Below, one piece after another: positions 1 through 64,000 of a stretch of DNA of 64,000 bases; within the stretch, counting starts at the first letter, position 1; each line of letters begins with the position of its first letter. The translations under genes were made by a program, and so were the position numbers. Under the pieces are notes generated by a model that saw only the letters and a list, made by a program, of their open reading frames with translations, did not search any database and was not told the DNA's origin. The DNA is from a virus: positions 62,001-126,000 of the IMG/VR virus record IMGVR_UViG_3300027908_000020, one strand, 5' to 3'.

Positions 1-1
1 T

Positions 2-157
2 ATGGGTGCAGGCATGGGCCCCGGTGGCCCCGGCGGACTCCCACCTTTGCCAGGCCTTGGACCCCCAGGCGGAGGAATTGGAGCCCCGACATCGCCACCA
101 TCGCCCGGCGGGCCCCCTGCTGGTTCTGCACCGCCCGCGCCAGCCCCACCAGCTTAA
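2..157 (+). CDS. C-terminal tail of an upstream gene (partial, Gly/Pro-rich)
   Basis: An open frame enters from the left edge and stops at TAA 155-157. About 51 residues are visible, almost all Gly, Pro, Ala and Ser, ending in a Pro/Ala run. The stretch is GC-rich, unlike the AT-rich DNA that follows, because of the Gly/Pro codons. It looks like a disordered tail of a larger virion protein; by position this could be a portal or other head protein, but that is a guess because the folded part lies outside the window. Other frames here are also open because the DNA is GC-rich; this one was chosen for its coherent low-complexity composition and its stop just before the next gene. Confidence 0.5.
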   Translation: MGAGMGPGGPGGLPPLPGLGPPGGGIGAPTSPPSPGGPPAGSAPPAPAPPA

Positions 158-196
158 TAAAAGTCGAGTTGATTGTTTCTACAATCATATTCAAAT

Positions 197-763
197 ATGA
201 AATCCTGCAAATTTTGTAATGTTAAATTAACAGAGGCAAATAGCTGCCCATCAGACTGGATTAATTCATATAATATATGCAAATTTTGTAGAAATTTAAA
301 TTCTAAACGGCGTGAAGCTAAAATTAGAAATAATAAAGAAGTATTAAACTTAATTATTTCTGAAAATCATTGTTGCATTGAGTGTAATCACATTTTAACA
401 AAAGAAAATTGGGCAATTAATAATATTGCTCGTCACCGGTATTTATGCAATAGTTGTAAAAATTTAGAAAGTAAAAAACAAAGAGAATTATTTAAAATTG
501 AAATAATTAGTGAATATGGTGGTAGATGCGCCTGTTGTGGCGAAACAGAATCTATATTTTTAAATATAGATCACATAGATAATAATGGTTCATCTCATAG
601 AAAAGAATTATCTAAAAAAACTGGTCTTAAGATGACTGGTTCAAATTTCTATCGCTGGCTCAAAAAGCAGGGCTATCCAAAAGATAATTATCAAATTCTT
701 TGCTTTAACTGCAATTTTGCCAAGCATGTACTAGGCAAATGTCCACATCAACAAAACATTTAA
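197..763 (+). CDS. HNH homing endonuclease, free-standing, zinc-finger-rich
   Basis: The 188-residue product starts at ATG 197; a TTG at 173 in the same frame is less likely. Several CxxC pairs (CKFC, CKFC, CCIEC, CNSC) precede the HNH core, which reads CACCGE, then NIDHIDNNG, then LCFNCNFAKH. This is the zinc-ribbon HNH fold of phage endonucleases: the His of IDH acts as base and the flanking Cys pairs bind structural zinc. It should nick or cut a recognition site in an allele lacking the insertion and drive its own spread. The gene lies between the GC-rich upstream gene and the virion operon at 823. No good Shine-Dalgarno (SD) sequence precedes the ATG. Confidence 0.85.
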   Translation: MKSCKFCNVKLTEANSCPSDWINSYNICKFCRNLNSKRREAKIRNNKEVLNLIISENHCCIECNHILTKENWAINNIARHRYLCNSCKNLESKKQRELFKIEIISEYGGRCACCGETESIFLNIDHIDNNGSSHRKELSKKTGLKMTGSNFYRWLKKQGYPKDNYQILCFNCNFAKHVLGKCPHQQNI

Positions 764-822
764 TTATAAATATTATCCAATATGTATAATTTAGCATTAT
801 TTTGAAAAATGCAGGAGAATAC

Positions 823-2226
823 ATGGATAAGCTTGCTCAGGAACGAGGAATCTTTAATAAGCTTCGTGAAAAAGCCAACATAACTGGAAGGATTTTAGAA
901 TCCTTAAACCCAGAATTTCACGATATGATGGCAAAATTGCGTGTTGCTGATGAAAAAATCCGCGAACATGCTGCTAACTCTAAGGATCTTATTCGATCTG
1001 CTAAGTCTTTAGTTCGTAGAAGAGATTATCTTTCTGCTTCTGTGAATCTTTCTGCTTTTCATGAGAGAGCTAGATATGTTGCATCAGAACTAGAACGATT
1101 CATTAAAGGAGTAGACTTAAAACACTATCAGTTTTTACTCGATCAATTCGATGATGAACAAAAAGAACAGCTGTTTGGTTATGATCCAAATGCCGAGTTA
1201 AAGCTAGGTGATGAAGCATTAGTCGACGATCTTCCAGAAATGACAGTTGAGGCTGCTCTAAAAAAACAAGCAGGACTATCAGACTGGTGGTTCAAGATTA
1301 CCGATCCAATTGCGGATTTAGCTCACAACGTTACACAACAACGCGGTATAGCTATGCGTGCTTTGGAGAAGAAGTTTTCTATTGCTTTCTTAAAGCAACT
1401 GAAAGGTTCTAGTAACGTCATGGTTACACGAGCTAATCAGTTTTTATCATTCATGATGAGGACATTTAAGAAGCTTGCTACCGCTCTTGCAAAACGTAAT
1501 GTAGACCAATATGTTACAGCATCTAAAGAATATATAAATAGATTTGCTAGATTTCATGATCAGTTCGTAAAGTTCTACCAAGCAAACATCGTTCCACTTA
1601 AAAAACATTACGATGAAATTACAGAGCAGGCTCGCAAAAAGGAAGAAGATAAAAGCAGAGGGCTTGAGGAGGGGGCTGAACAAAAGAGAAAGCCGCAAGA
1701 GCAGATTCCACAGATGCAGCAAGGTACTCCAAAGGTTCCATTCGAGAGACTTTACGAACCATCTCAACAACCAACTAGCGCTCCATCTATAGAACCACCT
1801 GGAATGCAGCAACCGCCAAAACAAAAAAGACCCTGGCCCCAACCTTCATTTGATTTTACAAAACCAGCCCCCCACCCAGTTGGTCCAGAAAAAGAAGAAT
1901 TTCCTCAGTTTAATTGGAGATCTAAGAAAGAAGACGACTCTAATCTTCCATTCGAACTAAAGCGTAGAAGAAGCCTTGATTTCTTTGACACGCTTCAAAA
2001 GTGTGCGAGCACAGATAATCCAAAGGATTTTGTAATAGAAATACTACGTTATTCCGCAGAGCTTGAGCAATCATCTCCAGAAGATAGTATGAAGCTTCTT
2101 GCTATAGCTGAAGGTATAATCGAAGAGTATAAGACAGCAGGCATATTTGATTGGTGGAAAAAAGATGACGAGGAAACATCGGCACCAGCTCTGCAACAAA
2201 AAAAGCGCGAAGTCCCTTTAGCATAA
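823..2226 (+). CDS. Unknown helical virion-operon protein with Pro-rich linker
   Basis: The start is ATG 823 because AGGAG at 813-817 is well placed; an in-frame TTG at 802 is not. The 467-residue product is mainly helical. It has a charged N-terminal half, a Pro/Gln-rich linker at about residues 280-350, and a helical C-terminus. A motif occurs twice, KKQAGLSDWW (147-156) and KTAGIFDWW (437-445). I do not recognise the family. It heads an operon in which the following genes overlap end to start, leading to a lytic transglycosylase-like protein, so a virion or injection role is inferred. Near its 3' end an A AAA AAG heptamer (2199-2205) could send ribosomes into the -1 frame and add the next ORF to this protein. 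Confidence 0.7.
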   Translation: MDKLAQERGIFNKLREKANITGRILESLNPEFHDMMAKLRVADEKIREHAANSKDLIRSAKSLVRRRDYLSASVNLSAFHERARYVASELERFIKGVDLKHYQFLLDQFDDEQKEQLFGYDPNAELKLGDEALVDDLPEMTVEAALKKQAGLSDWWFKITDPIADLAHNVTQQRGIAMRALEKKFSIAFLKQLKGSSNVMVTRANQFLSFMMRTFKKLATALAKRNVDQYVTASKEYINRFARFHDQFVKFYQANIVPLKKHYDEITEQARKKEEDKSRGLEEGAEQKRKPQEQIPQMQQGTPKVPFERLYEPSQQPTSAPSIEPPGMQQPPKQKRPWPQPSFDFTKPAPHPVGPEKEEFPQFNWRSKKEDDSNLPFELKRRRSLDFFDTLQKCASTDNPKDFVIEILRYSAELEQSSPEDSMKLLAIAEGIIEEYKTAGIFDWWKKDDEETSAPALQQKKREVPLA

Positions 2227-2274
2227 GCCCCCCGGAAAGAAGAAGGCCAATTGAACATGGCATTCCGGAAGGGC
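2199..2274 (+). promoter_or_regulatory. Candidate -1 ribosomal frameshift site (A AAA AAG) with downstream hairpin
   Basis: In the zero frame the mRNA reads CAA CAA AAA AAG CGC, so A AAA AAG occupies 2199-2205, the same heptamer used by E. coli dnaX. The zero frame stops at TAA 2224-2226. The -1 frame is open from 2169 through 2675. A stem GCCC/GGGC (2227-2230 with 2271-2274) continues into CCGGAA/TTCCGG (2232-2237 with 2263-2268). The 21-nt spacer from the heptamer to this stem is longer than usual, and no well-placed SD-like stimulator lies upstream, so the signal is weaker than the one at 58750. Confidence 0.5.
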
Positions 2275-2675
2275 GAATCAATAAAAGATATGACTCTTTT
2301 CCTATCTTAAAGGCAATTACTTTCGATAGAATTAGATTTACACCAGGCTCCTCAGGGCAGGTTGCTAATGTTTTTATAAAACGATTGTTTGATACTGGTC
2401 AAGACATCTCCAGTTTTGAACCAACTCTAGAAGGTATTGTTATAAATGCCATTAGACAAGCTATACCAAAAGGACTTATTCTAGCTAGCTATCCATCAGA
2501 AGATTTACATAATCCGCTTGATAGACAGCTACAAATTTATACCTATGTTGATCTTGGATCAATTGACCAAGATCTTGTAGGTACGGCAAAAATTACAGTT
2601 CTCTGTAGATTATCTGTAACGCACGGAACCTTAACTGTAAGAAATCTCCAAAGAAATTTTGATGTGGATGAGTGA
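2205..2675 (+). CDS. Unknown protein in -1 frame; likely frameshift extension of the 823 gene
   Basis: This frame is open from 2169 and ends at TGA 2673-2675. It reads as ordinary protein throughout (for example PILKAITFDRIRFTPG and LDRQLQIYTYVDLG) but has no ATG, GTG or TTG before the TTG at 2385, which would cut off about 60 coding-like residues. Entry by -1 slippage at 2199-2205 gives 156 residues fused behind the 823 protein. Alternatives are a rare ATT start at 2250, which has a purine-rich AGAAGAAGG just upstream, or an upstream indel. An ATG at 2257 is in another frame and stops after 17 codons. The family is not recognised. The next gene overlaps its stop codon. Confidence 0.6.
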   Translation, partial: ARSPFSISPPERRRPIEHGIPEGRINKRYDSFPILKAITFDRIRFTPGSSGQVANVFIKRLFDTGQDISSFEPTLEGIVINAIRQAIPKGLILASYPSEDLHNPLDRQLQIYTYVDLGSIDQDLVGTAKITVLCRLSVTHGTLTVRNLQRNFDVDE

Positions 2676-4072
2676 TGAATACTAAACTTGCATACAGAGT
2701 TAGTAATTTTCGTGAGGCGCAGCCTACCCGCGTCAACGATATGTATGCGCCTCCTGCTGGCTGGCAGGTTGCAAAAGATGTTCCGTCCGTGTTAGGAAGA
2801 ATATCTCAAGAGATTTTATCGCGTGCGGTAAATGAAGGATGGCAAATGCCTAGCGAAATACCTTTAAGATTTGAAGGTAAGCCATACATCGCAAGATATC
2901 AAGTCCATGGACCAAACCAATTCAATAAAAAGAATCATCCTGGCATAGGTCTTTATGAGCGTGCTAGTGGTGAAGAGACATCCACAGCAAGTAAGCCAGG
3001 TATGGGCACGAAGCTTGATGATAATTTTTTCGTTAAATTAAATGCCATGAGTCAACGTTTGGGCATTGATCCAAAGGATATGCTTGCAATAATGCAGTTA
3101 GAATCAAATTTGGATCCTGGCGCTATTGGAACGAATCCGAAAACTGGCAAGCAATGGCCAGCAAGAGGTCTCACGCAAATTGAGGCATTCAATGCGGCAT
3201 CAGTAGGATGGCAAGGTGATAAAGCAAGTTTTCTAAGGGAGTTTCCAAGATTACCAGCATCAGAGCAATTACCGTATATTGAGAGATATTTCAAAAATCT
3301 ACAGCAAAAATACGGCCCTATTCATTCGCTAACACAACTATACATTGCTAATTTTTGGCCAGCAGCATTAACTACCGATGGTGTGAAGCGTGGAGATCCA
3401 TCGGCTGTCATTGTTGATAGCGCTAAGAACCCAGTTGAATATGACGCAAACAAAGGACTGGATCTTGACAAAGATGGAAAAATAACATATGGGGATTTAA
3501 CAAAAATGTTAAGCGGTAAGTCAAGAGCTTTGGACAAGGGCCAAGTTTATGCCAGGTTCGATAGGGCCGTTGGCGCTGCGCCAAATCAATTTAGTAAACC
3601 CGAATCGGAGGGCGGATTGGATGGATTCCTGGCTAAGATAGAAAAATTACTTGATGGTTTTATAAGCTCAGCTTCTAATAAAAATATAGCAACGAAAACA
3701 GCACTAGAAACTGAAAGGTTTGCAATACATATACAAGCTCCTGATTTTCCATCAAAACTTGAATATGCGGCAGTTCTAAAGACTGCTCTCAAAGAAGAAC
3801 TAAATGCCCAATCAGATATTTTGACTGATGGCGAAAATGTAGAAATATCATGTAGAGTACTTACAAATAGTTCTAAAGCTTTGGACGCAATTAAACAATT
3901 ATGCTTTGCGATATCTGACACTTTTGAATATGCAACCCGAAAGATTGGTGGGGTCAGGGCTCAAACAATGATTTTAACCAACAGGGACCCGGACTATCAA
4001 GAATTAGATATTAATGTAGCTGAAGTTAATCACAGAAAATTTATGTTAAAATTTTGTAAAGTAGGAATATAA
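2675..4072 (+). CDS. Lytic transglycosylase-like virion protein with Ca-binding loop
   Basis: The start is ATG 2675, overlapping the previous TGA by one base; a GTG lies one codon upstream. The 465-residue product has a central SLT/lysozyme-like segment: MQLESNLDPGAIG with candidate catalytic Glu at 143, followed by ARGLTQIEAFN, the usual E...GL(M/T)Q arrangement of family 23-type transglycosylases. Residues 263-276 read LDLDKDGKITYGDL, an EF-hand/dockerin-type Ca loop. The last ~130 residues form a separate unknown domain. Such proteins cut peptidoglycan during DNA injection when carried on tail or internal virion complexes. The product has no signal peptide, which argues against a simple secreted endolysin. 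Confidence 0.75.
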   Translation: MNTKLAYRVSNFREAQPTRVNDMYAPPAGWQVAKDVPSVLGRISQEILSRAVNEGWQMPSEIPLRFEGKPYIARYQVHGPNQFNKKNHPGIGLYERASGEETSTASKPGMGTKLDDNFFVKLNAMSQRLGIDPKDMLAIMQLESNLDPGAIGTNPKTGKQWPARGLTQIEAFNAASVGWQGDKASFLREFPRLPASEQLPYIERYFKNLQQKYGPIHSLTQLYIANFWPAALTTDGVKRGDPSAVIVDSAKNPVEYDANKGLDLDKDGKITYGDLTKMLSGKSRALDKGQVYARFDRAVGAAPNQFSKPESEGGLDGFLAKIEKLLDGFISSASNKNIATKTALETERFAIHIQAPDFPSKLEYAAVLKTALKEELNAQSDILTDGENVEISCRVLTNSSKALDAIKQLCFAISDTFEYATRKIGGVRAQTMILTNRDPDYQELDINVAEVNHRKFMLKFCKVGI

Positions 4073-4497
4073 TGGCTAATAACAATGAAAATTTTGATCC
4101 CATGTATTCTCCCCAACAGAATGGGGATGGGTTGCGAAAATTTTCTGATGAACTGATCACAAAATTTAAAGGTAAAATATTAGAACTATATATTGGTGAC
4201 CAATATGAGTCATTAAATTTTGATGATTTTTCACAGCAACAAAATGCAACAATCTACGGTAGACTGGTAGATGTGTTGGATAGATTTTTAATATTAGATT
4301 GTTTTTATATAGATAAGCTTACAGGCAAACTAAGCACAGGAAATCTTGTTTATATAAATACTTTTCAAATAAGAGCTATGGGTGAAGTAAACCATACAGG
4401 ATCTTTGGATGATATCTTTTTAAGTGCAAAAGATGTTTCAAAAATAAGAAAACTTTTACATATTGAATCTAAACACGTTAAAATGAAAAATAAATGA
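4072..4497 (+). CDS. Unknown 141-residue operon protein
   Basis: The ATG overlaps the preceding TAA (TAATG), so translation is probably coupled. The N-terminus is Asn/Gln-rich and polar. Residues about 30-110 alternate hydrophobic and polar positions in a beta-rich pattern with GRLVDVLDRFLILDCFYID. This could be a small barrel (Sm-like in outline), but that is a weak impression only. I do not recognise the family. The next gene starts inside its last codons (ATGA), so it belongs to the same operon as the transglycosylase and the phosphatase. Confidence 0.75.
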   Translation: MANNNENFDPMYSPQQNGDGLRKFSDELITKFKGKILELYIGDQYESLNFDDFSQQQNATIYGRLVDVLDRFLILDCFYIDKLTGKLSTGNLVYINTFQIRAMGEVNHTGSLDDIFLSAKDVSKIRKLLHIESKHVKMKNK

Positions 4498-5216
4498 CAA
4501 ATGAAATGGTAAGCACATCAAAACTTCTGGCGTACGCTCGCGCGTATGAAGAGGCATTGTTTACCAAAAATGCTGTAGTTAGAAAACTTCCTAACGGAAA
4601 ATGGACTGTAAAATCTCTAAATGGTAAAAATCTTGGAGAGTATGATTCAAAGGAAGAAGCTGTCAAGAGACTAAGACAAATAGAATATTTTAAACATCAT
4701 CCAAAAAAACGAAAGAAGCAAGCGGCAGATAAGCATGATGATTCGTACTCATCAGTCATGAGAGATCTGCGAAAATCTTATGATGAAGAAACTATTCGCA
4801 AATTCCAGCAAACTTTCAAACAATTGTTTGATGAAGCTTTTATAGCTGGATCCGATGATCCGGAGCAAGAAATTTTAGAAAAAGCTTTATCGTGTGTAGA
4901 TTCTAAAGACGATCAGAAAGCAATGGAAAAAGCTGCTTCCGCAATCGATTTAGGCGATCCACAGTATGCTGGAAAATATCTTGCAGATATTCTTAAATTT
5001 GTAATGAGAAGAATTTCTCACGAAAGAAGGCCTAAGTCTTTAGAGAACCTTAGAAGTAAAATATATTATTTGAATGAATATGAGATTGCTGCTAAACGAG
5101 TTCCTCCGTCGTCAGCAATGGGTCAATCGATAACATTATTAAAAAATATTCTACTCGAACATTCACCAGAATATATCAGAAATGTTTTAAATAGTATAGT
5201 GAGAAACTTACCATGA
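4494..5216 (+). CDS. Unknown 240-residue operon protein
   Basis: The start ATG 4494 overlaps the previous stop in an ATGA. Residues about 29-66 form a compact motif with KLPNGKWTVKSLNGKNLG, a Ser-Lys-Glu-Glu-Ala helix, RLRQIEYFKHH and a basic patch PKKRKK. This looks like a small beta-beta-alpha domain that could bind nucleic acid. The rest is helical and acidic, without a motif I can name. It is followed by an ATGA overlap with the phosphatase gene. Its position suggests a virion or virion-assembly role, which is inference. Confidence 0.75.
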   Translation: MTNEMVSTSKLLAYARAYEEALFTKNAVVRKLPNGKWTVKSLNGKNLGEYDSKEEAVKRLRQIEYFKHHPKKRKKQAADKHDDSYSSVMRDLRKSYDEETIRKFQQTFKQLFDEAFIAGSDDPEQEILEKALSCVDSKDDQKAMEKAASAIDLGDPQYAGKYLADILKFVMRRISHERRPKSLENLRSKIYYLNEYEIAAKRVPPSSAMGQSITLLKNILLEHSPEYIRNVLNSIVRNLP

Positions 5217-6007
5217 TACGTAGGTTCAGACAAGTCAACGATAATTTATTTAGGGGCAGCGGTCCCTCTATTGAAGACGTTATTTTCTTAAATAAGAAAG
5301 TTGGTATCAATAAAATTGTTAGCCTCGATGAAGCTGCTGGCCAACATATTGATCGTGCTACCAAATTGCTTGGAATGAAGCATATTATGTCTCCTATAGA
5401 TATAAATAGAAGACATTCTCTTATAGAATTTTTAAAACGAGATTTATATAAACTTCTTATGGATGATGGCCCGGTATACGTACACTGCCAAGAAGGCAAA
5501 GATCGCACAGGGCTTGCTATTGCAATGTTTAGATGTTTATATGATGAGTGGACATGCGATGAGGCTCTCAAAGAAGCAGTTAAACTTGGTTTCGGAGTTG
5601 GTGTAAATAAAAAAGTTGTACACCTTTATAAAGATATAATTCAGTCAGCCTGTGAAACTTCTGATAAAAAGCACAAACACATCGATCATAATACCGCAGA
5701 CGATATAGGTTACGCTGATATCGCAACAAATCAAAGAGATGAACTAATGGGTGGAGCATATACATTAGATTCATTCGAACAACAGTCTTGGTCTCCATGG
5801 GAAGATTATACTGTACGTGAATTTCCATTCGCAAGCGCATACCCAGTTTATTTCCCAGAACAATATGAATCAAGGGTAAGCGAAGTCGATGATGAAGATA
5901 CAATTCCATACAATGGACCAGCAATACCACAATCTGGTACGTGGGACACATCAACAGATGGTATTATGGGAGCTGGTCCATCCTTAATAGGTAGTGGATT
6001 TATTTAA
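5213..6007 (+). CDS. Protein-tyrosine/dual-specificity phosphatase
   Basis: The 264-residue product contains VYVHCQEGKDRTGLA, the CX5R phosphatase loop, with Cys92 as nucleophile and Arg98 binding phosphate. The preceding IVSLDE strand and the helix after the loop fit a compact dual-specificity (or phosphoinositide-type) phosphatase domain of about 150 residues. The C-terminal ~110 residues are acidic and Pro/Tyr/Trp-rich, probably disordered, and could tether it to other proteins. It is the last gene of an operon with ATGA overlaps starting at 823. The target (host phosphoprotein, lipid or virion protein) cannot be read from sequence. A convergent GIY-YIG gene overlaps its last 8 bases. Confidence 0.85.
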   Translation: MIRRFRQVNDNLFRGSGPSIEDVIFLNKKVGINKIVSLDEAAGQHIDRATKLLGMKHIMSPIDINRRHSLIEFLKRDLYKLLMDDGPVYVHCQEGKDRTGLAIAMFRCLYDEWTCDEALKEAVKLGFGVGVNKKVVHLYKDIIQSACETSDKKHKHIDHNTADDIGYADIATNQRDELMGGAYTLDSFEQQSWSPWEDYTVREFPFASAYPVYFPEQYESRVSEVDDEDTIPYNGPAIPQSGTWDTSTDGIMGAGPSLIGSGFI

Positions 6008-6599
6008 CCCAAGCTTTACCAGATATTATTTCATAGAATAGAGTATCACTTATATTATATTTTGTAAATATTTCTTTTGCTTTACCAAATTTTTCTTTTC
6101 TTGTTTTATATTGACTATATTCTTTTCTTATTTTATCTGCTATTTCTTGTGTAATTATATGGCGTGCGGATAAATCACCGGTCATTCCATATTGATGATT
6201 TTTCTCTCCATACATATGGCTTTCTTCTCCAAGAATTCCTTTATTCCATCCCGGTTTACCTTTACGATATTCAGATAATTTTTTTCTGGATTCTGGCGTA
6301 TGTTTTGAGCCATTTCTACCGCCTTCTCGTAGGTTATATCCATTTTTTCTGTTCGTTGTGTTATTTAATATAATGAATTGTTTTTCAAAAAAATCAGCGT
6401 CTTCTTGTGTTTCACATTCTTTGATTATCTCAAATAAAAAATTCTCTACACCATATTTATTTATACTGTCGTATAATGGATGATTTATTTTTCTTCTTGC
6501 GTTCTTCTTATGTCGGTGCCATCGTTCTTTGATATTTATAGATTGTCCTATATAAATTTTATTATCTAGTAAGTTTTTAATCTGATATATGAAATACAT
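6000..6599 (-). CDS. GIY-YIG homing endonuclease (Seg-like)
   Basis: The 199-residue product starts with FIYQIKN and NKIYIGQS, the two halves of the GIY-YIG motif, followed by catalytic-type Arg in KERWHRH and NLREGG further on. The C-terminal half has a NUMOD3-like repeat (SEYRKGKPGWNKG) used for DNA contact in this family. It is encoded against the virion genes and its stop codon overlaps the end of the phosphatase gene. A CAGGG sequence upstream of the ATG can act as SD. It sits as an independent insertion between the phosphatase operon and the next virion genes. Confidence 0.9.
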   Translation of the reverse strand: MYFIYQIKNLLDNKIYIGQSINIKERWHRHKKNARRKINHPLYDSINKYGVENFLFEIIKECETQEDADFFEKQFIILNNTTNRKNGYNLREGGRNGSKHTPESRKKLSEYRKGKPGWNKGILGEESHMYGEKNHQYGMTGDLSARHIITQEIADKIRKEYSQYKTRKEKFGKAKEIFTKYNISDTLFYEIISGKAWVK

Positions 6600-6653
6600 A
6601 TCGGCCCTGGTTAATTAGTTGGCTGCGGTTATGTATAATACAATATTATTACT

Positions 6654-7280
6654 ATGGTAAAGAAAAAATATGCTATTCAAATGTCCTATGAAGTTCCCTC
6701 AGAAGACAAGGATCGCGCTGAGAAAGCGATAAGGGCATTCGACCATCTTCTGAAGAAGCTTCAGGCTGCTGATGAGCATTTAAATTTAATGTACACCCCG
6801 TTTAAAGAAAATACAAATATTACTCCTGAGCAAACATATAAAGCTCGCGCAGCACTTAGAAGATTTAGAGATAGTGTTGCCGATAACTTTAATTTGATAA
6901 AAAGAATAGCATTCAGATGTTACGTACTTCTACAACCATTTGCTTCCGATACGCAGACAGTAAAGATAAGTAAAGCATTTATATTTTCAATGTCTGATAT
7001 TGAAAAACAAGTAAATAGATTTATAGATTTATTTCAACAATTAGAAGCTAAAGATTTTGCCCAAACAGTTGTAAAAGCTATAGAAAATGTTAAGAAAGAA
7101 GTAGCCCAAACGCAACAAATCATAGAAGACAGAATAAAAAGTCATATAGAAAATAATATATTAGCGAGAACTTGGGTTAATAGTATTAGTGATGAATTAC
7201 AAGAAAAAGTTGAAAAAAGAATACCTTTATCTGTTGAGTTAGTTAATGAAAGAAATAAAGCTCTAGAAAAAGATCACTGA
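6654..7280 (+). CDS. Unknown helical protein, 208 residues
   Basis: ATG 6654 starts a product predicted to be almost entirely helical, with heptad-like stretches (IEKQVNRFIDLFQQLEAK, KKEVAQTQQIIEDRIKSH) that suggest a coiled coil. No enzymatic motif is visible and I do not recognise the family. The SD is weak. It lies just upstream of the small basic gene at 7402 and the candidate protease/scaffold, so an accessory head-assembly role is possible but not shown. Confidence 0.65.
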   Translation: MVKKKYAIQMSYEVPSEDKDRAEKAIRAFDHLLKKLQAADEHLNLMYTPFKENTNITPEQTYKARAALRRFRDSVADNFNLIKRIAFRCYVLLQPFASDTQTVKISKAFIFSMSDIEKQVNRFIDLFQQLEAKDFAQTVVKAIENVKKEVAQTQQIIEDRIKSHIENNILARTWVNSISDELQEKVEKRIPLSVELVNERNKALEKDH

Positions 7281-7401
7281 ACTAATTTTAGAGATATAGT
7301 TATTTCAGGACATAAAAGAGACAGCATTTTTTATATTTTCAACTATTTTGGTAATAATAAGCTATCTAAGTATATAAATTTACACCATTGCCGGAGACAC
7401 G

Positions 7402-7572
7402 ATGTTTAAAAAATTTGGAGATATGAATCCAATATCAATCATCGATCCTATCGACGTAGATACTGAAAGTACCAAAAAGTCTTTGAAAAAAGCTATCAAG
7501 ACTGTTAAGGATTCGCAAGAAAAAAAGAAAGTTGTTCCTGCTCCTCTTAAGAAAGAGTCGGAGACCAAATAA
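7402..7572 (+). CDS. Small basic protein, 56 residues
   Basis: ATG 7402 follows GGAG at 7393-7396 with good spacing. The product begins MFKKFGDMNPISIIDPIDVD and continues into a Lys-rich helix. Its stop TAA overlaps the next ATG (TAATG at 7570-7574), so it is translationally coupled to the protease/scaffold gene. Position and charge suggest a small head-assembly or DNA-contact protein, but no family is recognised. The preceding gap (7281-7401) holds no other feature I can support. Confidence 0.7.
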   Translation: MFKKFGDMNPISIIDPIDVDTESTKKSLKKAIKTVKDSQEKKKVVPAPLKKESETK

Positions 7573-10500
7573 TGTCTATACCAAACGGATTCATTAAACT
7601 AGGCGAAGTTTTAGAAGTAGGGCCTAATAACATTCAAGCGGCGGAATCTGTATTTTCCGATCCAGCCATAGAGAGCCGTTTCAAGAAATTCGCTAATGAA
7701 CTTAGAAGAATCGCGCCAAAGGCTGATGATTTTCTTTATTTCTCAGCAGTAATGATGCATGCCGCAGAAGCTGCCTTGATAAATAATGATGGTACTTCAA
7801 AGCTAAGCACCCGTGGCGAGCCACTTAAATCCCACTGGGACAAGAAGGGTGATTCGTGGCGTTGGGTTTGTTCTGATTCCAACCTGAAGCCATACAAAAA
7901 CTCTAATGGTGATATCTTCCCAGAAGAAGAGCTATTAAGAGCATATAAAAACTGGGTTGGAAAACCACTTTGTGTTGATCATAAATCTAACTCTGTGGAT
8001 GCAATTCGTGGAGTAATATTAGATACCTATTATGATAGAGCAATGAAGAGAGTTATCGCTCTATGTGCTTTGGATAAAGTTACATACCCTGATTTAGCTC
8101 GTAAAGTATCAACAGGTTACTCAACATGCGTAAGCATGGGAACTGCGGTTGGAAAGGCCATTTGTAGTGATTGCGGTAACGTAGCAAGAACAGAGCATGA
8201 TTTCTGCTCTCATATGAAGACCCGTTCATGCTATGGTGAAATTAATTGTGATTTACAACCAATTGAACTTTCTATCGTAGTGAACGGAGCTGACCCACAA
8301 GCTAAGATAAGAACTATAATTGCTGCCGCAAATACATTGAACAGTCATTTGCGTGCCACCGAAGAAGAAATCATAAGATTATCTGATTCAACTGATAACA
8401 ACGACCAGACTTCAAAATTACGAGAATTGGAAGAAGATTTGAAAAGAGCTAACGAAAAACTCGCGGAACTTAAGGGCTTGCTCGAAACTGAAGCTGGCTC
8501 TGAGGGAGCAGACCCACCTTACGGGCAGACTTCAGGAAGACTAGCCGATCCAACAGATGAAGTAGACCAAAGTTTCGGATTAAATCTTCCTGAGCGCTTA
8601 GCATCTAATAATGATGCATTACTAAGTGAGCTCAAAGATTTAAAGTCTTCTATGGAACAGAAGCTTTACAATATGGAAAGAACTCTAAATAAATTAAATA
8701 ACAAAGAGGAAATTATGTCTAAGGATGCACCAATGAACAAAGAGGCTTATTTTCAGGGCGGTGGCGGAGTAAACGAACCCACCCCAGGACAAAAGAAATA
8801 CCCAATTGACCCACTAAACGAACATCTTCGTACTAAAGAAGATAAGCAAATGGTAGGTGAACCACCATTCCCAGGCGTTGGTGCAGTTGATGGTTTGCAT
8901 CCAAGCCCAAGCTCCGCTGATCCAAAAGATGAGCTTGAGCGTAAAAAAATGTTGGCTCGTGCAGAAATTGAAGAGCGACGTATGCGCCGTGATGCTGCAT
9001 TGCAGAAGGCCAAGGAGAATTTAATGAATATCAAAGAGTCATATTGGCTAGGTGGCGGTGGTGTCAATGAGCCAGAACCACACAAAGTCAAATATCCAAT
9101 CGATCCCCTTCAGGACAAGCTCCGTGAAAAGGAAGATAAGCAAATGACAGGCCAGAAGCCTTTTCCAGGTGTTGGTAATGTTGATGGCTTACACCCAAGC
9201 CCACAATCGGCTGATCAAAAGGACGAACTTGCTCGCAAGAAGCTTCTACAAAGAGCATCACTAAAGGCAAGATTCGTAAGAGTTGCAAATCCAAATGGAA
9301 CTGAAAACATTGGTTCAAGTGGATGGCACATTTACGCAAAAGATGAATCCGGAGAAAAACTCGTCTTCACCGCATCCGTTGACGAAATTTCTGGCGGAAA
9401 CAGCGACGCCCTCTTTGATACCATTGCAACTAAGGATTTCGGCACCAAGATGCTCGAAAAGATTCGTACAGTCGGTCTCGACAAAGCAACAGCTGTCTAC
9501 AAGAGAGGCCAAGCTGTAGCGGGCCCTGGCGCAGCTCCAAGCGGTCCACAAGACGCAGGTGGCGCAGGACCAGCACCAGCAATGCCAGACATGGGCGCAG
9601 GTGCTCCTGATATGGGTGCTCCTCCAGCGAATGACAAGCCAGAAGATGATGGCGGAAAAGGTGACCCAAAGGACGTAGCACTCAAGCTAGCCGAAAAAGT
9701 TCGTGACCTATCCTCTGACCTTCTCGAAGCCGTTAAGACTCTTACCGGCGAACAATCTGAAATGGGTGATCTCGAAGAGGGACTAGAAGCTCTTCCAAAG
9801 GCTGCTAGCGATGCTCTTATGCCTCTCAATAACATGAGAAGAGAACTGAACTCAGCTCTTATCTCTGGAATGAAGAAGGCTGTAGCAGAACTTCGCGAAC
9901 ACGCTGAAGAACTAGATTTGATTGCAAGTGTTGTTGATGGTGGTGATGCCGCAAATCAAGAATATATCGATACAGTTATCGAGGATGCATTCACCGATTC
10001 AAAGAAGGCAGTTGCCGATGGATTCTCTCTTATGAGAGCATATGTTAAGTATGTCCGTGGTACTGCTGGATTGCTCAAGCGTGCAGAAGAAGCTGAAGAA
10101 GCAGCTCTCACAGCATTTGCTGCCGAAGACGAGAATGATGCTCGCAAAGGCAAGAAGTCGAAGAAGAGCAAGGAATCTGAAGAAGAGGGCAAGAAGTCAA
10201 AGAAGAGCAAGTCCAGCGATGAAGATGATGCTTCATTTGCAGACGATGTCAACAACCTTGACTCTGGCTACGATTCTGATAGCTTTGACCACCTTCACGC
10301 AGATGACGACGCCGATGCAGCAGATGATGAGTCTGATGCAGACGATGAGTCTGATGCAGACGATGAGCTAAATGCTCTAGACGAGAACCTCCATGGTCAC
10401 ATGGATATGGGCGACGATCTTGACCAAGACCATTCATTATTCGGTGACGAAGATGGTGACGAACTTGGTGAAGGTGACGAGGGCGATCTCGACACAGATT

Positions 10501-11402
10501 TGGACATGGCAGATGATGACGGTATGTCACCATTTGGTATGGCCGCTGATGACCAAAATGATGGAACAATGGTAGAAGTTCCAGAAGGACAACCAATGCC
10601 ACCAGGAACAAAGGCAGTATCAGGTCCTAAGACCGCCTCATTCGATCTTACAACCAAGGAAGGTCGCGCAGCATATCGTGCAAAGCTTGCTCGCGATGCC
10701 ACTGGTAAGGAAGATAGTAGCGAACTCCAAAGCGCAGAAAGCTTGCCACATAGTGACATGCTTGATGAAGCTAACGGACTAGCAGACGGTCAGACCGATC
10801 TTGATACCAAGCCAACAGGCGATCTCGGATATATCGAAACCCTCCCAGAACAACAAAGGGCTGATCTTGAAGTTGCTAGATCACAACCAAAAGTACGCAA
10901 GGAAGCTGAGAGACTTAACCAATACATTGCTGAAGGCAAGGTAAAGGTCGAACAACTCGACACCTTGGTATCACAAGGTCTTGATTCGGAAGTTGTTAAG
11001 TACTGGAGACAATTCTTCGGTGAAGCTGGTAAAGAAGGCTCCGAATTCGGAAAGCTTCTGACCACTGAAACCTTTAAAGCAAAGGCTGCCGAAGAACTTA
11101 CAAGCTACAAAGTTAAGCTTGGAAGAGCATATGAATTAGCCAATGACATGGTACGTCGTGGATTACTCACCGATGACCGCAGCTCTGTCACAGCTCAGGT
11201 TGATGAAATCATGAAGTGGAATGACGAAGCCTTCGAAAGCATGAAGCGTGTAGTTGCAAAGCATGCTCCCCTCGCTTTCAAGAAAGAAGCTTCCCTACCA
11301 CAAGTTGGTCTCATTGGCTCTGGTGATGCATATTCTCAGAATGCTGTAGATCTTAGCCTATCTGAAGAACTTGACAGAGCATTCTCTGGCAGGAAATACT
11401 AA
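7572..11402 (+). CDS. Putative prohead protease/scaffold polyprotein, 1276 residues
   Basis: The N-terminal ~260 residues resemble phage head-maturation proteases: WVGKPLCVDHKSNS with candidate catalytic His137, then STGYSTCVSMG with candidate Ser184 or Ser188, then a Cys/His cluster (CSDCGN, DFCSHM) and IELSIVVNGADP. A coiled coil follows (residues 260-300). Next is a 98-residue tandem duplication starting at 393 and 491 (GGGGVNEP, KYPIDPL, FPGVG.VDGLHPSP). After that come an Ala/Pro/Gly linker, a Lys/Ser stretch near 860, a very acidic segment (about 905-980), and a helical C-terminus. Long charged regions after a protease fit a scaffold that is degraded on maturation. The protease assignment is inference from motif order. 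The major capsid gene lies 12 kb downstream. Confidence 0.55.
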   Translation: MSIPNGFIKLGEVLEVGPNNIQAAESVFSDPAIESRFKKFANELRRIAPKADDFLYFSAVMMHAAEAALINNDGTSKLSTRGEPLKSHWDKKGDSWRWVCSDSNLKPYKNSNGDIFPEEELLRAYKNWVGKPLCVDHKSNSVDAIRGVILDTYYDRAMKRVIALCALDKVTYPDLARKVSTGYSTCVSMGTAVGKAICSDCGNVARTEHDFCSHMKTRSCYGEINCDLQPIELSIVVNGADPQAKIRTIIAAANTLNSHLRATEEEIIRLSDSTDNNDQTSKLRELEEDLKRANEKLAELKGLLETEAGSEGADPPYGQTSGRLADPTDEVDQSFGLNLPERLASNNDALLSELKDLKSSMEQKLYNMERTLNKLNNKEEIMSKDAPMNKEAYFQGGGGVNEPTPGQKKYPIDPLNEHLRTKEDKQMVGEPPFPGVGAVDGLHPSPSSADPKDELERKKMLARAEIEERRMRRDAALQKAKENLMNIKESYWLGGGGVNEPEPHKVKYPIDPLQDKLREKEDKQMTGQKPFPGVGNVDGLHPSPQSADQKDELARKKLLQRASLKARFVRVANPNGTENIGSSGWHIYAKDESGEKLVFTASVDEISGGNSDALFDTIATKDFGTKMLEKIRTVGLDKATAVYKRGQAVAGPGAAPSGPQDAGGAGPAPAMPDMGAGAPDMGAPPANDKPEDDGGKGDPKDVALKLAEKVRDLSSDLLEAVKTLTGEQSEMGDLEEGLEALPKAASDALMPLNNMRRELNSALISGMKKAVAELREHAEELDLIASVVDGGDAANQEYIDTVIEDAFTDSKKAVADGFSLMRAYVKYVRGTAGLLKRAEEAEEAALTAFAAEDENDARKGKKSKKSKESEEEGKKSKKSKSSDEDDASFADDVNNLDSGYDSDSFDHLHADDDADAADDESDADDESDADDELNALDENLHGHMDMGDDLDQDHSLFGDEDGDELGEGDEGDLDTDLDMADDDGMSPFGMAADDQNDGTMVEVPEGQPMPPGTKAVSGPKTASFDLTTKEGRAAYRAKLARDATGKEDSSELQSAESLPHSDMLDEANGLADGQTDLDTKPTGDLGYIETLPEQQRADLEVARSQPKVRKEAERLNQYIAEGKVKVEQLDTLVSQGLDSEVVKYWRQFFGEAGKEGSEFGKLLTTETFKAKAAEELTSYKVKLGRAYELANDMVRRGLLTDDRSSVTAQVDEIMKWNDEAFESMKRVVAKHAPLAFKKEASLPQVGLIGSGDAYSQNAVDLSLSEELDRAFSGRKY

Positions 11403-11422
11403 AACAATCTAAGGATGTTAAA

Positions 11423-12244
11423 ATGACAAGAGTAGATTTATCAAACAGTATCGCTGCCGATATGGATAAAGTTTTGAACAGCGAGGAGAGTAAGCAAATG
11501 TTCTCCTCATCTTCAGTCCTCGAAAAGCTTGCGTTTACCAGAGTTGCAGACGAAGGAAAACTCACAAGTGAAATTGAGGAAGAGCTTCTAACAAAAACAG
11601 CAGCTTCTAAATGCGAGTGCACAGATAAACATGGTCATGAAAAACACTGTGATTGTCCAAAAGATTGCTCTTGTCACAAGACTGAGAAATCTTCTGCTCA
11701 AATCGTAAATAGCTTACTCAAAGTTTCAGAAGAACTTGAAGGCGCCGGATTCGAAAAACTTGCAGCATTAAGTATTGTTCTTGCTGAAAGACTTGTTGCT
11801 GAAGCAAAAGAAAAATCAAAATCCAAGTCTTCAAAAAAGGATGAAAAGGCTTCCAAATCCAAATCCGACAAAGCATCTAAGAAAAAGATGACTATGAAAG
11901 AACGTATGGAAAAGATGCGCAAAATGCAAAAGGGCAAGAAGAACAAAGGCAAGTCTTCAAAGAAAAGCTCTCTTCAAGTTCAATTTGACAAGCGCGCCCA
12001 GCAAGCTCCAGCTATGCAACCAAAACCTCAAGACTTTTCCCCAATTAGTGCCCCGAAGCGTGAAGCCGAAGTAATTATGGGTGCATTACCACCAAGGGCT
12101 AAGGGAACCCGCGTTGAAGTACAGTTGGATACAATCAAAGTTCACCCGCCGGAAATGGTACCAACCGTTACTCAGATAGTTCAAAGACTACAAGAAGGCA
12201 ACAGTCTACCGGCAAATAAGCGATATCGTGTAGTATCAGCTTAA
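11423..12244 (+). CDS. Unknown Cys/His- and Lys-rich protein, 273 residues
   Basis: ATG 11423 follows AAGGA. Residues 64-86 hold CECTDKHGHEKHCDCPKDC and a further CH pair, a dense metal-binding-like cluster. A helical-hairpin motif follows (SEELEGAGFEKLAALSIVL), then about 60 residues of Lys/Ser repeats with KKMTMKERMEKMRKM. The C-terminal ~80 residues are folded-looking (RVEVQLDTIKVHPPEMVP). The basic region could bind DNA or the acidic part of the preceding protein. Similar helix and Lys modules occur in the 12372 gene, so the two may be distant paralogues. Function is not known. Confidence 0.7.
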   Translation: MTRVDLSNSIAADMDKVLNSEESKQMFSSSSVLEKLAFTRVADEGKLTSEIEEELLTKTAASKCECTDKHGHEKHCDCPKDCSCHKTEKSSAQIVNSLLKVSEELEGAGFEKLAALSIVLAERLVAEAKEKSKSKSSKKDEKASKSKSDKASKKKMTMKERMEKMRKMQKGKKNKGKSSKKSSLQVQFDKRAQQAPAMQPKPQDFSPISAPKREAEVIMGALPPRAKGTRVEVQLDTIKVHPPEMVPTVTQIVQRLQEGNSLPANKRYRVVSA

Positions 12245-12277
12245 TTAAATAGCGAGATCTACATGGTAAAAAAGTTC

Positions 12278-12333
12278 AGCACTAGAAATAGATCAAGGCA
12301 TGGAAGCCATACTACTTTCTAGTGCTAGTTTTT
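12278..12333 (+). terminator. Hairpin with T-run, probable Rho-independent terminator
   Basis: AGCACTAGAAA (12278-12288) pairs perfectly with TTTCTAGTGCT (12316-12326), 11 bp, and a small inner ATGG/CCAT hairpin sits in the loop. TTTTT follows at 12329-12333. It lies in the gap between the two Cys/Lys-rich genes and may lower or end transcription from the protease operon. Confidence 0.6.
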
Positions 12334-12371
12334 ATCTATGTTATAGATGCTCAAATTCTTAAGGATCACTA

Positions 12372-13289
12372 ATGTTCAATAAAAAAGATGCTTCATTTGA
12401 AATAGCGGAGAGTATGGAGAGAGCGCTTGTAACTAATGCTGTTGATACCCAAACAAAAGGTTTGAGCAAGCTAGCGCAAGCAATGGAGCACCTTAATGCT
12501 GCCGCTGAAATTTTCGACAACGCTGGTCTTCGCAAACACGCAGAAGCTGCAACCCAATTGCTTGAATCATTAGCTGCTAAAAAAGGCAAAAAGGGAAAGA
12601 AAAGCAAGCCACCAGTAAAATCAAAGAAGAGCAAGAAACAGCCAGTAAAATCAAAACGTAATTCAAAAGAAAAGGATTCGGCCACCGAAGGGTTAACGAG
12701 CGACAAAATGCTTGACAACCTAGAGCACAAGGGCTGGGTATTTAATGCTGATGATGGCGCCGAAGATGAAAGCTATGCAGAAGATGACAATTTTGTCAAT
12801 CATGGTGATGATTGCATGTGCTCATCATGCATGGATTCAGATGATATGAATTATCTTCGTCATGGCGATGATTGTATGTGTAGTATGTGTATGGATGCAG
12901 ATGATTCAAGTTATCGTCCACACCATCACGGAAACGGCTGTATGTGCATGGATTGCATGGATGCAGACAACGGTGATGTAAATGATATGAAGCTTGGTAT
13001 AACTGATCGTGGCCCCGGGCACGAAAGCCCAGAATACTGGCATCACATGGCTAGAAAACATACCGAACGTAATGAGTTCAGAAAAGCAGAAGAAGCAATG
13101 AAGCGTGCCCTCGAATCAGAAAGATTTGGCAAGTATGACGCTGGTGATGATTCTGCATTTGGTGATGATTTCAATTTTGATTTTGATACATCAAAAGATT
13201 CCGGATATCATGTTCACCGTAATCCAGAAAAAGGGTATCATTTAGAAGCTGATGAAGCAGATTTATTCCCTTCACATAGACGATATTAA
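12372..13289 (+). CDS. Unknown protein with three CxCxxC metal-binding-like repeats
   Basis: ATG 12372 follows AAGGA. The N-terminal ~70 residues are helical with KLAQAMEHLNAAAEIFDNAG, like the helix module of the 11423 protein. A Lys/Ser-rich stretch follows (75-110). Three near-identical units start at His144, His164 and His186: HGDDCMCSSCMDSDD, HGDDCMCSMCMDADD, HGNGCMCMDCMDADN, each with CxCxxC and acidic flanks. The C-terminal part has GHESPEYWHHMARKHTERN and an acidic Asp/Phe segment. The units look like small soft-metal sites (Zn, Fe or Cu), which is inference. I know no named family. It lies between the protease/scaffold gene and the capsid genes, so a virion role is likely. Confidence 0.75.
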   Translation: MFNKKDASFEIAESMERALVTNAVDTQTKGLSKLAQAMEHLNAAAEIFDNAGLRKHAEAATQLLESLAAKKGKKGKKSKPPVKSKKSKKQPVKSKRNSKEKDSATEGLTSDKMLDNLEHKGWVFNADDGAEDESYAEDDNFVNHGDDCMCSSCMDSDDMNYLRHGDDCMCSMCMDADDSSYRPHHHGNGCMCMDCMDADNGDVNDMKLGITDRGPGHESPEYWHHMARKHTERNEFRKAEEAMKRALESERFGKYDAGDDSAFGDDFNFDFDTSKDSGYHVHRNPEKGYHLEADEADLFPSHRRY

Positions 13290-13446
13290 TTTCTTCTTCT
13301 TCTTCTTAAGAAAGCCAAATATATAGCGGCATTATATACTAGTTTGTGCATAATTAAATTCATTTGCACTTTCTCATTGCTGCTTTCCTTTGTTATATAA
13401 GTCAATGATGAACTGCATTTCTTATAGTTCATAAGCAGGAGCGCAT

Positions 13447-13506
13447 ATGTTTTGTTTACAATTGAAGAGGCATTGGGAGAAAAACTCAATGAAATCACAT
13501 CCTTAG
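13447..13506 (+). CDS. 19-codon ORF, possible leader of the 13511 gene
   Basis: AGGAG at 13437-13441 is the best SD in this gap and leads to ATG 13447, which opens only 19 codons to TAG 13504-13506. The GTG used by the next gene lies 4 bases after that stop, in the +1 frame. The ORF could be a coupling leader, the true N-terminus joined by a +1 shift at CCT TAG G, or chance. The rest of the gap (13290-13436) holds only a TTC repeat and AT-rich sequence. Confidence 0.25.
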   Translation: MFCLQLKRHWEKNSMKSHP

Positions 13507-13510
13507 GATC

Positions 13511-14188
13511 GTGCAGGCGGGCAATAGCCTTCCATTTTCGTGGGCGGTTGATCCAAGCGCTGAATTTCAGCCGGGGCAAATTGCTCAACTCACAGTTATT
13601 GGTAACCAGGTGCTAGCAACTGTTTCTAACGGAGCTGCACCAATTGGTATAATTGACGATATTAAAACAAGAGCATTTACATCAACATCATGGGATGAAA
13701 CACTCGTTGTTCCTGCCGCTGGTGTTCTAAATAATGGTCAACTTGTTACTCCAATAGATATAAAAGTAGAACTCAATAATCCAAATGTACTACCTGCAAG
13801 TTTCGTGTCTATACCAGTAGATGTGCAGCTCATCCCAAGAAATGGCGTCGTGATCTTTCCAGCTGGTACCCCGCTTAACTACGATTTACTTGGCACTGGT
13901 TCACCAAATGCTATTAAAACGAATGTAAGATATACTTATCAAATTCCAAATATCATTGGAGATGATAGTACTCTAGGTAATAATAGAGTTACGGTTTGGT
14001 TTCAGAGAATGATTTTCCAGACAGATCAATTCGAAACAAACCAAATTTATCCATTAAATGCTAACCTTTTCGTTAGTGAAATTGGTATGCTTACAACTCG
14101 TCAACCTGCGCCGAATTACCCGGCAGTTGCATTAGTTAGTGCGCCACCGTCGCCGATACTCGGGTTTATCGAGTGCGTGTGGTTATAG
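13511..14188 (+). CDS. Virion protein, capsid-associated type (decoration-like)
   Basis: The product is 225 residues, beta-rich, with VQAGNSLPFSWAVDPSAEF at the N-terminus and APIGIIDDIKTRAFT further on. The frame is open only from 13493, so GTG 13511 is the only ordinary start, and its AGGA is just two bases away. A small beta protein placed before the capsid gene suggests a head decoration or head-completion protein, but I cannot assign a family with certainty. See the leader ORF at 13447 for the start problem. A GIY-YIG gene follows directly. Confidence 0.65.
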   Translation: MQAGNSLPFSWAVDPSAEFQPGQIAQLTVIGNQVLATVSNGAAPIGIIDDIKTRAFTSTSWDETLVVPAAGVLNNGQLVTPIDIKVELNNPNVLPASFVSIPVDVQLIPRNGVVIFPAGTPLNYDLLGTGSPNAIKTNVRYTYQIPNIIGDDSTLGNNRVTVWFQRMIFQTDQFETNQIYPLNANLFVSEIGMLTTRQPAPNYPAVALVSAPPSPILGFIECVWL

Positions 14189-14215
14189 GCCGAACATTTT
14201 GATTTTACTTGATAT

Positions 14216-14237
14216 ATAGCTATTCAGAGGTAGCTAT
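14216..14237 (+). promoter_or_regulatory. Hairpin enclosing SD and start codon of the GIY-YIG gene
   Basis: ATAGCTA (14216-14222) pairs with TAGCTAT (14231-14237), 7 bp. The 8-base loop TTCAGAGG contains the AGAGG SD, and the ATG (14236-14238) begins inside the 3' arm. This would block initiation on transcripts that contain the whole hairpin. Confidence 0.55.
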
Positions 14238-15066
14238 GCATTTTATATACAAAATAACAGATACGATCAACAATAAAGTTTATATTGGACAAACAATTCA
14301 TGTAGAGCGAAGATGGCAAGCGCATCGTTCATATGCAAAAAATCCTGAAAGAACAGGGCAATATATTCATCGTGCTATGGCAACATATGGTATTGATAAC
14401 TTTAACTATGAAGTAATTGCCTGCGCAAAAATTCAATTGGATGCCGATGAAGCAGAAGCTCAAATAATTAATCAATTTAATAGTCAAAGTAAAGAATTTG
14501 GATACAATATCAAACCTGGTGGTGGTACAAAAGGTCACTCCGAAGAAACTAGACAAAAACTTCGTGAAGCTACATTAAAGCAAATAGCAACCAAAGGCCC
14601 GCCAGGACTAGGCTCAAAACGAACCGATGAACAAAAAGCTAAATTAAGTGCTAGCCTCAAAGCTTTAGATAAAGAAAAGATATATACTCCTGAAGTTCGT
14701 AAACGAATGTCTGACGCCCACATTGGCAAGTCACAGCCAAAAGAATTGGTTGAAAAACGCGCCGCGACAATAAGAACAAATAAAGGCGAAATGATATGTG
14801 GCGTGACTGGTTGTGGTGAGATAAAAAGACGATCTTCTACTACTATTGATGGTATTAGATATTGTGATAAACATGCATTGCGCCTCAAAACAACTGGAAC
14901 TCTAGAACTTCGTCCCAGAAAAGCCCACAATAAAAAACAATTCACACCTGAAGAAATTAACGAGATTTTATCTGACAAACGGGCCGCTGCTGTTATTGGT
15001 AAAGATTTTGGTGTAAGCGAGCCTGTTATTTTACGAATTAGAAAAGAAGCTAAAAGGGCCATCTAA
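14236..15066 (+). CDS. GIY-YIG homing endonuclease with zinc finger and C-terminal HTH
   Basis: The start is ATG 14236, with AGAGG at 14226-14230. The 276-residue product has FIYKITD and NKVYIGQT (GIY-YIG), Arg in VERRWQAHR, and NIKPGGGTKGHSEETR, then NUMOD3-like repeats (EVRKRMSDAHIGKSQ). Near residues 185-215 a CGVTGCGE...YCDKH Cys/His cluster looks like a zinc finger. The C-terminus (EEINEILSDKRAAAVIGKDFGVSE) fits a helix-turn-helix for site recognition. It is inserted between two virion genes on their strand, and its initiation region is folded in a hairpin. Confidence 0.9.
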   Translation: MHFIYKITDTINNKVYIGQTIHVERRWQAHRSYAKNPERTGQYIHRAMATYGIDNFNYEVIACAKIQLDADEAEAQIINQFNSQSKEFGYNIKPGGGTKGHSEETRQKLREATLKQIATKGPPGLGSKRTDEQKAKLSASLKALDKEKIYTPEVRKRMSDAHIGKSQPKELVEKRAATIRTNKGEMICGVTGCGEIKRRSSTTIDGIRYCDKHALRLKTTGTLELRPRKAHNKKQFTPEEINEILSDKRAAAVIGKDFGVSEPVILRIRKEAKRAI

Positions 15067-15089
15067 TACTATTAATTCTGTATAGTATT
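15065..15089. terminator. Weak hairpin after the GIY-YIG gene
   Basis: AATACTAT (15065-15072) pairs with ATAGTATT (15082-15089) around a 9-base loop, overlapping the stop of the endonuclease gene. No T-run follows, so it may be an mRNA 3' stabiliser or chance in AT-rich DNA. Confidence 0.25.
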
Positions 15090-15114
15090 GTAGAAATACC
15101 ATCTGGAGAGCGTA

Positions 15115-16230
15115 ATGGTTTACAATATAAAAGATATTAAGCATTTAGAAACAATGAATGATCTTGAGGACACGCAAACTCAAGAAATTGATGTTAAAAG
15201 TTTATTAAACTTGAATGCATCAGGGGACTCAAGTCTCGACGGAAATATTTTAACATTGTGCAGCGGTTTAAGAACAAAAGGTTTTGATAAGCTTGCTCGT
15301 AGTCTAGAAGATAAGTTTGTTGCGTTCAAACAAGCTGAGGTTCACCTTTATAAAGTTCACGAGGAAGATGGCGAGGATTTAATCGAACGTGCTCATCCAG
15401 AAGGCGACACCAACATGGCCGATGGTGAGCTTGGCGATGTTGAAACCATTGTAAGCAGACATAACAAAATTGTTGATGTTGTTCGAAAAAAGCCCACAGG
15501 AAAATTGGCCTCATACTTAGAACAATGTAAAGTAGCTCTTGGTCAAGACTTAACAAATGTTCAAGCTAAATTAAAAGACAGCATTCTAAAATCATTAGGT
15601 TCAGTTAAAAGAAAGCTCAAATCTATAGATGATGTTGTAACTAAGCAGGGCGATCTGTGGTTTGTTGGTACCGGAAAAACATATCAGCCAATGATCTCTT
15701 CTTGCTTTTCATTAATTGATAGTCTTACTTCTGGTGGAGCTGATACTCCTAATCTAAATATTCCCGACATCGAAAAATTAATGCAAATGGTTGCAGGACT
15801 AACTCCGGTACTTAAAGGATACTCTGGAGTTACGCCATTTGGTGGGTTAGATGAAAAAATTCAGAAACTTGTAATGCCAATGATTGATCAGGTTAAAGAT
15901 ATTTTGCCAAGTATAAAAAATGCTATAGAGACATATGTTGGAAGAACAATGAAACAAACAGATGCTTTAAAGCCTTTGGATTCTGTTGACGTTCCGGATT
16001 TACCGGTGGAACAACAGAATGAAGTAAAACCAAATCAAGCTGCCCAATTGCTTGCATTGATAAAACAAATTCAAAATGCTGTAGCTTCTTCTAAAAAATT
16101 AACTGATGCACAAAAACAACAGTATAATAAATGGATACAAGATACAACTCAAGAAGTAAATGCCGGGCAAGATTTAGAAGCTCGTAGCAAAGAAATTTCA
16201 TCTGTATTAAGCTCATTACCTAAAGGATAA
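15115..16230 (+). CDS. Unknown virion-operon protein, 371 residues
   Basis: ATG 15115 follows GGAGAG. The protein is helical. Residues about 47-75 carry LRTKGFDKLARSLEDKF, the same helical-hairpin type seen in the 11423 and 12372 proteins. Residues about 85-150 read ERAHPEGDTNMADGELGDVE followed by a helix ending KKPTGKLASYLEQ. No catalytic motif is apparent. It is the first of four closely packed genes (15115-19751) with gaps of 0-2 bases, which probably make one structural or internal-head complex. Confidence 0.7.
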   Translation: MVYNIKDIKHLETMNDLEDTQTQEIDVKSLLNLNASGDSSLDGNILTLCSGLRTKGFDKLARSLEDKFVAFKQAEVHLYKVHEEDGEDLIERAHPEGDTNMADGELGDVETIVSRHNKIVDVVRKKPTGKLASYLEQCKVALGQDLTNVQAKLKDSILKSLGSVKRKLKSIDDVVTKQGDLWFVGTGKTYQPMISSCFSLIDSLTSGGADTPNLNIPDIEKLMQMVAGLTPVLKGYSGVTPFGGLDEKIQKLVMPMIDQVKDILPSIKNAIETYVGRTMKQTDALKPLDSVDVPDLPVEQQNEVKPNQAAQLLALIKQIQNAVASSKKLTDAQKQQYNKWIQDTTQEVNAGQDLEARSKEISSVLSSLPKG

Positions 16231-16232
16231 TT

Positions 16233-17249
16233 ATGTCCGATCCTTCGAAATATAATTTACCAGGCTTACCATCTACAGCCCCAGTAAATTCTCCTGCTGC
16301 CTATCATAGGGATATTACACCTTCTCAAGCTCCGTCAACTGGAGTTTCTGTCGTCCCAAGCGCGTCAAGTGATGTAGCCTCCGGCTCTGCTGTTGTAAAA
16401 ATGCAGAGCAGCCTAATTGAACTTTATGATACATTATCAAGCTCTATCGTAAAAGAATGGTTTGGTGATGACAAGCAAGAACCCGATGAGTATAGTCAAC
16501 AATTTAGACAGGGCCCATCCTCATTTCTAAAACTTTTGCTTAATCGATACATCGACAAAGCTAAAATTAATGCAAAGCAATTCGATCTAAATATGGATGA
16601 TGCAAAATATTATGCTGATCCCGGACAACAAAAACCGCATTCTAGTTTTATAGAATATTTGGACATGCTTAAAACTGTTGGTCGTCATTCAACAAAAGAA
16701 CAAGTGCAAAGACCTGATGGTCAGTGGGGAGCCTACACCGACAATGCAATCAAGGCAGCTTGGTCGATTGGCTTCTCAATGGTTTCAATTACAAAAAGGC
16801 TGGGAGAAAAACTTTCTCTAACTAACAATGATCTGGAGAAGCTTTCAAAGTTAATTCATTCTAGAAAAACACCACAAGTTGCACAGCAAATTGCCAGTCT
16901 CGTAGAAAAAATTAAAGATGCCTCTGGTGAATTCGTACGTCTAATGCTCAATGCTAACAGTAAATACGGAGAATATACTACAAAAGATAAGAAGTTTGAT
17001 GTGTTCGGCCCGAAGGGATTAAGCGCAGAACAACAAAAACAAGCCGATCAGCTGATGGCAAGTAATACTCTCATCCCAGGTCTAAATAAAACTTTTAGCG
17101 GCCTATCATTCAAAGATATTCAAAGCCCTGAAAGTTTCGCAGCCTGGATCAAAGCAACAAAAGACGGACGAATGGATGTTCCAGCCTATCTTGTAGAACT
17201 AAAAAAACAATTAACTCAAGCTGTACAAAGCGCAGGGAAGCAGATTTAA
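16233..17249 (+). CDS. Unknown virion-operon protein, 338 residues
   Basis: AAAGGA precedes ATG 16233, two bases after the previous stop. The N-terminal ~60 residues are Pro/Ser-rich and probably disordered. The remainder is helical, with WSIGFSMVSITKRLGEKLSL and other amphipathic helices. I do not recognise a family. It belongs with its neighbours at 15115, 17251 and 18615 by spacing and by shared style (disordered N-terminus plus helices). Confidence 0.7.
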   Translation: MSDPSKYNLPGLPSTAPVNSPAAYHRDITPSQAPSTGVSVVPSASSDVASGSAVVKMQSSLIELYDTLSSSIVKEWFGDDKQEPDEYSQQFRQGPSSFLKLLLNRYIDKAKINAKQFDLNMDDAKYYADPGQQKPHSSFIEYLDMLKTVGRHSTKEQVQRPDGQWGAYTDNAIKAAWSIGFSMVSITKRLGEKLSLTNNDLEKLSKLIHSRKTPQVAQQIASLVEKIKDASGEFVRLMLNANSKYGEYTTKDKKFDVFGPKGLSAEQQKQADQLMASNTLIPGLNKTFSGLSFKDIQSPESFAAWIKATKDGRMDVPAYLVELKKQLTQAVQSAGKQI

Positions 17250-17250
17250 T

Positions 17251-18615
17251 ATGCCAAGACTACCATCTATTTTCGAAAACGAAGATTTTATTAAAGAGCT
17301 TAGTGGTCTTTTCAATAAGACTGCGCAAGCTGCTCCAGCTCAACAGCAATGGTGGGATGCTGCAAATCAAGATGCAAGTACATCTAATGCACAGCTAGCG
17401 CTGGATATGGTTAATAACTTTCCTAGTGATAGACTTACGGCCGGAAGCTCCGTTTCTTTGGCTGGTAGTGTGAAGCCAGAAAATCAACCAGGTGTTTCTG
17501 ATCTATATAGTCTTGATGCCTTTATAAGATATTTAGGTGCGGAAAGCACTGGTGGCGATGCGGGACCAATTCCTGGCGCTGGTACTCCAAAGAACAATTT
17601 CCAATACAATGTACAAGGCGGAGGGCAACTTCCATTAGTTGTGCCAGGCGGTGGTCAGGAACAAAAGATACCAGCAGGATATGTTTTGTATAACAGCCAG
17701 GTTGGCCCATTCTTAGTTCACAAAGAAGGATTAATTGATGTGCTTAAGACAATGGCAAATAGCGCAGCAGCAACCGATAATCTTTATCTCAAAGAATTAA
17801 TTCATAAACTTATAGACGAAGTTACATCTCTCAAAGAGCTTGATATCAAGCCTGATACCTTCAAAGAGAATAAAGCTAAGCTAGATCCTTCCGCTCAGAC
17901 TCCAGCAGCTCCTGCTGTTCCAGGTGCAGCACAACCAGCTCCCGGACAAGTCGGTAGCCCTAGTATGAATGCCGTTCAAATATCAGATAAAAGTCAAGGC
18001 CAAGGTGTTGCCCAGGGTCCAGGTCAACAAGCTACTGGCGATGCATCACTAAGTGATATCGGAATACCAAGTCTTTATAATTGGCTTCCTTTCTGGGGTA
18101 ATGGAAGAGTTAACTTCACTGATATAGATTATTTTGTTAGCTTATTTAACAAGGCAGCGTTAGAACATGCTGCCCAAATTGGGCTAGACTTTAGACTTAT
18201 AAACAATATAGCCCCCTTTGAACAAGAGATTAGAAATCTAGAATCACAATTCGACGCAGCTACAGCTAACGCACCTTTACTTAGATCTTCTCGCGGTATT
18301 CAATACGCAATCGATAGTAGCCCCATTGAAGCTGTGCATGATTTCAAAGGACAATTTGGAACGCCAGGAAGTGTGCAGCAATCATATTCTCTGCAAAATC
18401 AAATCAGCGTAGCACAGATAATGCAGCGTACCGTGCAAATAACAAGATATCTTCTACAAATGTTATTGTCTACAGCATTTGCTACACGAATTCCTGATTT
18501 CAAAGAGATGATACAGCAGCAAATAGATGAAGCAAATAAATTGCAACTTGATTTGGGCCAGGCTGTTCAACTTATTGAAAACCAAGTACAGGCAATAAAA
18601 CCAGCAGGACGTTAA
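17251..18615 (+). CDS. Unknown virion-operon protein, 454 residues
   Basis: The start is ATG 17251, one base after the previous TAA. The N-terminus reads FNKTAQAAPAQQQWWDAANQ, then a Gly/Pro-rich stretch, a folded region with AGYVLYNSQVGPFLVHKEG and an amphipathic helix (NLYLKELIHKLIDEVTSLKE), a Pro/Gly/Gln linker (about 215-265), and a helical C-terminus. The KTA...WW element recalls the 823 protein. No known family. Its stop overlaps the next ATG (TAATG). Confidence 0.7.
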   Translation: MPRLPSIFENEDFIKELSGLFNKTAQAAPAQQQWWDAANQDASTSNAQLALDMVNNFPSDRLTAGSSVSLAGSVKPENQPGVSDLYSLDAFIRYLGAESTGGDAGPIPGAGTPKNNFQYNVQGGGQLPLVVPGGGQEQKIPAGYVLYNSQVGPFLVHKEGLIDVLKTMANSAAATDNLYLKELIHKLIDEVTSLKELDIKPDTFKENKAKLDPSAQTPAAPAVPGAAQPAPGQVGSPSMNAVQISDKSQGQGVAQGPGQQATGDASLSDIGIPSLYNWLPFWGNGRVNFTDIDYFVSLFNKAALEHAAQIGLDFRLINNIAPFEQEIRNLESQFDAATANAPLLRSSRGIQYAIDSSPIEAVHDFKGQFGTPGSVQQSYSLQNQISVAQIMQRTVQITRYLLQMLLSTAFATRIPDFKEMIQQQIDEANKLQLDLGQAVQLIENQVQAIKPAGR

Positions 18616-19751
18616 TGACTTATTCAGACATAGAATATCTAGCAGATTCAATGCTCATGGAGGCTTTCCTACGTGATAGTAGTATGACTAAGCTCGCTCA
18701 AAATAGCCTTGTATCTTCAATGGCGCAAACAATAAAAGAGTATGTTCTATCAGAGTTTCAGAATTTCAAAAATGACCCAGTAGCTGGTGCGGTATCTTTC
18801 CTAGGGCCAGGATTAGTGTGGAAAGTGTCCCCAATGCTTGGAGTTCTTTATGAAGTTGCTGCCGCTCTAGGATTCGATTGGCCGGGATTTTGGCGCTCCG
18901 TCATAAACAACCTCAAAGAATTCTTATCAGTCATATTTTCAAGCGGACAAAAACCAACTGAAGAAGCTTTGACTGAAAAAACGAATGCTGCCGTTGATGC
19001 TGCAGGGCAAGAGTACTTCAAAGATAATCCGGATCAAGGAATGCTTGAAAGCTTGAAGAAAAAATATCAAAGTATCACGGCTCGCTCCCAAAAAAATAGT
19101 TTGAAGGATGTAATAGAATTAAAAGCTGTAGCTAGAAAATATCAAAAAGATAAAAAGATAATAAAAAATGCATCATTAACTTCAAAGTTATTTGGATTCT
19201 TTATGAGGGTCTTAAAGTGGCTTATCAAAACAGCTCTAATTAGTCTTGGTCTTACTGCTGCTGGCGGTGCTGCAGCGACGTTATTGGGCACTAAACCAGT
19301 AGGTCAACCAGGAGAAAGTTCTTCTGGAGTTGTTGGGACTGAAGATGAACCTTCCGCACCAAGCGGAGGAATGATTTCCATTCCTATGTCAGGATCAGTT
19401 TCACCTGACTTAATGGAGTGGCATCAAAATGATATGCGCTCTTCTTGGTTAGAACATGGGGAAATAAATTCCGTACCAGAATTAGTTTTATCATGGATAG
19501 TTAATGCATATCCACAATTAAATTCATATCAATCTGATATTTATAATTCTAGTAGTTTTAGAACAGTACTTAATAGATTTTTATCTAGAAACAGATTAGC
19601 ACAAGGTATGGGAATATTTTCTGTGCCACGACCTTTCCAAAGAAAAATAGATATTGTTAATCAAATTGTAAGTGGTTTTTTGCAGGAACATGGTTCCGTA
19701 GGTCAACGACCGGGGCAACCAGCACAGGCAGATGAGATTGATTATAAATAA
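18615..19751 (+). CDS. Unknown virion-operon protein with hydrophobic segments, 378 residues
   Basis: ATG 18615 overlaps the preceding stop. Residues about 55-80 (AGAVSFLGPGLVWKVSPMLG) and about 195-225 (LKWLIKTALISLGLTAAGG) are hydrophobic enough for membrane insertion. A charged helical region lies between them, and a Pro/Ser linker plus a folded C-terminal domain follow. The hydrophobic helices beside virion genes could belong to an ejected protein that enters the host membrane, but this is inference. No family recognised. Confidence 0.7.
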   Translation: MTYSDIEYLADSMLMEAFLRDSSMTKLAQNSLVSSMAQTIKEYVLSEFQNFKNDPVAGAVSFLGPGLVWKVSPMLGVLYEVAAALGFDWPGFWRSVINNLKEFLSVIFSSGQKPTEEALTEKTNAAVDAAGQEYFKDNPDQGMLESLKKKYQSITARSQKNSLKDVIELKAVARKYQKDKKIIKNASLTSKLFGFFMRVLKWLIKTALISLGLTAAGGAAATLLGTKPVGQPGESSSGVVGTEDEPSAPSGGMISIPMSGSVSPDLMEWHQNDMRSSWLEHGEINSVPELVLSWIVNAYPQLNSYQSDIYNSSSFRTVLNRFLSRNRLAQGMGIFSVPRPFQRKIDIVNQIVSGFLQEHGSVGQRPGQPAQADEIDYK

Positions 19752-19786
19752 ATTGTAATAATACCACATGTAATATAGGGTGATTT

Positions 19787-20515
19787 ATGGCTCACAGTAA
19801 TATTTTTGATGAATACGCAAAGATTGCATCGGAAAAAGGATTAATAAAACTTTCCGAAGAATCCTCAGAACTTAAGAAATATAAGAATGATACTTATCCA
19901 AGAGTAGGTTCAGATGATATTTCCACAATAGAAGCGCTCTATGGTGTAAAACCAGATAGCCCAATTAAATATAAGCATAATATAATGGAGGCCGCGCACC
20001 CAAAGGCCGTTGTTATTGCACCATCCTACGATAAACTAAACGGACTAGTAGAGAACGAAATAGAAAGACAGAACATCGACTTAAATATCGCTACAAGGTC
20101 TACAACAGGAAAGAACGTAACTCAGGGTCCAAAATATGCCCGCAAAGATTTAATGCTTCAACTAGTTAGAATTGCTAATGATATGGACAATCAGAATGTT
20201 GATGACCTTCGCGCTCTTGCTGATGACTGTATTGAAGTTCTAACATCAAAAAAAGCCAACTGGCCTAGCTGGTTAAATGAAAATAGCATAGAAGATGCTA
20301 TGTCAAATATTGAACAAAGTATTGGTTTAACAACTGATCGAACGCCAGAAGTCGTGCCAGCAAGTAATGAAAAGTCATTTGGTGAACATCCATATGTTAA
20401 TGAAGAACCAGCATTCAATAACATGGATTTATCAGAAATAGCAAAATCTTTAGGGCGTGGCGCATCCGATCAGGATAAGGAATTTTTCCAATTTTTGATG
20501 CAACAAACGGATTAA
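19787..20515 (+). CDS. Unknown 242-residue protein
   Basis: ATG 19787 follows AGGGTG. The product is charged and helical, with SKKANWPSWLNENSIEDAMS near residue 155 and an acidic C-terminus. No motif identifies it. It has its own 35-base leader, and its end overlaps the convergent HNH gene by 4 bases. By context it is another virion or assembly protein. Confidence 0.7.
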   Translation: MAHSNIFDEYAKIASEKGLIKLSEESSELKKYKNDTYPRVGSDDISTIEALYGVKPDSPIKYKHNIMEAAHPKAVVIAPSYDKLNGLVENEIERQNIDLNIATRSTTGKNVTQGPKYARKDLMLQLVRIANDMDNQNVDDLRALADDCIEVLTSKKANWPSWLNENSIEDAMSNIEQSIGLTTDRTPEVVPASNEKSFGEHPYVNEEPAFNNMDLSEIAKSLGRGASDQDKEFFQFLMQQTD

Positions 20516-21444
20516 TTTTTTTGAATGGCCGGGCAAGTAAAATATACTCGTTTTGCCCAAGAAATAAATTCTGCCATTGAACGATTAGCCTTTGACCAAT
20601 TACAAAATTTGCAACAAGATACGATATTATCTAGTGTATGTGGTTTTGTTTGATCCAGCCTATCAATTCCATTACGGAGGATGATATCGCCATTTTTGCA
20701 TTTTGTTTGGTTTGAATTACTTATACCACAATAAAAACAGGGTTGTGTTAGGATAAAAGAAAATAGTGCAAAATCGATATCTATATCTTTGTAAGCTTGT
20801 TTTAATGTGCCCTTGATTCTCTTAAATTGCGGGAGATCATGATTGTTTGCCAGATAGAGTTTTTCATAGTTAGGAATTTCACTATGATTTTTGCTGTTTA
20901 TATTAACTACCATAGCATAAAACTGCTCGGTGCCCATATTTCTCTTTGAGAAATTACATTCTTTACAGGATGGTACGCAGTTATCTGAATTGTGAGGCAA
21001 ATCATTATTGACCCTATCGAGACCATTGTAGATGAACATTTTTCTTACTTCATCATAGTTTGTTCTATTACTCCATTTATTAGAAGGTTTTCTCCCACAG
21101 TAAAAACAATTCAATTGGGAAAGCTTATAGAATTCATCAAATGTCAATGTACCGTCATTATATTTTGCTAAATATGCTGTTCTTGCGGCAGCTACAATTG
21201 GTTCGTATTTTCTTCTAGAAAATCCAACGTTAGTTAAATGTTGAGATGATTTTTCAGACTTTAAGCATCCACAAGATTTTGTATTACCATTTTTTAATTT
21301 ACACCCTCTATCAACAATAGTTATTTCACCACAATTACAAAGACATTTCCAGCTTGGCCGTTTTTGTTTTTTGTTTTGTGATGGTTGCTCTTCTACAACT
21401 AAGAGTCGACCAAACCGTTTTCCCACAAGGTTTTCTTTTCTCAT
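20512..21444 (-). CDS. HNH homing endonuclease with two tandem HNH modules
   Basis: The 310-residue product opens with MRKENLVGKRFGRLLVVEE and a zinc ribbon (WKCLCNCGE...KSCGCL). Two HNH-type modules follow. The first is NCFYCGRKPS, NGLDRVNND, CVPSCKECNFSKR. The second is PCFYCGISNS, NGIDRLDQTK, VSCCKFCNWSKA. Each keeps two Cys pairs, an Asp and an Asn/His-like loop. Related phage HNH proteins carry one module; the paralogue at 22361 has one. It is encoded opposite to the virion genes and its end overlaps the 19787 gene. The second module may be catalytic or only DNA-binding. Confidence 0.85.
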   Translation of the reverse strand: MRKENLVGKRFGRLLVVEEQPSQNKKQKRPSWKCLCNCGEITIVDRGCKLKNGNTKSCGCLKSEKSSQHLTNVGFSRRKYEPIVAAARTAYLAKYNDGTLTFDEFYKLSQLNCFYCGRKPSNKWSNRTNYDEVRKMFIYNGLDRVNNDLPHNSDNCVPSCKECNFSKRNMGTEQFYAMVVNINSKNHSEIPNYEKLYLANNHDLPQFKRIKGTLKQAYKDIDIDFALFSFILTQPCFYCGISNSNQTKCKNGDIILRNGIDRLDQTKPHTLDNIVSCCKFCNWSKANRSMAEFISWAKRVYFTCPAIQKN

Positions 21445-21601
21445 ACAAAGATATATATATCAACGGAAGTAAAAATAAAGCCACATTTCGGTAAATTTTT
21501 CGACAGTTAATAGCAATAGTTATGTATCTACTTAGATATTGTTAAGACATAGATGAAAGACAGTTGCTTATTAATTAGCAATTTAGATATAGGATATTAA
21601 A

Positions 21602-22309
21602 ATGGCGCTTGTTCTCCTCCAACCCGGTTGTTCACCTCTCGGGCAATTTGATTGTTTAGACGGATATGTTACTACCTTTAACGGCGGTGAAGTTGCAACT
21701 TGGGGCAGCACAACCTGGCAAGGTTCTGATGAAGCTTCAGCCGATGTTAACCAAGATGGTTACGTTGGTACAACTTCTAAGTTACGCCCAGCAGTCGTTC
21801 CAGCAACACAAGTTGCTCAACGCCCACTCTTCCTAACCGATGATGGTACACTCCACTACGGAACACTATTCGGCGAGATTGTAGGCGCGACCGTTGGTCA
21901 GCAAGCTACAAACGGTGTAGTTCTCGGACCTCACACCTCGTTAGGTTCTGGCAAGACAACCCTCTGGGACAAGCCAGGTCTTTACGGCGTAACACTTGAT
22001 GCAGTTGATCAAGCTTCTAACGGTCTTGTTCCAAGCAACGCAACCCTCACAGTTGGTTATGCCCTTAGCTTCACCACTGCTGGTCTTTTGACCCCAGCTG
22101 GAACTGGAAACCCAACAACTGAAGGTGGTGGAACCGCCCCAACAGTTGCTCGTCTCGCTGAATTTACAACCAATGGCAGCTTGGTAACCACTCCAAACTA
22201 CTTGGTGGCAGCACTCAATAGTCCATCTGGTGATGTCTCCAGCTTACAGCCAATTACTCAGTATATGGCCGTTATATGGTTCGGAGGCGCCGGAGGTTCT
22301 GGAGTCTAA
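21602..22309 (+). CDS. Virion protein (probable head decoration or major structural protein)
   Basis: ATG 21602 follows AGGA. The 235-residue product is rich in Gly, Thr, Val and Ala, beta-type, with little charge (for example TTLWDKPGLYGVTLDAVDQ). Its codons are C-ending more often than in neighbouring genes, as seen for highly expressed genes. Two hairpins, one a strong terminator, end the transcript. The major capsid gene is the next gene on this strand. These traits fit an abundant capsid accessory or decoration protein; the exact role is inferred. HNH genes related to each other sit on both sides. Confidence 0.65.
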   Translation: MALVLLQPGCSPLGQFDCLDGYVTTFNGGEVATWGSTTWQGSDEASADVNQDGYVGTTSKLRPAVVPATQVAQRPLFLTDDGTLHYGTLFGEIVGATVGQQATNGVVLGPHTSLGSGKTTLWDKPGLYGVTLDAVDQASNGLVPSNATLTVGYALSFTTAGLLTPAGTGNPTTEGGGTAPTVARLAEFTTNGSLVTTPNYLVAALNSPSGDVSSLQPITQYMAVIWFGGAGGSGV

Positions 22310-22311
22310 TA

Positions 22312-22375
22312 AAATCATATAGTTACAAACTATATGATTTAAGATCAAGGATGGCTGTCTTCAGCCATCCTTTTT
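22312..22375 (+). terminator. Two hairpins: 13-bp stem, then strong Rho-independent terminator
   Basis: AAATCATATAGTT (22312-22324) pairs with 22328-22340 around a 3-base loop. Then AAGGATGGCTG (22347-22357) pairs with CAGCCATCCTT (22362-22372), 11 bp, followed by T's at 22371-22375. The second hairpin terminates the 21602 transcript. On the minus strand the last codons and stop of the HNH gene lie within it. Confidence 0.85.
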
Positions 22376-22951
22376 CTTTTGTAAATTTGTATATAAATTT
22401 TCTACCCATCTCGTAAATTCCTCAACCGTTCTTTCTCGTTTCGAATAGTTACACCATTTACAACAAGCCACAACATTAGAATAATTATGTAGTTCAGAAT
22501 TATTTATTCTGTCTAATCCATTGAATATAAATTCACAGTTAGTATTATAGAATTCTGAACTTCTTTTTCCTCGGCCAGCTCTTTTATTAGATGGTTGATT
22601 TCCACAATAAAAACAATTTTGTTGAGACAGTTCATAAAATTGTTCGAAAGTTAAATCCCCATCCAAATAGTCTTCTCTATAAACTATTCTTGCTGTTGCC
22701 ATTCTAGGATCGTATTTCCTGCTATCAAAATTTCTTTTCGATGCTAACTCAGAAAGCACCTCGCTCTTCAAGCATCCACATGAAGTTGTATTACCCGATT
22801 TCAGATCGCAGCCCCTATGAACAATAATTGTATTGCCGCACTCACACTTGCATTTCCATTGTGGACGTTTTGGTTTTCCTGGTTTTGGCTGTACCTCTTC
22901 CACAACCAGTAAGCGCCCAAATTTGCGTCCGACTAAGTTTTCTTTTCTCAT
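22361..22951 (-). CDS. HNH homing endonuclease, single module
   Basis: The start is ATG at 22951 (MRKENLVGRKFGRLLVVEE); an in-frame TTG further out overlaps a -35 box and is rejected. The 196-residue product has the zinc ribbon WKCKCECGN...TSCGCL and one HNH module: NCFYCGNQPS, NGLDRINNS, VACCKWCNYSKR. It is a paralogue of the 20512 gene. The stop TGA lies inside the terminator of the 21602 gene, so the C-terminal Lys-Asp-Gly is encoded by a terminator arm. Confidence 0.9.
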   Translation of the reverse strand: MRKENLVGRKFGRLLVVEEVQPKPGKPKRPQWKCKCECGNTIIVHRGCDLKSGNTTSCGCLKSEVLSELASKRNFDSRKYDPRMATARIVYREDYLDGDLTFEQFYELSQQNCFYCGNQPSNKRAGRGKRSSEFYNTNCEFIFNGLDRINNSELHNYSNVVACCKWCNYSKRERTVEEFTRWVENLYTNLQKKKDG

Positions 22952-22958
22952 ACCATAA

Positions 22959-22987
22959 TATATAACACGATGGCTGTCATATGTCAA
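22959..22987 (-). promoter_or_regulatory. Sigma70-type promoter of the HNH gene at 22361
   Basis: On the minus strand TTGACA (22987-22982), a 17-base spacer and TATATA (22964-22959) fit the sigma70 consensus. The predicted start site falls at about 22952, right at the ATG (22951), so the transcript would be leaderless or nearly so. Confidence 0.6.
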
Positions 22988-23059
22988 GTGTATGGCAGTA
23001 GTTTATTTATTTTCAATTTTTTGCTTTATTATGGTAATAAGTAATCATTCTCTTATAAA

Positions 23060-23076
23060 ACATGCTTTATGCATGT
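23060..23076 (+). promoter_or_regulatory. Small hairpin in the leader of the capsid gene
   Basis: ACATGC (23060-23065) pairs with GCATGT (23071-23076) around TTTAT. It sits about 30 bases before the SD (CGGAG) of the major capsid gene and may stabilise its mRNA. The rest of the 22988-23120 gap shows no clear promoter. Confidence 0.3.
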
Positions 23077-23120
23077 GCTGGGAAACTGGCAAACAAATTC
23101 AATAACCGGAGAATATTCCA

Positions 23121-24137
23121 ATGTCTAATCTAATGTTTAACTCACAAGGCGAAGTTAACGCCTCGAGCGTAAAAGACGCTCTCGCTTCAATTACGAAGTT
23201 CGCAGCTCTTCTAGAAGAAAATACCCCATCGAATATGGGCCTAACCTCTCCCAATATCTCTGATAGTAAAAGGGATGAGCTTATAAGCCGTGCTATTATG
23301 ACGCAGGAAGGTAAAGTCGCTCTTGCTCAAGCAATGGCAAACCCAATCCGTAGAAACTTGGATTATCATGGAATTGCCCGTAGAGCCCTCGTTGTAGATC
23401 CTCTACCACAAGGTGCATTACCAACATACGATAGAGATATCGATGTTGCAGCCGTTGTTATTTCAAGCAATGGTACCGGTCCAGAATCACGTGTATTCGG
23501 TGACCGCGTTGTAGTTCCAGAGTTCGAAGTTTTCTCGAACCCAACCGTTCGTATCGCAGAAGTTAAGCGCCGCAGATTCAACGTCATTGACCGTGCCGTT
23601 CAGAAGGCTCGTCAAGAAATCATGGCCCAAGAAGATGCAAACGTCTTCGCGGCTCTTGATGCTGCATCATCTATCGAAAACACAGTAATGGATATCGCAG
23701 ATGCCGGTCTTCTAAAGAGAGACTTAGCAGAAATCAAAGTACAGATTGATCGCTGGGACTTAGTTACAACCAAGTTCTTCATGAATATCAACGAGTTCAA
23801 TGATATCCTTAAGTGGGCATCAGGCGGAGGCCAGGGCGTAGGCGGTGGTGAAATCGATCCAGTAACCCAACGTGAAATTCTACAGACCGGTCTATACGCT
23901 CACATCTGGGGAGCTGATATCCTCGTAAGCAAGATCGTTCCTCCTGGAACCGTATATGGCGCGAGCGATCCAGAGTTTGTCGGGGTTATGCCAATTCGTC
24001 AGGATATTGAAGTGCTACCAGCAGATGAGCCAAAGCAATTGAAGCTCGGATGGGTAATAAATGAAATAATTGGAATTGGGATAGTTAATCCACGTGGTGT
24101 TGCAAAAGGAAATAAATCCGTAATAATCGGAGCGTAA
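23121..24137 (+). CDS. Major capsid protein (HK97 fold)
   Basis: The 338-residue product reads as an HK97-type shell protein. It has a helical N-arm (to about 60), ARRALVVDPLPQGALPTYDRD, an E-loop-like region with GDRVVVPEFEVFSNPTVRI, a long helix (RRFNVIDRAVQKARQEIMAQ), and a C-terminal P-domain ending VINEIIGIGIVNPRGVAKGN. The segment ADILVSKIVPPGTVYG followed by an Arg-Gln-Asp-Ile strand is typical of these capsids. Codon choice is biased as for abundant proteins, and the gene has its own leader hairpin and a strong terminator. The N-terminal ~60 residues may be removed by the prohead protease, which is inference. Confidence 0.85.
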   Translation: MSNLMFNSQGEVNASSVKDALASITKFAALLEENTPSNMGLTSPNISDSKRDELISRAIMTQEGKVALAQAMANPIRRNLDYHGIARRALVVDPLPQGALPTYDRDIDVAAVVISSNGTGPESRVFGDRVVVPEFEVFSNPTVRIAEVKRRRFNVIDRAVQKARQEIMAQEDANVFAALDAASSIENTVMDIADAGLLKRDLAEIKVQIDRWDLVTTKFFMNINEFNDILKWASGGGQGVGGGEIDPVTQREILQTGLYAHIWGADILVSKIVPPGTVYGASDPEFVGVMPIRQDIEVLPADEPKQLKLGWVINEIIGIGIVNPRGVAKGNKSVIIGA

Positions 24138-24168
24138 TAAATCCACTGTAAATTACAGTAGTTAGCTT

Positions 24169-24201
24169 AAAGGGCTGGTTGATTTCAACCAGCCCTTTTT
24201 T
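24169..24201 (+). terminator. Strong Rho-independent terminator after the capsid gene
   Basis: AAAGGGCTGGTTG (24169-24181) pairs with CAACCAGCCCTTT (24186-24198), 13 bp with a 4-base loop, followed by a run of T's to 24201. A smaller ACTGTAA/TTACAGT repeat lies just upstream (24144-24158). Confidence 0.9.
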
Positions 24202-24209
24202 ATTTAATA

Positions 24210-24256
24210 TTGACTTTTTCAATTTCTGATATATACTGTATTGAGACCCACTCAAT
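24210..24256 (+). promoter_or_regulatory. Sigma70-type promoter overlapping a leader hairpin
   Basis: TTGACT (24210-24215), a 16-base spacer and TATACT (24232-24237) precede the LAGLIDADG gene. ATTGAG (24240-24245) pairs with CTCAAT (24251-24256) directly before the SD CGGAG (24257-24261). The predicted transcription start (about 24244) lies in the 5' arm, so only transcripts from upstream would form the hairpin. Confidence 0.65.
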
Positions 24257-24270
24257 CGGAGAACCAGACT

Positions 24271-25257
24271 ATGAGAAAACTATTAGACAGCGAAACAAAG
24301 AACAAAATTATTCAGCTTTATCAATCTGGCCAAGGATCAGATACGGTAGCAAAACAATTTAATATTCATCCCAATACAGTGTTAAAACTTCTTAAGAAGG
24401 CAGGACTATCCGCCCGCCCAATACAGAGGAAAATCTCGCCAAGCGACGAACAAGTTATTTCTAAACTTTATCAAGATGGACTTTCCATGAAAGCTATTGG
24501 AAAGCAATTTTCTATTGATCCTGTTTCCATCTTTAATTACTTAAAGAAAAATAATATCCGGTCTCGAACCGCAGAAGAATGCCACAGAAAGTATGCCATT
24601 AATGAAAATTACTTTGATAGCATAGATACACAAGAAAAGGCTTATATTTTAGGATTTTTATATGCTGATGGTGGCAATGTTCAAAAATCCAACTTTGTTG
24701 GAATTCATCTTAATGCAAAAGATATAGATATTCTGTATAAAATATCAGAAAGAATATATGTGGAAAATTCGCGGGACAGGGTGAATACATATGAAAGAAT
24801 AAGAAAAGATAAAAAATTTATTCACTGTAATTTGAATATAAATTCAAAATATGTCTGTAATCAATTAGCAAAATTAGGTTGTGGCCCCAAAAAGAGTTTA
24901 ACATTAACATTCCCAGAATGGCTTATCGATCCAGAACTGCAAAGACATTTTATTAGAGGATATTACGATGGTGATGGAGGATTGCATCTCCCAAGAAAGA
25001 AGGGCAGATCTCCATTAGTACGAATAATATCTACTACACAGTTTTCCGCCATAACTGCTAATATTCTAATAAAAACATTAGGTGTAGGAATATACAGCGA
25101 ACATAAGAAGGATCTAACAAGAATATGTGTAAGCGGCGGAAAACAAGCTAAAACCTTCCTGGGCTGGCTATATAAAGATGCAACCATCTATCTCGATAGA
25201 AAATATAAGCTATACCAGGAGTTCCTGGCAAAGTATAACAATTTATCCATAAAATAG
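24271..25257 (+). CDS. LAGLIDADG homing endonuclease with two N-terminal HTH motifs
   Basis: The start is ATG 24271, 9 bases after CGGAG. The 328-residue product has two helix-turn-helix units (SDTVAKQFNIHPNTVLKLL, SMKAIGKQFSIDPVSIFNYL). LAGLIDADG motifs follow at 126-134 (ILGFLYADG) and 227-236 (IRGYYDGDGG), each with its acidic residue. The C-terminal FLGWLYKDATIYLDRKYKL is shared with the endonucleases at 30396 and 32697. It should make a double-strand cut at a long site. It follows the capsid terminator and has its own promoter, so it is an independent transcription unit. Confidence 0.9.
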   Translation: MRKLLDSETKNKIIQLYQSGQGSDTVAKQFNIHPNTVLKLLKKAGLSARPIQRKISPSDEQVISKLYQDGLSMKAIGKQFSIDPVSIFNYLKKNNIRSRTAEECHRKYAINENYFDSIDTQEKAYILGFLYADGGNVQKSNFVGIHLNAKDIDILYKISERIYVENSRDRVNTYERIRKDKKFIHCNLNINSKYVCNQLAKLGCGPKKSLTLTFPEWLIDPELQRHFIRGYYDGDGGLHLPRKKGRSPLVRIISTTQFSAITANILIKTLGVGIYSEHKKDLTRICVSGGKQAKTFLGWLYKDATIYLDRKYKLYQEFLAKYNNLSIK

Positions 25258-25306
25258 CAATAAACTCCCATATACGTAAGAAGTATTCTTAATAGGAGTC
25301 TCCACT

Positions 25307-26128
25307 ATGGACGATCGTTTATTGTTACCATCAACTTCTGCGGCTTGTGTGTTCTTAATGGATCCGTCCCGTAGAAACATTTTACTGAATCAATTTTCAC
25401 GCCCAACCCTTAAAGTTCAGTCAGTTCTAAACCGCGCAAATGATACCGCGATTATTCAGAGCAACGGAGCTAACCAACCCATATGGTCAGGAAATTTAAT
25501 CCAAGGAACTTATTCGTGGATGAACAATCCGGGTTCAAAGAGTTCGCTCCCGTGTGGACAACCTGGATTAAGCTTCTTAGCAGCAAGTACCCAGTATATG
25601 GCTTACAATTCAATTGCTTCGTTTGCAAACAGCGAGGCTAACGTAACTGCAGTTGCAGTTGTAAATTTTGCAACTGGCAATACTGGAACCATCTTTGGTT
25701 TCGGTGCAACCGGCAGTGCAACTCCAAAACTAACATTGTCTGTATCGGGTGGAACATTATCATTAGTTGAATCTAACGGCAGTACCTTTACGGCTTCTCA
25801 TTCAGTTACAAATGGAGTACACGTAGTTACAGCAGCTAGAGCAAATAACAATTTAGTTATTAGAATTGATAGTGCTCAAGTAGCAACGGCAACTGTTACA
25901 GGTGCCGCTGAAACTTTTAATACATTCACTGTTGGCGCTATAAACAGCAACGGATCTGTCGGAACATATCTAACGTCTTCTCTTGGCCCAGTTGCAGTAT
26001 ACAAAGGGCCAGTCAACGGTACCGGCATAACAAACGGTTTAGCAGATGTATTCCAAGTTGAAACATACCTACTCCAACGTTACGGCGTAATTCGTGGTGC
26101 AAGCTCTGGTATAAACGCTGGCTTCTAA
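25307..26128 (+). CDS. LamG/ConA-like lectin-fold virion protein
   Basis: ATG 25307 follows TAGGAG. The 273-residue product has a jelly-roll pattern: QPGLSFLAASTQYMAYNS, FGFGATGSATPKLTLSVSGG, NGVHVVTAARANNNLVIRID and LGPVAVYKGPVN, the order of strands found in LamG/concanavalin-like domains of tail and capsid surface proteins. Such domains bind glycans. No signal peptide. Beyond the fold the role is inferred. ACTCC (25264-25268) can pair with GGAGT (25295-25299), which includes the SD, around an AAGAA/TTCTT inner stem, a weaker hairpin than those at the other genes. Confidence 0.65.
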   Translation: MDDRLLLPSTSAACVFLMDPSRRNILLNQFSRPTLKVQSVLNRANDTAIIQSNGANQPIWSGNLIQGTYSWMNNPGSKSSLPCGQPGLSFLAASTQYMAYNSIASFANSEANVTAVAVVNFATGNTGTIFGFGATGSATPKLTLSVSGGTLSLVESNGSTFTASHSVTNGVHVVTAARANNNLVIRIDSAQVATATVTGAAETFNTFTVGAINSNGSVGTYLTSSLGPVAVYKGPVNGTGITNGLADVFQVETYLLQRYGVIRGASSGINAGF

Positions 26129-26152
26129 TATATCTTACAGTTATATCTAAAG

Positions 26153-26181
26153 TTATGGCCTAACAGCACATGATGCCATAA
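26153..26181 (+). terminator. Hairpin after the LamG-like gene
   Basis: TTATGGC (26153-26159) pairs with GCCATAA (26175-26181) around a 15-base loop. Without a T-run it is at best a weak terminator or a 3' end stabiliser. Confidence 0.3.
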
Positions 26182-26224
26182 ATCTGTTTAACTCAGCGCC
26201 AATTTGATATAGGTATAAGGTAGT

Positions 26225-26962
26225 ATGGCTAGCAAATATTTTATTTATTTGATTACCAATTTAACTTATAATAAAGTTTATGTTGGTAAAAGCGTTAGCC
26301 CAAGCACTAGATGGAGTGATCACAAAAAAATAGCTATGGGCGGTAAGAAAAAGTATAGAACTGATTTTGCTATCATACATGCAGCTATTAAAAAATATGG
26401 TATTGATAATTTCAAATTTAATATAATTGATGAATTAGATGATGAAATAGAATCTTATTTAGCAGAAACTAAATGGATTTTATTATTGTGTTCTAATTTG
26501 AAAAAATATGGATATAATTGTAATCTTGGTGGTGAGGGAGGAGTGCAGCCCACAGAACGATCAAGACAGAAAATGAGTATTGCCCAAAATAAACCAGAGC
26601 TGCTAAAACTTCATTCCGATCAAATGAAACAAAGGCATAAGGATAATCCAGGGTTCTTATCAGGTATTCATAAAGGAAATAAATATACTAAAGGAAGAAA
26701 ATTAACGCAAAAAGAAAAAGATAATCTTTCTAAAAAATTTTCGGGACGAGTGTTTTCAGAAGAACATAAACAAAAAATTCAACAAGCTTTACCAAAAGGA
26801 GAAAATGTTAAAAGCTCCAAATTGACTGAAAAACAAGTTATTGAAATTCGCAAAAAATATGTGCCGTGTAAGTATGGATGCGTGAAACTTGGAAGAGAAT
26901 ATGGTGTAGATGCTGAAACAATTCGTAGAATTGTTCTTAGAAAAATTTGGAGACATATATGA
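26225..26962 (+). CDS. GIY-YIG homing endonuclease
   Basis: The 245-residue product carries FIYLITNLTYNKVYVGKS (GIY and YVG forms), Arg in STRWSDHK, the conserved Glu helix (ETKWILLL), and NLGGEGG. NUMOD-type repeats follow (NLSKKFSGRVFSEEHKQKI), then a C-terminal HTH (VIEIRKKYVPCKYGCVKLGR). AAGG precedes ATG 26225. The stop overlaps the ATG of the patatin gene (ATGA), so the endonuclease is coupled to a non-mobile neighbour. Confidence 0.9.
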   Translation: MASKYFIYLITNLTYNKVYVGKSVSPSTRWSDHKKIAMGGKKKYRTDFAIIHAAIKKYGIDNFKFNIIDELDDEIESYLAETKWILLLCSNLKKYGYNCNLGGEGGVQPTERSRQKMSIAQNKPELLKLHSDQMKQRHKDNPGFLSGIHKGNKYTKGRKLTQKEKDNLSKKFSGRVFSEEHKQKIQQALPKGENVKSSKLTEKQVIEIRKKYVPCKYGCVKLGREYGVDAETIRRIVLRKIWRHI

Positions 26963-27825
26963 AACGTGCTCTCGTACACAGTGGGGGAGCTGTAAAAGGG
27001 GCGTGGTGTGCGGGTGTCATTCAGCATTTGCTTGGTGATCTTGAGCTTCATTACGATATTATGGCTGGTACTTCTGTAGGAGCAATAAATACATCTTTTC
27101 TAGCTATGTTTAAGCAAGGCGAAGAAAAGCAAGCAGCTGAACTGATGAAAAATTGGTGGCTTAAACTTGATAGCTCTAAAATATACAAACCATGGATGTT
27201 TTGGGGGAGAACAGCTGTAGCGTGGAAAAAATCTTTCTATGATAGTTCCCCACTACAAAATTTAATTCGAAAGAATATAAGTCTCGAAAAAATACGAGAG
27301 TCAGGCAAAAAAATAGCGATAGGTGCATTAAACCTTCACACAGGAAAATATGTGGTATTCGATCAAGATGATGATGATTTTATCGATGCTATTTTAGCAT
27401 CATCTGCTTTTCCTTCCGCCCTTACTCCAATTAAAATTGGTAATGATTTATATATAGATGGTGGGATGAAAACTATTAGTCCCATTAAGTTAGCTATTGA
27501 GATGGGAGCTGATGAGATAGATGTTATTACAACTTCTCCCAACATCAGAGATAAAAAGTTTATAGCTGACCCAAATATAATAGATATTGTTATGAGGGCT
27601 TTTGATGTGGCAACAGATAAGATTTTGTCAAATGATATCGAATTAGCTACTATGTATAACAAACTAGCTGAAGTTGGTTCAACCGACAAAAAAGTTGTTA
27701 AACTTCGTATAATAAGACCACACTATAATTTGGTAAGTAATGTATTTGATTTTGATCCAGTTAAGATAAAAGCTATGATTAATGACGGATATGAGGATGT
27801 AAAAAGCATTCTATCAGAAGGATAA
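26959..27825 (+). CDS. Patatin-like phospholipase
   Basis: The start is ATG 26959 with GGAG at 26949-26952; the ORF opens earlier without need. The 288-residue protein has all patatin elements: an oxyanion Gly-rich loop SGGAVKGAWCAGV (8-20), nucleophile elbow GTSVG with Ser39, and DGG with Asp167, together the Ser-Asp catalytic dyad. Length matches a single-domain patatin. It would release fatty acid from phospholipids. No signal peptide, so it acts in the cytoplasm or in the virion. It lies among virion genes, so membrane entry, lysis or membrane remodelling are possible roles; which one is not shown. Confidence 0.9.
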   Translation: MKRALVHSGGAVKGAWCAGVIQHLLGDLELHYDIMAGTSVGAINTSFLAMFKQGEEKQAAELMKNWWLKLDSSKIYKPWMFWGRTAVAWKKSFYDSSPLQNLIRKNISLEKIRESGKKIAIGALNLHTGKYVVFDQDDDDFIDAILASSAFPSALTPIKIGNDLYIDGGMKTISPIKLAIEMGADEIDVITTSPNIRDKKFIADPNIIDIVMRAFDVATDKILSNDIELATMYNKLAEVGSTDKKVVKLRIIRPHYNLVSNVFDFDPVKIKAMINDGYEDVKSILSEG

Positions 27826-27852
27826 TAATTACACATATATTTAAGGGTACAT

Positions 27853-28194
27853 ATGTCGACACCATCAAATCCTCTTGGGCCCATTACTTGGGGCCTAGAT
27901 TTTAATTATTTTGGTAATATAACACCAGGCTCTTCCACTCCTGGTTCTTTCGCTACTAATTGTGATGTTGTTATCACGTTTCCAACTCAAACTATTATAT
28001 TTTGGTTACCAACTAGTGGGGGTGGTTCTGTACAATATTCTTTCAATGGGAATACTATTCATGGAACTTTAGATAGTGCAGGTTTGTTGGGCCCCAACAC
28101 ACTTACATTTGAGAACAGACCAGTCTGTAAGATTTGGTTTGCAAAGACGGGCGGTACCCCGGTTGTTAGGGTTGAGGCTTGGGGAACAAGATAA
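27853..28194 (+). CDS. Small virion-type protein A of a tandem pair
   Basis: AAGGG precedes ATG 27853. The 113-residue product is beta-rich and aligns along its length with the next gene: N-terminus NPLGPITWGLDFNYF against DPLAPITWGRDWNFF, then YSFNGNTIHGTL against YSFNGMTVHGEL, CKIWF against SKIWF, and a C-terminal EAWGTR against QAWAIR. No signal peptide or enzyme motif is present. It is probably a small surface or baseplate accessory protein. Family not recognised. Confidence 0.75.
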   Translation: MSTPSNPLGPITWGLDFNYFGNITPGSSTPGSFATNCDVVITFPTQTIIFWLPTSGGGSVQYSFNGNTIHGTLDSAGLLGPNTLTFENRPVCKIWFAKTGGTPVVRVEAWGTR

Positions 28195-28216
28195 TGTATA
28201 AATTTAGGAGAACATA

Positions 28217-28549
28217 ATGGCATCCCCAACAGATCCACTAGCTCCTATAACATGGGGCAGAGATTGGAATTTTTTTCAAAAAGTCACCATTACAGCCGAT
28301 GGGTATTTTAACAATGATGCTGATTTGTGTATAACATTTTCTACACAGTCGGTTATGATACTTAATTTAGGAACTGGTGTTGTTGAATACTCATTTAATG
28401 GTATGACTGTACATGGAGAATTAAATTCTGCTAATCCGAGCGCAGGAATGGCATTTGATAATAGAGTGATATCAAAAATTTGGTTTAGAGTGCAAACTGG
28501 CAGTACTGCCCCAATAACAGTTTCAGTTCAAGCTTGGGCAATTCGTTAA
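28217..28549 (+). CDS. Small virion-type protein B of a tandem pair
   Basis: AGGAG precedes ATG 28217. This 110-residue protein is a diverged duplicate of the 27853 product, with the same strand order and conserved ITWG, YSFNG and KIWF blocks. The middle region (KVTITADGYFNNDADLC) differs most. The two genes are 22 bases apart. Duplication followed by divergence may give two faces of a heteromeric structure, which is a guess. Confidence 0.75.
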   Translation: MASPTDPLAPITWGRDWNFFQKVTITADGYFNNDADLCITFSTQSVMILNLGTGVVEYSFNGMTVHGELNSANPSAGMAFDNRVISKIWFRVQTGSTAPITVSVQAWAIR

Positions 28550-28602
28550 TTCAAATAATTTCAATATGTTAAATAACTTGATATAGTAAGTGTGAGATTA
28601 CA

Positions 28603-28905
28603 ATGGCTAGAAAACCAATAAATGAGAAAGAATCCAGAAGAAGACTATTGAGTTTAGCTAGAGGCTATGGCGCCGAAGCTGAGCTTCTAAATATCTTTAA
28701 GAGATATGATGATCTCCTTAAAGGATGTAAAACAGACGAAGAAAAAAAAGCTGTAGCTACTATGGGCTGTCTTGAAGTGCACAATTTCTTTGGTGGAGAT
28801 GGCGGTTTGACAGTGAGTGGGAAAGTAATTAAGGAAGATCCTTATAAAAGGGATGTATCGGCTGTTACAACGGAAGAAACTTCGCTTAAACTCGGAAAGC
28901 AATGA
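28603..28905 (+). CDS. Unknown 100-residue protein
   Basis: ATG 28603 starts a charged protein with an N-terminal basic helix (KESRRRLLSLARGYGAE), a helical middle, and EVHNFFGGDGGLTVSGKVI. It has no recognisable family. Its stop TGA overlaps the ATG of the HNH gene, which suggests the endonuclease inserted right behind it. Confidence 0.65.
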   Translation: MARKPINEKESRRRLLSLARGYGAEAELLNIFKRYDDLLKGCKTDEEKKAVATMGCLEVHNFFGGDGGLTVSGKVIKEDPYKRDVSAVTTEETSLKLGKQ

Positions 28906-29489
28906 AACATTGTTGTAAGTGCAAAGATTTTACAGATGACTTTAATAAAAATAAGTCGAAGGCCGATGGATTATCTACTGAGTGCAGAAAATGTACAAAG
29001 GTATATTTAGAAAACTATAGGCAGCAGCAAGACTATAAAGAGAAACAAAAAGAATATATGAAAGAATATAGAGAAGATAATAAAGAAGATCTTGCTGCTA
29101 AGCATAAGATTTATATAGGAAATAATAAAGAAGCTGACATAAAAAGAAAAAGTGATTGGTATCAGAAAAATTCTGATAAAGTTAAGAAAAGAATTTATTC
29201 TTATAAAGATGAACATAAAGATCAATATAGATTATATGCAAATAAGCGAATAGCATCAAAGAAAACGGTTATGGTGGAGAATTTTACATTTGATAATATT
29301 ATTGAAAAATATGGCGACAAATGTGTATATTGTAGCGGAATATTTGAGCATATAGATCACTATGTTCCGCTATCAAAAGGCGGTGAACATACGCTTGAAA
29401 ATGTTCGGCCTTCCTGTGCAAGATGTAACTTGACAAAGAACAACAAAATGCCAGAAGATTTTATGAAGACATTAAGAAATAAAAAGTAG
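28902..29489 (+). CDS. HNH homing endonuclease
   Basis: The 195-residue product begins with a zinc ribbon ([11 protein letters not shown]...[12 protein letters not shown]), continues as a long charged helix (residues 40-110), and ends with the HNH core: [38 protein letters not shown]. The His of IDH and the Asn/His pattern match McrA/5-methylcytosine-type HNH nucleases. It is translated by stop-start overlap with the 28603 gene and is followed closely by the cold-shock gene. Confidence 0.9.
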
Positions 29490-29497
29490 GATATGTT

Positions 29498-29716
29498 ATG
29501 AATGAAGTTAAGAATGGTATTATAATTTGGTTCGATGTCAAAAAAGGGTATGGTTTCATTGGTCAAGAAAACAACGAACCAGATTTGTTTGTACATTTTT
29601 CAGATATAAATTCTGAAGGATTTAAGACACTCCAAAAAGATCAAAAGGTATCATATGAAGTAGGTCTTAATAAACGTGGACAACCTAAAGCCACAAATGT
29701 GATCCCACATAAATAA
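29498..29716 (+). CDS. Cold-shock-domain protein (CspA type)
   Basis: The 72-residue product is a complete cold-shock domain: [14 protein letters not shown] (RNP1, KGYGFI) and DLFVHFSDI (RNP2, LFVHF), with the usual end QPKATNV. Proteins of this family bind single-stranded RNA or DNA and melt RNA secondary structure. TAGGA lies upstream of ATG 29498. In this phage, where several starts appear to be hidden in hairpins, an RNA-melting protein is of obvious interest, but a link is not shown. The gene ends one base before a convergent gene, in a perfect palindrome. Confidence 0.9.
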
Positions 29717-29727
29717 GTTATTTATGT
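29707..29727. repeat. Perfect 21-base palindrome across convergent stop codons
   Basis: ACATAAATAA (29707-29716), G, TTATTTATGT (29718-29727). It contains both stop codons, so both proteins end in His-Lys. With one unpaired centre base it can form a cruciform or hairpin and may act as a weak bidirectional terminator. Confidence 0.6.
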
Positions 29728-30218
29728 AAGAATGTTTGCAATATTGTAAATATTGTCCCAACACCAGCACTCCCTAGAATAATAACTAATCTAAATAGAT
29801 TTTTTTCTATTTCTGATATCTTGGCTTTAACTTCTGTGTCAAGCTGTTTAGTTATTGCATCAGTTGAATCTTTTAGTTTTGAGCCGCTAGACTTTAGTTC
29901 GCCCATCTCTTTTTTAAGATCGCTGATATCGGATGATAGATCTTTGAGCAGTTCGATAATAACTCCATGATCATGAGCGTTATCGTCTACCAGAAGCTCC
30001 TCTACTTTGGCATCTGAAGCTTTTGTTATTTTCAGATCTTCCTCAAATTTAGCAGCAGCCTCCTTAAAGTATTCTAGAGTATTTAGTATTTGATCGTTCT
30101 GTTTCTCAACCTCAACATAGATCTCTATTGCTTTTTCATTTACCTCTAGAATGTACTTCAGATCTGAAGAAGTGAATGCTGTCTCACTCTCCGACTTAAC
30201 TTTTTTATCATTTGTCAT
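29718..30218 (-). CDS. Coiled-coil protein with C-terminal membrane anchor
   Basis: The 166-residue product has an acidic N-terminus, a long predicted coiled coil (about 25-140, with LLKDLSSDISDLKKEMGELK), and a hydrophobic C-terminal segment (LFRLVIILGSAGVGTIFTIL, residues 141-160) followed by QTFLHK. This is a tail-anchored topology. Such proteins can act in lysis (spanin- or holin-like) or in membrane exclusion, but no family is recognised. It is the last gene of a three-gene minus-strand unit (31637 to 29718). Confidence 0.7.
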   Translation of the reverse strand: MTNDKKVKSESETAFTSSDLKYILEVNEKAIEIYVEVEKQNDQILNTLEYFKEAAAKFEEDLKITKASDAKVEELLVDDNAHDHGVIIELLKDLSSDISDLKKEMGELKSSGSKLKDSTDAITKQLDTEVKAKISEIEKNLFRLVIILGSAGVGTIFTILQTFLHK

Positions 30219-30230
30219 GATATCCCTAAA

Positions 30231-30386
30231 TTATTGAGGGCTTAGTTTTTTCTGTTTTATTTTTTTCAAGATTTCGTCGCACTTCTCATTCAAAATTTTG
30301 TACTTGGCAATGATGTCGTATGGCAATCTAACTATTTCAACATGAGCTCGTTCATGTGGATGTTTTAATTCTTTTTCGGCAGGCAT
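30231..30386 (-). CDS. Small protein, 51 residues
   Basis: On the minus strand AAGGAA lies 6 bases before ATG (30386). The product starts MPAEKELKHPHERAHVEIVR and ends in a Lys-rich helix. It fits exactly between the fusion gene (9-base gap) and the membrane-anchored gene (12-base gap), which supports it as a real member of the operon. Function unknown. Confidence 0.65.
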   Translation of the reverse strand: MPAEKELKHPHERAHVEIVRLPYDIIAKYKILNEKCDEILKKIKQKKLSPQ

Positions 30387-30395
30387 AGGTGTTCC

Positions 30396-31637
30396 TTATT
30401 TCTTGTCTGTCCACTTGCCCAAATGATCTTGCTCCGCTGTATCAGCGTTATCCTTAGCAAAATCATCATCAGACAAGTTTAGCTCTTCGTATTTAATATT
30501 CTCAACTTCTACAGAAGAGCGTTGGTGGGTTGGAAATATTGCGTCTTCTTGGAAAGGAATTACATCCTTTTTCTTTACGCCGGGTGGAACTTGTCTTACT
30601 ACAACTTTATCACTTTTAGCAAAAAGAGACCCGGATGTAGCTGATTTGATTAGTTGTTCTTCAGTATAATAATGATGTCTTTTGTCTAAAAGATTCATAG
30701 ACGTCATAGGCTGGATGTGCAGTGCTAAGTCGCCCAAACTAACGACTCTTTTGGATATATTGGTAATCCAAAAGAAATTCTCTGGTCGACGCTGAAAATT
30801 TTTCATCTCATAGTAATGTTTTTTTATTAGCAAGTGTTTTATTTTATCGTGTTTTCTATCAAGGTAGATAGATGCATTTTTGTATAAAAATTCAACAATA
30901 TTTTTAACCTGTCTGTTTCCATTAAAATTTATTACAAAAGTAGAATCATAAGTTTTAACCCTGTTAGTATTAATATTAATATCACATTCTCGTTCTAATA
31001 TTGCATTATAGTTGTGTAAAAATTCATAAGTGCCGCGTACACTGAAATGCGCTTGCTGTATTGTGCGGTCTTTTTGAAGTTTAATTAATCTTAAACAACC
31101 ATCACCATCAAGGTACCCACGCATAAAATGATTGGATAGGGGATGATTTAATATAAATTTTGGAAAAGTGTAGAGAAATGTTTTATTATTAATTACATTG
31201 AATTTTTCAAGATCATTACATACAGTTTTAGAAACTAATGATATTTGACAGCACTTGTATCCTTCTTTACTAGTGTATATTTTAATTGGATTATTACTAT
31301 CGAATAATTTTTTTATCTTTTCTAAATGATCAATATCTTTTAATGATATGGAAATTTTTAATATTTTACTATATTTTCTATTTTGTATAGCTCCATCTGC
31401 CGCAATAAATCCAGCAAGATAAAATGATTCTTCACTATCAGATTGAAAAATTTTTTCATTGAATGAATATATTCCAGTATAATGTTTTGAATAATTAATT
31501 TGATATAATTTCATATATTTGTATATAGAATCTACGGATACATTTAACGCGTCCGACATTTTCTGCATGGATCCGTATATTTTATAGTTATATTCCAGCA
31601 TTTCTCTTGAGAAGAGATTTGATATATTTTGCACCAT
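30396..31637 (-). CDS. LAGLIDADG endonuclease fused in frame to a phage protein
   Basis: Residues 1-277 are a homing endonuclease: an N-terminal HTH (MSDALNVSVDSIYKYMKLY), LAGLIDADG motifs at 74-82 (LAGFIAADG) and 171-180 (FMRGYLDGDG), and the shared end FLYKNASIYLDRKHDKIKHL. From Met278 a different protein begins: ENFFWITNISKRVVSLGDLA, MNLLDKRHHYYTEEQL, SGSLFAKSDKVVVRQVPPG, then an acidic tail, 136 residues in all. Met278 (ATG at 30806) could start it alone, but there is no stop between the parts and only a weak SD. The C-terminal part looks like a small phage structural or accessory protein that the endonuclease gene has invaded at its 5' end. Confidence 0.85.
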   Translation of the reverse strand: MVQNISNLFSREMLEYNYKIYGSMQKMSDALNVSVDSIYKYMKLYQINYSKHYTGIYSFNEKIFQSDSEESFYLAGFIAADGAIQNRKYSKILKISISLKDIDHLEKIKKLFDSNNPIKIYTSKEGYKCCQISLVSKTVCNDLEKFNVINNKTFLYTFPKFILNHPLSNHFMRGYLDGDGCLRLIKLQKDRTIQQAHFSVRGTYEFLHNYNAILERECDININTNRVKTYDSTFVINFNGNRQVKNIVEFLYKNASIYLDRKHDKIKHLLIKKHYYEMKNFQRRPENFFWITNISKRVVSLGDLALHIQPMTSMNLLDKRHHYYTEEQLIKSATSGSLFAKSDKVVVRQVPPGVKKKDVIPFQEDAIFPTHQRSSVEVENIKYEELNLSDDDFAKDNADTAEQDHLGKWTDKK

Positions 31638-31691
31638 ACATAATTATATATCATTGGTATGTAATATTTTAACACGATCCTGGGAATAAAT

Positions 31692-32600
31692 ATGGCCGGT
31701 CTTACTGTTCTTACTACAAGAAATCAATTAATCGATCTTAATGATACTGTACAGCTCGTTGTTCAGTTTAACGATATGTATGGTAATCCAATCACATTAG
31801 ATGCTTTTCCAACGATTTCTATCGTATCTCCATCAGGATTAGTTATTAATACACCTACTAGTGCTGGCGTGATGCAACTTGATGTTGGGAAATATCAATT
31901 CAATTTCACCGTTCCATTTGATGGGCCATATGGCGTATGGAATGATGTATGGCTTGGAAGCTGGAATGGAAATCAGGTTTCAACTACATTACAATTTGTT
32001 GTAGCACACACCGATCTTCCGGCTATTAATACAGATGGATATGTAGCTCTTGGCGATGATCCAGGGTATCACTACTCGCAGATTGCAATACTAAATATCA
32101 ACAAACTGATGAAAACCCTGCGTTCGCGCCTCAATAGTTCGGGCAAGGCCAAGAGTACCGATAACTATGGCAATGTTATATATGTGGACTGTGATATCTT
32201 CTCAGTTGATATGCTGACTTCATTCATAGCCAATGCTATTTCAGATTTTAATCAAGTTCCATACTTCACGTTCTTTACGCTTGAAGATACCCCTATCATA
32301 GATCAATTCCATGACATACTAGTTGAGGGGGCAACTTTAATGGCTCTAGCAAGCCAAGCGCTAATCGAGCGGGGTAGAGAGTTCCAGATTAGCGATAATG
32401 GTGTAAACTTTACGCCACCTACGGTTAGCGAATTACTTAATACTCAGTATAGTACGTTGCTTACAAATTACTATGATAAGCTAAAATATATCAAAAATTC
32501 GATGCGTCCCGCACCAAGAGGACTCGGAACTCTGAGGCCTTTGGCAACTAATCCACAGTTCCTTCGTCTTAGGCACCTACGGGCTCGTCAAATAATCTAG
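31692..32600 (+). CDS. Virion protein with N-terminal Ig-like domain, 302 residues
   Basis: Residues about 1-110 form a beta-sandwich pattern (LNDTVQLVVQFNDMYGNPIT, GKYQFNFTVPFDGPYGVWND), like Ig-like modules of phage surface or neck proteins. The C-terminal ~190 residues are mostly helical (INKLMKTLRSRLNSSGK, ILVEGATLMALASQALIERG) and end with a basic Arg-rich tail. The combination suggests a connector, neck or baseplate component; inference only. The divergent endonuclease fusion gene starts 54 bases away. Confidence 0.6.
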   Translation: MAGLTVLTTRNQLIDLNDTVQLVVQFNDMYGNPITLDAFPTISIVSPSGLVINTPTSAGVMQLDVGKYQFNFTVPFDGPYGVWNDVWLGSWNGNQVSTTLQFVVAHTDLPAINTDGYVALGDDPGYHYSQIAILNINKLMKTLRSRLNSSGKAKSTDNYGNVIYVDCDIFSVDMLTSFIANAISDFNQVPYFTFFTLEDTPIIDQFHDILVEGATLMALASQALIERGREFQISDNGVNFTPPTVSELLNTQYSTLLTNYYDKLKYIKNSMRPAPRGLGTLRPLATNPQFLRLRHLRARQII

Positions 32601-32653
32601 TGATTTCAAGTACTTACATCAATTATCGCAGTTAAAATTTTCAATTGTCGCAC

Positions 32654-32682
32654 TTGACAAGCAGCTGATATATACTTATATT
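32654..32682 (+). promoter_or_regulatory. Sigma70-type promoter of the 32697 endonuclease
   Basis: TTGACA (32654-32659), 17-base spacer, TATATT (32677-32682). The predicted start at about 32688-32690 leaves only 7-9 leader bases before ATG 32697, so this transcript would have little or no SD, while transcripts from upstream keep AGGCAGGG. Confidence 0.65.
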
Positions 32683-32696
32683 AGAGGCAGGGTAAA

Positions 32697-34283
32697 ATGC
32701 GAAAGAAAATAGAAATCGATACGGAAACATTAATTGAAGCATACAAAAAATCTGGACGGTCTTTAAGAAAGACAGCGAAAATTTTGGGCACTTCAGAGAA
32801 GACGATTCAGCGTCGTCTTAAGGAAATCAATTATAATTATGAAAGTAAAAAGAAATATTTTTGTAATGAGCAATTCTTTGATAAATTAGACGAGAAATCG
32901 TTATATTGGCTCGGATTTTTAGCTACTGATGGAAATATTAGTTTTCCAAATGAATTAAGATTTGGATTAGCCATCAAGGATCGTGCGCATTTAATAAAAT
33001 TTAAAATAGATATTAATTCTAATTCTCCAATACATGACTACATAGCAAAAAGAAATAATGAAAAATTCAAAAAATCTGAATATCCATATTCTACTATCTC
33101 TATTTCATCTAAAAAAATATGTGATAAACTTGCTGAATATAATATAGTTCCGGCTAAAACTTATACTTATGAATTTCCAAATCAACTGCTTAATACCCCA
33201 GAAGTTCGTCATTTCATTAGAGGTTGTATAGATGGAGATGGCTCGGAAGGATTAAGATTCAATAAAGAAAATAATCCATGTCAGGCGCGAGTTTCAATGT
33301 CTGGAAATCCTAAATTTGTCAATCAAGTTTTTGATTTGATAAAAGAAAAGTGCCACCTGTCAAAAGACAGTGGCACTTTTTATTCCGAAGACACCTGGGC
33401 AAAATTTGAATTTGCCGGACACGAAGATATATTAAAAATTAAAGATTTTCTTTATAAAGATGCGACCGTCTTTTTAGAAAGAAAATATAAAAATATATCT
33501 AGGATAGATGACATAATAGAAAATTCAAAGTTATTTATAGTTGATTCACAAATACTTCAAAATAAATATAATGAACTAGGATCTTTTGCAGCAGTTGCAA
33601 AAGAATTTGATGTTTGTAATTCTACAATAAAAAGAAAAATGGATAAACTTAATTTAGAATATAAAGATTTATCACAAATGAAGCATAACGAAAATATATT
33701 TGGAATAGAGCATGAATGTGAGAAACAATTTTATCTCGCCGGATATCTTGCAACCAAATCTTCTATTAGAATTTATTCAGAAAATAAACAATCAATAACT
33801 ATATCAAATAAAAATAAAGATGAAATAGGATTTATTAAAAATTTAATGGAAACAGATGCAATTATAAACGGTGATAGTTTATATAATATTTCATTATTTA
33901 ATAAGAAAATTATTTCAGATTTAGTAAGATTTGGTATTAATTCAAATAAATTGAAGGAATATTCAATACCAAATTGGATCGTTAATCACAATGCTATTAA
34001 TCATTTTGTACGAGGATGTTTAGATGGTAAAAGTTGTTTGTCCGATAAATCACAACTTATATTAGAAATAACGGGCCCACTGGGATATTTGTCAGATATA
34101 AAAAATATATTTATAGATAAATGTAATTTAACTTCTACAAATGAAATACGTAGTAGAAAAAATAAAGATAGTCATCGTCTCACTTATTCTGGTAATTCTG
34201 TTATTAAAATCGCTCAATTCCTCTACAAGGACGCAACTATCTTCCTGCCACGTAAACGAGAAATAATTCAGCACCTGCTATAG
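32697..34283 (+). CDS. Tandem-duplicated LAGLIDADG endonuclease, second half degenerate
   Basis: The 528-residue product contains two copies of one unit, HTH plus LAGLIDADG domain. Copy 1 (1-265): SLRKTAKILGTSEKTIQRRL, motifs LGFLATDGN (72-80) and IRGCIDGDG (174-182), end FLYKDATVFLERKYK. Copy 2 (285-528): SFAAVAKEFDVCNSTIKRKM, motifs LAGYLATKS and VRGCLDGKS, end FLYKDATIFLPRKRE. Copy 2 has lost the catalytic Asp in both motifs (DG to KS or SS). Copy 1 could cut alone, with copy 2 giving extra DNA contacts. The gene has its own consensus promoter, and the convergent 34278 gene overlaps its end. Confidence 0.9.
   Translation: MRKKIEIDTETLIEAYKKSGRSLRKTAKILGTSEKTIQRRLKEINYNYESKKKYFCNEQFFDKLDEKSLYWLGFLATDGNISFPNELRFGLAIKDRAHLIKFKIDINSNSPIHDYIAKRNNEKFKKSEYPYSTISISSKKICDKLAEYNIVPAKTYTYEFPNQLLNTPEVRHFIRGCIDGDGSEGLRFNKENNPCQARVSMSGNPKFVNQVFDLIKEKCHLSKDSGTFYSEDTWAKFEFAGHEDILKIKDFLYKDATVFLERKYKNISRIDDIIENSKLFIVDSQILQNKYNELGSFAAVAKEFDVCNSTIKRKMDKLNLEYKDLSQMKHNENIFGIEHECEKQFYLAGYLATKSSIRIYSENKQSITISNKNKDEIGFIKNLMETDAIINGDSLYNISLFNKKIISDLVRFGINSNKLKEYSIPNWIVNHNAINHFVRGCLDGKSCLSDKSQLILEITGPLGYLSDIKNIFIDKCNLTSTNEIRSRKNKDSHRLTYSGNSVIKIAQFLYKDATIFLPRKREIIQHLL
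33346..33381 (+). terminator. Terminator-like hairpin inside the endonuclease coding region
   Basis: AAAAGTGCCAC (33346-33356), a bulged C, TGTC (33358-33361), loop AAAA, then GACA and GTGGCACTTTT (33366-33380), ending in T's to 33381. It has stem strength and T-run like a true terminator but lies in the frame of the first LAGLIDADG copy (residues about 217-228). Confidence 0.5.
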
Positions 34284-34553
34284 TAATATTCTTAATTTAT
34301 TGAATTTTTCGACCTGTCCCTCTGGAATCAAGTATAATTTATTTTCAATCAATTTTTGGTCGCAATAATCCATTGCAGCATCAGCGGTTTCAAATCCATA
34401 ACCATAAATGATATTTTTTCCTTTCATAAACCTAAAAGACCATTTCTTTTTTCTGCTAGGATAGTAGTAAACTTCTGCACACAAGTCTCCATTCATATCT
34501 TTTCTGTTCGGGTAGCCACGTATTACTTCTGTCCAAGGCAACAAATAAATCAT
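34278..34553 (-). CDS. Unknown 91-residue protein
   Basis: The product begins MIYLLPWTEVIRGYPNRKDM and has KKWSFRFMKGKNIIYGYGFE followed by a helix (TADAAMDYCDQKLIEN). The alternation of strands and one helix suggests a small alpha/beta domain. No family recognised. Its stop overlaps the end of the 32697 endonuclease by 6 bases, and it is downstream of the 34569 gene in the minus-strand set. Confidence 0.6.
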   Translation of the reverse strand: MIYLLPWTEVIRGYPNRKDMNGDLCAEVYYYPSRKKKWSFRFMKGKNIIYGYGFETADAAMDYCDQKLIENKLYLIPEGQVEKFNKLRILL

Positions 34554-34568
34554 CTTACTTTTTCTTTC

Positions 34569-35081
34569 TTACATATCAAAATCAATTATTTCAATATGCT
34601 TGCCAGGTACCTGGGTCATACCATTTGTTTGGTAAACTTTATTATCGGCACCTCGGATTGGAGTGCTACTTACGGCATAATAACGTTCCAAATTTTCTAC
34701 AATTTTATTAACACCGTCGATTTTTGTTAACGCATTATTATCAACAGCAGTTAATGAAATGTAAATATATACAATAGAGCTACTATTCAGCTTTCCAGTA
34801 GCATCAGCTACCATAAATTTATTTGTTCCAACAATTACATCTATAAGATGTTGTAAATCAGTAATATTTAATTTAACAACAGAATTATCTTGTGGTTTTA
34901 ATTTCCATTTATCTTTAAATGTTTCCCAATCTGTACTAAGCTGTTTCCAATTCTTTGGGTCTGTTACATAAGAATAATATTGTGTTGGGTGCTTCACCAT
35001 AGTCACAACGTCTTGCTGTTGGCAACACTTATGTTCATATGTAGTAGCTAATTTAAATATATTTTTTGCTTTTAAAATCAT
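34569..35081 (-). CDS. Unknown 170-residue protein
   Basis: The N-terminus reads MILKAKNIFKLATTYEHKCC, with a short hydrophobic stretch and a CC pair. The body has HPTQYYSYVTDPKNWKQLS, and a C-terminal alpha/beta region with SSIVYIYISLTAVDNNAL. No motif identifies its role. It precedes the 34278 gene on the same strand with a 15-base gap. Confidence 0.6.
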   Translation of the reverse strand: MILKAKNIFKLATTYEHKCCQQQDVVTMVKHPTQYYSYVTDPKNWKQLSTDWETFKDKWKLKPQDNSVVKLNITDLQHLIDVIVGTNKFMVADATGKLNSSSIVYIYISLTAVDNNALTKIDGVNKIVENLERYYAVSSTPIRGADNKVYQTNGMTQVPGKHIEIIDFDM

Positions 35082-35174
35082 GGGATGTTATGATGTATGT
35101 ACAGATATATAATATCACAATATATTAGTATGAATATAAGTTTCCCAGATTTTGAAGCCTTAAACTATTATTGA

Positions 35175-35723
35175 CTATTTTTCATCTTCTGTCTTACAGC
35201 ACAGCTCCGAGATTTCTTCGTCATTTAAGTTTCTTAGCTCAATAATAAAATGAACTACTTTTTTAGTCTCTTCGTGTGTTAGTCTATCACCACGTAATTT
35301 GTTGCAGAATCCGCAAGAGCTGCAAATATTTCCTGGCACGTACCCTTTATTATTATCTATTCTGTCTAACCCACTACCAACTTTATTAGTTCCGAGTAGC
35401 CCATTACAGTAGGAACATGGCTGTTCGGCAAATTGTTTGAATTCATCAAAAGATAAAGTCCATTCCTTTTTTCTTTTAATAGCACTATACATTGATTTTT
35501 TAAATCTCTGATCTACTCTTTCATTTTTCAATCTATGATAAGTTTTCCATTTTTCAAAATTTTTCTTTTTGTAAGTTCGCTGGTACTCTTTACTTTTTTC
35601 TGGATTCTTATCTCTAAATTTTTTAGTACGTTTTCTCTGGTCAGCATTTATTTTATCGCGTCCGTGCTTTTCAATGTATCTTTTTCTGTATTCGAGTCGT
35701 TTTTCTTTGGTGATGAATGACAT
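35175..35723 (-). CDS. HNH homing endonuclease overlapping the 2H gene
   Basis: The 182-residue product has a very basic N-terminal ~95 residues (Lys/Arg/Tyr-rich DNA-contact helices). The HNH core follows: PCSYCNGLLG, GSGLDRIDNNKGYVPGN, CSSCGFCNKLRGD. The C-terminus is helical and acidic. Its first 76 bases lie inside the 3' end of the 2H phosphoesterase gene in another frame, so the endonuclease gene appears to have entered at the end of that gene. Confidence 0.85.
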   Translation of the reverse strand: MSFITKEKRLEYRKRYIEKHGRDKINADQRKRTKKFRDKNPEKSKEYQRTYKKKNFEKWKTYHRLKNERVDQRFKKSMYSAIKRKKEWTLSFDEFKQFAEQPCSYCNGLLGTNKVGSGLDRIDNNKGYVPGNICSSCGFCNKLRGDRLTHEETKKVVHFIIELRNLNDEEISELCCKTEDEK

Positions 35724-36247
35724 TTTTTATCCCCATCACCATTATATATCCCATCAAGAGGGAATGTAATAAAAATTCGGCTGTCTCCATTTGAACCGCC
35801 CCAAAGGACAAGTTCTTGAACTGACCATTCGATAGGTTCTATCTTTGTCTTTTTGATGTTGGTATCGTTGAACGATAGCGTAACGTGCGGATGGTAGACC
35901 TTGAATCTTTTGTCATAATCAATTTTAGCACGTCCAAATGTTTTGGCAAGATTCTTACGAAGTTCATGTAGCTTCGGTGAAATGACCGGAGCTACAATTG
36001 GGAATGGCATGCCATCTGGTACTGGGAAATAGTTAACGCAGTTAAGGCTAACCCAAAATGGGGAAGTATCCTTCGTCACGCTATAGGTTGCTACCATAGC
36101 TCTAGCGAGTTCTTCTACGGAGACATCCTTCCCAAGATAAAGTAAAGTGATATGTAAGTGTGCAGAGTCTTCTTTTTCGCCAGGTACATCAATTTCGTGA
36201 ATTAACCTAGCAGCCTCGTGCGGAGCACGAATTCCTAAAAACGCCAT
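35648..36247 (-). CDS. 2H phosphoesterase (2'-5' RNA ligase/LigT-like)
   Basis: The 199-residue product contains the two HxT motifs of the 2H superfamily: HLHITLLYLG (His32-x-Thr34) and HPHVTLSF (His121-x-Thr123), spaced as usual. Members hydrolyse or form 2'-5' or cyclic phosphates on RNA or small nucleotides; some viral ones destroy host 2'-5' or cyclic-nucleotide signals. The family core ends near residue 173 (ITFPLDGIYNG). The last ~25 residues (CHSSPKKND and a Lys/Asp/Thr tail) are read from DNA that encodes the HNH gene in another frame, so the tail is probably acquired. A TATAAT box lies 20 bases upstream of the ATG. Confidence 0.85.
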   Translation of the reverse strand: MAFLGIRAPHEAARLIHEIDVPGEKEDSAHLHITLLYLGKDVSVEELARAMVATYSVTKDTSPFWVSLNCVNYFPVPDGMPFPIVAPVISPKLHELRKNLAKTFGRAKIDYDKRFKVYHPHVTLSFNDTNIKKTKIEPIEWSVQELVLWGGSNGDSRIFITFPLDGIYNGDGDKKCHSSPKKNDSNTEKDTLKSTDAIK

Positions 36248-36266
36248 GTATTTCTAACCTTATGCT

Positions 36267-36295
36267 ATTATAACAAAAAATGCAAACCATCAACA
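36267..36295 (-). promoter_or_regulatory. Promoter of the 2H phosphoesterase gene
   Basis: On the minus strand a perfect TATAAT (36272-36267) stands 20 bases before the ATG at 36247. TTGTTG or TTGATG upstream, at 18 or 15 bases, may serve as -35. The rest of the 36248-36370 gap is AT-rich; TATAAT also occurs on the + strand at 36309-36314 before the 36371 gene, without a clear -35. Confidence 0.45.
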
Positions 36296-36370
36296 ATATA
36301 AACTCTTGTATAATTTCTGTAAAGGTTTGTTTATTATGAATATATTTGTATATTATGGAACGGTGGACTT

Positions 36371-36883
36371 ATGGCCAAAATACCTACGGATAAAATTAAA
36401 AATTTGTCCCCAGAGACTTTGCTGGGCATGCTTAACCGTATGAAAAAATTTTTAAAGAAGCACCCTATTGTAATAAAGATGTTCAAAGAGTATGACGTCC
36501 CAATAGAGGAGCTAGACCTTATTCCTATGAAATTTGGGGACTTAGACGTATCAGCCAGAACCGATCATGGAATCATCACTTTTAATTTAAAACTTTTAAA
36601 TGATGGTGATTTTCATAAAGATTATATGTATGCAGTTCATGAAATAGAGCATTTCCTACAGCAAACTACCGGCGATGGTCCAACTAAAGGAGCGGAAGAT
36701 GGAGATTATCTTAAAAATCCTTATGAACAGAGTGGGTTCCAGAGACAGATAGAATATCTAGATCATATGTATGGTGATGATGAAGCGGAGAGATATACAG
36801 AGCATTTATTAGAGCACCATGACAAAGATGGAAAAGAAAAAGAAAAACTCAAAGAAAAGCTTATGGAAAAGGTAGATGAATAA
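36371..36883 (+). CDS. HExxH zinc-metalloprotease-like protein
   Basis: Residues 90-94 are HEIEH within YAVHEIEHFLQQ, a gluzincin/metzincin-type zinc site with His90, Glu91 and His94. A later Glu-rich helix (QSGFQRQIEYLDHMYG) could supply the third ligand. The N-terminal ~85 residues are helical plus strands; the C-terminus is a charged helix. At 170 residues it is a minimal protease. It could process the protein encoded next, whose gene overlaps by 8 bases, or host proteins; neither is shown. A non-enzymatic role cannot be excluded. Confidence 0.65.
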   Translation: MAKIPTDKIKNLSPETLLGMLNRMKKFLKKHPIVIKMFKEYDVPIEELDLIPMKFGDLDVSARTDHGIITFNLKLLNDGDFHKDYMYAVHEIEHFLQQTTGDGPTKGAEDGDYLKNPYEQSGFQRQIEYLDHMYGDDEAERYTEHLLEHHDKDGKEKEKLKEKLMEKVDE

Positions 36884-39800
36884 GAACGCTCAGAAAACTC
36901 GATTTGATGAGATAGTAGAGCAGGAACGTAAGCCTCGTAATGAAGAGGCTGTGCAGGAATTTTTACCATTTTATGATCCAAAGTGGCAAGAACGATTGAA
37001 GGAGGAGCGTGAGAAGGGCACATCTTGGTCGCGCTACAATAGACATACTAGACCAGCTGAGCAAATTCACTTCGAGCAATCTCTGCGCCCCGCCTCAAAA
37101 CCGCGGCAGCCGTTAGATTTTAGTTATCCAGAGCTATCGCCTGAGCATATAGGGTTCCGACCGCTGAATGAGCGTGAAGATAAAATGCTTCGTCACAAAG
37201 AAGATGAGGCCTACAAAAGACGACAAAATTACTATCCGTATGGTAGTACTGATTATTATGCAAAACAACGTGAGGAAGAATACCAAAGAGCAGTAAATGA
37301 AATAAAAGCACTTAGACAGCTAGATAAATCGCTACCCGAAGATATTAAGAGACAAGTACTTGACAAGTATAATGAGTTTCGTAAAGTAGCTGCTGAATTC
37401 TATTTGAAATATAAAGAAGCGAATGAAATGGCTTCTGGAGTTGTAGAATTAAATTATGATGGAAATTATAGAAATCTTATAAGGAATTTTTCTAGGTTTG
37501 CCGTTTCATCCATCAAGATAAAAATGGGAACACTTTTTGGCCATATTCGTGATCGAAAAGGACGCAGTTCTACTACAGCGCGATATTTAGCTGATTTTTT
37601 TCATAGGGGGCTTAATATTTTTAGCATTAATGCATTAAATTTTGAATTAAAAATCCATGAAATGGATAACGTGATAAAAATGATGCACGGAATAATAGAT
37701 GAATATGATAAACTAAAAAAAGTACTCATCAAACTTCCAGGAAGAGTACAAAAAGCAGTTGATAGTTTTTTAAGAAATAAATCAAATAAAGAAATACTTG
37801 ATTGGATGGAAGAATATTTCCCAGATGATAAAGAAGAATTTATAAAAAGCTCAATAAGAGAACTAGTTAGTAATGCTCAGTCGCGTGATTTAGAACTTCA
37901 TCTCGGAGATCTAGAAAGTATGAAAAGCTATAAAAGCATTCATGATAAAGCTTCTAGTACTACAACTGAAAAATTATTTGATAGACTTCATAAAAATGTT
38001 TCTACAGAAATAGTTGATGCTGCTAAAGAGCGAGTTAGTCAAATTTTGCTACCAAAAATTGAATTTTTACTGGAGTTATTAACTGGCGGAAATAAAGAAT
38101 ATAAAACAGAAGAAGAAATAAGATTATCTGTAAATTTTGCAGAATTATCTAGGTATCTTAAAAAAGAATTTCAAATAGACTTACCATCTATATTTAATTT
38201 TACTAATACTGTTATGGATAATTATTGGAGTAGAAACTTTCCAGAAGATGAAGTAGAAATGATTCAAGTTCAGAAACTTAAAACACAGAGTTCAAAAGAA
38301 AAATTTTATGGATCATTCCTGCATACGTTGAGATCAAATTCTGAAAAAATTATTTCTCACAGTTATCAGCTCGAAAGTGCTATCGGAGAGCATTTAGTAG
38401 AACTATTAAGAAATTGGAGCGACATAATACCAGCATTTAAGTTAAAAGAAATCTCAAAGTATGATGAAAGAGATTTACACAAAGTAGTTTCTGATGTCAT
38501 GAAAGATTTAGTTATATCGTCAATACCTAATTTTAACTCAGAGAGACAATATTATTATGGTCCATTCGACCCCAAGTTTCCAGATTTTCGTCCACTTGGA
38601 GGTATAGTTAAGAAAATAGGTAAATTCTCTATAGGAGATGTTACGAATCTAGTTGCTAAACTAGCTCCATCTGTTCCAAAAGAATTTTGGCTTCATTTGG
38701 TCAGAAATCTAGTAAAAAATTCCTCCGAATACGGCGGAGATCTAAAGCACTTCGAAAATATGGCATATATGAGCGGTTCTGTTTATAGAATAGGTTTAGA
38801 TGCTATGGTTAACTTGCTAAAACGAGCTGGCAAGTTTAATCCAGATGTATTTACCAATACATTTAAGAAAAGCTATGGTGAGTTCTATAAAGCATCGTCC
38901 AATCTTGGCTCGGAGTTCAAAGATGTATCGGATGCTGATAAAGCAGAAATAATTTCTAATTCTATTAGAAATATTAATACAATAGAACAAGATACAGCTA
39001 ATTTAGTTGAATTCTTAAAATTCAAACATAATGAAGCTTCAAGACTCAATCAAAAAGATACTGTTAAGATTATTAAAAATAAAAATTTCTTTACTTTTAA
39101 TAAAAATGGAATAGCCAGAAAATTGGTCAAAATTTATGCCGCTATCAAAAGTCGTGGGGGAGCCAAGGCCATATTCGATAAGTATGCTGATATTATTGAT
39201 GAACTAATTAAACGAAAATTCGTTAGTAAAAATTTTAAGAAGAATATGTCATTTATCGTAAACTTCTTTGAAAGTGGACAGGAGATAAATCCAAAAAGTG
39301 AATCGTTCTCCAAAATATTTGAAATAATTTCAAGTTTAGAAACTGATTTGGCAACCATTGAAATGGGCGATGCACTTAAGAGTCTAATGGCAGATTTTCA
39401 AGAAAAAAATCCAAGGCTGTATGATCTAAACGTTCAAGTATCTGACAAACTTAGATTCAGAGTTTTGGAAGGTAAAGATCCTAGAACATTGAGTATTGGT
39501 GTGGAAACAAACTGTTGTCAACGTATTGGTGGTATGGCTGAGAGCGCCGTAAAGGATTCATTTATAAACCCGCTGGCCGGTGTTCTTGTATTAGAATGGA
39601 AGAATGAGGAAGGACATTGGGTTCTTGTTGCTCAAAGTTATTTCCACTATGTTCCAAGAGATACAGGGTACATACTTGATAACGTTGAAATTAACAGCAC
39701 TAATAAATATAAGAGTGGTATAGACTTGGAAGCGGCATATGCTTACTTGGCTCAAAGAATAAAAGAGAAGGACCCAACTATATCATACTTCGTTGCTGGA

Positions 39801-40067
39801 AAGAGCTACTCAAAAATAGATACAAAGGATTTTAAGAGTCATAGTTTGCGTTCCGACCCAAGATCATTTAGTGCTGGAGCTACAAAAGGAACTGGTAAAA
39901 GTGGTGTTTACTCTGACTATGATAATAGAAATTCTATAGATTTGTTAGAGCCAAAGAAGGGTATGAGCGTAAGAATATCAACCTTATTCCCAGAGGATAC
40001 AGCAAAGAAAACTGCCTTTAATATGAGTCTGAGGAAACATATATTTAAGAGTATGTTAGCTGCATAA
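36876..40067 (+). CDS. Very large unknown protein, 1063 residues
   Basis: ATG 36876 lies inside the end of the 36371 gene. Residues 1-150 are highly charged (Arg/Glu/Tyr). About 150-830 is helical with no visible enzyme motif. About 850-960 is a compact domain with SIGVETNCCQRIGGMAESAV, AGVLVLEWK, WVLVAQSYFHYVP and GYILDNVEIN, reminiscent of small alpha/beta catalytic or binding folds; the adjacent Cys pair is conspicuous. The C-terminus is basic. I do not recognise the family. Size and partnership with the HExxH protein suggest an injected or internal virion protein, which is inference. Confidence 0.7.
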   Translation: MNKNAQKTRFDEIVEQERKPRNEEAVQEFLPFYDPKWQERLKEEREKGTSWSRYNRHTRPAEQIHFEQSLRPASKPRQPLDFSYPELSPEHIGFRPLNEREDKMLRHKEDEAYKRRQNYYPYGSTDYYAKQREEEYQRAVNEIKALRQLDKSLPEDIKRQVLDKYNEFRKVAAEFYLKYKEANEMASGVVELNYDGNYRNLIRNFSRFAVSSIKIKMGTLFGHIRDRKGRSSTTARYLADFFHRGLNIFSINALNFELKIHEMDNVIKMMHGIIDEYDKLKKVLIKLPGRVQKAVDSFLRNKSNKEILDWMEEYFPDDKEEFIKSSIRELVSNAQSRDLELHLGDLESMKSYKSIHDKASSTTTEKLFDRLHKNVSTEIVDAAKERVSQILLPKIEFLLELLTGGNKEYKTEEEIRLSVNFAELSRYLKKEFQIDLPSIFNFTNTVMDNYWSRNFPEDEVEMIQVQKLKTQSSKEKFYGSFLHTLRSNSEKIISHSYQLESAIGEHLVELLRNWSDIIPAFKLKEISKYDERDLHKVVSDVMKDLVISSIPNFNSERQYYYGPFDPKFPDFRPLGGIVKKIGKFSIGDVTNLVAKLAPSVPKEFWLHLVRNLVKNSSEYGGDLKHFENMAYMSGSVYRIGLDAMVNLLKRAGKFNPDVFTNTFKKSYGEFYKASSNLGSEFKDVSDADKAEIISNSIRNINTIEQDTANLVEFLKFKHNEASRLNQKDTVKIIKNKNFFTFNKNGIARKLVKIYAAIKSRGGAKAIFDKYADIIDELIKRKFVSKNFKKNMSFIVNFFESGQEINPKSESFSKIFEIISSLETDLATIEMGDALKSLMADFQEKNPRLYDLNVQVSDKLRFRVLEGKDPRTLSIGVETNCCQRIGGMAESAVKDSFINPLAGVLVLEWKNEEGHWVLVAQSYFHYVPRDTGYILDNVEINSTNKYKSGIDLEAAYAYLAQRIKEKDPTISYFVAGKSYSKIDTKDFKSHSLRSDPRSFSAGATKGTGKSGVYSDYDNRNSIDLLEPKKGMSVRISTLFPEDTAKKTAFNMSLRKHIFKSMLAA

Positions 40068-40129
40068 TTATACATTTTTGATGAAGCAAATAATTTCAAT
40101 CTACTAGAAGTAGATGGGAGAAATAATTC

Positions 40130-43100
40130 TTGGTCTATTATCTCAATGTGTTTATTGATGGCTTGAATATAGCATCCAGTAATGGTGACGGATATTCTGT
40201 AAATCTAAAGTGGGCTACTGCTTATCCTACAACTCCAACCAATAAAATTTTGTACAATATCTGGATGAGCAATGTTCCTCCAGGATTAAATAGTGCGATT
40301 GCTCCGGTGTTCCCTGAAGATTTTTTTCTACCATATCCAACTTTTGCATCAACTGGCACTCAAACAAATGTTGATATTGTTGATTTGATACCAGGGCAAA
40401 TGTATCATTTCGGTGTTAGAGCAGCCGAATATGATCCAGCAAATTTCGATCCCAGTGTTTTGATACCAGCATACAATAATCTTTCTACCTACCCACAAAG
40501 TTTGCTTGCTACAGATATCAGTGCAACGGCTACGACAATACCTTTAATTTCAACAGAATCATTTCCAGATTATGGTGTAGTGCGCATCGGTGGAGAATTA
40601 GTTTACTATGATAGCGTAGATTACGTAAATAATCTTCTATTTGTTCCTGGCGGGACAAATGGTGGGTCTACAATAGTTGATCAAGGGGGAGGTAATTATT
40701 ATACGGCCAGTTCAAGCAACATTGGCTCTGGAACAATAAATAATTTAACGCTTGTTAACACGTCCGCACCAACCGAGACATGGACTATTAAATGTGACCA
40801 GGTGTTATACAATAATCTAAATCAGCAAATACCCGGAACAGCAAGATTTTCCGTAATAGGTAGTTCATCAGGCTCTCAAATTGGTGGACAAGAGTATTTT
40901 TGGGTCGCAAACGGTGTAGTGACGTCAAATACAATACTAAGCTTTGGCATAACAGAAACAGCTCTCTTTAGGCCGGGGGATTACTTCATTGTCAAGGTTT
41001 TAGCTATACCAGCTGGAATGGGCGGAAGAGGTTATAATAATACTATCCCTACGATGCATGACATAGATGGATACGATGGGTATGTATACTGGGACCCAAA
41101 TGTAATCTACTGGCCAATTGTTACTGAAGAATTGAATACACGTGTTTATGAATGTTGGAATAGATTTGATATTCATAATATTCCATTTACCATAACAGAT
41201 GGTTACCATCAGAAGACGGTAGATCTATTGACAACTAACTTATCTGTTAGTGATGCCGATAACGTTGGCTTCCCAGCATACGATTTTGCTGGGTATCATA
41301 GAACAGATCCTGTCATGCTTTTGAGTGGCGCATGTGTTGGTAGCTACATTGGTGGATACATGTTTTGTGCCGATGGGTACTCTGGTGTTGGTCAACAGCT
41401 AAGAGGTCTGAATATACAGGATGTAAACAATCAGCGTCAAGAAGTTTTGCTTAGCACAACTGGTGAACCAGCTCTATTTGTAAGCAGACAGTGGACCGGC
41501 ATTACATGTAAATGCATGCTGCCATACAATGAATATCCAGAGAATAGATGCAGATATTGCTTTCCACCAGAAACGTTAATTAGAACTGAAACTGGGTTAA
41601 GACCAATTAATACGATTAAAATTGGAGACAAGGTCTTATCTTCTGATGGATTATATTATCCAGTTAATGATGTATATATAAACGAATATGACGGATATCT
41701 AAAATCCATAACAACTACAACTACTTCAAAGCCAATTTTAGCAACACCTGAACATCCGTTTGTCAAGTTGGGCGGGGCGCATCAGGATAGTTTGATGCGG
41801 AAGTGTGGGCCTAAATGTAATTTGTTTATCAAACGAGGTGATGGAATTTCTAACCGTCACGATGTTCGACAAACTAAAAACAAGAGATGGCAGGCACGTA
41901 TTGGAGTAAATTACAAAAAGATTGTATTAGGAACTTTTGACACCAAAGAATTAGCCAATCAAGCTATCGACAATTATCGAGACAAACATTGTGCACAAGG
42001 ACATGAATTAGAATGGCACGCAGCCAGCCACATAGAAAAAGGCGATTGGCTTGTTCCAAAGTGGAATAAGAATATTGTAAACGTAGATAAAATATCAATC
42101 CCACAAGAATTCTTGAAAAATACCAAGTTAGGATCAAAACGGAATGGTACAACAGAGTTTGATATTGATAATGATTTTCTTTGGATTGCCGGACTTTACA
42201 TAGCTGAAGGTTGTGCTGGGCAAAGGCAGATTTATTTTGCTCTGCACAAAAATGAGGTATCTTTCCAAGAAAAAGTTGTGTCATTCTTTACTAGATATGG
42301 ATTTAATTCTAGTATTAGAAAAACATCGGATAATGGCGTTGTTGTTGCAATTTCGGGCTCATCACTTCCTGGTTGGTTTAGATCTATATTTGGAACCAAA
42401 TGTTATAATAAACATATTCCTGAGATATTTATGAGTTTACCAAATGATAAAGTTTGGTCATTAATAAACGGAATTAATGATGGCGATGGCACTAAAGCAA
42501 TAGATGAAAATGAAATCACTCAAACTTCAGAGATATTAGCTCTACAGCTTGTAGAGCTATTGCATAGGTGTGGTAAACAACCAATATTAAGAACATCTCA
42601 ACATAGTAAGTTGACCCCGAAAGGAAATAAGAGAAAATTAGCTTACTGCGTGAACTGGGATTTAGATCATCAGAATGTAAATCGTAAGGGACGATGGAAA
42701 TTAGATAAAGAAGTTCTGGCTAAAGTAAAAAACACTAAAGATGTATATTACAAGGGACTAGTGTATAATTTGGAGGTTGGTGGCGATCATACATATGTAG
42801 TACAAAATACGCTCGTTCATAACTGCTATGGCACAGGATTTATTGTGGGTTGGCAGCAGTACTTCAATCCAAGAAGATCTGATGGCAGAATCATGGTTCG
42901 ATTCGATCCTGTTGTGGATGATTTGTTAGCAACAGATAGCGGTCTAGAGTCTTCAATGAATCCAACTTGCTGGACGCTCACCGTTCCAACGCTCAAAGAT
43001 AGAGACTTTTTAATTCGTTTCGATGTTGGTGGTAATGAAGAGTTTAGATATGAAATTCTAAATGTTACACGAAATAAACTTATGTTTGGAATGGAAGGCA

Positions 43101-43441
43101 TGCAAAAATTTGCTGTACAAAGAATTCGCAAGACCGATCCAATTTATCAAGTTAGAACCTTCAGAGATACAAGTTATTTCCCAACCCAGCTTACAACAAC
43201 CGTTGGTTCAGCGCCAGGCGCCTTTGCTCCACATATTCATACACTGACGTTAAGTGAGCAAATTACATCGCTAAGTCAGGTAAATCAGATTACTGGAATT
43301 ACATTAGGTCATGCACATACCATTTTGGCAGGAGTAGTCCAGGAAGAAGGTCTTGGTCATACTCATCAAATTGTGCTTCCAGATCCGAGCATCTATCCAA
43401 CTAATTTATATCCAACCTCAGAAGAAGGTAGCTCACCATAA
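40130..43441 (+). CDS. Tail/baseplate virion protein split by an intein
   Basis: The start is TTG 40130, 9 bases after GGGAG; no in-frame ATG precedes it. Before splicing the product is 1103 residues. The N-extein (1-476) has an FnIII-like segment (NLKWATAYP, LIPGQMYHFGVRAAEY), a small beta domain, and at 183-295 a domain also found in the tail sheath. The C-extein resumes CYGTGFIVGWQQYFNPRRSD and ends with a His-rich tail. Excision of residues 477-898 joins CRY to CYGTGF, restoring a Cys-x2-Cys site that follows CKC. The mature protein would be 681 residues. A tail or baseplate role is inferred from domains and neighbours. Confidence 0.8.
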   Translation: MVYYLNVFIDGLNIASSNGDGYSVNLKWATAYPTTPTNKILYNIWMSNVPPGLNSAIAPVFPEDFFLPYPTFASTGTQTNVDIVDLIPGQMYHFGVRAAEYDPANFDPSVLIPAYNNLSTYPQSLLATDISATATTIPLISTESFPDYGVVRIGGELVYYDSVDYVNNLLFVPGGTNGGSTIVDQGGGNYYTASSSNIGSGTINNLTLVNTSAPTETWTIKCDQVLYNNLNQQIPGTARFSVIGSSSGSQIGGQEYFWVANGVVTSNTILSFGITETALFRPGDYFIVKVLAIPAGMGGRGYNNTIPTMHDIDGYDGYVYWDPNVIYWPIVTEELNTRVYECWNRFDIHNIPFTITDGYHQKTVDLLTTNLSVSDADNVGFPAYDFAGYHRTDPVMLLSGACVGSYIGGYMFCADGYSGVGQQLRGLNIQDVNNQRQEVLLSTTGEPALFVSRQWTGITCKCMLPYNEYPENRCRYCFPPETLIRTETGLRPINTIKIGDKVLSSDGLYYPVNDVYINEYDGYLKSITTTTTSKPILATPEHPFVKLGGAHQDSLMRKCGPKCNLFIKRGDGISNRHDVRQTKNKRWQARIGVNYKKIVLGTFDTKELANQAIDNYRDKHCAQGHELEWHAASHIEKGDWLVPKWNKNIVNVDKISIPQEFLKNTKLGSKRNGTTEFDIDNDFLWIAGLYIAEGCAGQRQIYFALHKNEVSFQEKVVSFFTRYGFNSSIRKTSDNGVVVAISGSSLPGWFRSIFGTKCYNKHIPEIFMSLPNDKVWSLINGINDGDGTKAIDENEITQTSEILALQLVELLHRCGKQPILRTSQHSKLTPKGNKRKLAYCVNWDLDHQNVNRKGRWKLDKEVLAKVKNTKDVYYKGLVYNLEVGGDHTYVVQNTLVHNCYGTGFIVGWQQYFNPRRSDGRIMVRFDPVVDDLLATDSGLESSMNPTCWTLTVPTLKDRDFLIRFDVGGNEEFRYEILNVTRNKLMFGMEGMQKFAVQRIRKTDPIYQVRTFRDTSYFPTQLTTTVGSAPGAFAPHIHTLTLSEQITSLSQVNQITGITLGHAHTILAGVVQEEGLGHTHQIVLPDPSIYPTNLYPTSEEGSSP
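41558..42823 (+). mobile_element. Intein with AP2-like and LAGLIDADG domains
   Basis: Residues 477-898, 422 in all. Cys1 begins CFPPETLIRTETGLRPINTI (block A), and ATPEHPFVKL is block B with its His. At 572-620 an AP2-like DNA-binding segment reads KRWQARIGVNYKKIVLGTFD then TKELANQAIDNYR. LAGLIDADG motifs follow at about 684-693 (WIAGLYIAEG) and 777-786 (LINGINDGDG). Block F is YNLEVGGDHTYVV, and block G is VHN followed by Cys+1 of the extein. All splicing residues (Cys1, block B His, penultimate His, terminal Asn, Cys+1) are present, so splicing and homing both look intact. Confidence 0.9.
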
Positions 43442-43477
43442 TTCAAACTAATAAAACAACATATAGTAAGGAAAATC

Positions 43478-45757
43478 ATGGTAAAACCAAATTATACACC
43501 TGGTATTGGTGGGTTAGCTACAAATCGATATGATTTTGAGAGTCATGTCGAGGGATTTGCTTTTAGGCACAATGCTGTTCAAATAGATGTGAATCCAGCT
43601 GTTGTTATAGCGGGAGTTTCGTACATTACGGTAGCTGATGCATTAAATGCTATGGCTGACTTCATATCTTCAACAGAGGATAGCGGCCAAGGGTTTATAA
43701 CTGTTGGGGATGGATATGATACATATCATAATGCCAATGGAAATCCAAATTATGATCCTACTATTCCATCTCTTGATACAATACTAAATCCTTTATTTAC
43801 ATACATTATAAACTATTACAACAATCCAAATGCCGCGAACCTAGCTGCTATTCCGCAACAGTATTTAAGAATTAAGGATGGCGGTATAGTTTTGATAAAA
43901 TCAGGAACGTATATTATACAAAATACAGTTAATGTTCCGCCAGGGATTAGTATTGTAGGAGAAAATTTTGGCACTAAAATAGTTAACCAAACTTCACCAC
44001 AAGCCCCCATGTTTAATATATTACCTGATGTATCATTGGGTGGCGGTACCAGAATTACAGATATTGGTGTAGATGCTTCTGCGGCATTTCCACCCGGACA
44101 TTTATTCATGTTTGCGCGTAAGACAGAATTTTTTAATCTAACAATAGGTGATAATTTTATTGAGCCAATAAGCTCTGGTGACATAACCTATCGTAATCCT
44201 ATAAATATAGTGCAACCCCTAATAGTTGTGAATGAGGGTGCTAATTTTTCATGCAATAACATAAAATTTTTAGGAAAAACATCTTATTCTGGTTCTAACA
44301 TTTCGGCTGTTTCAGCAATGCCCGTTGGTTTGAACTCTTCTATACCATCAACTAGCGGGACATCATTAGATATTTCTAATTGTATCATAGATGGATTTGC
44401 TCAAGTAGCACAGTTTAATGTACTTGGTAGTGCAATAAATAGCTATTTTACATTTAAGAACAATAAAGTTAGAGTTTATGGATTTCTAAATCAAAATGGG
44501 ACCACATCCATATCATCTCTTTCTAGTGGAGAGAGTCTGCCACAAAGTACAATTAATGTACTATCTACAACTGGATTTCCATCTGCAACTAGTTCAAATC
44601 CTGGTTTCCTGATAATAAATATTTCTGGCTCCTATCAACTAGTAACATACACAGGTAGCACAACTACTACATTTACTGGATGTTCAGGAGGCGCCGGAGA
44701 ATTAACAACAGGTGATAGTGTCATAAACTTGGAAGATAACTGTTTTTTTAATATCAATAATTGTAATATTGATGCATCATACAACTATTGTTATGGTAAT
44801 AGAGGCAATGTAAATGTTTTCCTCTTCTTAAGTAAGGGGGCAGCAGATGCGACTACTAATAATCATCCAAATATAACTATTGCAAATAATAATTGTTCTG
44901 TAGATAGAATTTCTGGATCAAATACATTTTTGTTCTTTAATCCTAGCAATGGAAGTTCAATATATAGTTTTTTGACAGGACCAAAATATTCATCATTAGT
45001 TTATAATAATAACAATAGTAATTTTACTAATTTATCAATATCTTTGAATTCATCTGACTCACTTCCATCACTTTTAATAGAAGGATCTGATGTAATACTT
45101 GGTAGTGGTATTAATACTCTTACGTTTTTATCTACTAATGGACCATCTATCGTAGCAGCGGAAACTAATGGTTCGCCAAGTACATTCTATATGGTTGGCC
45201 AATCAACTTCGCAAGCATCTACAGCCGGAGGCGCGGTTGTTGTACAGGGCGGAGCGGGAAATGGCGCAGCTGGAGGTAATATAAGTCTCATGGCCGGTGA
45301 TGGCAGCGTGTACGGCGATATTAGCATATACGGAAATAATTTAAGTATAGTTGGTGGCAATACTCCAGTTTCTATTACAGCAACTGGACTAGGTGGTAAT
45401 GCCAATGCATCTTCCGCTAGCTTGGCACCACTTACACCAAGCAAAGTTACATTGACAGCACCGGGAACAACTCATTCAACCGCATTAACAGCAGCGCAAG
45501 TAGCTTGCCCTATTGTAATTTTGGCAGGTACACAAAGCGGATCAACTACAACATGGACTGTTAATTTTCCAGCACCCTCACTACCAACAATTTGGTTTGT
45601 TGATACAACAACTTTATCAATATTATCTGGAAATACAGTTAGATTTAATGTTGGAAGCTCAAGTTATATCTCACTTAATAGTAGTTTTACACCAGGTGTG
45701 TATATAGTATATGCAAATGGAAATATAGCTTATACAACAACACTAACTACTATTTAG
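43478..45757 (+). CDS. Right-handed beta-helix tail spike/fibre protein, 759 residues
   Basis: AGTAAGGA precedes ATG 43478. Residues about 120-180 read GGIVLIKSGTYIIQNTVNVP then GISIVGENFGTKI, the usual opening of a pectate-lyase-3-type beta helix. Many short Asn-rich turns follow (NNCNIDASYNYCYGN). A separate small domain lies at about 350-420 (STINVLSTTGFPSA, QLVTYTGST). The C-terminus is Gly/Thr-rich and probably trimerises. Such proteins bind or cut host surface glycans; a cutting activity is not evident from sequence. It lies right after the intein-split gene. Confidence 0.75.
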   Translation: MVKPNYTPGIGGLATNRYDFESHVEGFAFRHNAVQIDVNPAVVIAGVSYITVADALNAMADFISSTEDSGQGFITVGDGYDTYHNANGNPNYDPTIPSLDTILNPLFTYIINYYNNPNAANLAAIPQQYLRIKDGGIVLIKSGTYIIQNTVNVPPGISIVGENFGTKIVNQTSPQAPMFNILPDVSLGGGTRITDIGVDASAAFPPGHLFMFARKTEFFNLTIGDNFIEPISSGDITYRNPINIVQPLIVVNEGANFSCNNIKFLGKTSYSGSNISAVSAMPVGLNSSIPSTSGTSLDISNCIIDGFAQVAQFNVLGSAINSYFTFKNNKVRVYGFLNQNGTTSISSLSSGESLPQSTINVLSTTGFPSATSSNPGFLIINISGSYQLVTYTGSTTTTFTGCSGGAGELTTGDSVINLEDNCFFNINNCNIDASYNYCYGNRGNVNVFLFLSKGAADATTNNHPNITIANNNCSVDRISGSNTFLFFNPSNGSSIYSFLTGPKYSSLVYNNNNSNFTNLSISLNSSDSLPSLLIEGSDVILGSGINTLTFLSTNGPSIVAAETNGSPSTFYMVGQSTSQASTAGGAVVVQGGAGNGAAGGNISLMAGDGSVYGDISIYGNNLSIVGGNTPVSITATGLGGNANASSASLAPLTPSKVTLTAPGTTHSTALTAAQVACPIVILAGTQSGSTTTWTVNFPAPSLPTIWFVDTTTLSILSGNTVRFNVGSSSYISLNSSFTPGVYIVYANGNIAYTTTLTTI

Positions 45758-45777
45758 ATATGTTATATCTAAATAGT
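45749..45777 (+). terminator. 13-bp perfect hairpin at the end of the beta-helix gene
   Basis: ACTATTTAGATAT (45749-45761), loop GTT, ATATCTAAATAGT (45765-45777). The stop codon lies in the 5' arm. The run after it is AT-rich without a clean T-tract, so termination may be partial. Confidence 0.5.
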
Positions 45778-45807
45778 ATTTATTAGGCATAAATAATAGA
45801 GGTTCAA

Positions 45808-46302
45808 ATGGATAATGCCCTAAATGCACTTTTATCCTGGCAGTTTATACTATTTTCTTTGGGAATTTTTGCAATAATCTGGACATTCAGAACAGTTGTT
45901 GAGTTTGCGATTCCAAAAGTAGTAGGTAAGACTTGGTGGGAAAAATTAGTTTTACCGATACTTCCGCTAGTTTTAGGATTAGTGATAGCTAAGTTTGCGG
46001 TTAACTACGCTTACCCTGATGGTTTATCGTCATTTGCTGGTAGAGAGCTTTTTGGATTAGTTGCAGGTATGTTTTCTGGATTAATTTACCAAGTAGTTAA
46101 AGGTATGTTAAAAAACAAAATTCAATCATATACATATCCATATCAATATCCCGTATACCCTACACCACCAACAATAACTGTATCAGGCCCGCCTCCTCCG
46201 CTTCCACTCCCAGTATATACTGTCGATCCCTCACAAAACACAGGCCCATCATATGATCCAGCAGCAGAAAGTATTGGTGGCGTGGGTGGCAAACAACCGT
46301 GA
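45808..46302 (+). CDS. Small membrane protein, possible holin
   Basis: AGAGG precedes ATG 45808. The 164-residue product has three hydrophobic segments: about 10-27 (WQFILFSLGIFAIIWTF), 46-66 (LVLPILPLVLGLVIAKF) and 82-98 (LFGLVAGMFSGLIYQVV). A Pro/Tyr-rich cytoplasmic-type tail follows. Three short segments and small size fit a class I holin, but no lysis partner is adjacent, so this is inference. It could instead be a membrane-anchored assembly or superinfection protein. Confidence 0.6.
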   Translation: MDNALNALLSWQFILFSLGIFAIIWTFRTVVEFAIPKVVGKTWWEKLVLPILPLVLGLVIAKFAVNYAYPDGLSSFAGRELFGLVAGMFSGLIYQVVKGMLKNKIQSYTYPYQYPVYPTPPTITVSGPPPPLPLPVYTVDPSQNTGPSYDPAAESIGGVGGKQP

Positions 46303-46358
46303 GTTATAATGAATAAGATATGCTCAAAAGGAAGTAAAATTATCTACGAGGTTAGAAA

Positions 46359-49300
46359 ATGAGCCAATTCCCAGCTGGTATCGATAGTGACACAGATCTC
46401 CCCCGTGTCGACGACAACATAACCTCCATTGGAGCCGCTGCTATTAACGCACTCCGTGATGCCGTATTCGCTATAGAAGCGAATATAGGAATCAATGCTC
46501 AGGGCGCAGCTTTATCCATAGCAGGTAGATTAAACACATCTCTTGATCCTCTTGGTAGGATTCTACCATCAGCTTTGGCTGGATTGGGGTTGGTCTACTT
46601 ACCAATCACAGATTCCGAAATTTCTCCAACTGCCGGAATTGAAGAGTCAAAACTAAATCTTATATACTCTACATCTACACTTTATAATCTGTATCAAAAC
46701 CTTGCAAATTCTATTGCTGTCTTAAATGGTTTCTTAAGCTTAGTGGGAGTTAAGCTTGAGCCACACATAGATGGTACGGCTTATAACCATGATTTGTCCG
46801 CAATCTTTGTTGATGCAGCATTGCCAATGCTCAAAACGCTTCCCGGCGCTAATGTTGCATTACCCGGCACATCTGTTCAAAATAGAAATACAACAAATGC
46901 GGATACTCTTGTAAAAGATATAAGTGATGATTTACTGACACATGAGACAGCTAATGGTCTTTATCCGCTTGTAGTTGGAAGTACTGGCACTGTTCCACCA
47001 GAAGGTTTTGCGCACGTAGCAACCGGTCTATGGATTGATACAAGTTCATTTGCCGTTGTTCCTCAATCTAATAATAGCCTACAATCATTTGCTGAATTCG
47101 TAGATAGCTCTAGCTTACTTTTACTAGGAAGTAGAACTCAAAACCTATTCTCAAACGGAGTTTCTGTAGCAGCTAGAGCGTCCTTGCTAACAGCAGATGG
47201 GTATGGCCAATCAATAGTCCCCCCAACTCCTGTCATTGCATATTTACTTAATGTTCCGCCAGGACCAATTGCCGCGTCCCCTGTTGATGATATTAATCAT
47301 GGAGATGATGTAGTACTATTTCAGCCTACTGCTCAGCAACTTTCTACTTTCAATATTGATGCACAATTCGCACAGGTATCTGCCGGAGATCTAATCACTA
47401 TTAACTATGGAAATGGGATCACAGCTCAGTTTACAGTTGACTCTGTAAAAGCAATAGTGTCCGGTATAAATAGGACATACGCAGTTCGTTTGAATGGCAA
47501 GAATTTGTATTCAACATCTGATGGAGTGGCCCAAATCAATAGGCCTCTCTATACGACAAATAAATATGGAGTACTCGCAACAGCTCGCTGTCCAAACAGC
47601 ATGGGTATTTTGGAATCACTTATTATAGCACACCCTCGTGCCGCAATGGTGCTAGGTAATGGATTTAATACAAGCGAATTTGATAACAATCATTACAATC
47701 TATATTTAACACTATTTGCGAACGGAGATCCAACAGCTCCGCTATCCATGCCTGCAGTAGATTTAACTGGGAATAAAGGAGCAACTCCAGGGCAGTATAC
47801 CTTAGATGCGATAGTCAATAATGCCAACGTTGCATTTAGGGCTCCAGGTTTCAATTTAAGATTCATAGCATTTGAGTACCAAGGACAATTTGGTATTATG
47901 TTAGCAGAGTCTTACAACAATGCGGCCTTCTCAATTATTAGTGGTACGGTAAATAGTTTAGGACAGTATACATCTTCTTCAAATTCATCATATCCAGCAA
48001 ATGTTGTTGATAACTATGGAACAGGTATCTATCCAATAGATCCTCTTGGTTTTGGCCAGATCGGTGCGAACATTGCAAGTCCACCACCCGCTACATCATA
48101 TTCTAGTGTTGGTGCCGCACAATTTGCACCTTCGCTACTATTCTATCCAAAACGCAATATGTATTATTACGTTAATGGTGTTGAAACAGATTTATTAAAA
48201 TCTGATCCATTAGCTTTGAATCAAATTGAGGATGGATATGGCGATGGATATTGGCCTGCAACTATACTGCCATCGCCAGCCAGCATGGCTTTTCCAAATA
48301 GAGTCCAAGCAACATATCAAGTCAATTTGAATTTATCAACATCGGGCCTTGGGGCTGGTAAAACAGTTGTTATTCAACCAGCATTTCCAACCACAGATCC
48401 AAGATATAATTTTAGAGACTATGGAAGATTCATAATACAAAGTGTTTCATTCAGTGGATGTGATACTAGTAATCCAATAACAAACATAGTTGTGTATGAT
48501 GCTGTACACGCCACTGGTTCTACTCCGGCAGTTACATCTACAAATATTCCGGTTCTTGTATACTTCTCGGATGATTCTGTGGCGTTCAATGCTGAAAATG
48601 TTGCAGATCAATCATCAGCTGGATTACCATATACTCGATTCTTTGAATTATATGTCAACACTGTTGGACACACCTGGGCCCACGAGCGAGCCCGGTTTTC
48701 TGTGCCTGGAACTAGTTTAGCAAATATAAACTTTTCCGATGTGTCCCCAAAATTAACCGGATACCCAACTCAGATAGCAACAGGGGAGTTTGGGCAAGCT
48801 TTAGAACTAATAGTGAATAGTTATAGTGCTACCACCGGAATATTTGTTGGGCAACTAGTTAATCCAAATGCACCATCCGTAAATTATGGACCACTCACAA
48901 CCGGAAAGAAAGGACAACCGGTTAGATTTTATGATGAAACTAATGTAGACTACATCGATTTTATATTCAATGCTACGGCCACGATTCCTACCTGGTCTTC
49001 ACCACTTAGTATACAAATTCAAGTATTTCCATCTCTTGAGTTGGATCAAGAAAGCTTCTTACTATCAGGATGTCAGGTATCTGATGTTACCGGGCAAGTA
49101 TCAAATATAATTGATAAAAGACAATACGGAAACACAAGTGAACAAAATTTCACAACATCAGCGCTTGACTACATCGCAGCACCAACAAGACTTCTAAATG
49201 AAAATGGTATCGTAAGAGGTTTCGATGAAATATCAACAGTTGGAAACCAAGTTCAATTTGATGGAGGAGAGGCCGTAGTCAATGGAAATATACTACAGCT

Positions 49301-52211
49301 CAATCCGCAGACGATTGAAATACCAGCTATTCTTGAAGCAATAAATGGTTCAATTTCAAATAATGTAAATGTTATAACTTGGTTTGTATGCATTAATCAA
49401 GAAGAAGAGCTACAATTAATAGCGTCTACTGATTTTGACCCTGCAGGTTCATTTGTCTCTCAATATGCTGGTTTAGATAATACCAGATTGTTCTATGGCA
49501 TGAATCCAAATTTGTCATCACCAGCAGCATATCCAATCAGAGGAACATATTTTGGTGATTTGGTGATGAATCAGACAGATCTTGTACCAATTGCCGTTAT
49601 TGTTGCGACAACAACTTCTGTGGGCGGAACATATGTTGTTAGCTCATTAACGTATAGTGACGCAAGAAGATTTACATATCGTGGCACCGGTGGTATAGGT
49701 AATATATTTATTCTCGGCCCTAATGGTTCGTTCAGATCGTTGCCTGCCCTATCAACCTGGCTAAATCAGCTTAATAATTATGAATCAGCAACAGTTGGTA
49801 ACTCTACAATTAATCTTGTCGGAAATAGAGTACTTGTAAAAGGAGAAACTGTCATTTCCTCACCGGTAACGATAAATGTTAAAAATCCAGTATCTTTTAT
49901 AGGTGATGGCGGTGGATTTCAGGTGGCATCAGCTCAAGGAATTATAGTAACAAATGGTGTAACATTTGAAAATGTTCGATTCGATTATACATACATACCA
50001 ACTATAGGCGAGGGCTACCTAACATCAAGCTTAATTAATAGCTTTAACGCCGCAATTTATTGTGATAGTGCATCAAGTAATCAAAATATCACGATAAAAA
50101 ATTGTACATTTAACTCTTTTAACTCTAACCATTATCCATTTATTAGCTTTGAGCTTACAACAAATCAAGCAGTATTACAAAATGTTATTGTAAAAGACAA
50201 TATAATAGTTAGTAATTCCGGGACTCAGGATCTGCGTGCAGCTATTGTCATCAATAGTAAGGCACCAACTTTTTCTGCTACATTTCCTTATTTTCCCAAG
50301 TTAAATAACATTATTATAGAGAACAATCTCTGTAACAATGATCAAATGATTGCTATTACGTCATTGCGTTCTGGTGTTGTGGTTCCTGGCCCAATGGCCG
50401 CATGCACAAATGTTCGTATCACGGGTAACACCTGCGGTACCATTGGATTTCTAACATCTTATGATATTATTTCAACCAGTGATAACTCTAACTACTCTGG
50501 TATCGTTCATGATAAAGCAGACACACTTACAATCAATCATAATACCTGTAAATTTATTTCAAATATTGACGGGTATTTGGGCCAGTACATTTCATTTCAG
50601 ACGCTCGCGACATACGGTCCAGGCCTCAATGCTCCAATAAATTCTTCATTGCAGTGGGAACCGGCAACGTTTGCTGTAAGTTCTGCAACGATAACATCTC
50701 CGACATTGATGACAGTTGTTATTTCAACAACTAGTCCAAGTGCATTTACTAGTGGAACAGATATAACTATAGTTGGATTAACTGGTGGTATTACACCAAC
50801 ACATGTATACGATACACCAATAACTGTTACAGGAACAACAATAAATTCTGTTACCTTTACAGTAGCTATTTCTGGAGGATCTGGAGGTCCATCAAATACT
50901 GGATATGCTTATGTGCTATTTGATATAATTAATAACGGTACAGGGCCGTTCACAATTTCTGATAATACCTGTAACTGGATACAGGTTGGTACTTATTCGG
51001 ATATCTATGGCGGAGGAGATGGAGTTATTTCTGGTAATAGATTATTTCCATATATTCCAACATTTCTACAAAACTATACAGATACAATTTGTTCAGTTTC
51101 CCCTGTTAATGCTGCAATTATGCTAAATCCAGATAGTGGCCAACAAAATACAAATTCAATTATATCTAATAATATAATGTCAGTTAAAGTTGATTATAGT
51201 AATCCAAGTCATGTATATTACACATATGATTATGGTATATTAAGTTTTAATAATGTATCTATAATTGGAAATTCAATAAATTCAACATCCACTAATTCGT
51301 GTATGACATCATCATTAGCTAATACAATTATGATTTGTATCGGCGGTGATAGTAATATTGTTACCAATAATACTTTAACACGTGGTGCAGCTACAGGTAT
51401 TGCATCAATATCTGCATATATTAATGGAGCAGGTAATTCACCATTCTTTAATCCAGAATTTTTAGTACTTAGTCAGAATGGTACTGTAATTAACAATATA
51501 TTTGATTCGATTTATATCGATACGGCAAATACAGTATTTAATGATGCAAATATTATTTTTGGTTCTAGCGCAGAATATAATTCTAATATTAATCAGGTTT
51601 TATATACAGTTGTGCCTGTAAGCGAGCTGTTTGTGACTTCTGCAGTTAGCGCAGCTGTAGAAGCTGGCGCCGCACAAGAACCAGCGGCTCCCAACAGCAT
51701 ACAGGGTGTTCGTTCAATGAACTCTGCAATCAATTTTGGCTCCGGAGCAGGGTGTGGCTTGCTATCAAATACCACACTCAGCAAGTATGTACCTGCTGGT
51801 GCAACTTTATTGTACGCTGTTGTCGGTATAAAAGCAAATGATTTTAATGCGAATGATTTCACTCCTAGCACATCAAGTTTGTTTGGTTTAGCCGCAACAA
51901 AACAGCCCAGTGCGGCATTCACACCATCAACTATTAGTACTAGCATAGTAAGCATATATAATACTTACAGTCAAATTATTGGGTACTATCCATCAGCAGC
52001 TAAATATCCATTAACTACTGGTGCAGAACTATCAGCTTTAATAGCAAATGTTCAATATTTAGAATTAGACTTTACATCAGCAACAACAATTTTTAGTATA
52101 GGAAAAGATTCAGATATTAAAATTTATTTTGAAGCAACTAGCATAGATGCTCCAAGTACTAATACATATTTAGATGTATCACCAATAACTATAAGATATA
52201 CGTTTTCATAA
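46359..52211 (+). CDS. Giant tail fibre/baseplate protein, 1950 residues
   Basis: The N-terminus (FPAGIDSDTDLPRVDDNITS, INALRDAVFAIEANIG) is an attachment-type segment seen in long phage fibres. Middle regions repeat beta-rich modules with Asp-Gly-Tyr (DGYG) turns. Residues about 1120-1700 are a right-handed beta helix with Asn-rich turns (NNIIIENNLCNNDQ, NVRITGNTCGT). The C-terminal ~150 residues form a separate cap (SPITIRYTFS). It is the largest gene here and most likely the main host-contact fibre. The TAA at 52209 is followed at once by an in-frame ATG of the next gene. Confidence 0.75.
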   Translation: MSQFPAGIDSDTDLPRVDDNITSIGAAAINALRDAVFAIEANIGINAQGAALSIAGRLNTSLDPLGRILPSALAGLGLVYLPITDSEISPTAGIEESKLNLIYSTSTLYNLYQNLANSIAVLNGFLSLVGVKLEPHIDGTAYNHDLSAIFVDAALPMLKTLPGANVALPGTSVQNRNTTNADTLVKDISDDLLTHETANGLYPLVVGSTGTVPPEGFAHVATGLWIDTSSFAVVPQSNNSLQSFAEFVDSSSLLLLGSRTQNLFSNGVSVAARASLLTADGYGQSIVPPTPVIAYLLNVPPGPIAASPVDDINHGDDVVLFQPTAQQLSTFNIDAQFAQVSAGDLITINYGNGITAQFTVDSVKAIVSGINRTYAVRLNGKNLYSTSDGVAQINRPLYTTNKYGVLATARCPNSMGILESLIIAHPRAAMVLGNGFNTSEFDNNHYNLYLTLFANGDPTAPLSMPAVDLTGNKGATPGQYTLDAIVNNANVAFRAPGFNLRFIAFEYQGQFGIMLAESYNNAAFSIISGTVNSLGQYTSSSNSSYPANVVDNYGTGIYPIDPLGFGQIGANIASPPPATSYSSVGAAQFAPSLLFYPKRNMYYYVNGVETDLLKSDPLALNQIEDGYGDGYWPATILPSPASMAFPNRVQATYQVNLNLSTSGLGAGKTVVIQPAFPTTDPRYNFRDYGRFIIQSVSFSGCDTSNPITNIVVYDAVHATGSTPAVTSTNIPVLVYFSDDSVAFNAENVADQSSAGLPYTRFFELYVNTVGHTWAHERARFSVPGTSLANINFSDVSPKLTGYPTQIATGEFGQALELIVNSYSATTGIFVGQLVNPNAPSVNYGPLTTGKKGQPVRFYDETNVDYIDFIFNATATIPTWSSPLSIQIQVFPSLELDQESFLLSGCQVSDVTGQVSNIIDKRQYGNTSEQNFTTSALDYIAAPTRLLNENGIVRGFDEISTVGNQVQFDGGEAVVNGNILQLNPQTIEIPAILEAINGSISNNVNVITWFVCINQEEELQLIASTDFDPAGSFVSQYAGLDNTRLFYGMNPNLSSPAAYPIRGTYFGDLVMNQTDLVPIAVIVATTTSVGGTYVVSSLTYSDARRFTYRGTGGIGNIFILGPNGSFRSLPALSTWLNQLNNYESATVGNSTINLVGNRVLVKGETVISSPVTINVKNPVSFIGDGGGFQVASAQGIIVTNGVTFENVRFDYTYIPTIGEGYLTSSLINSFNAAIYCDSASSNQNITIKNCTFNSFNSNHYPFISFELTTNQAVLQNVIVKDNIIVSNSGTQDLRAAIVINSKAPTFSATFPYFPKLNNIIIENNLCNNDQMIAITSLRSGVVVPGPMAACTNVRITGNTCGTIGFLTSYDIISTSDNSNYSGIVHDKADTLTINHNTCKFISNIDGYLGQYISFQTLATYGPGLNAPINSSLQWEPATFAVSSATITSPTLMTVVISTTSPSAFTSGTDITIVGLTGGITPTHVYDTPITVTGTTINSVTFTVAISGGSGGPSNTGYAYVLFDIINNGTGPFTISDNTCNWIQVGTYSDIYGGGDGVISGNRLFPYIPTFLQNYTDTICSVSPVNAAIMLNPDSGQQNTNSIISNNIMSVKVDYSNPSHVYYTYDYGILSFNNVSIIGNSINSTSTNSCMTSSLANTIMICIGGDSNIVTNNTLTRGAATGIASISAYINGAGNSPFFNPEFLVLSQNGTVINNIFDSIYIDTANTVFNDANIIFGSSAEYNSNINQVLYTVVPVSELFVTSAVSAAVEAGAAQEPAAPNSIQGVRSMNSAINFGSGAGCGLLSNTTLSKYVPAGATLLYAVVGIKANDFNANDFTPSTSSLFGLAATKQPSAAFTPSTISTSIVSIYNTYSQIIGYYPSAAKYPLTTGAELSALIANVQYLELDFTSATTIFSIGKDSDIKIYFEATSIDAPSTNTYLDVSPITIRYTFS

Positions 52212-52733
52212 ATGATTAATATATGGACGCTAACAACAGCTAATTCTGGAATTAGAGTATCAAATTCTAATTTAATTAACACTAAAAATAGTGTACCAAT
52301 TATTGGATTATATAATCCAATTAATAGTAATACTAATATAATAATAACTAATTGTTATATTATGACATCGTCGGAAGATACAGTTGTATTAACAAATAAT
52401 TGTTGGGGAGTAATATCAACAAACAATTATTTTTCAATTAAAAGTAATAGTAATAGTGCTGTTAATAATTCTACATTCAAAATTGGTGGTAGCGTGGCAT
52501 CAACTTTTGATGGGTACAGCGGTAATGCTATATTGTATTCGATTCCAACATTACTTAGGTATGTTCAGGGTATAGTATTGACTACAACTGACACAATAAT
52601 AAATCAAGAAGATAATGTTAATATAACTTGTTATCCCGGTTCAGCTGTGGGAATTTATGTACAATCTGTCCCTGGGTCTCCCCCTACTATAACGGCATCA
52701 ATAACATGGCAAGAAGTACCTATCGGTAACTGA
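52212..52733 (+). CDS. Beta-helix protein in frame with the fibre, 173 residues
   Basis: ATG 52212 directly follows the fibre stop (TAAATG) in the same reading frame and has no SD of its own. The product is Asn/Ser/Ile/Thr-rich with beta-helix turns (SNLINTKNSVPIIG, ITNCYIMTSSEDTVV). Translation could occur by re-initiation after the fibre or by occasional read-through of TAA, which would add it as a C-terminal extension. It may be a split-off fibre tip or a fibre accessory protein. No family beyond the fold is recognised. Confidence 0.6.
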   Translation: MINIWTLTTANSGIRVSNSNLINTKNSVPIIGLYNPINSNTNIIITNCYIMTSSEDTVVLTNNCWGVISTNNYFSIKSNSNSAVNNSTFKIGGSVASTFDGYSGNAILYSIPTLLRYVQGIVLTTTDTIINQEDNVNITCYPGSAVGIYVQSVPGSPPTITASITWQEVPIGN

Positions 52734-52772
52734 TAGAAAAATATCCATTTACCCACCTAAGGAAATAAAATA

Positions 52773-53564
52773 ATGGTCACTGGAAATTTTTTCAAGAGCG
52801 ATTTATATAAAATACACGACATCGTACAAAATTCGATGACGCTGTATCCCAAGGAGCTTGTAATAGCTACTTTAAGAGATTTCTTTTCAAACGATAGTTA
52901 TTATCATTATGTACATGATCTGTGGGGATTTCCTCAAACCCCTGACTACACAGACCTGCCAGAAGATTCGGGATTCCATGATAATATTACAACAAGACTA
53001 TTCATTGGGGAAAGTTATAGATTTGATATTATCTACTACCCAGCAATTACTGTCAGACATGGTGGATCGGCCTCGGTACCAATTTCTATAAACCGTGAAG
53101 TTAATAGCGTAAAGTGGGATAATATGGTATTTGAAGACGGGTACGGGAATATAAAAACTTTTATGGTTCCAAGTTACTTTATATTTGCAGGTGCTTGGGA
53201 GGGTAGTATTAATATTGAAGTAATGGCAAGAGACCTACGAGCTAGAGATGATTTGGTAGATTTGGTGTCATTGTTGTTTGTAGATATAGCATTTAACGAT
53301 TTATATAAATCAGGACTGATTGTAAAAGGCGTATCATCAGGGGCTCCAACAGAAACAGATGACCGAAACGATAAACTTTTTAGACAAACAATTACATTAC
53401 AGATAAGATCAGAGTGGAGACGCCACGTACCCATCAATAGCGTAATAGAAATTATAAATACTAGCATAGAATTTCAGCGTACAACCCCAACATTAGGCCC
53501 AGTAGATCCGAATTTAACTATAAATACTACCCAAACTCTTGCACAACTATTGGCGAAATTGTAA
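52773..53564 (+). CDS. Probable tail-completion/terminator-type protein, 263 residues
   Basis: AAGGAA precedes ATG 52773. The product is alpha/beta with DLYKIHDIVQNSMTLYPKEL, YRFDIIYYPAITVRHG, and SINIEVMARDLRARDDLVDL. Position immediately before the sheath suits a T4 gp15- or gp3-like tail terminator/completion protein. No decisive motif is visible, so the assignment is by synteny and fold impression. Confidence 0.5.
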   Translation: MVTGNFFKSDLYKIHDIVQNSMTLYPKELVIATLRDFFSNDSYYHYVHDLWGFPQTPDYTDLPEDSGFHDNITTRLFIGESYRFDIIYYPAITVRHGGSASVPISINREVNSVKWDNMVFEDGYGNIKTFMVPSYFIFAGAWEGSINIEVMARDLRARDDLVDLVSLLFVDIAFNDLYKSGLIVKGVSSGAPTETDDRNDKLFRQTITLQIRSEWRRHVPINSVIEIINTSIEFQRTTPTLGPVDPNLTINTTQTLAQLLAKL

Positions 53565-53694
53565 ACATTATATTTTATAAATATGGGCGAGAACAACGCA
53601 TAAAAAGAGATAAATATATAACCTGCCAATAGTAATATTGCAACATATTTAGTGTAAATATAACTTAAAGGTTTAATTAGATAGAGGAATTTCA

Positions 53695-56532
53695 ATGGCC
53701 AATATACCCGGAGCTTCGAGCATAACACCAGCGGTAGTTACCAATATAGAAACTCAAACTACTGGAGTATCGGTACCAGGTGGCGTTCGCATCGCTTCTA
53801 TAATCGGCCTAGGTGCTAGAAGCGAAGTGATAGTAGCTTCAGGCATCGGTGGCGGACAAGATGGACTCAATGATACATATACATCAGCAAATGGTTCTGA
53901 TGGTAGGCATTTTACATTAGATTTTTTTCCAATAGTTTCAAATAGAACTACATTATTCCTGAACGGTATTCCTTTAGTTGGAACCGAAATCAATATAACA
54001 CCAACAACAACTTTCCCAGATAACTTTAACTACGCAGTAGATATTGAAACTGGCCACATCCTTATGCAGGCTGCATATGTTGTTGATCAGGGCGGAAGTT
54101 TCTACACTGCTGGTGCAACCAACGTAGGTATTGGTACCATTCAGATGACGCCATCTTCTTCAGCAGGAAATGGACCCAACCTTATTGATCAAAATGCACC
54201 GCAAGAAGTATGGACTATCAAGTGCATACAGGTTCAAAGAAATAATCTCAATCAACCAATTGCTGGTACAGCTAGTTTCGTTGCATTCGGTTCTGTTTCA
54301 GGTAATCTTCTTGATGGTTATGGAAACCCTGCTATCTGGATTGCAAATAACACTTTAGAGAACAACACAATCTTGTCGTTCACAATACAAGAAACAGTTG
54401 TTAATAGTACTGTTGTATCCCCATTCCGTGAGGGAGATTATTTCACAGTTGATGTAGATAGCGGAGTACTTGCAGCAAATGCAAGCTTAACCGCTACGTA
54501 CATAGCTGAACAGGATATCAATAACCCAGTGTTCTACTCAAATATTAAGGACATTGTTACGAACTTCGGTGCTACAAGCCTAGATAATACATTAACTCTC
54601 GGTTGTCAACTAGCTTTCGCTAACAGTACTCCGGGTATTATGTGTGTGGAGGCCGCTCCTTCTCTTCCAAGAAGAACATCTTATCAACTCGAAACAAATT
54701 TTCCAGCAACTTCGACAAACTGTGATGATTTCATATTGCCGTTTCCGCCCGGAGTTACACCAGACTTCAACTCTACAATAAATATCTTCGTTACCAACCC
54801 AGCCACATCAGTTGAAACACAGCTTCTTGCTAACAAAGTTCCTTTCTATACGTATACTCTAGCAAATACAGAAGTTCAGGCTGGACCAATTTGTAGCTTT
54901 ATCTTCGATGATGTTGAGGCTCCGCTTGGAAATTCATTTGCATACACTGTTGCACAATCTGTTGAAACAATCTCGTTTGCGCAAGATGGTTATCTTGATA
55001 CAGCTGGTTTAGGTCGTACATATGCTTATTTCAGCAGTGCAACACTTGGTGAATTTGATCTAACCGATGTTGGCCTAAATCTTGTTACTTTTGATACAGT
55101 TAACGGTGCAAATACTGGTGTATTCCCAATAGTTGCAGTTAACGATGGTGTAGCAACAATATATGCTAATGGAACCCCTCCATTCCCGGCATTCGTCAAC
55201 GATGCTGCAGCTCATTTCCAGGTAATAAATCCAGTGTTTGGTACTGTTGTGCCTGGTAGCGTAGGTGTTGATGGCGCCATGGTTGCTCAATCAGATCCTT
55301 CAACTGCCACATTAACCAGCGGCACCATTAATTTTAATAGCCTTGGTGGAGCTGGCTTAGTTGGATACCAGCTGCAGATAACTTCTTCCACTACATCATC
55401 AAACTTGGGATTGTATGACATCACCGGTTATAACGCAACTGGTCGTGGTACACTCACAATCGCAAAGGCCTTTGTAAGTGAACACAACATCAAATTCGAA
55501 GTACAAAATCCAAATCTAACAAGTGATTATTTGGTGCTGAACCATAACATTGTACCACAAGGGTACACTGTTAGAGTCACGATTGTTGATGAGCGCGATG
55601 CGAGCTTCTTCGATGCCGGTTGGGAATTGGCATTGGCGTCGCTAGAAACACAACAAATCGATATTCTTGTCCCGCTTCCACAGCAGACTATTTCCGTTAT
55701 TTTCCAGAATGCTCTTTCTCACTGCGAAACGATGAGCAACTTGATAAATATGAAAGAACGTGAACTGTTTATTGGAGCAATCAATGGGCTTACACCAGCT
55801 AACTTGACTGGAGCCCAGCTTGCAGCAGTTGAAAGTCTTGGACCACTTGAGGGTATCCAGGGCAATACTGAGGCCGAAATTCTTGCTGGTGATACCGAAG
55901 ACTTACTAAACTACTCGGTTTCAAATGCTTATGGAGACACATACCGATGCGTTTACTTCTACCCAGATCAGATAGTTGTCCAGGTTGGAAGTGCAAATCA
56001 AATCGTTGATGGATTCTATCTAGCAGCGGCAGCGGCAGGATACCTATCAGGTGTAAGCAATGTATCTATACCTCTTACAAACAAAGTTCTTTCAGGATTC
56101 ACTATCCTACAGAACCGTCAGTTTAATCAGCTCACATACCAGCAACTTGCAGCTGCGGGTGTAACAGCTTTAACTCCCGTAGCCGGTGGCGGTAACGTTG
56201 TGTGGGGAATAACGACCAGTCAAAGCGGCTTTGTTGAGGAACAAGAAGTTTCAATCATCTTCATCAGAGACAGAATTGCAAAGTCCTTACGAGCGGGGTT
56301 TGCGGGCTTCATTGGTATGCCGGGAACCGGCGATGTTCAGTCCAATCTTATGGCAAGAGCATTCGCACTATTCAACTCTTTCATTAGTCAGCAACTCATA
56401 ACAGCATTCCAAAACCTTGTGGTCGCTCAGGATGCGGTGGAACCAAGACAATGGAATATAACGGCCAGTGTGAGCCCGATTTACCCCCTTAATTGGGTTT
56501 ACATTAAGGTTGGTGTGGGTGTATTAACATAA
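53695..56532 (+). CDS. Contractile tail sheath protein, 945 residues
   Basis: AGAGG precedes ATG 53695. The C-terminal ~110 residues have the conserved sheath end: VSIIFIRDRIAKSLRAGFAG, then FALFNSFISQQLITAFQNLV, then ITASVSPIYPLNWVYIKVGV. The N-terminus (PGASSITPAVVTNIETQTTG) also fits. At 945 residues it is longer than many sheaths because of inserted domains, one (about 130-258, VDQGGSFYTAG to FREGDYFTVDV) shared with the intein-split protein. It assembles around the tube and contracts during infection. The tube gene follows after an HNH insertion. Confidence 0.85.
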   Translation: MANIPGASSITPAVVTNIETQTTGVSVPGGVRIASIIGLGARSEVIVASGIGGGQDGLNDTYTSANGSDGRHFTLDFFPIVSNRTTLFLNGIPLVGTEINITPTTTFPDNFNYAVDIETGHILMQAAYVVDQGGSFYTAGATNVGIGTIQMTPSSSAGNGPNLIDQNAPQEVWTIKCIQVQRNNLNQPIAGTASFVAFGSVSGNLLDGYGNPAIWIANNTLENNTILSFTIQETVVNSTVVSPFREGDYFTVDVDSGVLAANASLTATYIAEQDINNPVFYSNIKDIVTNFGATSLDNTLTLGCQLAFANSTPGIMCVEAAPSLPRRTSYQLETNFPATSTNCDDFILPFPPGVTPDFNSTINIFVTNPATSVETQLLANKVPFYTYTLANTEVQAGPICSFIFDDVEAPLGNSFAYTVAQSVETISFAQDGYLDTAGLGRTYAYFSSATLGEFDLTDVGLNLVTFDTVNGANTGVFPIVAVNDGVATIYANGTPPFPAFVNDAAAHFQVINPVFGTVVPGSVGVDGAMVAQSDPSTATLTSGTINFNSLGGAGLVGYQLQITSSTTSSNLGLYDITGYNATGRGTLTIAKAFVSEHNIKFEVQNPNLTSDYLVLNHNIVPQGYTVRVTIVDERDASFFDAGWELALASLETQQIDILVPLPQQTISVIFQNALSHCETMSNLINMKERELFIGAINGLTPANLTGAQLAAVESLGPLEGIQGNTEAEILAGDTEDLLNYSVSNAYGDTYRCVYFYPDQIVVQVGSANQIVDGFYLAAAAAGYLSGVSNVSIPLTNKVLSGFTILQNRQFNQLTYQQLAAAGVTALTPVAGGGNVVWGITTSQSGFVEEQEVSIIFIRDRIAKSLRAGFAGFIGMPGTGDVQSNLMARAFALFNSFISQQLITAFQNLVVAQDAVEPRQWNITASVSPIYPLNWVYIKVGVGVLT

Positions 56533-56544
56533 AGTTTAGTTGTA

Positions 56545-56587
56545 TTGACACAATATTCTTTATGGTTAAATTGCTCCGTAGGAGCAA
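56545..56587 (+). promoter_or_regulatory. Promoter overlapping an SD-hiding hairpin before the HNH gene
   Basis: TTGACA (56545-56550), 16-base spacer, TAAATT (56567-56572; weak -10). TTGCTCC (56571-56577), loop GTA, GGAGCAA (56581-56587) form a perfect 7-bp hairpin that covers the GGAG SD. The predicted transcription start (about 56579) is in the loop, so the gene's own transcript would lack the 5' arm. Confidence 0.65.
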
Positions 56588-56595
56588 AAGTAAAA

Positions 56596-57384
56596 ATGCC
56601 AAAGAAGATTCCGCTAACAGACGAGTTTATACAGCAAGTCAAGCAGCTATATGATCAAGATTTAGGCGCGCGGAAGATAGCAAAAAATCTAGGCGTGACC
56701 AGAGATCTAGTACAAAATGCGTATAAAGTACTTGGCCTATATAATATAGGAAGACTAAAACCAAGAACTGCTTACAAAGCCAAAGAAAAACGCTGCAAAC
56801 GTTGTGAACAAGTAAAGGTGGTTAAGGAATTTAGGAAGCGTTTTAATACCAAAACTGGTCGGACCTCTTATGAAGTATATTGCTTACTATGTGAAAAAGA
56901 CTATAACAGTGAAAAATATTACGAAGATTTAGAAACATCCAGAGCATATATGCGCGAGTGGAACAAAAATAATCGTAAAACTATAAACGCCTACGAATCA
57001 AATCGCACCAAATCAGACATTAATTTCAAATTACGCAAACGAGTCTCATCCTCAATTTATCAAGCGCTGCTGCGTACTAATAACAGAAAAACTGGTTCAA
57101 TATTAAAATATCTTCCATATCCTATAAAACAATTAAGAAGGCATCTTGAAGCGCAGTTTGAACTATGGATGACATGGGAAAATTTTGGGAAATACGAAAG
57201 CAAAACTTGGAATGATAACGATACAGCAACCCAGACTTGGAATATTGATCATATAATTCCTCAATCGAAACTTCCATATACAAGCATGGAAGATGATAAT
57301 TTTAAGAAGTGTTGGGCATTGGAAAATTTAAGACCTTTATCTGCAAAACAAAATATTTTAGACGGAAACAGAAGAATTGTATAA
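56596..57384 (+). CDS. HNH homing endonuclease between sheath and tube genes
   Basis: The start is ATG 56596. The 262-residue product has an N-terminal HTH (ARKIAKNLGVTRDLVQNAYK), a zinc ribbon (KRCKRCEQVKVVKEF, CLLCEKDYN), a basic linker, and an HNH core NIDHIIPQSKLPYTSMEDD, then CWALENLRPLSAKQNILDGN, with the usual His, Asn and final Asn/Lys. It separates the tail sheath and tail tube genes, normally adjacent in contractile-tail phages. Own promoter and SD-hiding hairpin lie upstream. Confidence 0.9.
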   Translation: MPKKIPLTDEFIQQVKQLYDQDLGARKIAKNLGVTRDLVQNAYKVLGLYNIGRLKPRTAYKAKEKRCKRCEQVKVVKEFRKRFNTKTGRTSYEVYCLLCEKDYNSEKYYEDLETSRAYMREWNKNNRKTINAYESNRTKSDINFKLRKRVSSSIYQALLRTNNRKTGSILKYLPYPIKQLRRHLEAQFELWMTWENFGKYESKTWNDNDTATQTWNIDHIIPQSKLPYTSMEDDNFKKCWALENLRPLSAKQNILDGNRRIV

Positions 57385-57436
57385 TATTTTGTTATATAGT
57401 TAGTAGACTTAACATCTAATTCTATAGGAAATTATA

Positions 57437-58057
57437 ATGCCACTCGCTTCAGGTTATCCGCAGACAGGTTCAATTCTCGAAGGCTCTAATGGGCAAGATC
57501 GTACCGGTACTGCAATTTCGACTAATATAGTCATACAGGTTAATAACACGCCTGTAGGAGCTATACAAACCCTATCTATACGAGAACAAAGAACAATTAC
57601 CATGGTAGACGAAGTTGGAACTGATGGTCACATCGATAGCGTGCCAACAAAGTCTACAGATATTTCTGGCGAATGTCGCAGAATTAGATATGACTTACTA
57701 AGAGTTGGACCAGCGTTCAGCAGAGACTTTTTCCACGTAGCATCACAAAGAATTCCATTTGATATTGTTATCATAGATAAATGGAATGGTGATGGAAGCA
57801 ATGCTATTATAACAACAATTAAAAATGTATGGATTCAATCGATAGGTTATGCTTATAATGCAGATAATTGGCTAATTATTGATGATATGTCTTGGGTAGC
57901 TGAAAATATTTCCAGTACCTTGAATGGTGGCCTTGCTGCAACAAGCGGCCCAAGAGGATTTACCTTGCAAAATGATGCTGTAGAGCAATCCACAGATGTA
58001 GGATCTTTTAGAGGAAGTCTAAGTGCGCCAGGACTCATCAATGAGTTCTTCCAGTAA
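57437..58057 (+). CDS. Tail tube protein, 206 residues
   Basis: TAGGA precedes ATG 57437. Beta-rich product with IVIQVNNTPVGAIQTLSIRE near the N-terminus, DEVGTDGHIDSVPTKSTDIS, and KNVWIQSIGYAYNADNWLII, the pattern of SPO1/phiKZ-like tube proteins. Length near 200 residues and position between sheath and chaperones agree. It polymerises as the inner tail tube under the sheath. Confidence 0.8.
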   Translation: MPLASGYPQTGSILEGSNGQDRTGTAISTNIVIQVNNTPVGAIQTLSIREQRTITMVDEVGTDGHIDSVPTKSTDISGECRRIRYDLLRVGPAFSRDFFHVASQRIPFDIVIIDKWNGDGSNAIITTIKNVWIQSIGYAYNADNWLIIDDMSWVAENISSTLNGGLAATSGPRGFTLQNDAVEQSTDVGSFRGSLSAPGLINEFFQ

Positions 58058-58104
58058 CGGTTAAAATAATAGTTATTTAACTATGGGACCGAATTGATAT
58101 ATTA

Positions 58105-58131
58105 TTCCTTGTAAGAAACTATTTCAAGGAA
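58105..58131 (+). promoter_or_regulatory. SD-hiding hairpin before the tail chaperone
   Basis: TTCCTTG (58105-58111) pairs with CAAGGAA (58125-58131) around a 13-base loop. The 3' arm contains the AAGGA SD of the ATG at 58136. TATATT (58098-58103) upstream would place a start near 58110, at the end of the 5' arm, but has no clear -35. Confidence 0.5.
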
Positions 58132-58135
58132 AATA

Positions 58136-58759
58136 ATGCCCCCAGAATTCAATAGCCCAAGTTTTAGACGAAACGTTGCAACACAACAAGGACAACTCAG
58201 AGAGTTCACTGTTGGTACGCCGGAAGAAATTGCCCAGAGTCATGTTCAGCAGGCTCATGTACCTCAACGCGAGATGACTGCCGAAGAGCTAGATGCTCTA
58301 GAACGTAGCGTTAAAGAAGCAAGAAAAGAAAAACTCTCCAATATGGAGAAGATTAGTGACCCAGCTAAAAGACGTATTGAAATTTTAGCTAATATAGGTC
58401 GCATCACAAAAGATGTTGTACTTGACGGATTCACATTTTCTTTGAGGACACTTAAATCAAAAGAAACAAGAGACGCCGCACTACAATCATTTAAGGTAGA
58501 TACAAATTTAGAGTTAAGTTTTGAATCGCGCAGGCATCAGCTTGCGCGTTCTATTTTTAAGATTGATGGTCACGAGGTGGCATACATACTCGGTGATGAT
58601 AGCGTGGAAACAAAATTAAAGTTTTTAGATGAGCTGGAAGAAAGTGTAGTTCTCAAGCTGTTTGATGAGTTTTCTACATTGAAAACCGAAGCTAATTCAA
58701 AATTTAGTATCAATTCCGAAACTGAAGCAAAGGAGGTTGCTGAGGACCTAAAAAAATAG
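58136..58759 (+). CDS. Tail assembly chaperone, short form
   Basis: 207-residue, mostly helical and charged protein: EEIAQSHVQQAHVPQREMTA, a middle beta segment (DVVLDGFTFSLRTLKSKET), and an acidic C-terminus ending EVAEDLKK. It stands between tube and tape measure, where the gpG-type chaperone is found. The last codons CTA AAA AAA TAG carry the -1 slippery site, and a fraction of ribosomes should continue into the downstream frame to make the long form. Confidence 0.85.
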   Translation: MPPEFNSPSFRRNVATQQGQLREFTVGTPEEIAQSHVQQAHVPQREMTAEELDALERSVKEARKEKLSNMEKISDPAKRRIEILANIGRITKDVVLDGFTFSLRTLKSKETRDAALQSFKVDTNLELSFESRRHQLARSIFKIDGHEVAYILGDDSVETKLKFLDELEESVVLKLFDEFSTLKTEANSKFSINSETEAKEVAEDLKK

Positions 58760-58786
58760 TAAGGGAGCCTGATCACAGGTTCCTTT
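58731..58786 (+). promoter_or_regulatory. Programmed -1 frameshift signal, complete
   Basis: Three elements are in place. An SD-like stimulator AGGAGG (58731-58736) lies 13 bases upstream. The slippery heptamer A AAA AAA is at 58750-58756. Four bases later an 11-bp stem (58761-58771 with 58776-58786, two G-U pairs, 4-base loop) begins. The zero-frame stop TAG (58757-58759) directly follows the heptamer. Confidence 0.85.
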
Positions 58787-59112
58787 GGTTTTTGTGTAAG
58801 ACTTTTGGTAAGATGCCTGACGATCCAGACATAGAAGACATGGATCCGGTAATGAAAGCTTGGATGTTTTACAGTTGGATAGAAGACTATAATGATGAAT
58901 TTAAGTTATTAGAAAATCAAGGTTATCTAATAGGATCTTTCATAAATCCAGAAGCAGTTAAGAGAGCTATGGGCAACGGTATGGAAGTCCACGCCTCAGA
59001 TGAAAAAGAATTTGAGGATACACTCAAGAAGATTCGTGAAGGCAGTAAGAAAGATCAGGAAAAAGCTGCTAATACATCAAAACGAAGACGTAAGCGTAAA
59101 ATTCAAGGATGA
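58756..59112 (+). CDS. Tail assembly chaperone, -1 frame extension (long form)
   Basis: After slippage at 58750-58756 the -1 frame reads IVREPDHRFLWFLCKTFGKM and continues for 118 residues to TGA 59110-59112, giving a fusion of about 325 residues. The frame is closed upstream at TGA 58741, and the first ATG in it is 58813, so independent translation would lose the conserved start of the domain. Pattern FLWFLCKTFGKMPDDPDIED and KAWMFYSWIEDYN match gpT-type domains. The C-terminus is basic. The fusion, made at low level, chaperones the tape-measure protein during tail assembly. Confidence 0.85.
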   Translation: MVREPDHRFLWFLCKTFGKMPDDPDIEDMDPVMKAWMFYSWIEDYNDEFKLLENQGYLIGSFINPEAVKRAMGNGMEVHASDEKEFEDTLKKIREGSKKDQEKAANTSKRRRKRKIQG

Positions 59113-59115
59113 TAA

Positions 59116-61245
59116 ATGGCGGATGGAAAAGATCAGATTGATGCAGCAGCACAAAGTGCCAGCGCCTTGGCTGACATTCTAAAGGGCGTTGATACGCAGA
59201 TTGCTGGTCTAATTGGTAGTTTAACCAAGACAGGTGATGTAGCCAAAACCAATTTTACCAGCGCAGCTGAAGGTGCTAACATGCTTAAAATAGCATTAGG
59301 CCAAATGCCTCAGGAACTGGAAAACTGGGATAGGCAAATGAGCGACACTGGTGCAGGTGTTTCAAAATTTATTGATACTGCAATAGATGAGTTCACCAGA
59401 TTTGGTAGGTTTTTTCTTGGGAAAAATATGTTTGAGTCCTTTGGTAAAGATGCTAAAGATCAGTTCCAAACCATTGGCGATAGTGTTAGCGGTGTAACCG
59501 ATGTATTAGGAAAACTCCGTGTACCAGCAACTGCAATTAATCTTATTGAGACGTTATCAAAGACAGCAGAAGGCGGACAAAAGGCAGAAGCTGGATTTTA
59601 TGCCATGCTTGCAGCATCTGGTCAATTAGAGCTAGCATTTGATAAAGATACTGGCGCACTTAAAGATCTAAATGCTATGGCATCAAACTATACCGATAGA
59701 CTTACTAAAGTCGCGGACGCTACAAACTTTAGCGTAAAACAAGTTATAGACTTTGCTAATAACCTAGGTAAAATTCCTGGTGTCATGGATGGTACTATAA
59801 TGGCTGGCAGCGAGCTTGGTGATCAGCTTGACTCAACGACAGCAGCATTAAGATTAATGACGGGCACTGGGCAACAAGCATCCGACATAATTGCAGAGTT
59901 CACAAGGGCGCAACAAGATCTTGGAAATGCAACAGGTGAAGTGACGGACAGCAGTCAAAAAGCAGCTAATTTTATTTCAGCAATGGCTCAAGTAAGCAAG
60001 GGCGCAAATCTCAGTTTTAGTGATGCTAGGGGTTATCTGGAAGGTGTTGCGGAACAATTCAAATTTGTTGGTGATAACACTGATTCAGCAGCAAAAGTAA
60101 TGGATTCATTCTCTCGTGCATTGAGAGATACAGGGCTTACAGCAAAAGCTTCTTCCGAAGTTGTTTCAGATATGGTTAAACAAGTTGCTAACCTTAATCT
60201 TGGAACCAAAGCTTTTATTTCTCTTCGTAGCGGTGGACCCGGTGGATTGCAGGGAGCTTTTAGGTTTGAAGAGTTGCTACGTCAAGGTAGGCTTGACGAA
60301 GTTGTGAATCAAATGCAGAGAGCGTTTAGACAACAGGCTGGTGGTAGAATATACAGTTTAGAAGAAGCTTCTGCAAGCCCACAGGCAGCTGCACAATTTG
60401 CAAGACAAAGAGCCCTCCTGCAAAGCGGAGTATTTGGTATTGGTAAGGGTGCTTCGGATGATCAAGCCACAAGAATTTTAGAAGCTATAAAATCTGGAAA
60501 TGTTAATGTACTGAAAGATGAAATCAAAACTGGTCAAGCTGCAATTAAGGATGTAACTGAAAAGGGATCTGAAATTCAAGCAAGAAACAACACTATTCTA
60601 AATCAAATGTCTCGAAATGTTGAACGGACTGCCATCTCTGCCGAACTAACAGCAGCTGCCGAAGTTAAAAGATCATTTGGCACTGATGTAAATTCTAAAC
60701 TTGTAGATAGTGTAAGAAAACAAATGGACGAAGCAACAGTAAATGCTCGTGAAGCAGTTGGAGCTGAGACTACGCCGGACACCGCTGAAAATGAAAATGC
60801 AAGACTGCAAGTTCATGCCGAAACATTCAAACAGGCTGGCAAAGATGTTTTAACAGGAGTTAAAACGCTTGGAGAGCATGTGATTAATGCTGCAAAGCAG
60901 CCACCTGGTGCAGCATTCCGCGGACCAAGAATAGAATCAGCTTCGCCACTTCCTATGCCAACAATACCAATGGCACCAGGCCCTCGGCCGGATATAAGAG
61001 CGTTGACTGCTGGGGCCTCCACAACCGAACATCAGGAAAGGCAACAGCAGACAGTTAGAACTGCCAGAGAGGCAGCTGAAGAGCAGAAACGTCAGCATCA
61101 ACAGCATCCACCACAGAATGTGAAACTAGAAATAGAAGTAACAGCTCCAAATGGATATGGGGTAAATGTTAAATCAGACAATACCGCAGCAGTTATCAAT
61201 AGAAAGGCTATGAACCCAGTAGCCCCAGGAGATACAGGAAACTAA
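59116..61245 (+). CDS. Tape-measure protein, 709 residues
   Basis: ATG 59116 follows the chaperone stop after a TAA. The product is a long helical, Ala/Gln/Thr-rich protein (VGDNTDSAAKVMDSFSRALR, IKTGQAAIKDVTEKGSEIQA) with no signal or enzyme motif and a Pro-rich C-terminal region (SPLPMPTIPMAPGPRPD). Position right after the frameshifted chaperones identifies it as the tape measure. The length would suit a fairly short tail, on the usual ~1.5 angstrom per residue rule for the helical part. Confidence 0.75.
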   Translation: MADGKDQIDAAAQSASALADILKGVDTQIAGLIGSLTKTGDVAKTNFTSAAEGANMLKIALGQMPQELENWDRQMSDTGAGVSKFIDTAIDEFTRFGRFFLGKNMFESFGKDAKDQFQTIGDSVSGVTDVLGKLRVPATAINLIETLSKTAEGGQKAEAGFYAMLAASGQLELAFDKDTGALKDLNAMASNYTDRLTKVADATNFSVKQVIDFANNLGKIPGVMDGTIMAGSELGDQLDSTTAALRLMTGTGQQASDIIAEFTRAQQDLGNATGEVTDSSQKAANFISAMAQVSKGANLSFSDARGYLEGVAEQFKFVGDNTDSAAKVMDSFSRALRDTGLTAKASSEVVSDMVKQVANLNLGTKAFISLRSGGPGGLQGAFRFEELLRQGRLDEVVNQMQRAFRQQAGGRIYSLEEASASPQAAAQFARQRALLQSGVFGIGKGASDDQATRILEAIKSGNVNVLKDEIKTGQAAIKDVTEKGSEIQARNNTILNQMSRNVERTAISAELTAAAEVKRSFGTDVNSKLVDSVRKQMDEATVNAREAVGAETTPDTAENENARLQVHAETFKQAGKDVLTGVKTLGEHVINAAKQPPGAAFRGPRIESASPLPMPTIPMAPGPRPDIRALTAGASTTEHQERQQQTVRTAREAAEEQKRQHQQHPPQNVKLEIEVTAPNGYGVNVKSDNTAAVINRKAMNPVAPGDTGN

Positions 61246-61246
61246 C

Positions 61247-62095
61247 ATGACATCTTTACTCAATGGTGTAGGACAATCAGTTGGAAGTCTAGGCAATCAA
61301 GCATCCGGGCCGCTTGACCAAGCTGTAAATTCGATATCAAATATTGGGGAGCAGCTGGGAATTCTGCCTTTTAGCCCATCAAACAGCGGCGAAGGATTGC
61401 CATCTAGCGATGTTCAGCCGCTGCAGCCTAGTACAACACAAAGAAACATAGTTAATTGGTTTGTTCCTGAAGTTGGAATCATTAATATGTATGTTAATCC
61501 ACAAGCTATTGAATATTCTTTTAAGAAGCTTATAACACCTCAAAGAACAAAAGGTGGGTATATCATACAATACTGGGGCGAAGAACTTACAACTCTTAAC
61601 ATAAGAGGGCATACCGGCGGTTCCGGTGTTGAAGGACTAAATGTTCTATATGAAATATATAGAGCAGAACAGCTTTTGTTTGATCCAATTGCATTAACAA
61701 TGGCATCAGCAAATTCTCTGTCTGGAGTCAACAGTTTAGTAAATAGTGTACTAGGAAATGCTGGAGGACTAGGATCTGTCCTGCAAAACGCAACACAGGG
61801 CGTTCTTGGGCTTAATCCATTAAGTCAATCGATTGTGCCAACAAACATCCCATCGCTTGCCTCAATAGCAATGGGTATAGAAATGTACTATACAGGATGG
61901 GTATTTCACGGATACTTTACGAACTTTTCTTTCACTGAGAGCGCTGATCGTTTAGGCCTATTTGATTATAACATAGGTTTTACTGTTACGCAAAAGAGGG
62001 GATACAGAACAAATTCACTTCCTTGGCAGCGTAGTGCAATTAGCGGGCCAAGCAATAATAGTCCTGGTGGAACTCCTTTGAGTTTCCGTGGGTAA
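61247..62095 (+). CDS. Baseplate/tail protein, 282 residues
   Basis: ATG 61247 lies one base after the tape-measure stop. After a Ser/Gly/Asn-rich N-terminus (to about 60) a folded region reads MYVNPQAIEYSFKKLITPQR, TKGGYIIQYWGEELTTLNIR and GLNVLYEIYRAEQLLFDPIA, with a beta-rich C-terminus (FHGYFTNFSFTESADRLGLF). The order of WGEEL, IRGHTG and GIEMYYTGWVFHGY strands resembles small baseplate hub-associated proteins of contractile tails. Exact role inferred. Confidence 0.6.
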   Translation: MTSLLNGVGQSVGSLGNQASGPLDQAVNSISNIGEQLGILPFSPSNSGEGLPSSDVQPLQPSTTQRNIVNWFVPEVGIINMYVNPQAIEYSFKKLITPQRTKGGYIIQYWGEELTTLNIRGHTGGSGVEGLNVLYEIYRAEQLLFDPIALTMASANSLSGVNSLVNSVLGNAGGLGSVLQNATQGVLGLNPLSQSIVPTNIPSLASIAMGIEMYYTGWVFHGYFTNFSFTESADRLGLFDYNIGFTVTQKRGYRTNSLPWQRSAISGPSNNSPGGTPLSFRG

Positions 62096-62107
62096 TAAAG
62101 GTGATGT

Positions 62108-64000
62108 ATGGGCGCAAGTAATCCACTATATTCTTTTGGGCAAGTTCTCAGTCAGCAATTTAATATAGGAAGTCAGAATTCTGTTAGCCAAGGTCTGTCC
62201 TCTAGTGGCATTGGTCCAAATTACGGTGGCCTAGGTGGATTTGCAGACCAGACCTTTCAAATGAATGCTGACAGATCGTATGTGGAGGATGGTTGGTTCA
62301 CGACTAGTTTGTATAACCCTACTCCAAAAACTCTAGACGTTCTTATGCAAGATCCAGATGTTACGGTATTTGTTAAAAAACGTGCGTTTGCATCACTTGC
62401 AGAGAATTTTAGACCCGATCTGATGGACCAGAATGAAGCATTATTTTTGTACGCTACAAAAGTTTTATTTCAAAATAAATGCGACCAAATTTCAACCTTT
62501 GAAAAGCTAACTAAATTATCAAAAGTTGCTACGGAAACAGGTAGACTAGATTCATACCTATTACCAATTTTATTCTCGTTAACAGATAGTTTATCTGCAC
62601 TACCAACTGGTGGGTTATCTGGAGCTTTCGTATCTGCACTATCTGGATTCTCACAAATAGTAAATCAAGTGAGACAAATTGTTAACTTGTCACTAACTAA
62701 TGAGACAACTACCTGGATCACAAATGTTCAAAATAGCTTCGTTCCAACAGCAGCTGCTGGTACGGGTGTTATTGAATTAACAAATATAATGTCGCTCAGC
62801 ACAACTACTAGTTTAAGATTTGGGCAGGGTAGCTTTAATATGAGCTTATCTGATCCATATGAGCTAATGCTTATAACAAATGATGATATAGAACAAGCTA
62901 TTTATGATGCTACCAATACATCAGCAAATAATAATTTTTTCACGCTGGCAGCTTCAACACTAGATGATACGATTGCTTTAAACAAACAAACCTTAAATCA
63001 ACTTCGCGCTGCCCGCAACGTTAGTCCAATTACATTTATAGTTACAGCTGGACCATTCAACGGTGGACCACAATCAATTATCGCTGTAATAGAGAGTGCA
63101 GGAGAACAAGTAAGATTTACCGGATCTATTACCGGAGTAACACTAGATCCATCAGCAACACAAGGCAGCCCCCAGCTTGGTGAGCAGGGTCTTGCACCAA
63201 ATGAAGTTGGTATATTCAGCAGCATAATCGAACAGACATTAAGTCAGGCCTCGATAGCGCAAAATGCGCGTCTACTGTCTAGTACGTTCCAATCAAGTTC
63301 CGCGGTTAGGTATACAAGAAAAAAGCTACGTTTGCATTACGCAAATAAGCTTATAATCCAGCCAATGGATACAGTACATATATACATAGGATCAAAAAAG
63401 AAGATAGACACTGGTGTCTCTAGTGCACTACAAGATTCATTTAATTACAATGGATTTATGCAATCTACATTGGATTTAGCATCAAGTATTCAAGAATCAT
63501 TAAATGCACTTAATGGAAATTATTCAATAGAAAAAGATGCATTTGTTGGTCCAGAATTTCCTACATGGCTATGGACATGTTTTAGAAATTGGTTCTTATC
63601 TGAGCCAGATGGATGCCACGTTTTTGCAGGTATAGTAGATACGGCAAATTCTCACTATAGTAATGGACAGTTTACTGTGGCCGCGTCTGGCTCCGATAGT
63701 GCAGGATACTTTAAGTACGGTATAGTTAATATCAAGCCATCTATTGATGTATTTAACGGACCGCTATATGATCCAATGACGCCGTTTGATATCAAATTTG
63801 ATGCAGTTACAGGGTTTCAAAAAGAAGTTACACCAAAGCTGCTATCAGAAAATGTTGAACTTTTCACATCAGCATTCATTAGAAATAAGAATGGGCCAAA
63901 TGCAGGCGCTCCAGCAACAGCATCAAGTTATTTCGTAGCTGATATTGAAAATTTTACGAACTCAAATGTAAACAAAATTTTCTACGATCCAGATGGAATG
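62108..64000 (+). CDS. Large baseplate-type protein, C-terminus outside the window (partial)
   Basis: AAAGGTG precedes ATG 62108. The frame stays open for 631 codons to the window end. N-terminus SNPLYSFGQVLSQQFNIG is low complexity. Later parts have DPDVTVFVKKRAFASLAENF, KLIIQPMDTVHIYIGSKKK and FPTWLWTCFRNWFLSEPDGC. The segment IIQPMDTVHIYIG is typical of a domain in baseplate hub or wedge proteins. Position behind the tape measure agrees. The rest of the gene lies beyond 64000. Confidence 0.65.
   Translation, partial: MGASNPLYSFGQVLSQQFNIGSQNSVSQGLSSSGIGPNYGGLGGFADQTFQMNADRSYVEDGWFTTSLYNPTPKTLDVLMQDPDVTVFVKKRAFASLAENFRPDLMDQNEALFLYATKVLFQNKCDQISTFEKLTKLSKVATETGRLDSYLLPILFSLTDSLSALPTGGLSGAFVSALSGFSQIVNQVRQIVNLSLTNETTTWITNVQNSFVPTAAAGTGVIELTNIMSLSTTTSLRFGQGSFNMSLSDPYELMLITNDDIEQAIYDATNTSANNNFFTLAASTLDDTIALNKQTLNQLRAARNVSPITFIVTAGPFNGGPQSIIAVIESAGEQVRFTGSITGVTLDPSATQGSPQLGEQGLAPNEVGIFSSIIEQTLSQASIAQNARLLSSTFQSSSAVRYTRKKLRLHYANKLIIQPMDTVHIYIGSKKKIDTGVSSALQDSFNYNGFMQSTLDLASSIQESLNALNGNYSIEKDAFVGPEFPTWLWTCFRNWFLSEPDGCHVFAGIVDTANSHYSNGQFTVAASGSDSAGYFKYGIVNIKPSIDVFNGPLYDPMTPFDIKFDAVTGFQKEVTPKLLSENVELFTSAFIRNKNGPNAGAPATASSYFVADIENFTNSNVNKIFYDPDGM

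Follow-up and report, generated by a model that had tools for sequence, protein, structure and literature searches.

What does a protein with three Cys clusters do among the structural genes of a phage? The window, a stretch of 64,000 nucleotides (positions 62,001 to 126,000) of the 150,580-base virus record IMGVR_UViG_3300027908_000020, encodes such a protein, P0001. We ask here whether its Cys clusters are metal sites, how widely they are shared, and which role in the phage head they might serve.

P0001 in the head cluster

The P0001 gene, with TAAGGATCACTAATG upstream of its ATG, belongs to a cluster of head genes (Table 1). A preliminary description placed it next to the capsid genes, which is loose: P0001 lies between a prohead protease and a conserved head-cluster gene, and 9.8 kb separate it from the major capsid gene further downstream. 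By its capsid, the closest isolate is Bacillus phage G, and the protease has a tblastn match to phage G gp19. The head cluster of phage G thus shares a homologous major capsid protein and protease, whereas homologues of P0001 and of its upstream neighbour, gene X, were not found there.

Table 1. Features of P0001 and of the surrounding head cluster, in window positions
Feature	Position	Strand	Basis or remark
Prohead protease domain fused to long charged scaffold-like tail, 1276 aa	7572..11402	+	phrog_18299 head maturation protease, 4.5e-16
Gene X: N-terminal helices, Cys/His cluster, helical hairpin, Lys-rich tail	11423..12244	+	
Gene X Cys/His cluster CECTDKHGHEKHCDCPKDCSCH	11612..11677	+	
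P0001, Cys-repeat head-cluster protein	12372..13289	+	ATG start, 305 aa
P0001 N-terminal helical domain, residues 1-69	12372..12578	+	HMM; AlphaFold2 helices
P0001 Lys-rich linker, residues 70-100	12579..12671	+	Low model confidence
P0001 conserved motif TEGLTSDKMLDNLEHKGWVFNADD, residues 105-128	12684..12755	+	Alignments; AlphaFold2 helix 110-119
P0001 unit 1 HGDDCMCSSCMD, residues 144-155	12801..12836	+	
P0001 unit 2 HGDDCMCSMCMD, residues 164-175	12861..12896	+	
P0001 unit 3 HGNGCMCMDCMD, residues 186-197	12927..12962	+	
P0001 predicted long helix, residues 220-252	13029..13127	+	AlphaFold2
Conserved head-cluster gene directly 3' of P0001	13511..14188	+	Homologues in 99 loci
Major capsid protein	23121..24137	+	phrog_2522, 1.3e-77; 54.7% to phage G gp27

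In the AlphaFold2 model, the N-terminal domain forms helices 7-50 and 54-70, a block with pLDDT up to 96; the Cys region, modeled without metal, has no confident structure and is predicted to be disordered. The helix at residues 220-252 has no counterpart in aligned relatives, and its TPR-like score is weak, under the cut-off. The preliminary description knew no phage family of this kind, and the searches agree: P0001 has no significant match in Pfam, PHROGs or PDB, nor any among 50,697 phage records, Foldseek finds nothing at E ≤ 0.001, and literature searches returned no metal-binding or Cys-rich phage head protein.

A strong RNA hairpin (12278-12326, -25.2 kcal/mol, z -4.95) followed by a T run lies between gene X and P0001, which are separated by 127 bases here and by only ~10 in close relatives. 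The gene at 13511-14188 lacks the usual start: relatives begin with MLRL(V/I)Q, and the window has ATC-CTT-AGG-ATC-GTG (within 13447-13520); an upstream ATG at 13487, preceded by GGGAG, is in another frame, so that its use would need a +1 shift at CCT-TAG, or else there is an assembly indel. Many homing-type endonuclease genes, with no Rfam intron match, are scattered amid the structural genes (173-763, 6000-6599, 14209-15066, called from GIY-YIG-like sequence only, 20512-21444, 24241-25257, 26225-26962, 28902-29489, 30396-31637 and 32697-34283).

The H-x3-C-x-C-x2-C units

The acidic stretch of P0001 contains three H-x3-C-x-C-x2-C units, spaced by 20 and 22 residues, and all nine of the nine Cys residues fall inside them. 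The triple repeat noted in the preliminary description is therefore real: it lies in a 305-residue frame, none of 200,000 shuffles of P0001 yields three CxCxxC motifs (two motifs arise in 2 cases), and no other plausible gene of the window contains CxCxxC. Units are present in seven distinct proteins: three in the window protein, two each in L082, L083, L084 and L088, and one each in L003 and L057, the last in the altered form HEEGCDCAMC. Across these 13 units exactly four positions never vary, the three Cys and the His at -4, whereas the Met and Asp do; the His was not included in the search pattern. A further cluster, HYWDGHSRDECEEWSxCPQH, is present in L084 and L082.

The units evolve under purifying selection. 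Orthologous units have pN/pS of 0-0.28, and silent sites are saturated among the three window units at a pN of 0.19-0.27, all rough figures from short sequences; the Cys codons alternate between TGT and TGC, a silent change. The invariant set of one His and three Cys is what one metal site per unit would predict, and each unit is best read as a putative zinc-type HCCC site. The repeated metal site of the preliminary description is supported to this extent, with binding itself putative.

Neither Pfam nor PDB families match the unit by sequence. Zinc knuckles and zinc ribbons also have four His/Cys ligands within a short stretch; metallothioneins are also CxC-containing, repeated and variable in copy number. 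Metallothioneins, however, are small and consist almost wholly of Cys clusters, whereas P0001 has only 9 Cys in 305 residues, its N-domain is folded, and its conserved motif contains no Cys.

Relatives of P0001 and gene X

Direct searches with P0001 (tblastn of phage records, IMG/VR patterns, PDB) found nothing; its relatives were reached via capsid and protease searches of IMG/VR, which gave 160 loci, some sharing contigs. Homologues were found only in the uncultured phages of IMG/VR, with no host-linked relative in the 84,980 species genomes searched. Within this set, BLASTP with P0001 alone reaches many members, and the N-domain HMM matches P0001 at E 8.8e-27, P0001 itself being among the model's 24 seed sequences. 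The family, conserved in the head cluster and lacking annotation, combines a helical N-domain, a Lys-rich linker, the motif GLTxxKMxxNLxxxGxxFNxDD and an acidic tail, and always lies between the prohead protease and the 13511-type head gene. P0001 has this locus position, the N-terminal helical domain, the C-terminal GLTxxKM..N..G..FN motif and an acidic tail of the B type.

Most relatives have a tandem gene pair: A, of ~75 aa, consists of the N-domain only, and its paralogue B has the N-domain, a variable middle, the GLTxxKM..N..G..FN motif and the acidic tail. P0001 and its closest relatives unite the A and B parts in a single gene, which in the N-domain tree branches close to the midpoint root, outside both the A and the B clade; it may be a fusion of A and B or the ancestral form before duplication. 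A programmed frameshift into a Cys tail in the 75-residue relatives is rejected, as their A genes are complete and B follows as a gene of its own. The N-domain is found once or twice per record and solely at the head cluster (14/14 whole records, up to 481 kb); its presence in this gene set only leaves the idea of a general capsid-targeting tag unsupported. A homologue of B in L095 and one of gene X in L107, used as queries, have no match in the 50,697 phage records. In L094 (14964-15890), the C-terminal domain of the B homologue matches phrog_727 and, below the cut-off, Pfam DUF6321.

Most relatives lack the units: the acidic tails of other B-motif proteins contain no H-x3-C-x-C-x2-C, L094, L111 and L158/L160 have different Cys patterns in the same tail region, and the copy number within the unit-bearing lineage is 3, 2 or 1. 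By these comparisons, the units were inserted into the acidic tail in one small lineage. The conservation of the Cys residues, to which the preliminary description tied its metal site, thus holds in the close lineage and fails in the wider family.

In AlphaFold2, the layout of gene X resembles that of P0001. A strict CxxC-n-CxC cluster occupies the same place in 25/57 gene X candidates, is present in two or three copies in L096, L155, L144 and L150, and is lost in L084 and L088; when any four Cys in a 40-residue span count as a cluster, 22/53 relatives have none in X or B. These shares are rough, since the contigs are not independent and X was assigned by a simple rule. Because 22 of the 53 relatives lack a cluster in either gene, Cys clusters are dispensable in the group. 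The gene X homologue of L160 (14169-15206) has 24 Cys in a metallothionein-like stretch. Gene X of L107, L095, L102 and L096 repeats a SSADDNDARKKK-like peptide in varying copy number in the region that separates its Cys cluster from the hairpin, a possible cleavage site or charge-patch repeat; the similar AEDENDARKGKK is present in the protease tail of the window.

Candidate roles and similar motifs in head proteases

The Cys clusters in P0001-type and neighboring genes suggest a putative metal role in head building. The four invariant positions, the purifying selection, the constant locus of the family, the disorder of the Cys region when modeled without metal, the presence of a cluster in gene X in about half of the relatives and the distinct Cys modules in the tails of L094 and L111 count for this role; the dispensability of the clusters in the group, the loss of the gene X cluster in L084 and L088, and the lack of a relative with a solved structure in PDB or of a Foldseek match at the threshold above, count against it. 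P0001 is quite possibly, if not yet probably, a procapsid core or inner head protein whose tail units bind metal, stiffening or cross-linking the core during head building. Its helical N-domain would probably dock onto the scaffold or shell, with the Lys-rich linker and acidic tail flexible; each unit would bind one metal ion, most likely zinc, via one His and three Cys, and the metal would fold short knuckles or join the tails of neighboring subunits, either of which would give the core this stiffness or cross-linking; the adjacent-gene protease may later cut the tail. All five elements, metal binding, zinc, core location, cross-linking and processing, we infer.

The core location is assigned by analogy to phage T4, with gene order the only guide to an internal position. 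Within the T4 prohead, scaffold, protease and internal proteins form a core, several components of which are dispensable (PMC9958956). The P0001 gene lies in the protease-capsid interval, as do genes of T4-type core and internal proteins (gp22, gp67, gp68, IPI-III), which are likewise charged, flexible and encoded near the head protease, and whose accessory parts are dispensable and change fast. By contrast, no sequence or fold similarity of P0001 to the T4 proteins was found (PHROGs, PDB, Foldseek). T4 core proteins are not known to contain Cys repeats. The metal-dependent role in head assembly proposed in the preliminary description is plausible from the constant position of the family among the head genes, but head assembly cannot generally require the metal site, as the Cys units are missing from most relatives; because the wider family does without them, the units most likely adjust tail folding or cross-linking and are not required.

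The same variability could mark a protein that is packaged and injected, its conserved N-part carrying a fast-changing C-part into the head and its Cys units acting in the next host cell by metal capture or host-factor binding. The contrast between the conserved N-domain and a very variable tail, with Cys modules that differ by lineage, fits this idea, and the T4 proteins IPI-III, gp68 and gpAlt are core proteins dispensable for assembly, IPI being injected and inhibiting a host nuclease (PMC9958956). We nevertheless consider such a cargo unlikely: the N-domain is confined to a one- or two-gene set and is absent from other cargo genes in the 14 whole records, and the tail in the wider family, merely acidic with a conserved motif, is more like that of a structural protein. 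A store or buffer, in which a many-copy metallothionein-like tail takes up or packages metal and plays no structural part, would explain the one to three copies and the 24-Cys gene X of L160 but is quite unlikely given the low total of Cys (9/305 residues) and the many relatives that lost clusters.

Metal need not be involved if the Cys units, reduced in the cell, form disulfides after lysis and lock the head. CxC and CxxC spacings are redox-capable, and two adjacent head genes carry Cys clusters; yet disulfides fit the units badly because the Cys number per unit is odd and three Cys with the invariant His make a complete four-ligand set, and there is no indication of a shell location, so that a redox switch seems distinctly improbable. 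Finally, functionless growth by slippage in a disordered tail would account for the low-complexity surroundings, the restriction to one lineage and the varying copy number, but is highly improbable: silent sites differ between units while H and C are kept, three units far exceed the chance level set by the shuffles, and purifying selection already largely contradicts it. If the putative core protein does bind metal, head assembly in this group of very large uncultured phages, none of whose head-core proteins is annotated, would include a metal-dependent step that is unusual for phages; with four invariant ligands and natural copy numbers of 1, 2 and 3, the units are a clean case in which to test the function of such sites.

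An IMG/VR scan for CMCxxCMD returned this lineage, likely chance frames and two sets of head proteases; a second profile search added no new unit-bearing sequence. The proteases, of families different from P0001, are DUF2213-type enzymes with HPAKCMCDDCMD (L164, L166, L172, L181, L183) and S49-type enzymes with three Cys repeats (L163, L182). In L166, HPAKCMCDDCMD is also an H-x3-C-x-C-x2-C sequence in a charged tail, and L163 has three CxCxxC-containing repeats in such a tail; the pattern was taken from P0001, so the CMC/CMD resemblance reflects selection, but the His at -4 in L166 was unselected. Cys clusters are not a usual trait of head protease tails, being absent from 8 sampled records with related proteases; because these records of isolated relatives lack them, each gain looks lineage-specific. 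The protease motifs are a lead to a common theme, short of proof. The broadest version of that theme, somewhat unlikely in our estimate, is that metal ions are a tunable glue in giant-phage head cores, with short His/Cys sites repeatedly gained, multiplied and lost in flexible core and protease-scaffold tails, here and independently in the DUF2213 and S49 phages, setting core stability or maturation timing. The protease of the window has a Cys/His pattern of its own, ICSDCGNVARTEHDFCSHM, at about residues 196-216, which is found in phage G gp19 too and is perhaps a structural zinc site.

Follow-up and report, generated by a model that had tools for sequence, protein, structure and literature searches.

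A start-codon hairpin at a free-standing phage GIY-YIG endonuclease gene is predicted to occlude translation on read-through RNA

Introduction

Several homing endonuclease genes of phages are translated or kept silent according to the point at which their RNA begins. Such occlusion dependent on the RNA start is described, in the parts of the reports drawn on here, for I-TevI, I-TevII, I-TevIII, segB and Aeh1 mobE (PMC2988022, PMC3014915). I-TevI is the GIY-YIG gene of the T4 td intron; like I-TevII and I-TevIII, it has a ribosome binding site (RBS) that is structured on RNA from upstream promoters, and a promoter immediately upstream of the gene gives an RNA that is too short to fold (PMC2988022). 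As presented in those parts of the account, I-TevI is intron-encoded, its promoter is a T4 late promoter, its read-through RNA is early/middle and its repression was shown experimentally. In T4 segB and Aeh1 mobE, both free-standing homing endonuclease genes, a hairpin sequesters the RBS (PMC2988022, PMC3014915); mobE encodes an HNH enzyme, and both genes reside in T4-like phages with T4-type late promoters. The leader of T4 gene e (lysozyme) works alike, in that the long early RNA folds and blocks translation while late promoters within the 5' strand of the structure give translated RNA, although gene e is the phage's own late gene and involves no mobile element (PMC3014915, in part). The endonuclease gene seg43 of Aeromonas phage 25 also has a stable hairpin at its start region, but this lies just upstream of the RBS, which the passage on seg43 describes as not sequestered (PMC2988022).

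Here we analyse a start-codon hairpin at a GIY-YIG gene of an uncultured phage. Compared with I-TevI, the gene is free-standing, carries another motif and is preceded by a source of read-through RNA that is probably of the same promoter class, and its occlusion is a prediction; compared with segB and mobE, it sits in a phage group for which a search of 50,697 named phage records with the upstream gene gave no match. Leaders of such kind outside T-even phages, or the motif TGATATATA, were found in none of the titles and abstract openings among the literature matches listed, from a search of largely open-access papers.

Results

The window, which is the whole 64,000-nucleotide stretch of DNA analysed, corresponds to bases 62001–126000 of a 150,580-base virus record (IMGVR_UViG_3300027908_000020). 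Matches to tail sheath and tape-measure proteins, a DNA polymerase and a UvsX-like recombinase identify the record as a tailed phage. The gene at 14236–15066 (plus strand) encodes a free-standing GIY-YIG homing endonuclease of 276 aa with NUMOD3. Its GIY-YIG domain matches PF01541 (E 4.2e-10, 40.2 bits versus a cut-off of 22.6), the NUMOD3 part matches PF07460 and the product matches PHROG homing endonuclease families. The 225-aa gene upstream stops at 14188, and the motif TGATATATA begins 22 nt past this stop. The downstream gene, used as a probe for relatives, found none.

A hairpin is present over the start of the endonuclease gene. The plus strand reads, in order, TGATATATA (14210–14218), ATAGCTA (14216–14222), TTCAGAGG (14223–14230), TAGCTAT (14231–14237) and the ATG (14236–14238). 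ATAGCTA and TAGCTAT form a perfect 7-bp inverted repeat, and the pattern ATAGCTA-N8-TAGCTAT has one exact match in the entire window, which is this hairpin. RNA folding lengthens the stem to 10 pairs, 14215–14224 with 14229–14238, around the loop CAGA (14225–14228), at a predicted energy of about −9 kcal/mol. The 5' arm (14215–14224) lies between the hexamer of the motif and the expected RNA start, and the 3' arm (14229–14238) wholly contains the ATG. The Shine-Dalgarno sequence (SD) AGAGG (14226–14230) is half in the loop and half paired, its last two G forming G-U pairs with 14223–14224. An earlier note on this DNA had described the inverted repeat with the SD in its loop and the ATG in its 3' arm; the repeat and the position of the ATG are exactly as described, the SD lies only half in the loop, and the TATATA box (14213–14218) to which the note drew attention is outside the loop, overlapping the base of the 5' arm as part of the fuller motif TGATATATA.

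Taken singly, this hairpin is only modestly unusual and within reach of chance. Its fold has a z of −1.94 against shuffles, 12/200 of which fold equally well or better. Watson-Crick stems of at least 7 pairs spanning SD to ATG arise in 43/3000 plain and 208/3000 dinucleotide-keeping shuffles of the upstream sequence and are found at 4 of the record's 147 gene starts. The single fold is thus suggestive only, and it is the comparison with relatives that makes the hairpin count as more than chance. Its reading as an intrinsic terminator was rejected because the stem has no U-run after it.

Searches of viral contigs and genome contigs, together with a DNA pattern scan, gave a sample of at least 222 distinct GIY-YIG starts. 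Among the matches listed, the motif is present in 28/32 close relatives (score 200 or more), in 7/18 that score 150–200 and in 10/172 that score below 150. One regular expression recovered it in 45 of 222 starts, and 47 leaders were picked from the sample for carrying it. Two leaders with no usable start or leader (L213 and L226) were left out before a set of 26 was formed; identical leaders were merged, and L197 was retained despite its start codon, ATA.

Each leader was scored by the best helix between the 10 nt from motif +7 and the start region (−8 to +45), and own pairing was compared with pairing swapped among leaders. The pairing rule was fixed on the 26 leaders, in which own pairing scores 14.35 versus 12.27 swapped, and was then used unchanged on 21 others, 12 from later fetches and 9 fetched earlier but outside the first set; the printed leaders had been viewed before the test. 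These 21 leaders give 15.19 own versus 11.25 swapped and all 47 give 14.72 versus 11.58, values that 0/20000 permutations reach in either case. Permutations reach the mean of one subgroup (n = 19) in 0/20000 cases and that of the other (n = 17) in 1/20000. With sliding windows, the 5' arm signal falls at motif +6 to +17 (z about 8), and that of the 3' arm falls chiefly on codons 2–8 (z above 7) and more faintly on the start codon (z about 3.4). Controls gave no such difference: 10 nt taken upstream of the motif pair at 9.45 own and 9.50 swapped, and a partner shifted to nt 22–60 of the gene gives 10.46 and 10.25. Likewise, 23 non-GIY genes that share the motif and SD layout give 10.11 own versus 9.74 swapped, with 2421/10000 permutations as high, whereas 30 GIY genes picked as these controls were show 15.93 versus 12.24 (0/10000 permutations).

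To limit shared ancestry, 23 disjoint sister pairs were taken from the protein tree. Among the 21 pairs whose arms differ, own pairing beats swapped pairing in 17, loses in 3 and ties in 1. In a MAFFT alignment of 16 leaders each of the 8 pairs changes on both sides, and 81.3% of cells pair, versus 68.2% when shuffled and 39.8–58.6% when slid; these 16 were chosen among leaders seen to pair, so the alignment serves as illustration and the swap tests decide. Examples of arm pairs are GTATTTCG/CGAAATAC (L034), ATGTTTCG/CGAAACAT (L258), TAGTGTTTTG/CAAAACACTA (L216), TAGCGTATAG/CTATACGCTA (L363) and TATAATGCAT/ATGCATTATA (L259). Pairing over the ATG as in the window recurs, with other letters, in L259, L066, L269 and L184. 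The window's own start region ranks first of 26 as partner for its 5' arm. For L203, L224, L184 and L008 the start regions of many other leaders pair equally well or better, and L042, also among the 47, lacks a helix altogether.

In 35/47 leaders the sense RNA folds better than its antisense. The own best helices contain 40 G-U versus 14 A-C wobbles, and interrupting pairs, counted separately, are G-U in 7 cases versus A-C in 4. Wobble was discarded as proof of the RNA strand, the own-minus-swapped gain being equal with G-U (3.21) and with A-C (3.25). On the folding comparison, the sense strand is favoured.

The predicted cost of opening the SD and ATG, averaged over the 47 leaders, is 8.2 kcal/mol on read-through RNA, 6.3 with the 5' arm shuffled and 3.6 on promoter RNA; the window gives 9.1, 5.2 and 2.0 kcal/mol, respectively. 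Read-through RNA is costlier to open than its shuffled-arm counterpart in 39/47 leaders, and costlier than RNA begun at motif +15 in 47/47, the latter being partly expected of a shorter RNA. By fold and covariation, the RBS or start codon is predicted to be sequestered in a read-through hairpin as in the T-even cases. Occlusion of translation on read-through RNA, which had been proposed from the single hairpin, is in this way well supported as a prediction by covariation in relatives (swap tests, sister pairs and alignment).

The motif belongs to a class that is common before genes of this record. The 8-mers GATATATA and TGATATAT are the two most enriched at −60 to −9 of the 147 called genes, preceding 13 and 12 genes versus 0.6 expected. 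Of the 70 sites of TGATATA or GATATATA in the record, 20 lie 16–60 nt before a called start, and no −35 shared among sites before called starts is visible by eye. Over the record as a whole, the exact nonamer TGATATATA is no rarity (11 sites versus 6 for its backward reading); in the relatives' loci it precedes 5/397 non-endonuclease genes versus 0.6 expected, and four of these five are the upstream capsid-type gene. From the enrichment and its presence in relatives, we infer that TGATATATA is a promoter element of this phage group. With T 14213 taken as −12, RNA from this putative promoter would start near 14225, the first loop base. The SD begins 15–18 nt after the first T of the motif in 38/47 leaders; the exceptions are L269 (14 nt), two leaders with 21–22 nt, four in which none was found, and the short leaders L225 and L071, where a distance of 8–9 nt is too near for the assumed RNA start. 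The suggestion in the earlier note that TATATA could start RNA in the loop gains from its place within an enriched motif that is set alike in 28/32 close relatives (matches listed), with the start itself assigned by spacing.

In scans of 12500–16000, sites for sigma-70 promoters and terminators were no more numerous than in shuffles, and the hairpin had none. The T4-type TATAAATA was rejected as promoter of this phage, only 4/35 of its sites in the record lying within 70 nt of a start; the leader carries TGATATATA in place of this T4-type late promoter. The record has no match to sigma region 2 or to the RNA polymerase family PF00623. The sole sigma region 4 match in the record is a 147-aa protein (L015:7007–7450, record bases 47007–47450) that also matches several generic HTH families and whose own gene is preceded by TGATATATA; by these matches it is a candidate sigma-like factor of the phage.

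The conserved gene upstream of the endonuclease gene (13499–14188, plus strand), from which read-through RNA would come, has a homologous frame from 13499 and a first listed start, GTG, at 13511. A viral contig search found 86 relatives, of which 80, 56–76% identical, were kept; against the 50,697 named phage records this gene gave no match. The model of its protein is beta-rich (mean pLDDT 80, pTM 0.52) and weakly resembles capsid decoration/stabilising proteins. A structure search returned no PDB match with E ≤ 0.001 and three unnamed viral models at or below 0.001. The resemblance provides a lead that the protein is capsid-type and structural. A motif variant, TGTTATATA (13391–13399, plus strand), lies 120 nt before 13511 and is a possible promoter of this gene. 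In relatives, TG[AT]TATAT or GTTATATA occurs within 150 nt before the gene in 40/64 distinct regions, mostly 49–64 nt away, versus 5/64 for the same search on the reverse strand; these regions are related loci and hence not independent. Because the same motif class precedes this structural-looking gene, the read-through RNA is probably of the same class.

The beginning of the upstream gene is itself variable. At 13446–13511 the window has ATC-CTT-AGG where most relatives listed have ATG-CTT-AGA; some relatives begin with ATT/ATC or similar, and another short frame (…EKLNEI…) runs into the gene there. An insertion scar, a changed start or a frameshift is possible. In the relative L246, a LAGLIDADG-looking ORF (positions 3–656, minus strand; AYFLGLLYADG, by eye) is directly upstream of this capsid-type gene and on the opposite strand; the ORF's start is preceded by TGTTATATA and by an arm/start helix of 8 pairs. 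From such sequences, the capsid-type gene may attract mobile endonucleases on both sides.

From 80 loci, 64 distinct regions after the upstream gene were obtained (2 loci were too short and the remainder were duplicates). An endonuclease gene is present in 24, a remnant in 5, and in 35 no such gene was detected by profile. The 24 filled and 35 empty regions indicate that the endonuclease gene inserts sporadically next to a conserved gene, some relatives having empty sites. The motif lies no more than 150 nt past the upstream gene in 22/24 loci with an endonuclease gene, 2/5 with a remnant and 3/35 without. It thus tracks the endonuclease gene across loci, indicating that leader and gene travel together. 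L189, a motif-bearing locus without a detected gene, looks by its position like a remnant leader.

At least seven homing-type genes (GIY-YIG, HNH/EndoVII-like and LAGLIDADG) occur in the 64 kb, at 6000–6599 (−), 14236–15066, 20512–21444 (−), 22361–22951 (−), 24271–25257, 26225–26962 and 30396–31637 (−). HNH_3 (PF13392) has no match in the record, and the HNH-like genes were found through PHROGs. By eye, TGATATA or TGTTATATA stands within about 55 nt upstream of six of the seven, the exception being 6000–6599. Four GIY-YIG genes are found in the record, and the arrangement is clear in only the 14236 gene. For the LAGLIDADG gene at 31601 (−), RNA from the gene's own promoter would include the whole of its 6-bp stem, and the start of the HNH-like gene at 21444 (−) folds weakly. 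In the HNH-like gene at 22951 (−) and GIY-C at 26225 (+) the start codon is, in whole or part, in a longer-range stem: GCCATA, about 45–50 nt upstream, can pair with TATGG at the start, with a promoter-like motif between. This pairing is possibly a longer-range form of the same occlusion. The claim that the 14236 hairpin is one independent case of occlusion at a different endonuclease family found no support as worded, the window's other homing genes showing 6-bp, weak or longer-range stems. At 24227–24271, the LAGLIDADG gene starting at 24271 has TGATATATA followed by an ATTGAG/CTCAAT hairpin just before its SD, which resembles the non-sequestering hairpin of seg43 as sketched in the passage on that gene (PMC2988022).

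Start hairpins also occur at genes of other kinds. A RuvC-like gene (203 aa) has, at L015:3406–3440 (record bases 43406–43440), GATATATA inside the 5' arm of the hairpin ATATATCC/GGATATAT, which holds the SD and ATG; the anatomy thus recurs outside the homing endonuclease genes. T4 gene 49, a resolvase gene, offers a parallel. One locus was found among relatives of the RuvC-like gene, identical in protein and printed leader, so that no covariation is readable there. Among all 147 gene starts, the strongest hairpin over a start codon, with 9 Watson-Crick pairs and no TGATATATA, is that of L013:3698–4534 (−), a gene with a ferritin-like/DNA-binding match. A 124-aa protein (L013:18149–18523, record bases 18149–18523) has a PHROG match to ribosomal protein S21; judging by this match, it might affect SD recognition in infected cells.

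Discussion

Our analysis points to a leader that acts as a switch set by the RNA start point, with read-through RNA occluded and RNA from the gene's own promoter open; we give this reading, which is drawn from sequence, a probability of about 0.7. Read-through RNA from the capsid-type gene would include the 5' arm and fold up the ATG together with part of the SD, blocking ribosome start. RNA from the gene's own TGATATATA promoter would begin near 14225, lack the 5' arm and be translated. The 5' arm fills the gap from the motif to the expected RNA start and would therefore form only in transcripts begun elsewhere. The endonuclease gene would thus rely on its own promoter and be insulated from transcription of the operon that it entered. 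We infer the further elements of this scheme, namely the motif as promoter, the RNA start, translational repression and a dose-limiting purpose.

The same anatomy could instead serve timing, as in T4 I-TevI, with early/middle read-through, a late embedded promoter and a hairpin that delays the endonuclease to late infection. The leader does equal those of I-TevI, segB and mobE in anatomy, as far as they are described in the parts consulted (PMC2988022), and the small sigma region 4-like gene could serve a late promoter class. We nevertheless consider a timing switch, which the earlier note does not expressly claim, unlikely, given the structural look of the upstream gene and the occurrence of the same motif class ahead of it in 40/64 relatives. 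Insulation or dose control is the better guess because the source of read-through seems capsid-type with the same class of motif, and the hairpin probably serves insulation from a same-class promoter and not early/late timing.

Two further explanations were weighed. The window's hairpin could be a chance palindrome in AT-rich sequence even if those of its relatives are functional, as the shuffles (208/3000 dinucleotide-keeping ones with a stem of at least 7, 12/200 in the folding comparison) would allow, and much of the family pairs with codons 2–8 and not, like the window, over the ATG. Its 5' arm, however, occupies the peak of the family signal, its own partner is the best of 26, and four relatives (L259, L066, L269 and L184) likewise pair over the ATG with other letters, making chance an improbable explanation. 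The inverted repeat could also act as DNA, as an operator whose occupation by the endonuclease or some other protein would cover the promoter and repress transcription. I-TevI autorepresses at an operator overlapping its late promoter, by the part of the account drawn on (PMC2988022), and covariation of arms is expected of a DNA palindrome too, with the G-U gain (3.21) not above that for A-C (3.25). Against this, the 3' arm changes freely in sequence and is found at places ranging from ahead of the ATG to codon 8, which is unlike a fixed-spacing site; in 35/47 leaders the sense RNA has a better fold than the antisense; and motif-bearing non-GIY genes lack the pairing signal. An operator therefore seems very improbable to us.

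Returning to a switch set by the RNA start, we tentatively consider, at somewhat less than even odds, that the leader is a portable insulator: a copy of the host phage promoter in which the stretch from hexamer to start doubles as the repressing arm, leaving outside RNA translationally dead. Were this true, the element would be expressed equally wherever it lands, even in a strong late operon, and the partner would be free to shift from the start codon to codons 2–8 while the 5' arm stays in bases missing from promoter RNA.

Our findings extend a principle known from a few T-even cases to uncultured phages, with swap tests, a separate test set and a gene-class control, so that statistical evidence stands in place of single folds. 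They also propose a promoter motif for phages whose capsid-type gene matches none of 50,697 named phage records. Together they suggest that mobile endonucleases have adapted time and again through occlusion dependent on the RNA start, and that this device may, beyond timing, insulate them from the operon that has been entered.
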